A stretch of DNA of 42,861 bases from contig DASVWD010000241.1 of NCBI GenBank assembly GCA_036389795.1, positions 1 through 42,861 on the forward strand. Direction: 5' to 3'. Under the pieces are notes generated by a model, which worked only from the letters and a program-made list of their open reading frames with translations, ran no database searches and was not told the origin of the DNA. Shown piece after piece: positions 1 through 42,861 of this stretch. Position numbers and translations under genes: made by a program. The DNA is from Longimicrobium sp. Its GTDB lineage: Bacteria > Gemmatimonadota > Gemmatimonadetes > Longimicrobiales > Longimicrobiaceae. Position 1 is the stretch's first letter. Each line of letters opens with the position of its first letter.

Positions 1-1
1 G

Positions 2-499
2 TCAGTACGGCTCGCCCGAGAAGCGCATGTAGGGGACGGGGACGAAGCCGAGGCGCTCGTAGAGCGGGCGGCCGTCCTCGGTCGTGTGGAGCACCAGGTC
101 GTCGACGCCTGCCTCGCGCGCCCAGGCCAGCAGCTCTCGCATCAGCCCCTCGGCCAGGCCGCCGCGCCGCCACGCCGGCTCGGTGTAGACGTTCACGATC
201 CACCCCTGCACGGGCGCCTCGGCCAGGCGCCCGTCCGCCGTGGGGCGCGGCATCAGCGCGCGGAGCTGCACGCCCGCGCTGGCGGCCACCTCGTCCGGCC
301 GCTCCGCGGGGACGGCGACCCACGCCACGTACTCGCCCGCGGGGATCGCCCGCTCGTAGAAGGCGCGCGACGCGGCCACCAGCGGCGCGTAGAGCTCCTC
401 GGCGAGGCCGCCGATCTCGCGGAACATCTCGGCGCGCTGGCGGGCGAGCGCCTCCGCGTCGGCGGCGGTGGCGCGGCGGACGCCGAAGCGATCGCTCAT
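2..499 (-). CDS. GNAT-family N-acetyltransferase
   Basis: Complete 165-residue protein whose stop lies at the very edge of the window. The order of elements is that of a single GNAT domain: an N-terminal segment with RRATAADAEAL, a central strand, an acetyl-CoA loop around TEPAWRRGGLAEGLMRELL (the R-R-G-G-L stretch stands in for the usual Q/RxxGxG/A), and the C-terminal YERLGF motif typical of the family. GNAT proteins move an acetyl group from acetyl-CoA to an amine; the substrate cannot be read from the sequence. The ATG at 499 overlaps the stop of the upstream dehydratase/epimerase as ATGA, so the two are probably translationally coupled and may act in one pathway. No signal peptide; cytoplasmic. 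Confidence 0.85.
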   Translation of the reverse strand: MSDRFGVRRATAADAEALARQRAEMFREIGGLAEELYAPLVAASRAFYERAIPAGEYVAWVAVPAERPDEVAASAGVQLRALMPRPTADGRLAEAPVQGWIVNVYTEPAWRRGGLAEGLMRELLAWAREAGVDDLVLHTTEDGRPLYERLGFVPVPYMRFSGEPY

Positions 500-1488
500 C
501 CGCCGCTTCCGCGCGCGTGCCACTCGGCCAGCAGCTCCGCCTCGCGCCCGGGGGAGAGGCCGCCGTTGCGCGCCTCCGCCTTCCGCGTGGGCTCCCAGGC
601 CGCCGTGTCGCGCGCGGACTCGGCCAGCGGGCGCAGGCGCAGGCCCGCCTCCACGGCGCGGCGGTTGGAGAGCGTGAAGAAGTCGGCCTCGGACGGGTCG
701 GCCCAGAACGGCAGGTCTTCGCCCCAGGGCTTGAAGCCGCGGGCGTGCAGGAAGGCGTCGTCCACCCAGGTGAAGCGCGCGTCGGAGCCCGCCACGTCGC
801 GGATGGTCTCCAGCATCCCGCCGAGGGTGGTGGGCCGGTCGGGGCCGACGGCGTTGAAGGTGCCGGACGTCCTCTCCGTGGCCGCGTGGAGGAGGAAGGC
901 GGCCAGGTCGCGCGCGTCGATCCCCTGCACGGGGCGCGCGGGATCGCCGGGAGCCAGCACCTCGCCGCCCCGGCCCACGCGGCGCACCCAGTACGGGAAG
1001 CGGTCGGTGTAGTCGCCGGGGCCGATCACCACGCCGGGGCGTACGATCGCCGCGTCGGGACGGCGCTCCCGCACCACCGTCTCGCACGCCACCTTCATCG
1101 GCCCGTAGGCGCCGCCCCTCCAGCTGGTGCTCGTCCAGTCGGGGTCGTAGAGCGGCCCGTCCTCGTCCATCCCGGCGCGCGGCGCTGCGCTGTAGACGGA
1201 GATGGTGGAGACGAACACGTAGTGCCCCGCCGTCGCGGCGGTCGCCTCCACCGAGCGGCGCACCCAGGCGGGCACGTACCCGGAGGTGTCGATCACCGCG
1301 TCGAACGTCCTCGCCCCGAGCTGCCCCAGCCCCTCCGCGCGGTCGCCGGCGACGTGCTCCACGCCCGGGAAGGCACGCGGATCCGTCTTCCCGCGGTTGA
1401 AGAGCGTCACCTCGTCGCCGCGCGCGAGCGCCATCTCCACCAGGTGCCGCCCGATGAAGCGCGTCCCCCCCAGCACCAGCAGCCGCAT
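496..1488 (-). CDS. NAD-dependent epimerase/dehydratase (extended SDR)
   Basis: 330 residues. The N-terminus MRLLVLGGTRFIGRHL is a Rossmann-fold start with the GGTRFIG dinucleotide loop (residues 7-13). The catalytic pair Tyr128-xxx-Lys132 is present in AYGPMK, and an FVSTISVYS strand comes before it. These place the protein in the extended short-chain dehydrogenase/reductase group that acts on nucleotide sugars or similar substrates. The substrate is unknown. The GGTRFIG rather than GGAGFIG loop is common in the subgroup annotated as NAD-dependent epimerases of unknown role. It is the first gene of a two-gene unit: its TGA overlaps the start of the acetyltransferase. The start is the first ATG, at the beginning of the Rossmann strand. 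Confidence 0.88.
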   Translation of the reverse strand: MRLLVLGGTRFIGRHLVEMALARGDEVTLFNRGKTDPRAFPGVEHVAGDRAEGLGQLGARTFDAVIDTSGYVPAWVRRSVEATAATAGHYVFVSTISVYSAAPRAGMDEDGPLYDPDWTSTSWRGGAYGPMKVACETVVRERRPDAAIVRPGVVIGPGDYTDRFPYWVRRVGRGGEVLAPGDPARPVQGIDARDLAAFLLHAATERTSGTFNAVGPDRPTTLGGMLETIRDVAGSDARFTWVDDAFLHARGFKPWGEDLPFWADPSEADFFTLSNRRAVEAGLRLRPLAESARDTAAWEPTRKAEARNGGLSPGREAELLAEWHARGSGG

Positions 1489-1944
1489 CTCTCTGTCTTT
1501 CTTGAGATTGTCGAGTCGAAACAGCCAACGGCAACGGCAACTACGGGTTTGGGCGTGTCCCCCTCAAGGGGGCCGGGCTGCGCGCGCCGTAGGGCAACAA
1601 ACAACGTTGCCCAACGGCGCCGGGCCACGGTCGCGCCAAACCCCACGGCGCGCCCGCGTCCCGGCCCTCCGGGCGCGCATCCCTCACGCGGGGTTCGTCG
1701 CACGAAGCGCCTTGCGGTCCGTAGGGGCGAGCATGCGAGTCCGAGCACAGGTGGCATCGGCGCCGAGGCCGCCTGCCGCGCATGTACTGGCATCCGCCGG
1801 GCGAGGCATGCCTCGCCCCTACGAGGATCCCGCTCCCGCAGCGAAGCCGCAGAGTCCACCCTCTCCCGAAGTTGGGAGAGGGTTGCCGCTCTAAGGCGGC
1901 GGGTGAGGGCCCCCGCGCCGGAGCCCGCCGAGCGCGCGAAGACC
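1489..1944. other. Intergenic region with dispersed repeats, no gene
   Basis: No convincing gene. It holds a perfect 20-bp palindrome, GGGCGAGGCATGCCTCGCCC, at 1799-1818 (a relative lies at 41159-41178) and the dispersed 57-bp element described separately at 1857-1913. The long open frames here have no recognisable domains and lie in repeat sequence. The left part should hold the promoter of the epimerase gene on minus, but I see no clear -35/-10 pair. Confidence 0.7.
1857..1913. repeat. Dispersed 57-bp palindromic element, copy 1
   Basis: A stem CCCTCTCCCGAA...GGGAGAGGG is followed by TTGCCGCTCTAAGGCGGCGG and GTGAGGGCCC. The same 57 bp, with one mismatch and in the same orientation, recurs at 39589-39645, downstream of another gene. 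Both lie just past the 3' end of a minus-strand gene (HAD phosphatase; aminotransferase). It behaves like a REP-type intergenic palindrome and could also work as a terminator. Confidence 0.85.
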
Positions 1945-2637
1945 TCACCCCGTGATCGCCTCCCACACCGCGTCCACGTCGCCCAGGTCGCGGAAGACGT
2001 GGTCGGGCCCGCACGCCGCCAGCTCGTCGAAAGGGTGCTTCCCCGTCGCGACGGCGATGGTGCGCACTCCCAGGTGCGCTCCGCACGCCACGTCCAGCGG
2101 CGTGTCGCCGATGATCACGATCTCCTTCCCCGCGAACTCGAGGCCCACCGCCTCACGCGCCCGCCGCGCCGCGATGGCCGGCAGCTCGGGGCGGTGCGCG
2201 TGGTCGGACCCGAACGCCCCCACGCGGAAGCGGTCGAAGCCGAGCCCCGCCGCCTCCAGCTTGATGCGCGCGCCCTCGCGCACGTTGCCGGTGAGCAGCC
2301 CGGGCACCAGCGGCGCGCCCGCCCCCTCGATGCGCTCCAGGAGCGGGGCCACGCCGGGGAGCGGCCGCACCTCCACCGTGCGGATCTCGCGCTCCAGGTT
2401 CTCCACGTAGCGCCGCCACAGCTCCGGCAGCCCCGCGTCGATCGTTCCGTCTTCGATCCCGCCCGCGCGCAGCAGGTCGCGCACGATCTCCGGGTCGGTG
2501 CGCCCCGCGAACGAGTATTCGCCGATCGGCCCCGTGGTGCCGAACACCGCCACGAGGGCGTCGCGCACGGCGCGCTTCCCCGCCCCGTCCGCCCGCAGCA
2601 GGGTCCCGTCGATGTCGAAGAGGATCAGGCGGCGCAT
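1945..2637 (-). CDS. HAD-superfamily phosphatase (phosphoglycolate phosphatase-like)
   Basis: 230 residues. HAD motif I is at the very N-terminus (LFDIDGTLL, with nucleophile Asp8 and acid/base Asp10). An alpha-helical cap follows (about residues 15-85, including YSFAGRTDPEIV). Then come motif II (GLLTGN), a lysine-bearing stretch (ARIKLEAAGL) and motif IV (IGDTPLDVACG). The layout is that of the Gph/PGP-like subgroup with a C1 cap, which hydrolyses small phosphate esters such as 2-phosphoglycolate. The exact substrate is not determined by sequence. A single-gene unit: the HtrA gene upstream is separated from it by a strong terminator and a tandem-repeat array. Confidence 0.85.
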   Translation of the reverse strand: MRRLILFDIDGTLLRADGAGKRAVRDALVAVFGTTGPIGEYSFAGRTDPEIVRDLLRAGGIEDGTIDAGLPELWRRYVENLEREIRTVEVRPLPGVAPLLERIEGAGAPLVPGLLTGNVREGARIKLEAAGLGFDRFRVGAFGSDHAHRPELPAIAARRAREAVGLEFAGKEIVIIGDTPLDVACGAHLGVRTIAVATGKHPFDELAACGPDHVFRDLGDVDAVWEAITG

Positions 2638-2645
2638 GAACTTCC

Positions 2646-2679
2646 AGTGCTAAGTGCTAAGTGCGAAGTGCGAAGTGCG
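2646..2679. repeat. Heptamer tandem array (AGTGCTA/AGTGCGA)
   Basis: Five consecutive units: AGTGCTA twice, AGTGCGA twice and a partial AGTGCG. It lies immediately before the start of the HAD gene, between it and the HtrA terminator. It is one of about nine such arrays in this window (see findings). Confidence 0.9.
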
Positions 2680-2722
2680 TCGGATGGAAGCTCCGTACCG
2701 CCGCGCGGGCACCCAACGTAGA

Positions 2723-2758
2723 GGAGCCCCGGCGGGTCGGCCACCCCGCCGGGGCTCC
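2723..2758 (-). terminator. Terminator hairpin after the HtrA gene
   Basis: A perfect 14-bp stem GGAGCCCCGGCGGG / CCCGCCGGGGCTCC with an 8-nt loop, beginning 24 nt past the stop codon at 2782. On the minus strand it is followed by a moderately T-containing stretch rather than a clean U-run, so efficiency is uncertain, but stem length and position favour a terminator. Confidence 0.75.
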
Positions 2759-2781
2759 CCGGACCTGTCTCGTGGCCGCGG

Positions 2782-4248
2782 CTATCCGCCGATGCTGAAC
2801 TGCACGGAGCCGACGCGGCCGTTGCGCTCCACGTACAGCACCACCCAGCCGCGCACCTGCTGCAGCACCTGCGCGGCCTCCTCGGCCGAATTCACGCGCA
2901 CGCGGTTGACCTGCAGGATCAGGTCGCCCTCGCGCAGGCCCACGTTGCGCGCCTCCTCCGAGAGGCCCACGATCAGCGCGCCGCGCTCGCTCGCCAGGCC
3001 GCGCTCCGAGCGGATGGCGGGGGTGAGCGTCACCAGCTGGAAGTCGCGCAGCGCCTGGATGCGCTCGGCCGTCATCGAGGGGATGTCGCCCGCCGTCACC
3101 CGCACCGAGCGCTCGGCGCCGCCCTCCGAGACGCGCACGTCCACCGTCTGCCCGAACGCCGTGTTCAGCAGCGCCGCGTCCCAGTCCAGGGGCGTGCGCA
3201 CGGGCTTGCGCCCCACGGCGCGGATCACCATCCCCTCGCGCAGCCCCGAGCGCGCGGCGGGCGAGCCGGGGACCACGCGCGAGATGCGCACCCCCTGCAT
3301 CCGCCGGAGTCCCTCGGCGGGGACCGCCTCCACCTCGGCGCCCACCCAGGCGCGGCGGATGCGCCCGTCGTCGGCCAGGTCCAGTGCGATGCGGCGCGCC
3401 CGGTTGATCGGGATGGCGAAGCCCAGCCCCTCGCTCCCGCCGGTGCTGGAGAGGATCGACGAGTTGACGCCCACCACCTCGCCCAGCGCGTTCACCAGCG
3501 GTCCGCCCGAGTTGCCGGGGTTGATGGCCGCGTCGGTCTGGATCATGTCCAGGTAGTAGCCGCGCTGCCCGTCGTTCTGGGGGATGATGTTGCGCCCGGT
3601 GGCGCTCACCACCCCGGCGCTCACGCTCGGCTCCGAGTTGGAGAGGAGGAAGCCGAACGGGTTGCCGATAGCCACCACCCACTCACCCGTCATCAGCCCG
3701 TCCGAGTCGCCCAGCGGCGCCACCGCGAGCGCGCCACCGCGCACGCCCTGCAGCCGCAGCAGCGCCAGGTCGTTGATCTCGTCGGTGCCCACCACCTCGG
3801 CGTCGAGCTCGCGCCCGTCGGCCAGGGTGACCACCACCGCGCTGGCGCCGCGCACCACGTGCTCGTTGGTGAGCACCAGCCCGTCCTCGCGGATGACGAA
3901 CCCCGAGCCGAGCCCCGCCACCTCGCGCGCGGCGCCCGGCGGCAGCATCAGCTCCTCGAAGATCGAGCGCGGCACCACCCGCTCTCTCCGCACCACGTTC
4001 ACGCTCACCACCGCCGGCGCCACCCGCTCGGCCGCGGCCACGATCGCCGTCCGCCGCGACGAGTCGAGCTGCGCCGCCGCCCGCTGGCGCGTGAGCCCGG
4101 GCTCGACCTTCGGCCACTCGGCCGGGGCGGCGCCGCCGCCGGGGGCCTGCCCGTGCGCCCCCTCCTCGGCGGGGCTCTCGCGGCAGGCGGCCAGTACCAG
4201 GAAGGCGATGGCGATGCGGTGCAGGCGCGTCAGGCGTCGCTGGGTCAT
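2782..4248 (-). CDS. HtrA/DegP-like serine protease, lipoprotein
   Basis: 488 residues from the ATG at 4248. The N-terminus is a lipoprotein signal: basic MTQRRLTRLHR, a hydrophobic run, then the lipobox LAAC with Cys22, so the protein should be lipid-anchored outside the cytoplasmic membrane. A trypsin-like domain (about residues 65-270) holds the complete triad: His130 in NEHVV, Asp160 in INDLALL, Ser247 in PGNSGGPLV. Two PDZ domains follow (about 285-385 and 395-485; conserved GLREGMVI and GLREGDLI loops), as in DegP/DegQ. The family degrades or chaperones misfolded envelope proteins. The open frame runs 41 codons further upstream, but that stretch has no signal-like features and the lipoprotein signal fixes the start. 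A terminator hairpin follows. Confidence 0.93.
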   Translation of the reverse strand: MTQRRLTRLHRIAIAFLVLAACRESPAEEGAHGQAPGGGAAPAEWPKVEPGLTRQRAAAQLDSSRRTAIVAAAERVAPAVVSVNVVRRERVVPRSIFEELMLPPGAAREVAGLGSGFVIREDGLVLTNEHVVRGASAVVVTLADGRELDAEVVGTDEINDLALLRLQGVRGGALAVAPLGDSDGLMTGEWVVAIGNPFGFLLSNSEPSVSAGVVSATGRNIIPQNDGQRGYYLDMIQTDAAINPGNSGGPLVNALGEVVGVNSSILSSTGGSEGLGFAIPINRARRIALDLADDGRIRRAWVGAEVEAVPAEGLRRMQGVRISRVVPGSPAARSGLREGMVIRAVGRKPVRTPLDWDAALLNTAFGQTVDVRVSEGGAERSVRVTAGDIPSMTAERIQALRDFQLVTLTPAIRSERGLASERGALIVGLSEEARNVGLREGDLILQVNRVRVNSAEEAAQVLQQVRGWVVLYVERNGRVGSVQFSIGG

Positions 4249-4502
4249 GGGCTCGCTATCCGTCTGCTGAAGGGGTCGGCAGAGTCGCGCCTGCGTTTGA
4301 TGCCGGAGAGGCGCGCAGAGTTCCCCACCGTCCGAGCCGACACGATTCCACCCCCCGCCCCGCCGCCGCAAGCCCCGCCGGTGACCCTCACTGGACTCTA
4401 ATCCTCGGAGACAGCCACCCGCGCGGCCGCCGGCAGCCCCCGCCCCTGGCGCGCTTGGCGCGCGACGGGCGGGACGCAGTCCATCATCGTCAATCAGCCG
4501 AT

Positions 4503-4574
4503 GTCATCCCGAAGGCGCCGCTGCACCGATCCCGCATCCGCGCCAGATCTCGGCGGCGCCTGAGGGATCTACTC
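4503..4574 (+). repeat. REP-like hairpin unit (GTCATCCCGAA...GGATCTAC)
   Basis: Begins GTCATCCCGAAGGCGCCGC and ends GCGGCGCCTGAGGGATCTAC, with the two ends complementary (GGCGCCGC/GCGGCGCC). Related units with the same conserved ends lie at 7502-7582 (inverted), 17625-17931 and 34191-34396 (each an inverted pair). Confidence 0.8.
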
Positions 4575-4624
4575 CGCCTTCCTGGCGGCTGGTCTGATGC
4601 GCGACAGGCAGCGCCCAGACTGGT

Positions 4625-4692
4625 GTTCTCCCTCTCCCGCGCAGCGGGGGAGGGCCGGGGAGGGGGCACCTCGCCCGCCGCCGCACCGATGC
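4625..4692 (-). repeat. Dispersed element B, copy 1
   Basis: Read on minus, it matches 42492-42559 on plus closely: GCATCGGTGCGGC, then GGTGCCCCCTCCCCGG, then a CCCCCGCTGCGCGGG palindrome and GGGAGAAC. Both copies are intergenic. Confidence 0.8.
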
Positions 4693-4854
4693 CGGTCGGA
4701 GCAGAAAGTACCCACGGTGAACACCGGCGCGATCCCGCGCGGCGTCTGTGCTCCCTCGCCACAAGTGTACGAAGTGAACGCTTCTTGCTAGAGGGGTTTC
4801 TCCCCGGGCGCCGAGCGGTTTCGGCACCGAGACCCAGGAGCAAGGAGCGGGACC

Positions 4855-5079
4855 GTGAAGATGCAGCGCGTGGACTCGTCGGCCGTGAGCCGGGTGGGAT
4901 ACGAGGAGCCGGAGCACCTGCTGCGGCTGGAGTTCAGCAACGGCGGCGTCTACGACTACCTGGAGGTGCCCGAGGAGGAGGTCGGGCAGCTTCTCCAGTC
5001 CGACTCCATCGGCCGCTACGTGAACCGCCGGATCAAGCCGCGCTACCGCCACCGGCTGGTGCGTCCGCCGCGGGCATAA
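4855..5079 (+). CDS. KTSC-domain small protein
   Basis: 74 residues, the usual size for a stand-alone KTSC domain. It shows the family pattern: a first strand MQRVDSSAVSRVGYE, then LRLEFSNGGVYDYLEVP, then a helix ending SIGRYVNRRIK. KTSC domains are small folds of unknown biochemical role, sometimes fused to nucleic-acid enzymes. The GTG at 4855 is chosen over the in-frame ATG at 4861 because AAGGAG at 4842-4847 sits seven bases before it, a good ribosome-binding spacing. It stands alone, convergent with the S9 peptidase, with a repeat hairpin between them. Confidence 0.8.
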   Translation: MKMQRVDSSAVSRVGYEEPEHLLRLEFSNGGVYDYLEVPEEEVGQLLQSDSIGRYVNRRIKPRYRHRLVRPPRA

Positions 5080-5082
5080 CCC

Positions 5083-5161
5083 AAGTGCGAAGTGCGAGGT
5101 GCGAAGTGCGAAGTGCGCCATCGCAATCAGCACTTCGCACTCAGGACTTCGCACTTCGCAC
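5083..5161. repeat. Inverted heptamer arrays, likely bidirectional terminator
   Basis: Five AAGTGCG-type heptamers on the left face inverted CGCACTT-type heptamers on the right across a short loop (CCATCGCAATCAG). The transcript of either strand folds into a long hairpin. It fills exactly the gap between the convergent stops of the KTSC gene (5079) and the S9 peptidase (5161), so a bidirectional terminator role is reasonable. Confidence 0.75.
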
Positions 5162-7284
5162 TATTTCTTCAGCACCCGGTCGAAGAACTCCGCGACCGCC
5201 GAGTTCACCCGCACCCAGTTGGCGTGGCGCATGAAGTGGTGCGTGTCGTCGGGGATCACCAGCTCCTCGTAGGGGACGCCCGCCGCCTCCAGGCGCCGCG
5301 CCAGGTCCACCGTCTGGCTGAAGCGCACGTTGCGGTCGTCGTCGCCGTGGACCAGCAGCACCGGCGACCTCCAGGTGGCCACCGACGCCACCGGCGACGA
5401 CCGCCACGCCACCTCGGCCGCCTGCTCGCGGTCGTTCTTCTCGTAGCGCCACTCCATCCCCCCGAAGCGCCGCCCGCCGTCGGACGTGAAGTCGTGCACC
5501 CCGTGCAGGTCCACCCCCGCCGCGAAGAGGTCGGAGTCGCGCGCCAGGGCCAGCGCCGTGAGGTACCCGCCGTACGAGCCGCCGTAGATCCCGATCCGCC
5601 GCGCGTCCACCTGCGGCAGCAGGCGCAGGTACTCCCCGGCCGCCTTCACGTCCTGGTACTCCGCGGCGCCCTGCGCCCCCGCGCTCGGCGGGCGGTGGAA
5701 GTCGTGGCCGTAGCCGATCCCCAGCCGGTAGTTGACCGCCAGCACCACGTAGCCCCGGCCGGCCAGGTACTGGTTCACGGCGTACGCGTTCGAGTAGTAG
5801 TCCGAGTAGTGCCAGCCCAGCAGCATCTGCCGCGGCGGACCGCCGTGCACGAACACCACCGCCGGCTTCTTCGCCGGCCCGCCGGGGCGCTCGAAGAGCT
5901 GCGCGTGCACCACCACGCCGTCCGGCGCGCGGAAGGTCACCTGCCGCGGGACGACGAGCCGCGCCGCCGGGTAGTCCGCCGGGATGCGCTCCTCGCCGAT
6001 CCAGCGCGCCGCGCCGCCCTCCACCGGCATCACCGCGGCGAGCGGCGGGCGCCGCGCCTCGGCCCCGATGAACGCAATCGCCTGCCCGTCGCCGGTCACC
6101 ACCGGCGTCCACTCCAGCCCCGCGCCGGGCGTGAGCACCCGGGGCGCGGCGCGGTCGACGGGCACCGTCACCACGTGGCGCCGGTCGATGTCGCCGGGGT
6201 CGGAGCCCGCGTTGCCGGCGAACACCAGGAAGCGCCGGTCGGGGCTCAGGATGACGTACTCGGCCATGTAGCCGCCCGGCGTGAGCAGGAGCGGCTCGCC
6301 CCCGGTCTCGGCGATCGAGTAGAGGTGCGGCCAACCGTCCAGGTAGGAGAGGAAGACGATCCGCCCGCCCGCGGCCCAGTGCAGGTTGGTGCCGCCGTGC
6401 GTGGTGGGGAGCGAGCCGAGGAGCGTCGCGGGGCTCTTCCACAGCAGCCGGGCCTCGCCCGTGGCGGCGTCGGCCGTCCAGATCGCCCACGGGACGGGGC
6501 GGCGCTCCAGGACCGGCTCGGGCGGCCCCCCGGCGCCCGGCCGGCGCACGAAGGCGATCCGCCGCCCGTCCGGCGACCAGCGCGGCGAGCCGTCGCGCGA
6601 GGTGGAGGGCGCCAGCCAGAGGATCGGGGTGGAGTCGTTTGCGTAGACGCCGACGAACGAGTGGTCGCCGCGGCCGGAGACGAAGGCCAAGCGCGACCCG
6701 TCGGGCGACCACCGCGGGTCGCCGTTGTCGCCGCGCGCGGTGAAGAGGCGCTTCGCCGGGGCCGAGCCGTCCACCGGCGCCGTCCACACCTGCCGGTCAC
6801 GCACGAAGGCGATGCGGTCGCCGCGCGGGGAGAGCACGGGCTCGTCGCCGTCCGCAATGAGCTTCGGCTCGCCCCCCGCGAACGGCACCGACCAGATCTG
6901 CACCTTCGGCGGGACGGGCGCGAACGTCGGGTTGACCGGCACGTCCTCGTCGAAGTTGGAGCCGTGGTCCCCGCCGCGCGCGTAGACCACGTACCGGCCG
7001 TCGGCCGAGACCTGGATCGCGGTCAGCTCCTGTCCGTCGTCCTCGTCGTACGGCGTGAGCCGGCGCGCCCTCCACTCCGGCCCTTCCGCCACCCAGACGT
7101 TGCGCTTCCCCTGCTCGTTGAGCGCCCAGGCGATCCGGCTTCCCGACGCCGAGGCGGCGAGCCCGTTGGGGAACGGGTAGCTCTTCACCTGCTCCATCGT
7201 GAAGCCGCCCTGCCCGAGCGCGGGCCCGGCGCAGGCGCCCAGCAGGCAGAGGATGCCGAGGGAGCGGAGGATGGGTTTCGGCAT
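5161..7284 (-). CDS. Secreted S9 prolyl-oligopeptidase-family peptidase
   Basis: 707 residues. The N-terminus carries an export signal (hydrophobic LRSLGILCLLGACAGPALG; LGAC could be a lipobox, otherwise signal peptidase I would cut near ALG). Residues about 40-430 form a TolB-like beta-propeller with repeated blades (WSPDGSRLAFV, WSPDGRRIAFV, LSPDRRFLVF). The C-terminal alpha/beta-hydrolase domain (about 470-707) has the nucleophile Ser570 in GGSYGG, the acid near Asp650 in HGDDDRNV and His682 in DDTHHF. This is the arrangement of dipeptidyl- or acylaminoacyl-peptidases, which release short N-terminal fragments from peptides that fit past the propeller. It is probably involved in extracytoplasmic peptide scavenging. 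Monocistronic. Confidence 0.92.
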   Translation of the reverse strand: MPKPILRSLGILCLLGACAGPALGQGGFTMEQVKSYPFPNGLAASASGSRIAWALNEQGKRNVWVAEGPEWRARRLTPYDEDDGQELTAIQVSADGRYVVYARGGDHGSNFDEDVPVNPTFAPVPPKVQIWSVPFAGGEPKLIADGDEPVLSPRGDRIAFVRDRQVWTAPVDGSAPAKRLFTARGDNGDPRWSPDGSRLAFVSGRGDHSFVGVYANDSTPILWLAPSTSRDGSPRWSPDGRRIAFVRRPGAGGPPEPVLERRPVPWAIWTADAATGEARLLWKSPATLLGSLPTTHGGTNLHWAAGGRIVFLSYLDGWPHLYSIAETGGEPLLLTPGGYMAEYVILSPDRRFLVFAGNAGSDPGDIDRRHVVTVPVDRAAPRVLTPGAGLEWTPVVTGDGQAIAFIGAEARRPPLAAVMPVEGGAARWIGEERIPADYPAARLVVPRQVTFRAPDGVVVHAQLFERPGGPAKKPAVVFVHGGPPRQMLLGWHYSDYYSNAYAVNQYLAGRGYVVLAVNYRLGIGYGHDFHRPPSAGAQGAAEYQDVKAAGEYLRLLPQVDARRIGIYGGSYGGYLTALALARDSDLFAAGVDLHGVHDFTSDGGRRFGGMEWRYEKNDREQAAEVAWRSSPVASVATWRSPVLLVHGDDDRNVRFSQTVDLARRLEAAGVPYEELVIPDDTHHFMRHANWVRVNSAVAEFFDRVLKK

Positions 7285-7501
7285 GGGATGGCCTTACGTG
7301 GGGGGAGGAGTTGCGAATAGGGTGAATCGTCCTGTCATGCGCGAACCCTCGTTCACCCGTCGCGCGAAGCGCCGAAGTCCCTCCCCTGAAGTTCGGGGGA
7401 GGGACAGGCGCCCCAGGCGCCAGGGCGGGGGCTGCCGCGGCCGCGCCGGAGCCGGTGGCGGAACGGAGCCACGGTAGCGAGCTTCGTGCAGAGACTGCCC
7501 A

Positions 7502-7582
7502 TAGATCCTTCGGGAGCGTCCAACCATCTGTGCGAATGCAAGTTACGCGCGGACGCCCCCTCAGGATGACATCTCCTTGTGG
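7502..7582 (-). repeat. REP-like hairpin unit, inverted copy
   Basis: On minus it reads GATGTCATCCTGAGGGGG... and ends CGAAGGATCTA, matching the conserved ends of the unit at 4503-4574, with an internal GGCGTCC/GGACGCC-type stem. Confidence 0.78.
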
Positions 7583-7595
7583 ACACCGGCCCCCT

Positions 7596-7636
7596 CGCAC
7601 TTCGCACTTCGCACTTCGCACTTCGCACTTCGCACT
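7596..7636. repeat. Heptamer tandem array (CGCACTT)
   Basis: Five perfect CGCACTT units plus a partial CGCACT, placed five bases downstream of the ABC permease stop codon (minus strand). Same family as the arrays at 2646 and 5083. Confidence 0.9.
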
Positions 7637-7641
7637 CGGAC

Positions 7642-8679
7642 TTACTGCCAGCGGAAGATCCGCAGCGCCAGGACGAACGTGACCACCGTCCACGCGGCCA
7701 GGATCGCCACCTCGTGGGCGTACGCGGGGAACGGGAGACCGTCGTTGTAGACGGCGCGCAGGGCGTCGACCATGGCGGTGAGCGGGAGCGCCTGGATGAG
7801 CGGCTGCACGGCGTCGGGGTAGCGCGAGGCGGAGAAGAACACGCCCGACACCACGAACATCGGCAGCATCACCAGGTTCAGGATCCCGCTCACCCCCTCG
7901 ATGGTGCGCGGCCGCGCCGAGCAGAGCAGCCCCAGCCCCGAGAAGGCGATCCCGCCCAGGAGCGCCACCCCCGCCAGCGCCAGCAGCGACCCGCGCACCT
8001 GCACCCCGAACGCCAGCCAGGCGAAGATCACGATCGGCGGCACCTCCAGCACGATGAACGACATGCGGGCGACGATCTGCGACACCAGGAAGTCGCGGCG
8101 GCGCATCGGCGTGGCGGTCAGGCGCTTGAGCTGCTTCTTGGAGCGCATCTGCACCAGCCCGAAGGCGATCCCCCACATCCCCGTGCTCATCAGGTTCAGC
8201 CCGATGAGCCCCGGGATCACCCAGTCGATGTAGCGCCCGCCCGGCTGCCGCTCGCGGTCCTCGCTCGTCGCCACCGGCCGGGTGCCCCCCGCGCCGCGCT
8301 GCACCGCCGCGTCGGCCACGAGCCGCGCCGCCCGGCTCTCGTCGCGCGCGGGGTCGTAGCGGTAGACCAGCGTGTCGCGCCCCGCCAGCAGCACCCCCAC
8401 GTCGCCCTTGCGCAGCGCACGCTCCGCCTCGTCGGGCGAGAGCACGCGCGCCTCCACCTCGGCCGAGGCCCGCAGCGCCGGCAGGTAGCGCTCGGCCACG
8501 CTGCCGCGCTCCACCCCCACCCGCGCCCGCTCCGCCGGCGACTCGCGGAAGGCGAGCCCCAGCCCGATCGCCATCATGATCGGGAAGACGAAGGTCCAGA
8601 ACAGCGCCTCGGGCTCGCGCAGGAAGCTGTTGAGCCGCAGCAGGATCAGCTCGCGCAGGGGGGAGAGCCGCTCACTCAT
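7642..8679 (-). CDS. ABC-2 type transporter permease
   Basis: 345 residues. One membrane span near the N-terminus (LFWTFVFPIMMAIGLGLAF) is followed by a large extracytoplasmic segment (about residues 45-150). Five or more spans then lie in the C-terminal half, with the ABC-2 signature region around IPGLIGLNLMSTGMWGIAF and QMRSKKQLKRLTATPMRRRDFL. This is the architecture of drug/lipid-type ABC-2 exporters (YhhJ/DrrB-like). The start overlaps the end of the ATPase gene by eight bases, so both subunits are made together. Substrate not predictable. Confidence 0.9.
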   Translation of the reverse strand: MSERLSPLRELILLRLNSFLREPEALFWTFVFPIMMAIGLGLAFRESPAERARVGVERGSVAERYLPALRASAEVEARVLSPDEAERALRKGDVGVLLAGRDTLVYRYDPARDESRAARLVADAAVQRGAGGTRPVATSEDRERQPGGRYIDWVIPGLIGLNLMSTGMWGIAFGLVQMRSKKQLKRLTATPMRRRDFLVSQIVARMSFIVLEVPPIVIFAWLAFGVQVRGSLLALAGVALLGGIAFSGLGLLCSARPRTIEGVSGILNLVMLPMFVVSGVFFSASRYPDAVQPLIQALPLTAMVDALRAVYNDGLPFPAYAHEVAILAAWTVVTFVLALRIFRWQ

Positions 8680-9625
8680 CGCGCAGGGCCCGCCCGGTGA
8701 GTGCCAGGAACACGTCGTCGAGCGTGGCGTGGTGGGTGTTGAGGCTGGTCAGCTCGCCGCCCGCGCGGCCGATGAGCGCCAGCAGGGCCGGGACGGCGCG
8801 GTGCGGCTCCTCCACCGCCAGCAGCGTGGTGTCGGCGCGCGGGGTGACGCGGGTGATGCCGGGAATCGTGCGCAGCGCCGCCTCGTCCGGCGCCGGCGTG
8901 GCGGCGAACTCGATCACGTGCGCGCCGCCCAGCGAGCGGATCAGCTCGGCGGGGGTGCCCTGGGCGATGATCTCGCCGCGGTCCATGACGGCCACCCGGT
9001 CGGCCAGGCGCTGGGCCTCGTCCATGAAGTGCGTGGTGAGCAGGATGGTGCCGCCCTTCGCCCGGAACGCCTCGGCCACGTCCCACAGCTGCCGCCGCGA
9101 CTGCGGGTCGAGCCCCGTGGTGGGCTCGTCCAGGAAGAGCACGTCGGGGCTGCCGGCCAGCGCGCACGCCACCGACAGCCGCTGCCGCTGCCCGCCGGAG
9201 AGGCTGCGCACCTGCGTCCTGCGCTTGTCGCCGAGCTGCACGAAGTCGATCAGCTCGTCCACCGAGGGCCCCCGCGGATAGAACGAGCGGAAGAGGCGCA
9301 CGATCTCCTCGGCGGTGGCCCGGTCGGAGAACTCGCTCTCCTGGAGCTGCACCCCCAGCCGCTCGCGGATGGCGGGGGCGTCGCGCTCCCAGCGCATCCC
9401 CAGCACCTCCACCTCGCCCCCGTCGCGCGGGGTGAGGCCCTCCAGGATCTCCACCGTGGTGGTCTTCCCCGCCCCGTTGGGCCCCAGCAGCCCGAAGCAC
9501 TCGCCGCGGCGCACCTCCAGGTCCAGCGCCTTCACCGCCACCGTGTCGCCGAAGCGCTTGTGCAGCCCCCGGCAGCGGATCGCCGGGGCCCCGTCGGTGG
9601 ACGCGGTCGGAAGGGTCGAAAACAA
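8672..9625 (-). CDS. ABC transporter ATP-binding protein
   Basis: 317 residues. All ATPase motifs are intact: Walker A GPNGAGKT (48-55), Q-loop in LQESEF, signature LSGGQ (142-146), Walker B VLFLDE (162-167), D-loop, and H-loop His199 in LLTTHF. The C-terminal 90 residues form the DrrA/CcmA-type extension typical of ABC-2 exporter ATPases. It pairs with the overlapping permease. The start is uncertain: the frame opens with TTG at 9625 and offers no ATG or GTG before the Walker A region, and no clear ribosome-binding site is seen. Confidence 0.92.
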   Translation of the reverse strand: MFSTLPTASTDGAPAIRCRGLHKRFGDTVAVKALDLEVRRGECFGLLGPNGAGKTTTVEILEGLTPRDGGEVEVLGMRWERDAPAIRERLGVQLQESEFSDRATAEEIVRLFRSFYPRGPSVDELIDFVQLGDKRRTQVRSLSGGQRQRLSVACALAGSPDVLFLDEPTTGLDPQSRRQLWDVAEAFRAKGGTILLTTHFMDEAQRLADRVAVMDRGEIIAQGTPAELIRSLGGAHVIEFAATPAPDEAALRTIPGITRVTPRADTTLLAVEEPHRAVPALLALIGRAGGELTSLNTHHATLDDVFLALTGRALRDE

Positions 9626-9695
9626 GCGGGCGCGGCTCGGTAGAAGAACGTGGCGTCGGGAACGGCGGACAATCTACACGACAAAAGACGGATGG

Positions 9696-9720
9696 GCAGG
9701 AGGGGTCTGGCCCCTCCTGC
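9696..9720. other. 10-bp palindromic hairpin in a divergent intergenic region
   Basis: Perfect stem GCAGGAGGGG / CCCCTCCTGC with a 5-nt loop TCTGG. It sits between the divergent ABC ATPase and ribbon-helix-helix genes, and no T-run follows on either strand. It may be an operator or a transcribed leader hairpin; the role is unknown. Confidence 0.6.
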
Positions 9721-9823
9721 GTATCCATCGTCTCCTGCCGCCGCTTGTCCACTTTGTCCTTTCCAGATCCGCTGAATCGTGGTACCTTTGGGGAAATCAG
9801 CGCTCCCCTTCCAGGAGAACGGC

Positions 9824-10186
9824 TTGAGCAACAGGAAGATCTCCGTGGAGGTGGACGAAGAAACCGCCCGCCTCATCGAGGAAGTTGTGCGTGCCGAGGA
9901 GCGCAGCGAATCCCGGATCGCCGCGGAGGCGCTGGAGCTGTACGTCCGTCTCCCCGACGCCGGGCGTGTATCTCTTCGCTACGTGCTGGCGAACGGGACG
10001 CCGGACGACTTCGCCCGCATGCTGCGCGAGGTCGCGCGCGCAATGCTCGATGCCAGGTATGAGATCTCGCACGCCCGTTTGATCGCGTCGATCAAGATCG
10101 AAAATCCCGAGCGGTTCCAGACGGAGGAAGACATCATCGCCGAAGCCGTGCGCCTGACCTCGTTCCCGCAAAAGCAGCCCGACTGA
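9824..10186 (+). CDS. Ribbon-helix-helix-like small protein
   Basis: 120 residues from TTG at 9824. The N-terminal 45 residues (SNRKISVEVDEETARLIEEV, then RSESRIAAEALELYV) resemble a CopG/ribbon-helix-helix DNA-binding unit: a short basic strand followed by two helices. The remaining 75 residues (LRYVLANGTPDDFARMLREVARAML...) are unknown. The frame also opens with GTG at 9779, but AGGAGA at 9813-9818 sits about six bases before the TTG, favouring the shorter form. Codon use is less G+C-biased than in neighbours (AAA ATC GAA AAT), a hint of transfer. Proteins of this type are often antitoxins, but I find no toxin gene beside it. Confidence 0.65.
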   Translation: MSNRKISVEVDEETARLIEEVVRAEERSESRIAAEALELYVRLPDAGRVSLRYVLANGTPDDFARMLREVARAMLDARYEISHARLIASIKIENPERFQTEEDIIAEAVRLTSFPQKQPD

Positions 10187-10690
10187 GTTCCTCCGCACGT
10201 CTGCCCTCCGATTATGCTGACCACCGGCGCGTCGCGGATCTGCACGCGTCCATGGCAGCTCTCCATTTGGATCTCCGCACAGTGTGGATCAGGGAAACGC
10301 CGGACAGGTTTATACGCCGATCGTCTGACAGGTAGGCGCGCCCGCAACCGACACTATGACAAGGATCGTTCCAAGATCCGCAACCTTTCTTTCCCGAGCA
10401 ACGGCGCTTCCGGATCTCCGCACGCCCACGACAGCGACGTCCTATCAGTTTTCAGGGCACCGACTTACGTCGGTCGGTGTATGGGGCGGCGAGCGGAAAC
10501 TCTGGCGCGTGGGCGGAGGGCGCATTATCATGGGCGGCGTTCCTGCTCACAATCGCGCCACACCGGAGCCACGCCCCCGCGGCGGACGTGTGCGTTCGGC
10601 CGTTTCCGTTCACGCCAGGCAGAGGAGACCAGGACCGCGCCGGGCAGTTCGCGGTACGCAGTCCGAGTGGTACGCAGCCCACCCCGGCCC
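10187..10690. other. Intergenic region, no gene recognised
   Basis: About 500 bp between the ribbon-helix-helix gene and the riboswitch-like RNA. Its A+T content is higher than the surroundings in places. A short frame ending at 10331 (MAALHLDLRTVWIRETPDRF...) looks protein-like but is only 27 codons long, so at most a remnant. The promoter of the M23 transcript should lie here. Confidence 0.55.
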
Positions 10691-10697
10691 GGAGGAG

Positions 10698-10790
10698 CCG
10701 GGATCTCACGACAACGGCAAACCCGTCGAAAGGCGGGGACGCAAAGCTACGAGGCTACCGCGGGCGCGCCGCACGCACCGCCACGCCAGT
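10698..10790 (+). promoter_or_regulatory. GEMM-I (cyclic di-GMP class I) riboswitch-like leader
   Basis: The core matches the conserved GEMM-I pattern. CACGACAACGGCAAACC (from 10708; GGCAAACC at 10716-10723) runs into a perfect 6-bp stem, CCCGTC / GGCGGG, closed by a GAAA tetraloop at 10728-10731, followed by GGGACGCAAAGC at 10736-10747. The Vibrio cholerae Vc2 aptamer has the same string of elements in the same order and spacing, including the GNRA loop and GACGCAAAGC. The second helix (P3) and the closing P1 strand are not obvious in GCTACGAGGCTACCGCGGG and beyond, so the 3' boundary is approximate and the 3' half may be atypical. It lies about 60 bp before the M23 peptidase, which it probably controls in response to a cyclic dinucleotide. 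Confidence 0.75.
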
Positions 10791-10814
10791 CGAGCCGCCG
10801 AACGAGACAACGCC

Positions 10815-11501
10815 ATGCACGCCACACTCTCACACCCCCCGATCCGGTTCGTCTTGCGCGTCGTCGTCACCCTGCTCACGCTCTGCTTCGCGGCGGCCGC
10901 GGCCTCCGTGAGCCTGTCGGCCCAGACTCCCGCCTCGGCGCGGATGTCGGCGCTGCTCGAGGAGGCGCGCCGCACCTCGGAGCGCACCAATCCGCGCGGG
11001 GAGCCGGCCGCCGAGCCCGCGCAGCAGCCCCGGCGCCTGGGCCTGCTGGTCCCCGTGCTGGGGATCACCCCGGACCGCCTGCGCAACACCTACGACGACT
11101 CGCGCTCGGGCGGGCGCCGGCACGACGCCATCGACATCCACGCCCCGCGCGGCACGCCGGTGGTGGCGACCACCGACGGCACCATCATCAAGCTGCACAG
11201 CGGCGCGCGCGGCGGGCTGTCGCTCTACCAGATGGACGACGACGGCCGCACCCGCTACTACTACGCGCACTTGGACCATTACGCCCCCGGTGTCGCCGAG
11301 GGCGTGCGGGTGCGCCGCGGCCAGGTGATCGGCTACGTGGGCGACACGGGGAACGCCCAGCCCGGCGACTACCACCTGCACTTCTCCATCGCCGTGCTGC
11401 GCGACCGCTCGCGCTGGTGGTCGGGCGAGAACCTGAACCCGTTCTACATCCTGCGCCGCTCCTACGAGCGGATCACCGGCGCCCGCGACCGCGACAACTA
11501 G
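10815..11501 (+). CDS. Secreted M23 (LytM-type) metallopeptidase
   Basis: 228 residues from ATG 10815. An N-terminal signal/anchor (VVVTLLTLCFAAAAASVSLSA, ending near residue 36) precedes an Ala/Glu/Pro-rich linker. Then comes the peptidase M23 domain (about 85-205) with the zinc ligands His103 and Asp107 (HDAID) and the HxH pair His187/His189 (HLHF), plus His152 in YYAHLDHY. M23 enzymes cut peptidoglycan cross-links or glycine-rich peptides outside the cell. Upstream ATG/GTG codons in the same frame are ignored because they would run through the riboswitch. Regulation by cyclic di-GMP is likely from that leader. A terminator follows 30 bp after the stop. Confidence 0.88.
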   Translation: MHATLSHPPIRFVLRVVVTLLTLCFAAAAASVSLSAQTPASARMSALLEEARRTSERTNPRGEPAAEPAQQPRRLGLLVPVLGITPDRLRNTYDDSRSGGRRHDAIDIHAPRGTPVVATTDGTIIKLHSGARGGLSLYQMDDDGRTRYYYAHLDHYAPGVAEGVRVRRGQVIGYVGDTGNAQPGDYHLHFSIAVLRDRSRWWSGENLNPFYILRRSYERITGARDRDN

Positions 11502-11530
11502 CGCCGGACGCGCGGGACGATCGAAGACAC

Positions 11531-11553
11531 GGCCGGGGCGAGCAGCCCCGGCC
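11531..11553 (+). terminator. Terminator hairpin after the M23 gene
   Basis: Perfect 9-bp stem GGCCGGGGC / GCCCCGGCC with a GAGCA loop, followed by GTTCGCGTTTCT. It starts 30 bp past the stop codon. Confidence 0.8.
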
Positions 11554-12012
11554 GTTCGCGTTTCTGTCCGGCGTCGGCGCCGGTGCGGCAACCCCCGCCC
11601 TGGCGCTGCGCGCGACGAAACCAGGCGCAGAGCGAGGTGGCACGGCGAGGGGTCGGGGAGAACCGGGACCGGGGAGCCGGGGACACGCCGAGCCGCGCGT
11701 TCCTCGTTGTGAAAGGTCGAAACCCGCGCTCGACCCCTTGCCTCGGCGCCAGCGAGTGAATATACTCAGGGGCGAGCATTTTAAGACTTAATACGACAAA
11801 CCGGCACATCGCACCATCCAAACGGTTCGCGAGAATTCACCACGCGGCTCCGCTCATCCTGCGCGCGAGCAAAGCGGGTTACGCGGACTGGCCCAAGCGC
11901 GTTTCGAGACTTTTAGCAATCCACTGTGTGCACTCGAGTCGTCCGTTCCCCAGCCGCCCCGGACCGGGACGGACGCACGCGATCCGGGGCAGCCATCTCG
12001 GGAGGTTCCACC
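11554..12012. other. Intergenic region before the lipoprotein gene
   Basis: No gene. It contains one GGCAACCCCCGCCCTGGCGC element at 11586-11612 and, from about 11755, a more A+T-rich stretch (GAATATACTC, TTTTAAGACTTAATACGAC) that is the likely promoter zone for the lipoprotein. I cannot assign exact hexamers. Confidence 0.55.
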
Positions 12013-12555
12013 ATGCTTCTGCGTTGCATTCCTCTGGGAGCGGCCGTGGTGCTGGCGCTCGCGGCCTGCTCCGACCAGCCCACCGCGCCCCGCCAGGGCC
12101 TCGGCTCGACGCCGCACGCCTCCGTCACGCCGGGCCGCGTGGCGATGCACCGGCTGTTCAATGCGGCCACCAACGACCACCAGTACTCGGTGTACCCGTA
12201 CACGGACACTCCCCCCTACACCCTCGAGCACTACAACTACTTTTTCCTCGAGCCCGCCCCCACCAGCGGGCACATCCCTCTCTTTATCTGCGTGCCGGGG
12301 GCGTCGTCGACGAGCAGCGACCACTGGCTCTCCACCGACCCGGGTTGCGAGGGCCGCGATGTCATCGTGGTGGAGGCGTATTCGGGCTACATGGCCACGT
12401 CGCAGCTTCCCGGCACCGTTCCGCTGTACCGCCAGTACAACGCGCTGCTGGATGACACCTTCCACACGATCAGCCTGTCGGAGGCCCAGTACGCGGAGGC
12501 CCACTACAACTACTCGACCCCGGTGTTGATGGGCTACGTCTACCTCACGGAGTGA
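12013..12555 (+). CDS. Lipoprotein with DUF5648-like repeats
   Basis: 180 residues. ATG at 12013 follows GGAGG (12001-12005) at a seven-base spacing. The lipoprotein signal LGAAVVLALAACSD puts the lipidated Cys at residue 19. The mature part consists of short modules resembling DUF5648 repeats (the pattern LYRxYN...HxYT...SxxEAxxxxxxY). The clearest is VPLYRQYNALLDDTFHTISL near residues 136-155; a weaker one begins AMHRLFNAATNDHQYSV, and a middle module contains DHWLST. The family is found in secreted and surface proteins; its function is unknown. Monocistronic: a terminator follows. Tyr- and Asn-rich composition contrasts with the neighbours. Confidence 0.75.
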   Translation: MLLRCIPLGAAVVLALAACSDQPTAPRQGLGSTPHASVTPGRVAMHRLFNAATNDHQYSVYPYTDTPPYTLEHYNYFFLEPAPTSGHIPLFICVPGASSTSSDHWLSTDPGCEGRDVIVVEAYSGYMATSQLPGTVPLYRQYNALLDDTFHTISLSEAQYAEAHYNYSTPVLMGYVYLTE

Positions 12556-12597
12556 GCCGGCCCGCGTAGGGCGGGGCGCGGGGCGTGGAGCAGGTGA

Positions 12598-12635
12598 CAG
12601 CCCGCCGGGCGGGTGGCCCGGCGGGCTGGATTTTT
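12598..12635 (+). terminator. Strong intrinsic terminator
   Basis: Perfect 13-bp stem CAGCCCGCCGGGC / GCCCGGCGGGCTG (loop GGGTG) followed directly by GATTTTT. It is the cleanest rho-independent terminator in the window and closes the lipoprotein transcript. Confidence 0.93.
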
Positions 12636-12827
12636 CCCCGTCGGTTCTACTGTCGGTTGCTGCTGCGAGATGCTGAGCGCGGCGGTAGGAATCGTGTGGA
12701 TTGCGTGCGCACATCCGGTGATTTCGCCGTTTTCCGAGCATCTTGCCGGGGCTGCCGCGGCTTACGTGATCTGCGAGGCTTTCCGTCGTTGTAGCCGCGG
12801 CTTTGGCCGCCTTTTCGATCGAGAAGC

Positions 12828-12877
12828 TTGACAGCGCGGCGGGAGACCGCGCATCTTCCCCTCACGTGATTAGGTGA
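12828..12877 (+). promoter_or_regulatory. Probable promoter and PadR-type operator
   Basis: TTGACA at 12828-12833 and, 17 bp later, a weak -10 candidate GCATCT (12851-12856). Just downstream, TCAC-N8-GTGA (12862-12877, within CTCACGTGATTAGGTGAAC) forms an inverted repeat directly before the PadR gene. PadR regulators commonly repress their own operons, so this dyad is the likely operator. Confidence 0.5.
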
Positions 12878-12899
12878 ACGTCTTGAGGGGAGAGATGCC

Positions 12900-13247
12900 G
12901 TGGCCGGGGACGACTCGCTCGACCTGATCTAGGGGACGCTGGCCGTCCTCATCCTGCGCACCCTCTCGTGGGGGCCGATGCACGGCTACGGGATCTCGCA
13001 GTGGATCCGCGGCCGCACACAGGAGGTGCTGGACGTGCAGGACGCGGCGCTCTACCAGGCGCTGCGGCGCATGGAGCGCAAGGGGTGGATCGAGGCGCAG
13101 TGGGGAGTCTCTGAGAACAACCGCCGCGCCCGCTACTACTCGCTCACCCCCGCGGGGCGCGAGCAGCTGCGCACGCAGACCTCCACCTGGCGGCGCTACG
13201 CCGAGGCCGTCTTCCGCGTGCTGGACCCCGCGCCGGAGGAGGCCTGA
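12900..13247 (+). pseudogene. PadR-family regulator interrupted by an amber stop
   Basis: From GTG at 12900 the frame reads [10 protein letters not shown], then TAG at 12930-12932, then [20 protein letters not shown] and on to a normal PadR end at 13247. In homologues of this ADOP-linked group the interrupted position is normally Gln (the DLLQGTL motif), so a single CAG-to-TAG change explains it. Apart from that codon all 115 sense codons look intact, including the wing ([20 protein letters not shown]). A restart at ATG 12978 would give an 89-residue protein lacking the first helix of the winged-helix domain. The frame ends two bases before the permease gene, typical for a PadR-ADOP pair. Either a recent pseudogene, a suppressible stop or a sequencing error. 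Confidence 0.85.
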
Positions 13248-13248
13248 C

Positions 13249-15918
13249 ATGCCGCGCATCCCGGGCGTCCGCCGCGTCTTCCGCCTCCCCTGGCGCACGC
13301 GCGCCGACATCGGCGCCGAGGTGGACGAGGAGCTCCAGTTCCACCTGGACATGCGCGCCGACGAGCTGGCGCGCGGCGGGATGGAGCGCGAGGCGGCCCT
13401 GGCCCAGGCGCGCCGCGAGTTCGGCGACCTGGAGGAGGCGCGCCGCTTCTGCCGCGACATGGACGCGCGCCTGGAGCGGCGCTCCCGCCGGGCGGACTGG
13501 CTGGACGGCCTGGCCCAGGACCTCCGCTTCACCGCGCGCTCGCTCCTGGCCAACCCCGGCTTCACGGCGGCCGCGGTGCTGGCGCTGGCGCTGGGGACGG
13601 GCGCGACCACGGTGATCTTCAGCGCGGTGGACACGGTGCTGCTGCGCCCGCTCCCGGTGGCGGAGCCCGGCGGGCTGGTGACGCTGCGGGTGGAGGAGGG
13701 CGACGGCTCGCTGGCGGGGGGCGTGTCGTACCCGTTCTACCGCGAGGTGCGCGCGGCGGGCGCCCGCGCGCTGGACGTGGCCGCCGCGCACTACGGCGAG
13801 GTCTCCTTCCGCGCCGGCGACCAGGCGGAGGTGGTGCTGGGGGTGGACGCGTCGGACAACTACTTCGGCGTGCTGGGCGTGCGCCCGGCGCTGGGGCGGC
13901 TGTTCGGCCCGGCGGAGGAGCCGGTGGGGGCGAGCCCGGCGGTGGTGATCAGCCACGCGTTCTGGCGGCGCCGCTTCGGGGGCGACCCGGGGGTGGTGGG
14001 GCGGACGGTGCGGCTCAACCGCGCGCCGTTCACCGTGGTCGGCGTGGCGCCGGAGGGGTTCGGGGGGACGATCGTGGGGGTGAGCGCCGACGTGTGGGTG
14101 CCGGTCTCGGCGTACGAGCTCCTGCACCCGGGGCGCTCGCTGGCGCGCGAGCGCGGGGGGCACACCTGGCTCAACCTCATCGGCCGGCGGCGGCCGGGGG
14201 TCACGCGCGAGGGGACGGAAGCCGCGCTCGACGCGGCGCTGCGCTCGGTCCCGCCCGAGTTTCCCTCCGCCAGCCCCAACCGCGGCGCGCGGCTGCAGCC
14301 GCTGACGGGGGTGCCCCCCCAGGCGCGCGGCGCGGCCACCCTGTTCATGTCGCTGCTGCTGGCCACGGCGGCGCTGGTGATGCTGATCGCCAGCACCAAC
14401 GTGGCGGGGATGCTGCTGGCGCGCGCCGCGGCCCGCCAGCGCGAGATCGCCATCCGGCTGGCGATCGGCGCGGGGCGGGGGCGGCTGGTGCGGCAGCTCC
14501 TCACCGAGAGCGTGGTGCTCTTCCTGTTGGGCGGGGCGGGCGGGACCCTGCTGGCGGTGTGGGCCGTGCGCCTGCTGCGCGGCGTGCGCCTGCCGCTCCC
14601 GGTGCAGGTGTCGCTCGACTTCCCCGTCGACCTGCGGGTGCTGGCCTTCGCGCTCTCCGTGTCGCTGGTGACGGGGCTCGTCTTCGGGCTGGCGCCGGCG
14701 GTGGCGGCGTCGCGACCCTCGCTGGTGCCGGCGCTCAAGGAGGGGAGCCCCCGGGGCGGGCGCCGCGGCCGGCTGCGGGGCGCGTTCGTGGTGGGGCAGC
14801 TCGCCATGTCGCTCCTGCTGCTGCTGTCGGCGGGGCTCTTCGTGCGGGCGCTGCAGCGGGCGCTGGCGGTGGACACGGGGTTCGACCCCGACGGGGTGGT
14901 GGTGGCGTCGCTGGACCTGGGCGCGCACGGCTACGACGCGGAGCGTGGGCAGCGGCTGCAGCGCGAGCTGCTGGAGCGCGTCCGCGCCACGCCGGGGGTG
15001 CTGGCGGCCGGGCTGGCAACGATGGTGCCGCTCTCGGGGGAGTGGGACGAGACGCGGGTGCGCCCGGCGGAGGGCGGCGACACGGCGGCCGCGGGCTTCA
15101 ACGCGGTGGACGGCGAGTACTTCCGCACGCTGGGGATCCCCCTGCTGGCCGGCCGCACGTTCACCGACCGGGACCGCACGGGCGCGCCGCCGGTGGTGGT
15201 GATCAACCGCACGCTGGGAGAAAGGCTGTGGCCCGGCCGGAGCCCGGTGGGGCAGCGGATGCAGGCCAACGGCATGGAGGCGGAGGTGGTGGGGGTGGTG
15301 CCGGACGGGAAGTACGAGTCGATCCGCGAGGAGCCCCGCGCGTTCCTCTACGTCCCCGCGGGGCAGGTGTACAGCGAGCGGGTAACGCTGCACGTGCGGG
15401 CCGCGCCGGGCGCGGAGGGCGCGGCACTGGGGGCGCTGCGCCGCGAGCTGCGCGCGCTGGACCCCGACCTGCCGCTCGGCGCGCCGATGCCGATGGCGGC
15501 CATGACGGGCGCCGCGCTGGTGCCGCAGCGGATCGCGGCGTGGCTGATCGGGCTGTTCGGGGTGGTGGGGCTGGTGCTGGCGGCGGTGGGCGTGTACGGC
15601 CTGCTCGCCTACTCGGTGAGCCAGCGCACGCGGGAGATCGGGGTGCGCATGGCGCTGGGGGCGGAGCGCGCCGCGGTGCTGCGGCTGGTGCTGGGCCAGG
15701 GGGCGGCGCTGGTCGCGGCGGGCGTGGCGGTGGGGCTCGCGGGCGCGCTGGCGGCCAGCCGCGTGCTGGCGGGGATGCTGTACGGCCTGAGCGCCACCGA
15801 CCCGCTCACCTTCGTGGCCGTGCCGCTCCTGGTGGCCGCCGCGGGGCTGCTGGCGAGCTGGCTCCCCGCGCGGCGGGCGACCCGGGTGGACCCGCTGGTG
15901 GCCCTGCGGGCGGATTGA
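13249..15918 (+). CDS. ADOP-type FtsX/MacB-like permease
   Basis: 889 residues with the duplicated layout of 'acidobacterial duplicated orphan permeases'. The cytoplasmic N-terminal prefix domain ([16 protein letters not shown], about residues 18-75) is followed by a span near 105-125, a MacB-like periplasmic domain (about 130-345), and an FtsX block (about 365-490) with the [12 protein letters not shown] loop. A second MacB/FtsX half follows (about 505-885), with the matching [12 protein letters not shown] loop. It ends in the family-typical [15 protein letters not shown]. Such permeases have no dedicated ATPase gene beside them; the role is unknown, probably envelope export or stress. The broken PadR gene directly upstream suggests the locus has lost its regulator. 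Its 3' end is duplicated at 17445-17595. Confidence 0.92.
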
Positions 15919-16132
15919 TACCGATCCGGAAAAATTTGGCGTTCGGGGCGTATGTACATTATCCTTGCCACAGCGATTCGGGGGCGCGGCTGTTGGCGTA
16001 GAAAAAAGTCGGCGACCCGGACGACGCTGGAACCCGGGGTTTCCGGAACGAGCTGACGGGGGCGGCCTACCGGGCGCCCGTCGTATTTTCCGGAGCCGCC
16101 CCGGCCACCCCCGGCCCTTCATTCGATCACCC

Positions 16133-17593
16133 GTGCGATACGCTGCATTCCTCCTCCTGCTCATGTCCGCCCCGGTGGCCGCTCAGCCGGCGCCCAGCGC
16201 GCCCCTGGCCGATCACTTCCGGTTCCTGGTCGGCTCGTCCGAGCGTCGCTTCGAGGACATCACCGGCGTCGATAGCCTGGGCCCGGGAGTCCGCTCCAGT
16301 ACGTACCTCTTCCCGGAAGCCCGCATGGCGCGGGTCGAGACCTCGCCCGAGGGGACCCGCTACGTTGCCGTGATGGATCCCGAACCCCCGGCGTCTCTCG
16401 ATCGCCGCGCCGGGTCTCTCGTTGCGGAGCTGTCGCGGGTACTGCCGGGGTTCACCCTCCTGAAGGACGATACCACGGGGGTGGCGCGCTTCGTCGAGTG
16501 CCGGGCGGGGTCCGGGGGCACGACGCTGTCGGTGGGGTCTGCCGGCACGGGTGCCACCCGTTCGCTGACCATCTCTCTGCTGCGCCCGGTGGCCCGGTGC
16601 CCGGAGAACACCGGGCCGCAGCCCGTGCCGCTGAGTCTGCCGGATAGCCGCTGGACCCGGGTGGCGGCGTCCGCGGATCACGTCCACGCGGTGGATCTAG
16701 GGTCCGTCATTCCGGAGGGCCGGTACCGGCTGGCATGGGTACGGGTCACGCCCCGCACCGCTGGCGGCGCGGGGAAGCCGTCGTACGAGCACCAGTTCCA
16801 GCGGAACCGCTATTCCTGTCCCGAGCGGCGGTTCGAGACGGTCCACGGCGCCAACGTGGCCGGCGGTCGGGTGATCTGGGAGACGGGCTCGAATGGACGC
16901 TGGACGGAGCCGGCAGATTCGAGCGTCGGTGCTTCCACCGTGGCGGCCGTCTGCGCGGCGGCGCCGGCGGGCACATTCAACGGCGTCGGGGGGGCGCAGG
17001 ACTTCCCACCCGCCTGGGTCCGCGGCTCAGCCCCTCCCGTCCCGGCCCCGCTCCCGCCGCTGGAGCCGGCTTCCCGCTTCACTCACGTCTATTCGACCCT
17101 TCTGGGAGAGCAGTACCTGCTCGATCCACAGACCGTGCAGGCGGTGGATACGCTCCGCTATGCGTGGGTCAAGGTCGTATCCCGCCTCTCCCTGACGATC
17201 GAGAACACTCCCTTCGACTACTCCCTGAATCACTTCGCCTTCGACTGCCGGCGCTCTCGGGTGCGGCTGGGACGCGTCGCGTACGTCCGGGCGGACAGCG
17301 TCGTGCTTCAGGGCTACGGCGTGGACGAGTGGACCGAGATGCGGTCGAATCCGCTGGTGCGGCGGGTGTGCCGTGCTCGCGTCCCGGCGCCGACGAGCAC
17401 CCCGCCTTTAGAGGATGGACCCGGAGCCGGGGTACCGAAGCGGGGCGGTGCTGCGGCTGGTGCTGGGCCAGGGGGCGGTGCTGATCGCGGTCGGAGTGCG
17501 CTCCGGGTGGCCGCCGCGGGGCTGCTGGCGAGCTGGCTCCCCGCGCGGCGGGCGACCCGGGTGGACCCCCTGGTGGCGTTGCGGGCGGATTGA
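16133..17593 (+). CDS. Secreted adhesin-E-like protein fused to an ADOP tail
   Basis: 486 residues from GTG 16133, chosen because a signal peptide follows at once (RYAAFLLLLMSAPVAAQ, cut near residue 18). Residues about 20-165 are unknown. Two related domains follow, about 172-275 (SRWTRVAASADHVHAVDLGS..., with YRLAWVRVTP and the NRYSCPERRFE strand) and about 313-416 (SRFTHVYSTLLGEQYLLDPQ..., RYAWVKVVSRL, FAFDCRRSRVRL). Their pattern matches surface-adhesin protein E-like domains of outer-surface proteins. From about residue 438 the DNA is a copy of the permease 3' end, and residues about 458-486 are in the permease frame, giving [20 protein letters not shown]. The native C-terminus was therefore probably lost. 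Codon use is less G+C-biased than in the permease. Confidence 0.75.
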   Translation: MRYAAFLLLLMSAPVAAQPAPSAPLADHFRFLVGSSERRFEDITGVDSLGPGVRSSTYLFPEARMARVETSPEGTRYVAVMDPEPPASLDRRAGSLVAELSRVLPGFTLLKDDTTGVARFVECRAGSGGTTLSVGSAGTGATRSLTISLLRPVARCPENTGPQPVPLSLPDSRWTRVAASADHVHAVDLGSVIPEGRYRLAWVRVTPRTAGGAGKPSYEHQFQRNRYSCPERRFETVHGANVAGGRVIWETGSNGRWTEPADSSVGASTVAAVCAAAPAGTFNGVGGAQDFPPAWVRGSAPPVPAPLPPLEPASRFTHVYSTLLGEQYLLDPQTVQAVDTLRYAWVKVVSRLSLTIENTPFDYSLNHFAFDCRRSRVRLGRVAYVRADSVVLQGYGVDEWTEMRSNPLVRRVCRARVPAPTSTPPLEDGPGAGVPKRGGAAAGAGPGGGADRGRSALRVAAAGLLASWLPARRATRVDPLVALRAD

Positions 17594-17595
17594 TG
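17445..17595 (+). pseudogene. Partial copy of the ADOP permease 3' end
   Basis: Block 1, 17445-17477, is identical over 33 bp to 15673-15705 in the permease. Block 2, 17506-17593, matches 15831-15918 with three differences in 88 bp and includes the permease stop codon. The spacing between the blocks is 97 bp shorter than in the permease, so an internal deletion has shifted the frame. The segment is read as the C-terminus of the preceding secreted protein. Confidence 0.9.
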
Positions 17596-17624
17596 AAGAC
17601 CGGATGATCAGCCGGTGCTGGCTG

Positions 17625-17931
17625 TCATCCTGAGGCCCAATCACACAGCGCCAGCAAAATGCTGGAATGATCGCAGGGCCGAAGGATCTACCAGCCGCCG
17701 CCACGTAGGTGGGGCGCGGCAGCGGCACGGATGGCGACTGCGCTTCATCCCTCGATCGCCAGGTTGTTTCATCCGGATTCGGCTGAACGACAGGCCGATC
17801 GGGGGATGTGCCTGGCGGGCATCCGTGCCGCTGCCGCGCCCAACCCACCTGCCAAGGTGAGAAGATTCTTCGGCCCTGCGGTCATTCGTGCCGATGCCGG
17901 TTCCGTGTGGCCGGGCCTCAGAATGACAGCG
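17625..17931. repeat. Inverted pair of REP-like units
   Basis: The left unit starts CTGTCATCCTGAGGCCC and ends GCAGGGCCGAAGGATCTACC. The right unit is its inverse: AGATTCTTCGGCCCTGCG ... GGGCCTCAGAATGACAGC. Between them lie further inverted arms, GCGCGGCAGCGGCACGGATG and CATCCGTGCCGCTGCCGCGC, so the whole segment of about 300 bp can fold on itself. No gene inside. Confidence 0.82.
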
Positions 17932-17942
17932 AACGGAACAAT

Positions 17943-18157
17943 GAACAGAGCGGGAGCGGCGAGGGTGACTCGCGGCTCCCGCTCTCACGTCGGTCCGGCT
18001 TCGATCTACAGGTGCAGCCGGAGCGCGGCGATCTGGCCGGCGACGGCGTCGGGGGCGGTGCCGCCGGTGCCGGAACGCGCGGCCAGCGACGCCTCGGGCG
18101 AGAAGAGCGCGGCGAAGTCGGCGCCCTCGAAGTGCGGCGACAGGCGGGCGAAGACGC
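17943..18157 (-). pseudogene. argH 3'-end copy (left direct repeat)
   Basis: 215 bp matching 21826-22040 with four mismatches. It carries the last 50 or so argH codons, the stop and the terminator hairpin, but no upstream part. The repeat boundary falls at GAAGACGC (18157). The collagen-like gene ends 16 bp beyond it. Confidence 0.93.
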
Positions 18158-18173
18158 TTCAGAGGCTGGGCCC

Positions 18174-21100
18174 CTAGGGACCGATGGGACCGGGCACCCC
18201 CGGCAGACCGGGCAGACCGGGCAGACCGGCAGCCCCAGGCACCCCCGGCACACCGGGCAGACCGGGCACACCGGCAGCCCCGGGCACGCCGGCGAGCCCC
18301 TGCGGGCCGATTGGACCGATCGGTCCAATCGGTCCCGGGGGGCCGGCAGGTCCGATTCCCCCCAGTCCGCCCACTCCGCCCGGTACCGCCACGCCCGGCG
18401 GCACCGGCAGGAGCGACGGGTGGATGAGGCTGGCCTCGTCCACCAGCTTGTCGGGGTCCACGTTCAGCAGCGTCAGCAGCCCCTTGAGCGCTTCGCCGTA
18501 CGCGCCCGGCGCCGCGAGCTGCACGATGGTCGCGGCGCCCACGTCCGCCAGCAGGTTGGCCGCGTCGGGGTCGTCGGGCCGCACGTCGGAGATCACCAGG
18601 GCGCGGTCGCCCTCGAAGCCCACGATGGGAAGCCGCCACAGCGCATGGTCGCCATCGAAGTTGGCCAGCTCCGGGGCGTCGTCGCGCAGGGCGGGGGACG
18701 CCTGCGCCTCCTGCGCCAGGATGCCGAAGTAGTAGGTGCGGTTGCGGTTGATGTGGCGAAACAGCGGGTTGTGAGACGTGTCGATGAACTGCGGATTGGG
18801 GTTCAGCTCGCGCTTCTGGGTGGCGTTGGGCGCGGCCACCGTCACCTCCAGCCCCGTCGCGAAGGTCTCCGTCTGCTCCGGCGCCGTCGCGGGCGATCCG
18901 CCGAACCAGAAGCGGAGCTGGTTCACCGTCACCCTGGCGCTGGCAAAGATCTGACCGAGGTTGGACCCCAGCAGCGACAGCGGCAACACGGGCGGACGAA
19001 GGCTCAGGGAGAGGTCCACCTCCCCCAGCACGCCGGGAAGGGTGGGGGTGATCGCCAGCCAGCGGCGGACGCTTCCCGCGCCCGGGGTGAGGCGCACCGT
19101 CACGGTCTGGTCGCCGATGGCGATGCTCAGGTCGGCTTCGAAGAGCGTCGCGGAGTAGTCGACGGCCACGTGCACCGCCGAGATGGGCGCGCCGCCCGCC
19201 AGCCGGTTGACGACGGCGTTCCCCAGCACGTCGAAGTGCGGGGCCAGCCGCGGCTCCAGCAGGGCCGGCTCGAAGAGCCGGCGGTACTCGAAGGCGATCT
19301 CTTCGTCCGTGAACAGCGGCTGCAGCGGGCCCTGCGCCGGTGCGGCGACGCGCACGCTGGTCACCTCCACCACGTCCTCCACGTGCGTGCTCACGGCATA
19401 GTTCTCGTACACCGTCCAGTGCAGCAGGTTGGAGACGCGCGACAGCAGCGGCGACACCTGCCCCACCTGCCGCGCCGCCGTGGTCTGCAGGTCGCGCAGC
19501 GCGCTGGACGCCATGCGCACCGTGCGGTTCACCTCGGAACGGGCCGTCTGCAGCAGCGAGTTCACCTGCAGCGAGGTGTTCACCCGGCTGGTGGTGTTGG
19601 CCCCGGCAAAGAGGCCGGCCCCGGTGCGGACCCCCAGCTCGGCGCCGGAACTGCCCCCGAAAAGCCCGCCGATCGCCGCGCCCACGGATCCCAGCACGCC
19701 TCCCAGCCTGCCGACCCCTTTCCCGCCCAGCCTGCCGAAGCCGCTGGCGCTCACCCGGGTTTCCGAGCGGGTGGCCACGTCGAGCAGCGTGTCCACGCTG
19801 GAGGCCTGGTTCATCACGTTGCGCACCAGTTCCTGTGCCAGCGCGGTGGCCTGGTCCACCGACTCGGTCACGCGCTCCGCCGCCTGCTCGGCCGTGCGCA
19901 CCACGTCCTGCACGATCTTTCCCGGGTCCAGCGCGTCCACCGCGGTGATCTCGCCCAGCGTGTATCCCAGCAGCATCCACTCCTGCCGTAACCGCACCAG
20001 GTAGCGCCGGGGCGGGTTGCGCCGCGCCAGGCCCGTGGAAGCGGTGGGCAGGACGTCCCCTCCCTGGTTCGCGTAGGTGAAGGTGGTGGGCGAGGGGACC
20101 GCGGTGACGGTGAAGGTGCCGTGGAAGCTGGCGTCGGCCGTGCCGCCGATGCTCACTTTGTCGCCGGGCGCCAGGCCGTGGGGCGTCTCCGTGACGATGG
20201 TGGCGACGGCCACGGCCCCCGCACGGGCGATGGACTTCACGTCCGCCCCCACGCTGATGCGCGGGACGGTGAGCCGCCGCACCAGACGCGTGCGCCCGGA
20301 GCGAAAGTCGTCGGGCGCCGCCAGGTTGCCCAGGACGGGGTCGGGAAGGCGGCCCATCAGGCGCGTGACGTCCTCGCACAGCTCCACGGTGAAGTCGCTC
20401 GGCAGGCGCTCCAGCGGGTTGTCGATCGTGGGAAGCAGCGAGGTCGGAAGACTCGGGACGATGAACTCCACCAGCACGTGCTGCGTGGTGGCGGGAACCG
20501 TAACCAGCTGCGACTGCGTGAGGTCCAGCAGCGACACCTCGCCGTCGCTGGCGGTGCCTGCGGCGCGCGTGGGAAAGCGAAGCAGCGCCAGGCCGATGGA
20601 GTTGGTGGTGGTGAGGTCCACGAGCTTGGTGCGGATGGCCTGCGCACTTGGTGCGAACGTGGCCGTCACCGATGGCGGGCCCGGGTTCGCGTAGCTGAAC
20701 GTGTTCGGCGCGGCGGGAACGGTGGGGATCACGGTGACCGCGCCGTCGAAGCTCGCGTCCCCGGTCTGGACGGTCACACTGTCCCCCACCACCAGGTTGT
20801 GGGGCAGGGTCGTCGTGATCGTCGCCACCAGGCCGACTGCGTCCCGTGCCGCGGTGCCCACCTGGAACTTCGTGTGCTCCACCAGCCGCAGCCCGATTCC
20901 CGGCAGGGTATTTCCGCTGGTGTCGCGCACCAGCGCCAGCACCACGGGCACGCGGCGCCCGTCGCTATGCTGGGTGGCGTAGTGGCTCAGGACGGGCGGG
21001 TTGTTGAGCAGCTGCTGCAGGGGGGAGCCGGCCTGGGCGATTCCGGCCGTGAAACCGGGGAAGGCGGTGAGGGCGGCTTTCTGCACGCCGGAATGCAGGA

Positions 21101-21362
21101 AGAGCTGCGGCGGTTTGTAGGTCGCAAGGTGGTCGGCGATCCCCGCCTGCAGGGTTCCCTGAACCATCGGCCCGATCGCCGCCTTCAGCATCTCCTGCGT
21201 CGCGGCGGTCCCGACGCTGTGCGTCACCTGCGTCTGGACGAGCGGCGCGACCTTCTTCGCCACCGCCTCGTCAATCAGCTCCTGGATGTCCGGTGCGGCC
21301 GCGGGGGCCGGCGCTCCGGTGCCTGCCAGCAGCTTGCTGAACCATCCGGTACCGTTTGCCAT
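18174..21362 (-). CDS. Large protein with collagen-like Gly-X-Y tail
   Basis: 1062 residues; no full-length family recognised. No signal peptide. The N-terminal 130 residues are helical ([19 protein letters not shown]). Two copies of a beta module follow (about 177-228 and 382-433), each of the form VATI-T-TPH-L--GD-V-----DASF-G---V--VP---TF-YAN, a motif common in phage tail and fibre proteins. Residues about 480-640 are helical and probably coiled ([40 protein letters not shown]), interrupted by a Gly-rich segment (541-575). A mixed beta region follows to about 990. The final 68 residues are 22 Gly-X-Y triplets (GPP, GPI, GVP, GLP, GAA) running straight into the stop, so the tail may be truncated. 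A trimeric fibrous surface or appendage protein is a fair inference. It sits between duplicated argH ends. Confidence 0.85.
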
Positions 21363-21825
21363 GAAGGAGCCTCAATGAAAGAGATGGATGATACGGAAAG
21401 GCCGATTCAGGCATATACGCGCCCAGCAGCCACAAATGCAAGGATTCTGGTACCCGCGTCGAAGGGACACCGGGAAGGCAGGCGGCAGTGAGCGGGAGGG
21501 ACTGGCGTCCGGAGCGGAGCCGCGGCCTCAAGCGCAGAGGGCCGGCGGCGGATGCGTTGCGTCGGCGGACAAACGCGCGGTACACCATCGGCGCCAGGAT
21601 CAGCGCCATGCCGAGCAGCTTTGCCAGCCGTGCGCCGCTACCCGCCGCGGGACTCGTCGCCGTCGGCACGGCAAGCACCGGCAGCGCAACTCGCTGTTTG
21701 ATATCATTCAGGGCGGTGACCCGCGGCTAGTCCTGCAGTGCCGGATTGCTGCCAGGGAGTCAACGGAGAAACGACTCTGCTGACTCCCTTGATTCCGTGT
21801 GAAACATTTCCAGATCTCACCTAAC
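21363..21825. other. Upstream region of the collagen-like gene
   Basis: Mostly non-coding. A minus-strand frame starting at 21678 encodes a possible small hydrophobic peptide (ARLAKLLGMALILAPMVYRAFVRR), but the rest of that frame is unconvincing and overlaps the collagen-like gene start. An inverted repeat AGGGAGTCA (21754-21762) / TGACTCCCT (21781-21789) lies closer to argH. Base composition is less G+C-rich than in the arg genes. Confidence 0.5.
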
Positions 21826-22040
21826 GAACAGAGCGGGAGCGGCGAGGGTGGCTCGCGGCTCCCGCTCTCACGTCGGTCCGGCTTCGATCTACAGGTGCAG
21901 CCGGAGCGCGGCGATCTGGCCGGCGACGGCGTCGGGGGCGGTGCCGCCGGTGCCGGAGCGGGCGGCGAGCGACGCCTCGGGCGAGAAGAGCGCGGCGAAG
22001 TCGGCGCCCTCGAAGTGCGGCGACAGGCGGGCGAAGACGC
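21826..22040. repeat. Right direct repeat (argH 3' end)
   Basis: The counterpart of 17943-18157, offset by 3883 bp. It covers the argH terminator, the stop and the last 50 codons, here in their proper context within the complete argH gene. Confidence 0.93.
21830..21868 (-). terminator. argH terminator hairpin
   Basis: AGAGCGGGAGC / GCTCCCGCTCT arms (11 bp) with an inner GCGAG/CTCGC pair, followed on minus by GTTCGTTAGG. It lies 20 bp past the argH stop. The same hairpin is present in the left repeat. Confidence 0.78.
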
Positions 22041-23307
22041 GCGGCTCCAGCTCGTTCAGCCCGCACCCCAGCTCCTCGGCGGCGCGCACCAGGCGGCCCA
22101 CCGTGCCGTGCGCCTCGCGGAAGGGCACGCCGCGGCGCACCAGGAAGTCGGCCAGGTCGGTGGCCAGCATGGCGGCGTCGACGGCGGCCCGGCAGCGCCC
22201 GGCGTCGATCTCCATCGTCCGCACCGTGCCGGAGACGGCGGGAAGGAGCGACTCCAGGGTGTCGAAGGCGTCGAAGAGGGCCTCCTTGTCTTCCTGGAGG
22301 TCCTTGTTGTAGCCGGACGGCAGCCCCTTGAGCGTCGCCAGCACCCCGGTCAGCCCGCCGATCAGGCGCCCGGCCTTGCCGCGGGCCAGCTCCATGGCGT
22401 CGGGGTTGCGCTTCTGCGGCATCAGCGAGCTACCGGTGGAGAAGCGGTCCGACAGCGTCACGAAGCCCCACTCCTGCGAGGAGAAGAGCACCAGGTCCTC
22501 CGCCAGCCGCGAGAGGTGCACCCCCACCATCGCGGCCACGAACAGCAGCTCCGCCACCCAGTCGCGGTCGGCCACGGCGTCGATGGAGTTGGCCGAGACG
22601 CCGTGGAAGCCGAGCGTCTCCTTGAGCAGCACGCGGTCGACCGGGAACGGGCACCCGGCGATGGCGCCCGAGCCGAGCGGGAGCACGGCCACGCGCTCGC
22701 GCGCCTCGGCCAGCCGCTGGCGGTCGCGCGCCAGGGGCCAGGCGTGCGAGAGGAGCCAGTGCGCGGCGGACACGGGCTGCGCGCGCTGCAGGTGGGTGTA
22801 CGCCGGCATCACCGTCGCCCGGTGCGACTCCGCCTGCTCCAGCAGGGCGCGCTGCAGGTCGCGCAGCGCCGCGTCGAGCCGCGCCACCGCGCCGAAGGCC
22901 CAGAGGCGCGAGTCGGTGGCCACCTGGTCGTTGCGCGAGCGGCCGGTGTGCAGCTTCCCGGCGACGTCGCCCGCCTCCTCGTAGAGCAGGCGCTCCACCA
23001 GCGAGTGCACGTCCTCGTCGGGCGCCGCCTTCCAGTCGTCCTCCGTCCACCGCTCCAGCCGCGCGGCCACGCGGTCGAGCCCCGCGCAGAGGGCCAGCCA
23101 CTCGGCGTGGGTGAGCACCCCGGCCGCGGCGATGGCGCCCGCCCACGCCTGGCTCCCGGCGATATCCTCGCGCCAGAGGCGGCGGTCGACGGGGAGCGAG
23201 CGGTTGAGCCGGTCCATCTCCTGGGCCGGCTCGGCCGCGAACCGGCCGCCCCAGAGGCGGGGGGCGGGGATCGGCTCCGTGGCGAGCGAAAGAGCGGTGT
23301 CGGTCAT
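21889..23307 (-). CDS. argH: Argininosuccinate lyase
   Basis: 472 residues; catalyses the last step of arginine synthesis, argininosuccinate to arginine plus fumarate. The start MTDTALSLATEP...RLWGGRFA and the fumarase/aspartase-superfamily signature GSSLMPQKRNPD (residues 292-303, with the catalytic Ser in the GSS loop) are diagnostic. HTGRSRNDQVATD (120-132) and YTHLQRAQP (170-178) are also present. Cytoplasmic tetramer by family. It is the last gene of the arg cluster, about 100 bp after argG with a tandem-repeat hairpin between them. Its last 150 bp are duplicated 3.9 kb away beyond the collagen-like gene, but this copy is complete. Confidence 0.97.
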   Translation of the reverse strand: MTDTALSLATEPIPAPRLWGGRFAAEPAQEMDRLNRSLPVDRRLWREDIAGSQAWAGAIAAAGVLTHAEWLALCAGLDRVAARLERWTEDDWKAAPDEDVHSLVERLLYEEAGDVAGKLHTGRSRNDQVATDSRLWAFGAVARLDAALRDLQRALLEQAESHRATVMPAYTHLQRAQPVSAAHWLLSHAWPLARDRQRLAEARERVAVLPLGSGAIAGCPFPVDRVLLKETLGFHGVSANSIDAVADRDWVAELLFVAAMVGVHLSRLAEDLVLFSSQEWGFVTLSDRFSTGSSLMPQKRNPDAMELARGKAGRLIGGLTGVLATLKGLPSGYNKDLQEDKEALFDAFDTLESLLPAVSGTVRTMEIDAGRCRAAVDAAMLATDLADFLVRRGVPFREAHGTVGRLVRAAEELGCGLNELEPRVFARLSPHFEGADFAALFSPEASLAARSGTGGTAPDAVAGQIAALRLHL

Positions 23308-23329
23308 CGGTGCCTCGCGTAGACGAAAA

Positions 23330-23405
23330 AGTGCCCAGGTTCTAGTGCCCAGTGCTCCGCGCCGAGGCCCCTTTCCTGGGCACTGGGCACTGGGCACTGG
23401 GCACT
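23330..23405. repeat. Inverted heptamer arrays (AGTGCCC / GGGCACT)
   Basis: AGTGCCC units at the left (23330, 23344) face four GGGCACT units at the right (23378-23405) across a GC-rich loop. It fills the argG-argH gap. The hairpin could attenuate or separate the two cistrons. Confidence 0.85.
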
Positions 23406-23411
23406 TCCCGT

Positions 23412-24653
23412 TCAGTCCGCCGCCACGTCCAGCAGCCGCGGCCCCGCCGCGGCGCGCTCCTGCTCCTTCAGCGCGCCCACGCGCATCGGCAGCGCGAAGA
23501 GGCGGATGAAGCCGGCGGCGTCGGCCTGGTCGTAGACGTCGTCCTCGCCGAAGGTGACGAAGCGCTCGTCGTACAGCGAGTACGGGCTGGTGCGGCCGGC
23601 AACGGTCGCGCTCCCCATGCACAGCTTCAGGCGCACGTCGCCCGTGACCCGCCGCTGGGTGACGTCCACCAGCGCGTCCATCGCCTCCCGCTCCGTCGTC
23701 CACCAGCGGCCCTCGTAGACCAGGTCCGCGTAGCGCGGGGCGACGGCGTCCTTGAGCGCCAGCGTGCGCCGGTCGAGCACCAGCTGCTCCAGCTCGCTGT
23801 GCGCCAGGTAGAGGAGCGTGCCGCCGGGCGTCTCGTAGATCCCGCGCGACTTCATCCCCACCATGCGGTCCTCCACCAGGTCCACCCGGCCCACGCCGTG
23901 CAGCCCGCCCACCTCGTTCAGCCGCTCCAGCAGCGCCACCGGCGAGAGCGCCTCGCCGTCCACCGCGACGGGGTAGCCGCTGTCGAAGGTGATGGTCACG
24001 TACTCGGGCTTGGCCGGCGCATCCCACGGTGCGCGGGTGAGGAGGAAGATGTCCTCCGTCGGCTCCCAGCCCGGGTCCTCCAGCGGCCCGCCCTCGTGCG
24101 AGACGTGCCAGATGTTGCGGTCGCGCGAGTAGATCTTCTCCCGGGTCGCGGCGACCGGGACGCCGTGCGCGGCGGCGTAGTCGAGGGCGTCCTCGCGGGA
24201 GCGGATGTCCCACTCGCGCCAGGGGGCGACCACCTTCATCTCGGGGGCCAGGCAGGCGTAGGTGAGCTCGAAGCGCACCTGGTCGTTGCCCTTCCCCGTG
24301 CAGCCGTGCGCCAGCGTGTCGGCGCCGATCTGCCGCGCCACCTCCACCTGCCGCCGGGCGATGATCGGCCGCGCCATCGAGGTGCCCAGCAGGTACTTGC
24401 GCCCGTAGACGGCGCCGGCGCGCAGCGTGGGCCACACGAACTCGGTGAGGAACGTCTCGCGCAGGTCCTCCACGTAGCAGGCCTTCGCGCCCGAGGCGAG
24501 CGCCTTGGCCTGCAGCCCCTCCAGCTCGTCGCCCTGTCCCACGTCGGCCGCCACGCACACCACGTCGGCGCCGTAGTTCTCCTTCAGCCAGGGGACGATG
24601 ATCGAGGTGTCGAGGCCGCCCGAGTAGGCGAGGACGATGGTGTTGTTCGGCAT
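23412..24653 (-). CDS. argG: Argininosuccinate synthase
   Basis: 413 residues from ATG 24653. Joins citrulline and aspartate with ATP to form argininosuccinate. The ATP-pyrophosphatase P-loop AYSGGLDTS is at residues 9-17, and the family motifs [13 protein letters not shown] and [13 protein letters not shown] are intact. The frame opens nine codons earlier with a GTG (24680), but [13 protein letters not shown] is the standard N-terminus and a GGGGGA lies eight bases before it. Part of argC-B-D-A, G-H; separated from the upstream cistron by about 130 bp holding a strong hairpin, so it may have its own promoter or depend on read-through. Confidence 0.97.
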
Positions 24654-24723
24654 CTTCGCGATCCCCCGGTTTATGTCCACGGTTGCTGCTGCTCGTTCTA
24701 CGGGAGTCCTAAGTCCTTAGTGT

Positions 24724-24791
24724 TTTAGTCCTTAGTCCTTAGTGACTCACTCCGAATCTCTCGCACTTAGCACTAAGGACTAAGGACTAAA
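24724..24791 (-). terminator. 21-bp perfect hairpin from tandem heptamers
   Basis: Arms at 24724-24744 and 24771-24791 are perfectly complementary over 21 bp and built of CTTAGTC/GACTAAG heptamers. The right arm includes the stop codon of the N-acetylglutamate synthase gene (24787-24789), and further units extend to 24707. It is likely to stop or attenuate transcription between the argCBDA and argGH parts of the cluster. Confidence 0.7.
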
Positions 24792-25329
24792 TCACTTCCT
24801 TCACCACCGCGATCTCGTCGCACGCGTGCAGCTTGGGACAGCTGCGGCAGTCCGACCACACCTTCAGCGGGAACATCTCCTTGGGCACGGTGCGGTAGCC
24901 CAGCTTGTGGAAGAAGACGTCCTGCAGCGTGAGCGCGAACACCGTCCCGATCCCGTGGCGGCGCGCCTCGGCCTCGATCGCCGTCACCAGCTTGCGGCCC
25001 ACCCCCAGCCCGTGCGCGCCCTCGTCCACCGCCAGCGAGCCCAGCTCGGCCAGCTGCGGGGTGTAGACCCGGAGCGCGCTGCAGCCGATGACGCGCCCCT
25101 CGTGCTCGGCGACCACGAACTCGCGGAAGTTGCGGCTCAGCTGCTCGACCGTCTTCGGCAGCATCAGCTCGCGCTTCGCGAAGCCGTTGATGAGCGGCTC
25201 CACCTGGAGCATGTCGGCCACGCGGGCCGGGCGGACGACCACGGCGGGGGGCACCGCGAGCCCCGGGGCGCCCCCCGGGAACACCCTGCCGGCCAGCTCC
25301 ACGGCAGAAGCGGTCTCGAGCAGCATCAT
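24787..25329 (-). CDS. argA: Single-domain N-acetylglutamate synthase (GNAT)
   Basis: 180 residues: a GNAT domain without the amino-acid-kinase domain of classical ArgA, as in the short form known from actinobacteria. It shows an early strand VVVRPARVADMLQVEPLI, the acetyl-CoA loop GLGVGRKL (107-114) and the C-terminal KVWSDCRSCPKLHACDEIAV, with Cys161, Cys164 and Cys170, a feature seen in this subgroup. It should acetylate glutamate to start the pathway. The start is the first of two adjacent ATGs and overlaps the argD stop by one base (TGATG), so translation is coupled. Its place inside the arg cluster supports the call; symbol assigned by context and subgroup resemblance. Confidence 0.85.
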   Translation of the reverse strand: MMLLETASAVELAGRVFPGGAPGLAVPPAVVVRPARVADMLQVEPLINGFAKRELMLPKTVEQLSRNFREFVVAEHEGRVIGCSALRVYTPQLAELGSLAVDEGAHGLGVGRKLVTAIEAEARRHGIGTVFALTLQDVFFHKLGYRTVPKEMFPLKVWSDCRSCPKLHACDEIAVVKEVI

Positions 25330-26510
25330 CAGAGCACCTCGTCCAGGATGTCCACGGCCTGCGCCAGCTCGTCGTCGCCCACCACCAGCGGCGGGACCAG
25401 GCGCACCACGTTCGGGCCGGCGGTGCAGAGCAGCAGCCCGGCCTCCAGCGCCCGCGCCACCACGGGGGCGGCGGGCCCGTCCAGCTCGATCCCCCAGAGC
25501 AGCCCCGCACCGCGCACGTCCTTGATGGACGGATGGCGCGTCACCAGCTGCTGAAGATGGTTCGCCAGCAGGTGCGACTTGCGCTGGACCTCGGCCAGGA
25601 AGCCGGGGTCGCCGATGGTGCGCACCGCGGCCAGCGCGGCGCTCGCCACCAGCGGCCCGCCGCCGAAGGTCGTGGCGTGGTCGCCCGGCTGGATCGCCGC
25701 GGCCACCCGCTCGGTCAGCAGCACGGCGCCCATCGGCAGGCCGCCGGCGAGCGGCTTGGCCAGCGTCATCAGGTCCGGCGTGACCCCGGCCTGCTCGTGC
25801 GCCCACAGCGTCCCCGTGCGGCCCAGCCCCACCTGCACCTCGTCGAACACCAGCAGCGCGCCGGCCTCGTCGCACAGGTAGCGCAGCGTCTTGAGGAACG
25901 CCGGGGGGACGGGGAGCACGCCGCCCTCGGCCTGGACCGGCTCGATGAAGACGGCCGCCGTCCGGTCGGCGCGGATCAGCCGGTCGGCCCCGGCGGTGTC
26001 GCCCACGTCGCAGAAGCGCACGCCGGGCATCAGCGGGCGGAACGGCTCCTGGTAGGCGGGGCGGTCGGTGGCCGCCAGCGCGCCCATCGTGCGCCCGTGG
26101 AAGCCGCCGTGGAAGGCGACGATCTCGGCCTTGTGCTCGCCGCCCTGCTCGCGCGCCCAGCGCCGGGCGAACTTCAGCGCGCCCTCGTTGGCCTCCGCCC
26201 CCGAGTTGCAGAAGAAGACGCGGTCGGCGAACGAGCGCTCGGCCAGCCACTCGGCCAGCTCGGCCGCGGGGCGGGTGTGGAAGAGGTTGGAGGTGTGGAT
26301 GAGCCCCGCCTCCAGCGCCTCGCGGATCGCCGCGGCGATCGCCGGGTGCCCGTAGCCCAGCGCGTTCACCGCGATCCCCGCGGTGAAGTCCAGGTACGCC
26401 CGCCCGTCCTCGTCGATCAGCCGGCACCCCTGGCCGGCGGTGAACACGGGGCCGCTCCTCTTGTAGACCTCCAGCAGCGCGCCCGTGGCATCCAGCGTGG
26501 CAGTCGTCAT
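25329..26510 (-). CDS. argD: Acetylornithine aminotransferase
   Basis: 393 residues. Class III PLP aminotransferase converting N-acetylglutamate semialdehyde to N-acetylornithine with glutamate. Visible marks: FFCNSGAEANEGALK (99-113), the PLP-binding Asp in LLVFDEVQVGLGRTG (219-233) and the Schiff-base Lys252 in LAKPLAGG. Length is normal for ArgD. The ATG at 26510 overlaps the argB stop as ATGA; its own stop overlaps the next start by one base. It could also serve lysine synthesis (succinyl-diaminopimelate), as ArgD often does, but the operon argues for arginine. Confidence 0.95.
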   Translation of the reverse strand: MTTATLDATGALLEVYKRSGPVFTAGQGCRLIDEDGRAYLDFTAGIAVNALGYGHPAIAAAIREALEAGLIHTSNLFHTRPAAELAEWLAERSFADRVFFCNSGAEANEGALKFARRWAREQGGEHKAEIVAFHGGFHGRTMGALAATDRPAYQEPFRPLMPGVRFCDVGDTAGADRLIRADRTAAVFIEPVQAEGGVLPVPPAFLKTLRYLCDEAGALLVFDEVQVGLGRTGTLWAHEQAGVTPDLMTLAKPLAGGLPMGAVLLTERVAAAIQPGDHATTFGGGPLVASAALAAVRTIGDPGFLAEVQRKSHLLANHLQQLVTRHPSIKDVRGAGLLWGIELDGPAAPVVARALEAGLLLCTAGPNVVRLVPPLVVGDDELAQAVDILDEVL

Positions 26511-27286
26511 CCTAGCGCCTTTCTCGCCAGCGGCGGCGCCCCCGCGGTGACGCAGGTCCCCGCCCGTGTGTCGTCCAGCATCTCCACCCCGCCGATCCGC
26601 ACCCGCCCCACCGCGGCCGCGGCCTTCGCGGCGAAGCGGAGCTTGGGCGCCATCCCCCCGGCCGCCGTCCCTTCCTCGATCAGCCGCTCCACCTCTTCGG
26701 CGGCGACTTCCCCGACCACCGCGCCGTCCGCCAGCACGCCGGCGACGTTGGAGACGAAGAGGAGCTCCGCGGCCCCCAGCACCGCCGCCACCGCGGCGGC
26801 GGCCTCGTCGGCGTTGACGTTGAGCGGCCCGCCGTCCGGCCCCCGCGACACGGGGGAGAGCACCGGGGTGAGCCCCTGCGCCAGCCAGCCGGAGAGCAGC
26901 TCCGCCCGCACCGCCACCACCTCGCCCGTGCGCCCCAGCGCGCCGCCGTGGGAGGGGCGGGCCTGGATGAGCCCCGCGTCCTCGCCCGAGACCCCCAGCG
27001 CGTCCACCTTCGCGCCGACGAGCGCGGAGACGATGCGCTTGTTCACCAGCCCGGAGAGGACCATCGCCACCACCCGCATCGTCTCCGGCGTGGTCACGCG
27101 CAGGCCGTCGCGCCACTCCGGCTCGGCGCCCAGGGTCCGCTGCAGCGCGGAGACCTCCTTGCCGCCGCCGTGGACGATCACCGTCCCCCCGTCCCGGGCC
27201 GCGACCGCGCGCGCGAGGCGCTCCAGCCAGGCGGGGTCGTCCACCTCGTGGCCGCCCACCTTCACCACCACGGCCCCCGCGCTCAC
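26507..27286 (-). CDS. argB: Acetylglutamate kinase
   Basis: 259 residues from GTG 27286. Amino-acid-kinase fold: VVKVGGHEVDD with Lys9, the VHGGGKEV glycine loop (38-45), and LNVNADEAAAAVA near the acetylglutamate/nucleotide site. It phosphorylates N-acetylglutamate using ATP. The GTG start overlaps the argC TGA as GTGA and lies directly before the first kinase strand. Length fits the shorter, N-extension-free form, which in known cases is less sensitive to arginine feedback; that is an inference here. Confidence 0.93.
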   Translation of the reverse strand: MSAGAVVVKVGGHEVDDPAWLERLARAVAARDGGTVIVHGGGKEVSALQRTLGAEPEWRDGLRVTTPETMRVVAMVLSGLVNKRIVSALVGAKVDALGVSGEDAGLIQARPSHGGALGRTGEVVAVRAELLSGWLAQGLTPVLSPVSRGPDGGPLNVNADEAAAAVAAVLGAAELLFVSNVAGVLADGAVVGEVAAEEVERLIEEGTAAGGMAPKLRFAAKAAAAVGRVRIGGVEMLDDTRAGTCVTAGAPPLARKALG

Positions 27287-28287
27287 GCCAGCCCTTCCCG
27301 CTCGCAGAGGCCGAACATCAGGTTCAGGTTCTGCACGGCCTGCCCGGCCGCGCCCTTCACCAGGTTGTCGATGGCCGCGAACACGGTGAGCATCGGCGCC
27401 GCCACGCCCGCCACGGCCGCCACCCCGAGCGCCACCCGGTTGGTCCCCACCACGTCGGCCAGCGTGGGCGGCCGGCCGGTGACGACGTCGACGAACGGCT
27501 CGCCCGCGTAGTCGGCCTCCCACAGCTCCGCCGGGTCGCCCGGGAGCGGCTCGCGCAGGGTGACGTGGATCGTCTCCAGGATCCCGCGCTTCACCGGCAG
27601 CAGGTGCGGGGTGAAGACCAGCTCCGGCGCCGCCGCCCCGCCGGGCCCCGCCAGCCCCGCCGCCTGGTCGCGCATCTCGGCCAGGTGCCGGTGCACGTTG
27701 CCGACGGAGTAGGCGCGGTAGTCCTCGGCCACCTCGGCGAAGAGCATCTCGCGCTTCGGCGAGCGCCCCGCCCCCGTCACCCCCGACGCCGCGTCCACGA
27801 TCACCGGCCCGGCGACCATCCCCCGGCGCAGCAGCGGCGCCAGCGCGAGCAGCGCGGCGGTGGGGTAGCACCCCGGGTTGGCCACCAGCTCCGCCCCCGC
27901 GATCCGCGCCCGGTGCAGCTCGGGGAGGCCGTAGACGGCGCCGCGCCCCCACTCCGGCGTGCCGGGGCCGACCACCCGCAGGTCGTTCGACAGGTCCACC
28001 ACCTTCGCGCCGGCCTCGCGCGCCGCCTTCACCCACCGCGCCGACTCGCCGTGCGGCAGGCACGAGAGCACCGCGTCGCAGCGGTGGAGGGGGGCGTCTT
28101 CGGCCCGCACCAGCGGCAGGTCGGGCGCGCCGCGCGCCAGCCGTGAAAGAGAAGCCCCAGCCTCCGATTCGGAGCTAGCCAGGGCGATCTCGCACTTCCC
28201 GTGTCCCGCCAGGAGGCGGACCACCTCCCTTCCGGCGTATCCCGACGCGCCGAGCACGCCGACGCGCAGGACAGAATCCCTATTCAT
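27283..28287 (-). CDS. argC: N-acetyl-gamma-glutamyl-phosphate reductase
   Basis: 334 residues from ATG 28287. NADPH-binding start LRVGVLGASGYAGREVVRLL (7-26) and the active-site Cys140 in ANPGCYPTA. It reduces acetylglutamyl phosphate to the semialdehyde. First gene of the cluster. The frame extends 25 codons upstream, but that stretch holds the promoter hexamers described separately, and MNRDSVLRVG is a normal N-terminus. No ribosome-binding site is present, which fits a near-leaderless transcript. Confidence 0.95.
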   Translation of the reverse strand: MNRDSVLRVGVLGASGYAGREVVRLLAGHGKCEIALASSESEAGASLSRLARGAPDLPLVRAEDAPLHRCDAVLSCLPHGESARWVKAAREAGAKVVDLSNDLRVVGPGTPEWGRGAVYGLPELHRARIAGAELVANPGCYPTAALLALAPLLRRGMVAGPVIVDAASGVTGAGRSPKREMLFAEVAEDYRAYSVGNVHRHLAEMRDQAAGLAGPGGAAAPELVFTPHLLPVKRGILETIHVTLREPLPGDPAELWEADYAGEPFVDVVTGRPPTLADVVGTNRVALGVAAVAGVAAPMLTVFAAIDNLVKGAAGQAVQNLNLMFGLCEREGLA

Positions 28288-28339
28288 TGGAGAGAATTTA
28301 TATCCGCAACCATGAATAGTCAACCGTTTGTGTGAATAG
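28280..28339 (-). promoter_or_regulatory. argC promoter with TGAATAG operator repeats
   Basis: On the minus strand: -35 TTGACT (28323-28318) and -10 TATAAA (28302-28297; spacer 15, or TAAATT with spacer 17). The predicted start point is only about two to four bases before the argC ATG, so the mRNA would be nearly leaderless. CTATTCA occurs twice on minus, 20 bp apart (28339-28333 and 28319-28313), flanking the -35, and once inverted over the start codon (28280-28286). TGAAT/ATTCA are the half-sites of ArgR boxes in other bacteria, so repression by arginine is plausible, although the spacing differs from a classical box. Confidence 0.65.
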
Positions 28340-28362
28340 ATATCCTGCAGAAGCCGGGCCAC

Positions 28363-28640
28363 TGCTGGAGTAGGAGGGGCGAGGATCGAGGATAATGATG
28401 CGAACCGGGGTGTCGCAGGCGGCTGAAGCCACGGCTACAACTACAGAAAGCCTCGCCGACAAGCTTCGGTGCGAGGGTGAGTTTCGTGTGGGCGAGGCTT
28501 CAACCGCACGTGGGAGGAGGGCCGGCGCGCGTCGCGAGCGGGCGTGCGGGAGGCATGGAGTCTGGCGGATCGGACCGGCGTGCGTGACCTTGGGGCGCCG
28601 GTCGATTGCTCCGCCATCATGCCTCCACCGGAACTCGCCC
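28363..28640. other. Intergenic region with hairpin repeat
   Basis: No gene. It contains GGCTGAAGCCACGGCTACAAC (from 28420) and the arms GAAAGCCTCGCC (28445-28456) / GGGCGAGGCTTC (28490-28501), which pair over a roughly 33-nt loop. A diverged relative in inverse orientation lies near 41237-41290. Confidence 0.6.
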
Positions 28641-28955
28641 ATGAAGATCCAGTGCGCGTGCGGCTACCTGATCTCCGACGGCGGAGACGCCCTCCCCCAC
28701 AAGGCGCACTTCATCGCGGACCAGGACTGGGAGGCGTTCTGGAACGAGGTGGACGCGGCGGTGGAGCGGTCGGGGCCGTCCGCGCGGGCGAAGGAGGCCG
28801 CCTGCATGCGGCTGCGCAGCCTGGGCATGTTCCGCCAGGCGTGGCAGTGCTCTTCGTGCGGGCGCCTGTGGGTGGACGACGCGTCGCACACCGCGCACCC
28901 GTTCGCACCCGAGCCGGGCGAGGCGCCGGCGCGTGTCTTCAGCAGGAAGGGATAG
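28641..28955 (+). CDS. Small CxC...CxxC zinc-binding-type protein
   Basis: 104 residues; no named family recognised. Cys5 and Cys7 (MKIQCACGYLISD) and Cys70/Cys73 (WQCSSCGRLWVDD) would form a four-cysteine metal site joining the two ends of the chain. The middle is an amphipathic helix region (DQDWEAFWNEVDAAVE). Proteins of this layout occur as short hypotheticals in several phyla. ATG at 28641 begins exactly at the first metal-site strand. It stands alone, convergent with the first NRPS gene and separated from it by a strong hairpin, so it is probably not part of the NRPS pathway. Confidence 0.75.
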   Translation: MKIQCACGYLISDGGDALPHKAHFIADQDWEAFWNEVDAAVERSGPSARAKEAACMRLRSLGMFRQAWQCSSCGRLWVDDASHTAHPFAPEPGEAPARVFSRKG

Positions 28956-28986
28956 AGGCTGCTGCAAAGATCCGAAAACTGCAAAT

Positions 28987-29055
28987 CTCTCACAGAGGAC
29001 ACAGAGGACACGGAGGAAAAGCAGTTCTCTGTGTCCTCTGTGTCCTCTGTGAGAG
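28987..29055. terminator. Bidirectional hairpin of CAGAGGACA nonamers
   Basis: CTCTCACAGAGGACACAGAG... on the left pairs with ...CTCTGTGTCCTCTGTGAGAG on the right over about 25 bp, across a short GGAGGAAAAGCAGTT loop. It sits between the convergent stops at 28955 and 29087. Built of a 9-bp tandem unit, unlike the heptamer arrays elsewhere, but placed in the same way. Confidence 0.82.
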
Positions 29056-29086
29056 ACCGGGGTTTCCCAGCCTGGCGCACGAGGAT

Positions 29087-32000
29087 CTATGGGATCTGGT
29101 TGGCGAGGAGGCGCTCGGCTTCTTCTTCCGACAGCCCCTCGATCCAGGCGAGCAGGGTCTCGTCGGCGGCCGGGGCGGGGCGGCGGCGCGCCTCGACCAG
29201 CGCCGCCAGGTCGCGGACGGTGGGATACTCGAAGAGCGCGCCCACCGGGACCTCGGCCCCCAGCCGCGAGCGCAGCCGGGAGACGACCCGCGTGGCGCGC
29301 AGCGAATGGCCGCCCAGGTCGAAGAAGTTGTCCCCGGCGCCCACGCTCTCCACCTCCAGCACCTCGCGCCAGATCGCCGCCACCGCCTGCTCGGTGGCCG
29401 TGGCCGGCGGCTCGGACCCGCGGACGGACGCACACGCCTCGGGTGCGGGGAGGGCACGCCGGTCGATCTTCCGCGAGGGGGTGAGCGGGAGCGCGTCCAT
29501 CCGGACGATCGCGGAGGGGACCATGTAGGGAGGCAGCCGCGAGGCCAGGTGCTCGCGCAGCGCGGCCGCGTCGAAGTCCGTCCCCGGCGCGGGGACCACC
29601 CAGGCGGCCAGGTAGCGGTCCTGCGCCGAAGCGCCGCGCGCGGCGGCCGCCGCCTCGGCCACGGCCGGGTGGGCGCGCAGCACGGCCTCCACTTCGCCGG
29701 GCTCCACGCGGAAGCCGCGCACCTTCACCTGGTCGTCGAAGCGGCCCAGGAACTCCAGCGCGCCGTCCGCCCGCCAGCGCCCGCGGTCGCCGGTGCGGTA
29801 CAGGCGCGCGCCCGGCTCGCCCGAGACGGGGTCGGGGACGAAGCGCTCGGCGGTGAGCGCCGGGCGGCGCAGGTAGCCGCGCGCCAGCCCGTCGCCGCCC
29901 ACGTACACCTCGCCGGGGACGCCCACGGGCGCGGGCCGCATCGCCGGGTCCAGCACGTAGGCGAGCGAGTTCGCGATCGGGCGGCCGATCGGCACCGGGA
30001 CGCCGGGCTCGGCGTGCCCGATCTCGTGCCAGGTGGACAGGGTGGTGTTCTCCGTGGGGCCGTAGACGTTCAGCACCCGGCGCGGCGGGCGCCCGTCCAG
30101 GATGCGCCGCAGCACCGCGGGGTCGGGCGCCTCGCCGCCGGTCACGAGCGCGTCCATCCCGGCGAAGACGTCCGGCTCTTCCGCCACCACGTGCGCCAGG
30201 AAGGCGGGGGGGAGGAAGACCGTGCCGACCCCCTCCTCCCGCAGCGTGCGCGCGAGGGCGGGCGGCGACAGCATCTCCTCGCGGTCCAGCACCACCACCC
30301 GGCCGCCGTTCAGCAGCGGGCCGAACACCTCCCACAGCACCGTGTCGAAGGAGATGCTGATCCCCTCGCTCACGCGGTCGCCGGGTCCGAGCCGCACGTA
30401 GTCCGTCTCGCACACCAGCCGCACGATCCCGCGGTGGACGATCCCGCTCCCCTTCGGCGTCCCGGTCGACCCCGACGTGTAGAGGATGCACGCGAGAGAC
30501 TCGGGGAAGACGGGGGCCGGGGCGAGCGGCCCGGGATCGTCGCCGCCGAGGCCGCGCGCGAGCGAGAGCACGGGGCCGGCCCAGCCGCCGAGCGAGGCGG
30601 GGACTTCGTCGCGGACCACGAGCACGGCGGCGCGCGCGCCGGCCAGCATCAGGGCCAGCCGCTCCGGCGGGTAGGCCGGGTCGAGCGGGAGGAACGCGCC
30701 GCCCGCCTTCAGCACCCCCAGGAAGACCGCGATCGTCTCCGGCGAGCGCTCCATCGCCACGCCCACCGGGTCTTCGGGGCCCACGCCGAGCGCGCGGAGC
30801 CGCCGCGCCAGCGCGTCCGAGGCCTCGTCCAGCTCCGCGTACGTCAGCGTCCGGCCGTGGTGCGCCACCGCGACCGCGTCCGGCGTCCGGAGCGCCTGCT
30901 CGGCGAAGAGCTCGTGCACCGTGGCGTCGCGCGGGTACGGCGTGGGCGCGCCGCCCAGGCGGACCACCTCGCGCTCCTCCTCGACCGACATCAGCCGCAG
31001 CTCCGAGACGCGGGCGGCGGGGCGGGCGAGCGCGTCCTCCAGCAGCGCCTGGTAGTGGCCGATCATCCGGCGGATGGTGGCGGCGTCGAAGAGGTCTTCC
31101 GCCCACTCCCAGATCATCACCACCTCGTCCAGCCCCGCGCCCTGCTGCGCGCGGGGGATCACGACCACGTTCAGGTCGAACTTGGCCGACTGGTTCCCCA
31201 GCCCCTCCTCCACCGCCAGCGCGGCCCCGGGGAGGCGCATCTCCGGATACGGCGCGTGGTGGAAGGAGAACGCCACCTGGAAGACGGGGAGGTGCCCCAG
31301 CGAGCGCTCGGGGTGCACGGCGGCCACGATCTCGGCGAACGGCACGTCCTGCCGCGCGAACGCCTCCAGCGCCGCGCCGCGCGCCCGGTCCACCAGCGCC
31401 TCGAACGCCGGGTCGCCCGAGACGTCGGCGCGGATCGGGATCGTGTTCACCACCATCCCGATCAGCTCCTCCGTCTCGCGCAGCCGCCGGTCGGCCACGC
31501 CGCTGCCGACGCAGAAGTCCGTCTCGCCCGTGTAGCGGTGCAGGAGCGCCTGGAACGCGGCGGAGAGCGTCATGTACAGCGTGACCCCGCGCGCGCGGCT
31601 GTAGCCGTCCGCCGCCTCGTAGAGGTGCCGGGGGAGACGGAGCCGGAAGCCGCTGCCGCGGAAGCTCATCTCCGGCGGACGGGGGCGGTCGGCGGGGAGC
31701 TCCAGCACGGGGGGCACCCCCTCCAGCCGGCGCTTCCACCAGTCGAGCTGACCCCGCGCCTCGTCGGTCTCCATCCACGCCCGCTGCCACGCCGCGAAGT
31801 CCGCGTACTGGACCGCCAGCTCCGGGAGCGGCGACGGCTCGCCGCGCAGGAACGCGGAGTAGATCGCCGTCAGCTCGCGCAGGAACACGCCGAAGCTCCA
31901 GCCGTCGTGCACCAGGTGCTGCTCCACGCAGACGAGCACGTGCTCCTGGTCGGCGAGCCGCGCCAGGCTCCAGCGCGCCAGCGGGAGCGCCGCCAGGTCG

Positions 32001-34099
32001 AACGGCCGCGCGAACTCCTCCTCCAGCAGCCGCCCGAGCGCCGCCTCGCGCTCGTCTCCGGGGAGATGACGGAAATCGGCGACCGGGAGACGGACGGCCC
32101 ACGGCGGGTGGATGCGCTGCACCGGGGCGCCGTCCACCGCCGGGAAGGTGGTGCGGAAGATCTCGTGGCGGCGGACGATCTCGGTGAGCGCCCGCTCCAG
32201 GGCGGGGACGTCGAGGGCGCCGGAGACGCGCACCGTCGCCTGGAAGTTGTAGGAGCGGATGTCGGGGGCGAGCTGGTGGAAGAACCAGATCGCCTCCTGC
32301 GGGAAGGAGAGCGGCAGCGGCCCGTCGCGCGGCGCCCGCGGGATCGTCACCCCCCGGCCGTCGCCCGGCGCCACCAGCCGCGCCAGCTCCTCCACCGTGG
32401 TCAGCGAGAAGAGCGAGGCCAGCGGCAGCTCGGCGCCCAGCCGCTCGCGCACCCGAGCCGCGATCTGCGCCGCCCGCAGCGAGTGGCCGCCGAGCGCGAA
32501 GAAGTCGTCGCGCACCCCGACGCGCTCCGCGCCCAGCACCTCGGCCCAGATCCCCGCCAGCGCCTCCTCGGCCGGCGTGCGCGGGGCCACGTACTCGGCC
32601 TCCACGTCGCGCGCGGGGTCGGGCGCGGGGAGCGCCAGCCGGTCCACCTTGCCGTTGGGCGTGCGCGGGAGCGCGGGGAGGAAGACGACGGCCTCGGGCA
32701 CCATGTAGTCCGGCAGCCGCCCGCGCACGAAGGCGCGCAGCTCGGCCGCGGAGGGCTTCTCACCGTCGACGGCCACGTACGCCGCCAGGCGCCGCTCGCC
32801 GCGCTCCTCCCAGGTGGAAACGGCCGCCTCGCGCACGGCGGGGTGGGCGAGGAGCGCCGTCTCGATCTCCCCCGGCTCCACGCGGTAGCCGCGCACCTTC
32901 ACCTGGTGGTCGATGCGACCCAGGCACTCCAGGTCGCCGTCGGGGAGCCGGCGGCCCAGGTCGCCGGTGCGGTACATCCGCGCGCCGGGCGCGGCGAACG
33001 GGTCCGGGCGGAAGCGCTCCGCCGTCATCCCCGGCGCGCCCAGGTAGCCGCGCGCCAGCCCCGCGCCCGACATCCACACCTCGCCCACCTCGCCGGGGGC
33101 GGCCTCGCGCAGCTGCTCGTCCAGCACGCGCACCGCCGTCCCGTCCACCGCCCGGCCGACGGTCATCGCCCGCTCGCGGCCGGGCTCGACTTCCTTGCAG
33201 GTGGAGTAGGTGGTGTCTTCCGTGGGCCCGTAGAGGTTGAGGACGCGCCGGACGTGGCCGGGGGCGTAGAGCTCCTGCGCCAACTCGTTGCGCAGCGGCT
33301 CGCCTCCCAGTCCCAGCACGCGCACGCACGGCGGGACGGCGCCCAGCCGCGCCAGCTCCGCCGCCGCCGAGGGCACCATGCAGGCGGTCGTGACCGGCTC
33401 CTCCAGCGTGGCCAGCGACAGCGCGTTCTCCACCAGGACGATGGTGCCGCCCCAGCAGAGCGTCCCGAAGATCTCGGCGATGGAGACGTCGAAGCAGACC
33501 GAAGTGGAGGCCAGCACCGACGCGCGCTCCTCGTCCGACAGCGTCTTCCGCAGCCACTGCAGCACGGCCACGGTGCCGCGGTGCTCGATCTGCACCCCCT
33601 TCGGCCGCCCCGTGGAGCCGGACGTGTAGATGACGTACGCCAGGTTCTCGGGATGCACCGCCGCGTCCGGCCGCGCCGCATCGAGCCCGTCGATCTCCTC
33701 CCGCTCCGCGTCGACGCGGACGACCCGCCCCGTGTAGCCGTCGATCGATTCCGCCCGCGCCGCGTCCGTCACCAGCACCGGCACGCGCGTGTCGGCCAGC
33801 ATGTAGGCGACGCGCTCCGGCGGGTACGCGGGGTCGAGGGGGACGTACGTGCCGCCCGCCTTGAGCACCGCGAGCAGCGCGGCGACCAGGTCCGGCGTCC
33901 TCGGCAGCAGCACCCCGACGGGCACCTCCGCGCCGACGCCCAGCGCGCGCAGCCGGTGCGCCAGCCGGTTGGCGCGCGCGTCCAGCTCCGCGTAGGTAAT
34001 CGTCTCACCGTGGAAGCGCACCGCCGGCCGGTCGGGCGTGGCGGCCGCCTGCCTCTCGAACAGGTGGTGGATGCAGGCGGCGGAACTATCGTGGGTCAT
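29087..34099 (-). CDS. Dimodular NRPS, A-T-C-A-T (NRPS-1)
   Basis: 1670 residues. A1 (about 1-500): YVIYTSGSTGRPKGV (155-169), YRTGDLGR, PNGKVDR. T1: LGGHSL with phosphopantetheine Ser540. C (about 590-1025): the HHxxxDG motif reads QHLVHDG (727-733), with the first His replaced but His728 and Asp732 kept. A2 (about 1060-1560): LYTSGSTGTPKG. T2: LGGHSL with Ser1599. It ends in LLAWIEGLSEEEAERLLA. No epimerase, thioesterase or reductase domain. Read by alignment to GrsA, the pockets are A1 D-V-A-C-G-G-L-T-Y and A2 D-T-W-F-V-G-V-T-L; A2 looks hydrophobic, and A1 shares its L-T-Y ending with some cyanobacterial Gly-type domains (tentative). The start has no clear ribosome-binding site. A paralogue lies directly upstream. 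Confidence 0.95.
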   Translation of the reverse strand: MTHDSSAACIHHLFERQAAATPDRPAVRFHGETITYAELDARANRLAHRLRALGVGAEVPVGVLLPRTPDLVAALLAVLKAGGTYVPLDPAYPPERVAYMLADTRVPVLVTDAARAESIDGYTGRVVRVDAEREEIDGLDAARPDAAVHPENLAYVIYTSGSTGRPKGVQIEHRGTVAVLQWLRKTLSDEERASVLASTSVCFDVSIAEIFGTLCWGGTIVLVENALSLATLEEPVTTACMVPSAAAELARLGAVPPCVRVLGLGGEPLRNELAQELYAPGHVRRVLNLYGPTEDTTYSTCKEVEPGRERAMTVGRAVDGTAVRVLDEQLREAAPGEVGEVWMSGAGLARGYLGAPGMTAERFRPDPFAAPGARMYRTGDLGRRLPDGDLECLGRIDHQVKVRGYRVEPGEIETALLAHPAVREAAVSTWEERGERRLAAYVAVDGEKPSAAELRAFVRGRLPDYMVPEAVVFLPALPRTPNGKVDRLALPAPDPARDVEAEYVAPRTPAEEALAGIWAEVLGAERVGVRDDFFALGGHSLRAAQIAARVRERLGAELPLASLFSLTTVEELARLVAPGDGRGVTIPRAPRDGPLPLSFPQEAIWFFHQLAPDIRSYNFQATVRVSGALDVPALERALTEIVRRHEIFRTTFPAVDGAPVQRIHPPWAVRLPVADFRHLPGDEREAALGRLLEEEFARPFDLAALPLARWSLARLADQEHVLVCVEQHLVHDGWSFGVFLRELTAIYSAFLRGEPSPLPELAVQYADFAAWQRAWMETDEARGQLDWWKRRLEGVPPVLELPADRPRPPEMSFRGSGFRLRLPRHLYEAADGYSRARGVTLYMTLSAAFQALLHRYTGETDFCVGSGVADRRLRETEELIGMVVNTIPIRADVSGDPAFEALVDRARGAALEAFARQDVPFAEIVAAVHPERSLGHLPVFQVAFSFHHAPYPEMRLPGAALAVEEGLGNQSAKFDLNVVVIPRAQQGAGLDEVVMIWEWAEDLFDAATIRRMIGHYQALLEDALARPAARVSELRLMSVEEEREVVRLGGAPTPYPRDATVHELFAEQALRTPDAVAVAHHGRTLTYAELDEASDALARRLRALGVGPEDPVGVAMERSPETIAVFLGVLKAGGAFLPLDPAYPPERLALMLAGARAAVLVVRDEVPASLGGWAGPVLSLARGLGGDDPGPLAPAPVFPESLACILYTSGSTGTPKGSGIVHRGIVRLVCETDYVRLGPGDRVSEGISISFDTVLWEVFGPLLNGGRVVVLDREEMLSPPALARTLREEGVGTVFLPPAFLAHVVAEEPDVFAGMDALVTGGEAPDPAVLRRILDGRPPRRVLNVYGPTENTTLSTWHEIGHAEPGVPVPIGRPIANSLAYVLDPAMRPAPVGVPGEVYVGGDGLARGYLRRPALTAERFVPDPVSGEPGARLYRTGDRGRWRADGALEFLGRFDDQVKVRGFRVEPGEVEAVLRAHPAVAEAAAAARGASAQDRYLAAWVVPAPGTDFDAAALREHLASRLPPYMVPSAIVRMDALPLTPSRKIDRRALPAPEACASVRGSEPPATATEQAVAAIWREVLEVESVGAGDNFFDLGGHSLRATRVVSRLRSRLGAEVPVGALFEYPTVRDLAALVEARRRPAPAADETLLAWIEGLSEEEAERLLANQIP

Positions 34100-34190
34100 T
34101 CGAGGAAACGGAAGGAAGGGCGGGAAGAACTGCGGAACGGTGGGTTTGCCGAATTCATCAGCTCAGCGTGCAACCAGGCTCCCCGAAAGT

Positions 34191-34396
34191 ATGTCATTCC
34201 GAGCGGCGCCGCATCGCCGAAGACGTTGATTACACTGAAGCCGTGCGGCGCCCGAGGAATCTACTCACCCCGCGGCGTGGCTGGCTCCGCGCACTGATCC
34301 GGCCTCGCCGCAGCCGCGGGTAGATTCCTCGGGAGCCCGGCCGACTTCGGCGGCGAGGGTAGATCGGCGCATCGGGCTCCACTCGGAATGACATCT
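34191..34396. repeat. Inverted pair of REP-like units between the NRPS genes
   Basis: Left unit ATGTCATTCCGAGCGGCGCCG...CGGCGCCCGAGGAATCTACTC and right unit GGGTAGATTCCTCGGGAGCCC...GGGCTCCACTCGGAATGACATC are in head-to-head inverse orientation. It occupies most of the 350 bp between the two NRPS genes, and no gene lies here. Confidence 0.85.
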
Positions 34397-34449
34397 CTCT
34401 TTGAAGACGGCCCGGAGCCGCGACTCTGGACCGCGTGGTCCCGGCGCCC

Positions 34450-37400
34450 TCAGCCGTCACCGACGGCGCCCTCGGCCAGGAGGCGCTCGGCTTCCTCTTC
34501 GGAGAGGCCCTCGATCCACGCGACCAGGGCCTCGTCGTCCACGGGGGCGGGGCCGCGCAGCTCGTCCACCCGCGCCGCCAGGGTGCGCACCGTGGGGTTC
34601 GCGAAGATCGCCCCCACCGCGAGCTTGACCCCCAGCCGGGTCTGCACCCGCCAGACGATGCGCGTGGCCCGCAGCGAGTGCCCGCCCAGGTCGAAGAAGT
34701 CGTCGTCGGCGCCCACCCGCTCCACGTCCAGCACCTCGCGCCAGATCTCCGCCATCACCCGCTCGGTGGGCGTGGCGGGCTCGGCGAAGGGCGCGGCCGA
34801 GACGGCGGCGTCGGCGGCGGGGAGCGCGCGGCGGTCGATCTTCCCCGAGGGCGTGGTGGGGACCCTGTCGACCACGACGAAGGCCGAGGGCACCATGTAC
34901 GCCGGCAGCCGCGCCGACAGCGCCTCGCGCAGCTCCGCCGGCTCCGGCGCCCGGCCGTTCGCGCCCGCCACGTACGCGGCCAGCCAGCGGTCGCCCGCGT
35001 CGTCCCGGCGCACCACCACGGCGGCCTCGGCCACCGCGGGGTGGGCGCGCAGCACCGCCTCCACCTCGCCGATCTCCACGCGGAAGCCGCGCACCTTCAC
35101 CTGGTGGTCCAGGCGGCCCAGGTAGTCCAGCACCCCCGACGCCAGCCAGCGCGCTTTGTCACCCGTGCGGTAGAGCCGCGCGCCCGCCTCGCCCGAGACG
35201 GGGTCGGGGACGAAGCGCTCGGCCGTCATCGCCGGCCGGTCCAGGTAGCCGCGCGCCAGCCCGTCGCCGCCGATGTAGAGCTCGCCGGCCACGCCCTCGG
35301 GCACCGGGCGCATCGCCTCGTCCAGCACGTAGAGCCGCGTGTTGGCCACGGGGACGCCGATCGGCACGGACGCCGCGCCCGGCTCCACCCGGTCCACCAC
35401 GTGCCACGAGGCGTAGGTGGTGCTCTCGGTGGGGCCGTACACGTTCAGGATGCGCCCCGGCGCGCCGTCCCGCAGCACGCGCTCCAGCACCGGGGCCTCC
35501 AGCGCCTCGCCGCCCAGGAGCAGGTGCGCCACGCTGGAGAACGCGTCGGGGACCTCGCCCACCGTCTGCCGGAGCGCCGTGGGGGTGAGGAAGAGCGCGC
35601 TCACCCGCTCCTCGCGCAGCCGCTGGGCCAGCACCGGCGGGGAGAGCAGCTCCTCGCGCTCGAACACCACCAGGCGGCCGCCGGCCAGCAGCGTCCCCCA
35701 GATCTCCCACAGCGACACGTCGAACGACGGCGTGGTCGCCTGCGCCACCACGTCCGTCTCGGAAAGCCGGAGGTAGTCGCTGTCCCGCACCACGCGCACG
35801 ATGCCGCGGTGCACGATGGCGATCCCCTTGGGCGTGCCCGTGGAGCCCGAGGTGTAAAGCACGCACGCCAGCGACTGCGCGAACGCCGGGGCGCCCTCCC
35901 CGTCCGCCAGCGCCTCCGCGGGGTGTCCGGCGAGCCCGGCGAGCGAGACCACGGGGCCGGCGAAGGAGGCGAGCGAAGGGGGGACCTCGCCGCGCACCAC
36001 CAGCGCGGCGGCCCGCGACTGGTCCAGCACCCAGGCCAGCCGCTCGGCCGGGTGGTCGGGGTCCAGCGGCACGTAGGCGCCGCCCGCCTGCAGCACGGCC
36101 AGGAACGCCACCACCATGTCCGCCGAGCGCTCCATCGCCACGCCCACGCGGCTCTCCGGCCCCACGCCGAGCGCGCGGAGCCGCCGCGCCAGCCGGCCCG
36201 CCTCGGCGTCCAGCTCCGCGCAGGTGAGCGAGCGGCGCCGGTCGCGGACGGCCACCGCGCCGGGGGTGCGGCGCGCCTGCTCGCGGAAGAGCGCGTGCAC
36301 CGTGGCCTCGCGCGGGTACGGCGTCGGCGCGCCGCCCAGCGCCACCAGCCGGCGCTCCTCCCCGGGCGGCAGCAGCCGCAGGCGGGAGACCGGCTCGTCC
36401 GGGCGGGCCAGCGCGTCGTCCAGCAGCGTCTCGAAGTGCCCCGCCATCCGGCGCACGGTGGACTCGTCGAACAGGTCCTCGGCCCACTCCCAGATCATCA
36501 CCACCTCGTCGCCCGCCCCCTGCTGCGCCCGCACGATGGCGATCACGTTCAGGTCGAACTTGGCGGACTGGTTCCCCAGCCCCTCCTCGACGTCCAGCGT
36601 GGCCCCGGGGAGCCGCAGCTCGGGGTACGGCGCGTGGTGGAAGCTGAACGCCACCTGGTAGACGGGGAGGTGCCCCAGCGAGCGCTCCGGGTGCACCTCG
36701 GCCACGATGCGGGCGAACGGCACCTCCTCGCGCGCGTACGCCTCCATCGCCTCGCCGCGCACGCGCTCCACCAGCGCGTGGAAGGCGGGGTCGCCGGAGA
36801 GGTCGGCGCGGACCGGGATGGTGTTCACCAGCATCCCGACCAGCTCCTCGGTCTCGCGGGCGTGCCGGTTCGCCACCGCGCTTCCCACGCAGAAGTCCGC
36901 CTCGCCCGTGTAGCGGTGCAGGAGCGCCTCGAACGCCGCGAAGAGCGTCATGAACAGCGTGACCCCCCGGGCGCGGCCGTACGCGTCGGCGCCCGCGTAG
37001 AGCCGCGGCGGCAGCGCGAGCCGCAGCGACCCGCCGCGGGCGGTGAGCTGCGACGGGCGCGGCCGGTCGGCGGGGAGCTCCAGCACCGGCGGCGCGCCCT
37101 CGAGCTTCTCGCGCCACCAGTCGAGCTGCTCGCGCGCCTCGTCCGTCTCCATCCAGGCGCGCTGCCACGCGGCGTAGTCGGCGTACTGGACCCGTGGCTC
37201 GGGGAGCGGCGACGGCAGGCCGCGCAGGAAGGCGGAGTAGAGGGCGACGAGCTCGCGCAGGAAGATCCCGAAGCTCCAGCCGTCGTGCACCAGGTGGTGC
37301 TCCACCACCAGCAGGACGTGCCGGTCGTCGGCCAGCCGGTAGAGCGTCCAGCGCACCAGCGGGAGCGCGGCCAGGTCGAACGGCCGCCGGAACTCCGCCT

Positions 37401-39474
37401 GGAAGCGGCGCCGGAGCTCCGCCTCGCGCTCGTCTTCGGGGAGATGACCGAGATCGGTGACGGGGAGATGGACGGCCCAGGGCGCGTGGATGCGCTGCAC
37501 CGGCGCCCCGTCGGCTTCGGGGAAGGTGGTGCGGAAGATCTCGTGGCGGCGGACGATCTCGCCGAGCGTCCGCTCCAGCGCGGGGACGTCGAGCGCGCCC
37601 GAGACGCGCACCGCCGCCTGGAAGTGGTACGAGAGCGTCCCCGGCACCAGCTGCTGGAAGAACCAGACGGCCTCCTGCCCGATGGAGAGCGGGATCGGCC
37701 CCTCCCGGGGAGCGCGGGGGATCGCGGCCGCCGCCCTTTCCGCCGGGGCCGCGACGCGCCGCGCCAGCTCCGCGACGGTGGGCATGGCGAAGAGGTCGGC
37801 CAGCGACAGCTCCGCGCCCAGCCGCTCGCGCACCCGCGAGGCGATCCGCACCGCGGCGAGGGAGTGGCCTCCCAGGTCGAGGAAGGCGTCGGTGGCGCCC
37901 ACCCGCTCCACGCCCAGCACCTCGGCCCAGATCGCCGCGAGGGCGGCCTCGGCCTCCGTGCGGGGGGCGACGTATTCGCCGCGGGCGGCCGGCGCGGGCG
38001 CGGGGAGCGCGGCGCGGTCCACCTTGCCGTTGGGGAGGCGCGGGAGCGCGGGGAGGAAGACGATGGCGCCCGGCACCATGTAGTCGGGGAGCCGCTCGCC
38101 CACGAAGCGGCGCAGCTCGCCGGGATCGGGCGCCTCGCCGGCGGGGACGACGTACGCCGCCAGGAGCTGCGCGCCCCCCTCGCCGCGCGCCGCCGCCGCC
38201 GCGTCGGCCACCGCAGGGTGGGCCCGGAGCGCCGCCTCCACCTCGCCGGGCTCCACGCGGAAGCCGCGGACCTTCACCTGCTCGTCGGCCCGGCCCAGGA
38301 TCTCCAGCTCGCCGCGCTCGTCCAGGCGCCCCAGGTCGCCGGTGCGGTACATCCGCGCGCCGGGCGCCCCGGCGTGGGGGTCGGGGCGGAAGCGGTCGGC
38401 GGTGAGGGCGGGCGACCCGGCGTACCCGCGCGCGAGCCCGGCGCCCGCGACCCACACCTCCCCCGCCTCGCCGGGGCCGACGGGGTGCAGCCCGGAATCC
38501 AGCAGGTGCACCGCCTTCCCCGGCAGCGGGCGGCCGACGCTCACCGGCCCCTCGCCTGGCGTCAGCTCGCCGCCGGTGGAGTAGGTGGTGTCTTCGGAGG
38601 GGCCGTAGAAGTGCATCACCCGGCACGACCGCCCCAGCGCACGCAGGCGCTCCGCGACGTCGGGCGCCATCGCCTCGCCGCCGACGGCCAGGGTGCGCAG
38701 CGTGGGCGGCAGGCGCCCGGCGCCGAGCAGCTCCCCCGCGGCGGAGGTGATCACGAAGGCGGCCGTCACCGGCTCGACCTCCCCCGCCAGGGCCAGCACG
38801 TTATCCACCAGCGCCACCGTGCCGCCCGACGCCAGCGGTCCGAAGAGCTCGGGGATGGAGGCGTCGAAGCAGACCGACGACGCGGCGAGCATGGTCTCCC
38901 GCTCGCCAGCCGGGTAGAAGCGCTCGAACCAGCGCAGGAGGTGCACGGCGCTCCTGTGCTCGATCTGCACCCCCTTGGGCCGGCCCGTGGAGCCCGAGGT
39001 GTAGATGACGTACGCCAGGTTCTCCGGATGCACTGCCGCGTCCGGCCGCGCCGCGGGCAGCCTGTCGATCTCCTCCCGCTCCGCGTCGATCCGGACGATC
39101 TCCCCCGTGTAGCCAGCGACCGATCCCGCCCGCGCCGCGTCCGTCACCAGCACCGGCGCGCGCGTGTCGGCCAGCATGTAGGCGATGCGCTCGGGCGGGT
39201 AGGCAGGGTCGAGGGGGAGGTACGCGCCGCCCGCCTTGAGCACCGCGAAGATGGCGACCAGCAGGTCCGCCGTCCTCGGCAGCAGCACCCCGACGGGCAC
39301 CTCCGGCCCCACGCCCAGCGCGCGCAGCCGGTGCGCCAACCGGTTGGCGCGCTGGTCCAGCTCCGCGTAAGTGAGCTGCTCCCCGCGGCAGCGCACGGCG
39401 GGCCGGTGAGGCGTGGCGTCCGCCTGCCGCTCGAAGAGGCGGTGGATGCAGGCGGCGGAGAGGTCGTCGGTCAT
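34450..39474 (-). CDS. Dimodular NRPS, A-T-C-A-T (NRPS-2)
   Basis: 1674 residues and the same architecture as NRPS-1. A1 (about 1-500; YVIYTSGSTGRPKGV, PNGKVDR), T1 with Ser538 in LGGHSL, a C domain (about 590-1020) with an intact HHLVHDG motif, A2 (about 1060-1560), T2 with Ser1600, and the tail VAWIEGLSEEEAERLLAEG. GrsA-aligned pockets: A1 D-A-P-F-A-G-F-T-Y and A2 D-V-W-F-L-G-V-T-Y (A2 hydrophobic-looking). It lacks epimerase, thioesterase and reductase domains. Its first residues (TDDLSAACIHRLFERQA) closely match those of NRPS-1, so the two genes arose by duplication. It lies 208 bp after the aminotransferase gene, in the same direction, and is probably co-transcribed with it. Confidence 0.95.
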   Translation of the reverse strand: MTDDLSAACIHRLFERQADATPHRPAVRCRGEQLTYAELDQRANRLAHRLRALGVGPEVPVGVLLPRTADLLVAIFAVLKAGGAYLPLDPAYPPERIAYMLADTRAPVLVTDAARAGSVAGYTGEIVRIDAEREEIDRLPAARPDAAVHPENLAYVIYTSGSTGRPKGVQIEHRSAVHLLRWFERFYPAGERETMLAASSVCFDASIPELFGPLASGGTVALVDNVLALAGEVEPVTAAFVITSAAGELLGAGRLPPTLRTLAVGGEAMAPDVAERLRALGRSCRVMHFYGPSEDTTYSTGGELTPGEGPVSVGRPLPGKAVHLLDSGLHPVGPGEAGEVWVAGAGLARGYAGSPALTADRFRPDPHAGAPGARMYRTGDLGRLDERGELEILGRADEQVKVRGFRVEPGEVEAALRAHPAVADAAAAARGEGGAQLLAAYVVPAGEAPDPGELRRFVGERLPDYMVPGAIVFLPALPRLPNGKVDRAALPAPAPAARGEYVAPRTEAEAALAAIWAEVLGVERVGATDAFLDLGGHSLAAVRIASRVRERLGAELSLADLFAMPTVAELARRVAAPAERAAAAIPRAPREGPIPLSIGQEAVWFFQQLVPGTLSYHFQAAVRVSGALDVPALERTLGEIVRRHEIFRTTFPEADGAPVQRIHAPWAVHLPVTDLGHLPEDEREAELRRRFQAEFRRPFDLAALPLVRWTLYRLADDRHVLLVVEHHLVHDGWSFGIFLRELVALYSAFLRGLPSPLPEPRVQYADYAAWQRAWMETDEAREQLDWWREKLEGAPPVLELPADRPRPSQLTARGGSLRLALPPRLYAGADAYGRARGVTLFMTLFAAFEALLHRYTGEADFCVGSAVANRHARETEELVGMLVNTIPVRADLSGDPAFHALVERVRGEAMEAYAREEVPFARIVAEVHPERSLGHLPVYQVAFSFHHAPYPELRLPGATLDVEEGLGNQSAKFDLNVIAIVRAQQGAGDEVVMIWEWAEDLFDESTVRRMAGHFETLLDDALARPDEPVSRLRLLPPGEERRLVALGGAPTPYPREATVHALFREQARRTPGAVAVRDRRRSLTCAELDAEAGRLARRLRALGVGPESRVGVAMERSADMVVAFLAVLQAGGAYVPLDPDHPAERLAWVLDQSRAAALVVRGEVPPSLASFAGPVVSLAGLAGHPAEALADGEGAPAFAQSLACVLYTSGSTGTPKGIAIVHRGIVRVVRDSDYLRLSETDVVAQATTPSFDVSLWEIWGTLLAGGRLVVFEREELLSPPVLAQRLREERVSALFLTPTALRQTVGEVPDAFSSVAHLLLGGEALEAPVLERVLRDGAPGRILNVYGPTESTTYASWHVVDRVEPGAASVPIGVPVANTRLYVLDEAMRPVPEGVAGELYIGGDGLARGYLDRPAMTAERFVPDPVSGEAGARLYRTGDKARWLASGVLDYLGRLDHQVKVRGFRVEIGEVEAVLRAHPAVAEAAVVVRRDDAGDRWLAAYVAGANGRAPEPAELREALSARLPAYMVPSAFVVVDRVPTTPSGKIDRRALPAADAAVSAAPFAEPATPTERVMAEIWREVLDVERVGADDDFFDLGGHSLRATRIVWRVQTRLGVKLAVGAIFANPTVRTLAARVDELRGPAPVDDEALVAWIEGLSEEEAERLLAEGAVGDG

Positions 39475-39519
39475 CTCGAAGACGGCAGGAGGACGACGGG
39501 AAGAAAACCGCGGAACTGC

Positions 39520-39549
39520 AGGGTACAGGGGACAGGGTACAGGGGACAG
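39520..39549. repeat. 14-bp tandem repeat
   Basis: AGGGTACAGGGGAC repeated twice in the gap between the aminotransferase and NRPS-2. Same style as the other intergenic arrays but with a longer unit. Confidence 0.8.
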
Positions 39550-39588
39550 CCGACCACAACGCGCCGCCCCCGCACCGATTCGTCATGT

Positions 39589-39645
39589 CCACCCTCTCCC
39601 GAAGTCGGGAGAGGGTTGCCGCTCTAAGGCGGCGGGTGAGGGCCC
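39589..39645. repeat. Dispersed 57-bp palindromic element, copy 2
   Basis: Matches 1857-1913 with one mismatch. It lies about 40 bp past the stop of the aminotransferase gene on minus. Confidence 0.85.
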
Positions 39646-39681
39646 TCGCGGCCGCGCGGACGCTCGTCCGCGGAGCGAGCC

Positions 39682-40926
39682 CTACCCCACCGCCTCGCGC
39701 ACCACGCGCCCCAGCCGCGCGATCCCCTCCTCGATCTGCGCGACCGTGGGGTGCGAGAAGTTGAGCCGCATGGCGCTGGCCCCGGCGCGGCCCCCGTCCA
39801 CGGCGAAGGCGCTCCCGGGGACGTAGGCCACGCCCTCCGCCTCCAGCGCCACGCGCAGCAGCGCGGTGGTGTCGACCTCGCCGGGAAGCTCCACCCACAC
39901 CAGCGCCCCGTGCCGCGGCACGCTCCAGCGCGTCCCCGCGGGGAAGTGGCGCTCCAGCGCGGCGATCATGGTGTCGCGCCGCAGGCGGTACGCCGCGCGC
40001 ACCGTCTCCAGGTGCACCCCGAAGCGCCCGGAGGCCAGGTACTCCGACACCAGCCCCTGCGCGAAGGTGGAGGTGTCGATGTCGCTGCCGTCCTTGGCGC
40101 TGGCCAGCACGTCCATCATCTCCTCCGGCGCCACCAGCCAGCCCACGCGGAAGCCCGGCGCCATCACCTTGGAGAGCGAGCCCACGTAGAAGATCCCGCG
40201 CTCCTCCATCGCCCTGAGCGGCGGGAGCGGGCGGTCGTAGTGCAGCAGCCCGTAGGCGTCGTCCTCGATCACCCGCACGCCGAAGCGGCGCGCCAGCCGC
40301 ACCAGCCGCGCGCGCTTCTCCAGGCTCACGCTCACCCCCAGCGGGTTGTGCCCGTCGGTGATGCAGTAGACGAACGCCGGCCGCTCGCCCTCCTCCAGCA
40401 GCGCCTCCACCGCGTCCACGTCCATCCCCGTCTCCAGGTCGCTCTCCACCGCCAGCACGCGGGGGCGGAAGGGCTCGATCACCTGGCGGAAGCCCATGTA
40501 GACGCGCCGCTCGCAGACGATCGTCCCCCCCGGCTCCAGGAAGAGCCGCGCCAGGATGGAGAGCGCCTGCTGCGCGCCGGTGGTGAGGAACACCTGCTCG
40601 GGGCGGCAGCGCACCCCGCGCCCGGCCATGAGCGCCGCCACCTGCTCGCGCAGGCGCCGCGGGGGGGTGCGGTACTGGAGCGCGCCCGGGTCCGACGCCA
40701 GCACCCGCTCCGCCGCGCGCGCCCACTCCTCCACCGGGAACAGGTCGGGCGCCGGCAGCCCCAGCGCGAAGGAGATCACCCCGGGGCGCGCCATCAGCCC
40801 CATCATCTCCCCGATGACGGAGGGACGCAGGTCGTGCGTCCAGGCGGCCAGCTCGGGCGCCGGGGCGAAGGGAACCGCGCCGGAGTCCGGCGGCGGGAGG
40901 AGGACGGAGGTGTCGTGGACCGTCAT
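39682..40926 (-). CDS. PLP-dependent class I/II aminotransferase (LysN/KAT-like)
   Basis: 414 residues. The fold-type I aminotransferase pattern is complete: ISFALGLPAPDLFP (51-64), FLTTGAQQALSIL (113-125), NPLG (194-197) where most relatives have NPTG, the cofactor Asp in IEDDAYG (220-226), and the Schiff-base Lys253 in GSLSKVMAPGFRVGW. This is the 2-aminoadipate/multi-substrate branch also used as the C-terminal half of MocR regulators, but here without a DNA-binding domain. ATG 40926 has GAGAGG upstream. It comes first in the presumed aminotransferase-NRPS operon, so it may supply or modify an amino acid for the synthetases; a housekeeping role cannot be excluded. Confidence 0.88.
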   Translation of the reverse strand: MTVHDTSVLLPPPDSGAVPFAPAPELAAWTHDLRPSVIGEMMGLMARPGVISFALGLPAPDLFPVEEWARAAERVLASDPGALQYRTPPRRLREQVAALMAGRGVRCRPEQVFLTTGAQQALSILARLFLEPGGTIVCERRVYMGFRQVIEPFRPRVLAVESDLETGMDVDAVEALLEEGERPAFVYCITDGHNPLGVSVSLEKRARLVRLARRFGVRVIEDDAYGLLHYDRPLPPLRAMEERGIFYVGSLSKVMAPGFRVGWLVAPEEMMDVLASAKDGSDIDTSTFAQGLVSEYLASGRFGVHLETVRAAYRLRRDTMIAALERHFPAGTRWSVPRHGALVWVELPGEVDTTALLRVALEAEGVAYVPGSAFAVDGGRAGASAMRLNFSHPTVAQIEEGIARLGRVVREAVG

Positions 40927-41350
40927 GCGCACCTCTCCAGACCGCGGGAGGCGGCGGGGGTCGAGGGCGGGAAAGTGCCGCGGGCGGAGGGCGGGACCGG
41001 CCGGCGGAACGCCAGGACGGAGCGGCCACCGCGCGGACGCGAACGATAACAGCGCGCTCGTATCTGATGCAACCCGTTCGCGGAATCTGTTACGGCGAGG
41101 ACGGTTGGGAGTGCGTGAGTGCGAGAGTGCGAAAGTGCGAGAGTGCGTGAGTGCGTAGGGTCGAGGCATGCCTCGACCGGCAGGGCTGGCTGGACGCGCC
41201 GAGCCTGCGGAACGCACCGAATCCAGTCCGCGCAGGCGGACTTCGCGCCGTTGCAGCGGGTGGTTTCAACCACCCGTATATCAACCACCCCCGCCGCACG
41301 TGGACGGAGTGGTCGAAACGCTGGACAGCGGGCGCGGGGGGAGTTAGGTT
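40927..41350. other. Divergent intergenic region with repeats
   Basis: No gene in 424 bp between the divergent aminotransferase and regulator genes. It contains the octamer array (41109-41156), the palindrome GGTCGAGGCATGCCTCGACC (41159-41178) and two small hairpins, AGTCCGC/GCGGACT near 41240 and GGGTGGTTTCAACCACCC near 41270. Promoters for both directions should lie here; the regulator beside it may bind within it. Confidence 0.65.
41109..41156. repeat. Octamer tandem array (GAGTGCGT/GAGTGCGA)
   Basis: Six 8-bp units varying only at the first and last base. Unlike most arrays here it lies upstream of genes on both sides. Confidence 0.9.
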
Positions 41351-42364
41351 GTGTACGTCTCGCGTATGACGCGAGCGGCCACGAATCCTGATTCACCCGA
41401 CGAAACCAGACACGCGATGCAACCCGTAGCCCGCCCGCTGCTGGTGCTCCACTCCGACAACATCTTCAAGGAGCGGCTGCGCCGGATCGGAAATCAGCGC
41501 TTCAAGAGCCAGTTCGTGAACGACTGGGACGGGCTGCGAGTGGCGCTAAAAGAGTCGCCGCCCGCCGCCCTCGTCGTCGTCGACCCGTACACGCACAGCT
41601 ACGGCACCGAGGCCGAGCTGGCGCCCGAGCTGCGCTCCATGCTGTGGGAGTTCCCCACCGCCACGGTGATCGCCGCGCTGGAGGTCAAGCGCGGCCGGAT
41701 GCGCGACCTGCGCACGCTGGGCGAGTGGGGGGTCAAGGAGGTGATCGCCCTCGACGAGGAAGACACCCTGGAGGCCATCTCGCGCCGGCTGCGCTCCGCG
41801 CAGGGGCGGCCCCTGCAGAGCCTGCTGGAGCGCTCGCTGCCGGCCACGCTGTCGGGGCGCGCGCGCACGCTGCTGATGGCCGCCGCCGAGGTGGTGGCCG
41901 AGGGCGGCCACGGGCGCGACCTGGCGGCGTCGCTCCGGCTGTCGGAGCGCACCCTGCTGCGCTGGGCCGAGCAGGCCGACCTGCCGCCGCCGCGCCGGAT
42001 CCTGGCGTGGATGCGCGTGCTGCTCGCCTGCGAGCTGCTGGACGACCCCGGCCAGACGGTGCTCTCGGTGGCCTACACCTGCGGCTACGCCTCGGACAGC
42101 TCGCTGCGCCGGGCGGTGCAGGAGTTCACCGACGTGCTGCTCACGGAGCTGCGCAAGCAGGGCGCCTTCGCCACCGCCTCGGAGAAGTTCCTGGCGGAGC
42201 TGGAGGAGACGCGCGAGCAGGGCCGCGCCCGCCGCAAGGCCGAGCGCGCCGCCGGCGGCGCCGAGCGTCCCGAGCGCCCCGCCCGGCGTGCCGAGCGCGA
42301 TGCCGGGACCGAGCGTGCCGGGACAGGGCGTGCCGCGCGCGCCAGGCCCGCGATCATGAACTGA
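41351..42364 (+). CDS. AraC-type regulator with receiver-like N-terminus
   Basis: 337 residues. Residues about 28-145 look like a response-regulator-like fold (RPLLVLHSDNIFKERL, then ALVVVDPY with Asp78, then VIAALEVKRG, then GVKEVIAL). Several usual receiver residues are missing, so phosphorylation is doubtful. Residues about 170-265 are an AraC-type double helix-turn-helix (DLAASLRLSERTLLRWAEQA; VLSVAYTCGYASDSSLRRAV). The last 50 residues are a low-complexity Arg/Ala/Glu-rich tail (GGAERPERPARRAERD). GTG 41351 has GGGGGAG seven bases before it; ATG at 41366 is the alternative. It diverges from the aminotransferase-NRPS genes and is the natural candidate for their regulator. Confidence 0.75.
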   Translation: MYVSRMTRAATNPDSPDETRHAMQPVARPLLVLHSDNIFKERLRRIGNQRFKSQFVNDWDGLRVALKESPPAALVVVDPYTHSYGTEAELAPELRSMLWEFPTATVIAALEVKRGRMRDLRTLGEWGVKEVIALDEEDTLEAISRRLRSAQGRPLQSLLERSLPATLSGRARTLLMAAAEVVAEGGHGRDLAASLRLSERTLLRWAEQADLPPPRRILAWMRVLLACELLDDPGQTVLSVAYTCGYASDSSLRRAVQEFTDVLLTELRKQGAFATASEKFLAELEETREQGRARRKAERAAGGAERPERPARRAERDAGTERAGTGRAARARPAIMN

Positions 42365-42392
42365 CCGCCGGCGATCCGCGCCGCGACGCCAC

Positions 42393-42424
42393 GACAGGCC
42401 CGGGCTCCCCAGCCCGGGCCTGTC
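42393..42424 (+). terminator. Terminator hairpin after the regulator
   Basis: Perfect 14-bp stem GACAGGCCCGGGCT / AGCCCGGGCCTGTC with a CCCC loop, followed by GCTTTGC, 28 bp past the stop codon. Confidence 0.85.
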
Positions 42425-42441
42425 GCTTTGCATCGGGGGAG

Positions 42442-42466
42442 AAGTACGAGAGTACGGAAGTACGAG
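42442..42466. repeat. Short array of AAGTACG units
   Basis: AAGTACGAG, AGTACGG and AAGTACGAGG in tandem. It is the inverse complement of the longer CGTACTTC array at 42601-42700, so the two can pair across 130 bp. Confidence 0.8.
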
Positions 42467-42491
42467 GAATCGCTCGGCGCGCTTCGATCCA

Positions 42492-42559
42492 GCATCGGTG
42501 CGGCCCACGGGTGGGTGCCCCCTCCCCGGCTCTCCCCCGCTGCGCGGGCGGGGGAGAAC
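42492..42559 (+). repeat. Dispersed element B, copy 2
   Basis: Partner of 4625-4692 in the opposite orientation: GCATCGGTGCGGC, GGTGCCCCCTCCCCGG and CCCCCGCTGCGCGGGCGGGGG. Confidence 0.8.
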
Positions 42560-42600
42560 ATATCGCGGGAGCAGGATTCGGAGCCGGACCCGAGCAGTTC

Positions 42601-42700
42601 CGTACTTCCGTACTTCCGTACTTCCGTACTTCCGTACTTCCGTACTTCCGTACTTCCGTACTTCCGTACTTTCGCACTTCGCACCCCGCACTTCGCACTT
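42601..42700. repeat. Octamer array (CGTACTTC x8) then heptamers
   Basis: Eight perfect CGTACTTC units followed by CGTACTTT and CGCACTTCGCAC. The longest tandem array in the window. The remaining 160 bp to the window end hold no recognisable gene. Confidence 0.92.
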
Positions 42701-42861
42701 TCCCCCGCCGCGGCGTGCTTCCTGCTGATCCTCCCCGCCGCCGCCCGCGCGGGGAACCTTCGCGCGCGGACGGCGGATCAACGGGTCCGAAACCGCAGTT
42801 GCTACCGTCACTCAGAATTCCCGCGAGGATGGCGAACAGGCAGGCCCCGGCGCGCCGCGCG

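Follow-up and report, generated by a model that had tools for sequence, protein, structure and literature searches.

Two paralogous synthetases of a Longimicrobium genome as probable A-T-Curea-A-T starters

The two neighbouring non-ribosomal peptide synthetases (NRPS1 and NRPS2) encoded in the window, by which we mean the whole 42,861-nucleotide stretch of Longimicrobium sp. DNA analysed here, are best read as A-T-Curea-A-T starters, each of which would join two amino acids through a urea linkage. Taken as a whole this is the best explanation we can offer from sequence comparison, and we hold it with good, if not full, confidence. The kind of enzyme is already known; the new details are the phylum in which it occurs, the presence of twin starters that have no elongation genes in cis, and the splitting off of a helper locus. 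A literature search, with subscription papers mostly outside its coverage, returned no paper describing a ureido-forming NRPS in the Gemmatimonadota, which is weak evidence of novelty. NRPS products from this phylum have been little characterised, and ureidopeptides more generally include inhibitors of proteases and of the proteasome. The genome from which the window derives (G000) is unusually rich in NRPS genes for a member of the Gemmatimonadota, with 106 condensation-domain matches in 7.5 Mb.

Architecture of the two synthetases and their surroundings

Both synthetases are encoded on the reverse strand by intact open reading frames, NRPS1 (1674 aa) at 34450-39474 and NRPS2 (1670 aa) at 29087-34099, and in each of them Pfam identifies two AMP-binding, one Condensation, two AMP-binding_C and two PP-binding domains with no further match. 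The domain order is A-T-C-A-T in both, with T as the last domain (in NRPS1, A1 38005-39474, T1 37735-37959, C 36343-37698, A2 34819-36288 and T2 34567-34773; in NRPS2, A1 32630-34099, T1 32369-32578, C 30962-32320, A2 29447-30907 and T2 29168-29401), such that a loading A-T pair precedes the C domain and a further A-T pair follows it. The proteins are 68% identical over their whole length, and the carrier serines and the A3 and A5 motifs are complete in both. The initial annotation had described a paralogous A-T-C-A-T pair whose members begin with A, end with T and accept no upstream chain, and the intact reading frames, Pfam order, coordinates and level of identity all agree with this; with an A domain first, each protein is a self-contained initiator.

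Upstream of NRPS1, across a gap of 207 bp, lies a PLP-dependent aminotransferase of class I/II (39682-40926, reverse strand), and an AraC-type HTH regulator diverges from it on the forward strand (open reading frame 41351-42364, probable start 41417). Both had been named in the initial annotation and both are confirmed. The closest solved relatives of the aminotransferase are 2-aminoadipate and broad-substrate aminotransferases, and its orthologues flank an A-T-C-A-T gene in relatives; given this kinship, it may make one unusual amino acid. The regulator has a non-standard N-terminal domain. It is 93% identical to its orthologue in G002, a genome of the same genus, as against 61% for the synthetases, and a paralogue of it flanks the helper locus described below; its control may extend beyond the NRPS cluster. 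Downstream of NRPS2 are argC (27283-28362) and argG (23412-24680), which we rejected as cluster members since they belong to ordinary arginine biosynthesis, and the NRPS cluster therefore ends there. Near the two synthetase genes the window holds no gene for a thioesterase, reductase, MbtH or transporter, as the initial annotation had noted, and the locus contains neither an elongation gene nor a third ureido starter. A promoter and terminator scan gave no match.

Several other features of the window were recorded. The 350 bp gap between NRPS1 and NRPS2 contains inverted copies of GAGGAATCTACY (34254-34330) inside a repeat-like stretch, and intergenic tandem arrays with units of 7-8 bp (TCGCACT, GAGTGCGA and TTCCGTAC) occur at 7594-7643, 41109-41155 and 42598-42680. 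An 889-aa protein (13249-15918) combines a MacB-like periplasmic core with FtsX permease domains and itself lacks an ABC ATPase domain, and a 1062-aa open reading frame (18174-21362) has a collagen-like repeat at its C-terminal end and is otherwise without a Pfam match.

The condensation domains and the ureido signature

The active site of the NRPS1 C domain reads EHHLVHDG (37280-37302, reverse strand), an exact instance of EHHXXHDG, which is the signature of ureido-forming C domains and which, in MIBiG, is absent from C domains of any other function (Yu & van der Donk 2024, PMC11212132). In NRPS2 the corresponding motif (31902-31924, reverse strand) is EQHLVHDG, a one-residue variant in which the first His is replaced by Gln. 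In the ureido-forming starter SnaA, which carries EHHLVHDG, residues E744, H746 and H749 are required for the reaction, as is an MbtH-like partner (PMC11212132). NRPS2 retains the Glu, the catalytic His and the extra His, which are the three residues mutated in SnaA, and the same EQH variant is found in the orthologues of G002 and G008 (a second genome of the genus) and at three further loci (L107, L115 and L148). Searching the whole genome with a degenerate nucleotide pattern that encodes the motif gave exactly two matches, NRPS1 and NRPS2, against its 106 C-domain matches. Among relatives, every family orthologue carries E[HQ]HxxHDG, which is missing from each of the roughly 70 other C domains at the loci examined, and the pattern matches that fell outside A-T-C proteins were in frames without an NRPS domain.

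Since the motif alone may mislead, relatives were collected and a tree of C domains was built with the motif masked. The collection comprises 77 loci out of 84,980 genomes, the foreign loci having been found partly via the motif, and most of these loci encode A-T-C-A-T starters, which makes this the usual architecture across phyla. The tree was computed for 206 C domains after the eight columns of the motif had been taken out, and its references were assigned by motif and architecture rather than by chemistry. All 85 motif-bearing domains fell into one clade (support 0.917), which included none of the 121 others, and a tree from a smaller set agrees, placing 39 of 40 motif-bearing domains and none of 64 others in the clade.

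These results bear directly on how the product might leave the synthetases. The initial annotation had suggested that dipeptidyl-T intermediates could depart spontaneously as diketopiperazines, which presupposes normal amide bond formation by the C domains; the A-T-C-A-T order and the lack of a release domain would allow this, and dipeptidyl thioesters are able to cyclise spontaneously. However, both the signature, in NRPS2 as its one-residue variant, and the motif-masked tree group the two C domains with the ureido-forming type, and a ureidodipeptide has no free amine with which to close the ring, as the amine of the first residue would be tied up in the urea and could not attack the thioester. 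We therefore rejected diketopiperazine release on the basis of C-domain subtype, which the initial annotation had overlooked, and consider an amide-forming pair improbable. More generally, an A-T-C-A-T protein may wrongly be taken to make diketopiperazines if the active site of its C domain is not read.

For the ureido-forming starters that we favour, the following sequence of events can be proposed. T1 would be charged with one amino acid by A1 and T2 with a second by A2, and the C domain would join the two amino groups via a carbonyl derived from bicarbonate, by analogy with syringolin, whose ureido carbonyl originates from bicarbonate (PMC2773804). The first residue would thereby leave T1, and the aa1-CO-aa2 product, with a free carboxylate on aa1, would stay on T2.

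Duplication, helper genes and the fate of the product

The C domains of NRPS1 and NRPS2 are 76% identical to one another, whereas that of NRPS1 is 67-68% identical to those of G002 and G008, whose orthologue is 61% identical at the protein level. With the NRPS1 C domain closest to that of NRPS2, the duplication is placed after the split from G002 and G008. The specificity regions of the A domains behave differently, with those of A1 sharing 52% identity between NRPS1 and NRPS2 against 85% between NRPS2 and G002, so that it is NRPS1 that has strongly diverged; the A2 specificity regions of the twins share 51%. A GrsA segment served as the reference for reading the code positions, and this method was checked by the recovery of Lys-type codes from cyanobacterial A2 domains with the same extraction. 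The A2 codes of the twins, DVWFLGVTY and DTWFVGVTL, resemble codes for aliphatic residues, and an aliphatic A2 substrate is therefore probable on this basis. The A1 codes are DAPFAGFTY and DVACGGLTY, and we know of no substrate code that matches either. Duplication followed by divergence of the A pockets would yield two alternative starters and with them two different ureidodipeptides.

In G002 and G008 a single A-T-C-A-T orthologue lies between the aminotransferase/AraC pair and a run of helper genes encoding an MFS protein, MbtH, a 3-hydroxyacyl-CoA dehydrogenase (3HADH), ACP, an acyl-CoA dehydrogenase (ACAD), a type II thioesterase (TEII), a phosphopantetheinyl transferase (PPTase) and a second AraC-type protein, and this compact cluster contains no other NRPS gene. 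In the window's genome the helper run is found on another contig (C72, at about 39-46 kb), where 3HADH and ACAD are 85% and 76% identical to their G002 counterparts. A trans-acting condensation or release enzyme encoded elsewhere had been allowed for, and helper enzymes (TEII, MbtH and PPTase) are indeed encoded on C72, although these genes and the MFS exporter beside them had themselves gone unnoticed. The genes upstream of the run on C72 are unrelated and arginine genes follow NRPS2, indicating that the locus is split unless the assembly is wrong. The second locus would provide for conversion of the carriers to the holo form (PPTase), activation of the A domains (MbtH), clean-up (TEII) and export (MFS).

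Relatives differ in what lies between the two halves. In G007 and G015 each half is at the end of a contig and the two ends would match up, in G014 both halves break inside NRPS genes, and in G001 and G009 NRPS genes are missing from this position, the aminotransferase being immediately adjacent to the MbtH/3HADH run. Across the family (L013, L014, L037-L040 and L055-L057) the AraC/aminotransferase flank and the MbtH/3HADH/ACP/ACAD/TEII/PPTase/AraC flank are conserved, and the NRPS genes between them range from absent to a complete hybrid line. In G015 the orthologue, which lies beside the aminotransferase, provides the first subunit of a long NRPS-PKS line with a thioesterase at its end and MbtH after it, which marks this type of A-T-C-A-T protein as a starter. 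It may be that the twins are the remnant of a G015-like ancestral line whose elongation part was lost or moved, and that they now make no product: elongation genes are not beside the starters in G000, G002 or G008, the locus is divided between contigs C241 and C72, and G001 and G009 keep the flanking genes alone. Against this, all reading frames are intact, active-site motifs are complete, orthologues and paralogues retain 61-68% identity, and duplication and divergence after the G002/G008 split are not expected of a dead gene, and we give this possibility little credence. As working starters, the twins would be a case of a ureido starter that underwent duplication, a change of specificity and separation from its helper genes while relatives retain a joined line, and this arrangement makes the origin of "alternative starter" pairs testable.

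On the fate of the T2-bound product the evidence is divided. Both NRPS1 and NRPS2 end in the tail LSEEEAERLL, and in the family's complete lines the chain-passing subunits have similar C-terminal tails, whereas thioesterase-ending proteins do not. This resemblance favours hand-over in trans, and the product would most likely be passed to an elongating NRPS, as in G015. When the leading C domain of the next G015 subunit was used to look for an acceptor in the genome, no clear orthologue emerged (best match 49%). This absence, the EQH variant in NRPS2 and in G002 and G008, and A1 codes without a known match are points against the reading as starters. The missing acceptor would suit free-standing ureidodipeptide synthetases that need no elongating NRPS, with two products freed by TEII or by hydantoin cyclisation and exported by the MFS protein. 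The compact clusters of G002 and G008, in which a single orthologue is accompanied by MFS, MbtH, TEII and PPTase and by no other NRPS, are in keeping with this, as are free-standing A-T-Curea-A-T-TE proteins in other bacteria (L112 and L145). Those proteins, however, have an integrated TE which NRPS1 and NRPS2 lack, the tails of the twins match chain-passing subunits, the G015 orthologue opens a long line and the usual role of TEII proteins is the editing of misloaded carriers; we regard free-standing synthesis as possible but doubtful. Its more specific form, in which twin self-sufficient synthetases that lack built-in release, elongation and epimerisation functions make two ureidodipeptides that TEII from the unlinked locus frees in trans, seems unlikely to us. 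A separately encoded C or TE enzyme that always co-occurs with the pair and makes a tetrapeptide would have counted against the initial annotation; a stand-alone TEII does co-occur, but the analysis turned up no line for a tetrapeptide.

The 3HADH, ACP and ACAD genes on C72 look like part of a hydroxymalonyl-ACP pathway, and with an FkbH-like protein on a third contig (C256) the genome holds FkbH-, FkbK-, FkbJ- and FkbI-like proteins. Apart from two incomplete genomes, the same genomes also have FkbH-like genes, which typically lie some 5 kb away from a KS; the one in G018 adjoins the 3HADH-ACP-ACAD cassette. We rejected the cassette as a dedicated precursor supply for the starters because it also occurs without an adjoining starter (G001, G009, G018 and G020). 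Together with the FkbH-like genes beside KS, this makes a PKS module the more likely beneficiary, and the cassette probably serves such a module near FkbH rather than the enzymes of the window. A plasmid match from Streptomyces (H1) has ACAD and acyltransferase neighbours.

Comparison with known systems

The initial annotation had recognised no known pathway in this cluster. For the product that still stands; for the type of protein it does not, as tandem paralogous A-T-Curea-A-T starters match ureidopeptide systems. The helper locus resembles FkbH/K/J/I-type hydroxymalonyl-ACP pathways in having 3HADH, ACP and ACAD in a row and an FkbH-like gene on C256, and differs from them in that the genes are divided between loci and that FkbI is a more distant relative of its ACAD than several other solved ACADs are.

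A group of A-T-Curea-A-T proteins of about 1930-1970 aa from Nitrosomonas, other Proteobacteria and Pelagibius (L112 and L145, also L114, L122, L132 and L140) has Gly-type codes in both A domains, a TE integrated where checked (L112 and L145) and, in some cases, a PPTase gene directly downstream. Judged by these codes, they are possibly free-standing makers of diglycine urea. NRPS1 and NRPS2 are like L112 and L145, themselves known from sequence, in their first five domains, in EHHLVHDG (NRPS1) and in having few NRPS genes around them, but the TE is not integrated and the A codes are not Gly-type.

The ureido-forming starters in MIBiG include SnaA (threopeptin) and those of the bulbiferamide, pseudovibriamide and chitinimide systems (PMC11212132). 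The twins share with these the A-T-Curea-A-T order, an identical EHHLVHDG in NRPS1 and an MbtH-like protein in the genome, and differ in being tandem paralogues, in the EQH of NRPS2 and in having no PKS or NRPS next in cis. In addition, their predicted substrates differ from the Arg/Arg of SnaA and their helper genes are unlinked.

The closest parallel for the pairing is the anabaenopeptin cluster in which AptA1 and AptA2 are two alternative ureido starters (PMC8402340), a pairing that some producers have. Cyanobacterial loci in our collection have, as in AptA/AptB, an A-T-C-A-T-E protein with a Lys-type A2 code (D[TA]EDIGSV) followed by a C-A-T protein. We rejected an anabaenopeptin synthetase identity for the twins, in which the Lys-type A2, the E domain and AptB-D are all absent: their A2 codes are DVWFLGVTY and DTWFVGVTL, both proteins end in T, no NRPS gene follows in the window and the phylum is a different one. 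What they have in common with AptA1 and AptA2 is the arrangement itself, namely two tandem paralogous A-T-C-A-T starters that carry the ureido signature, in NRPS2 as the EQH variant, and have diverged in their A1 domains.
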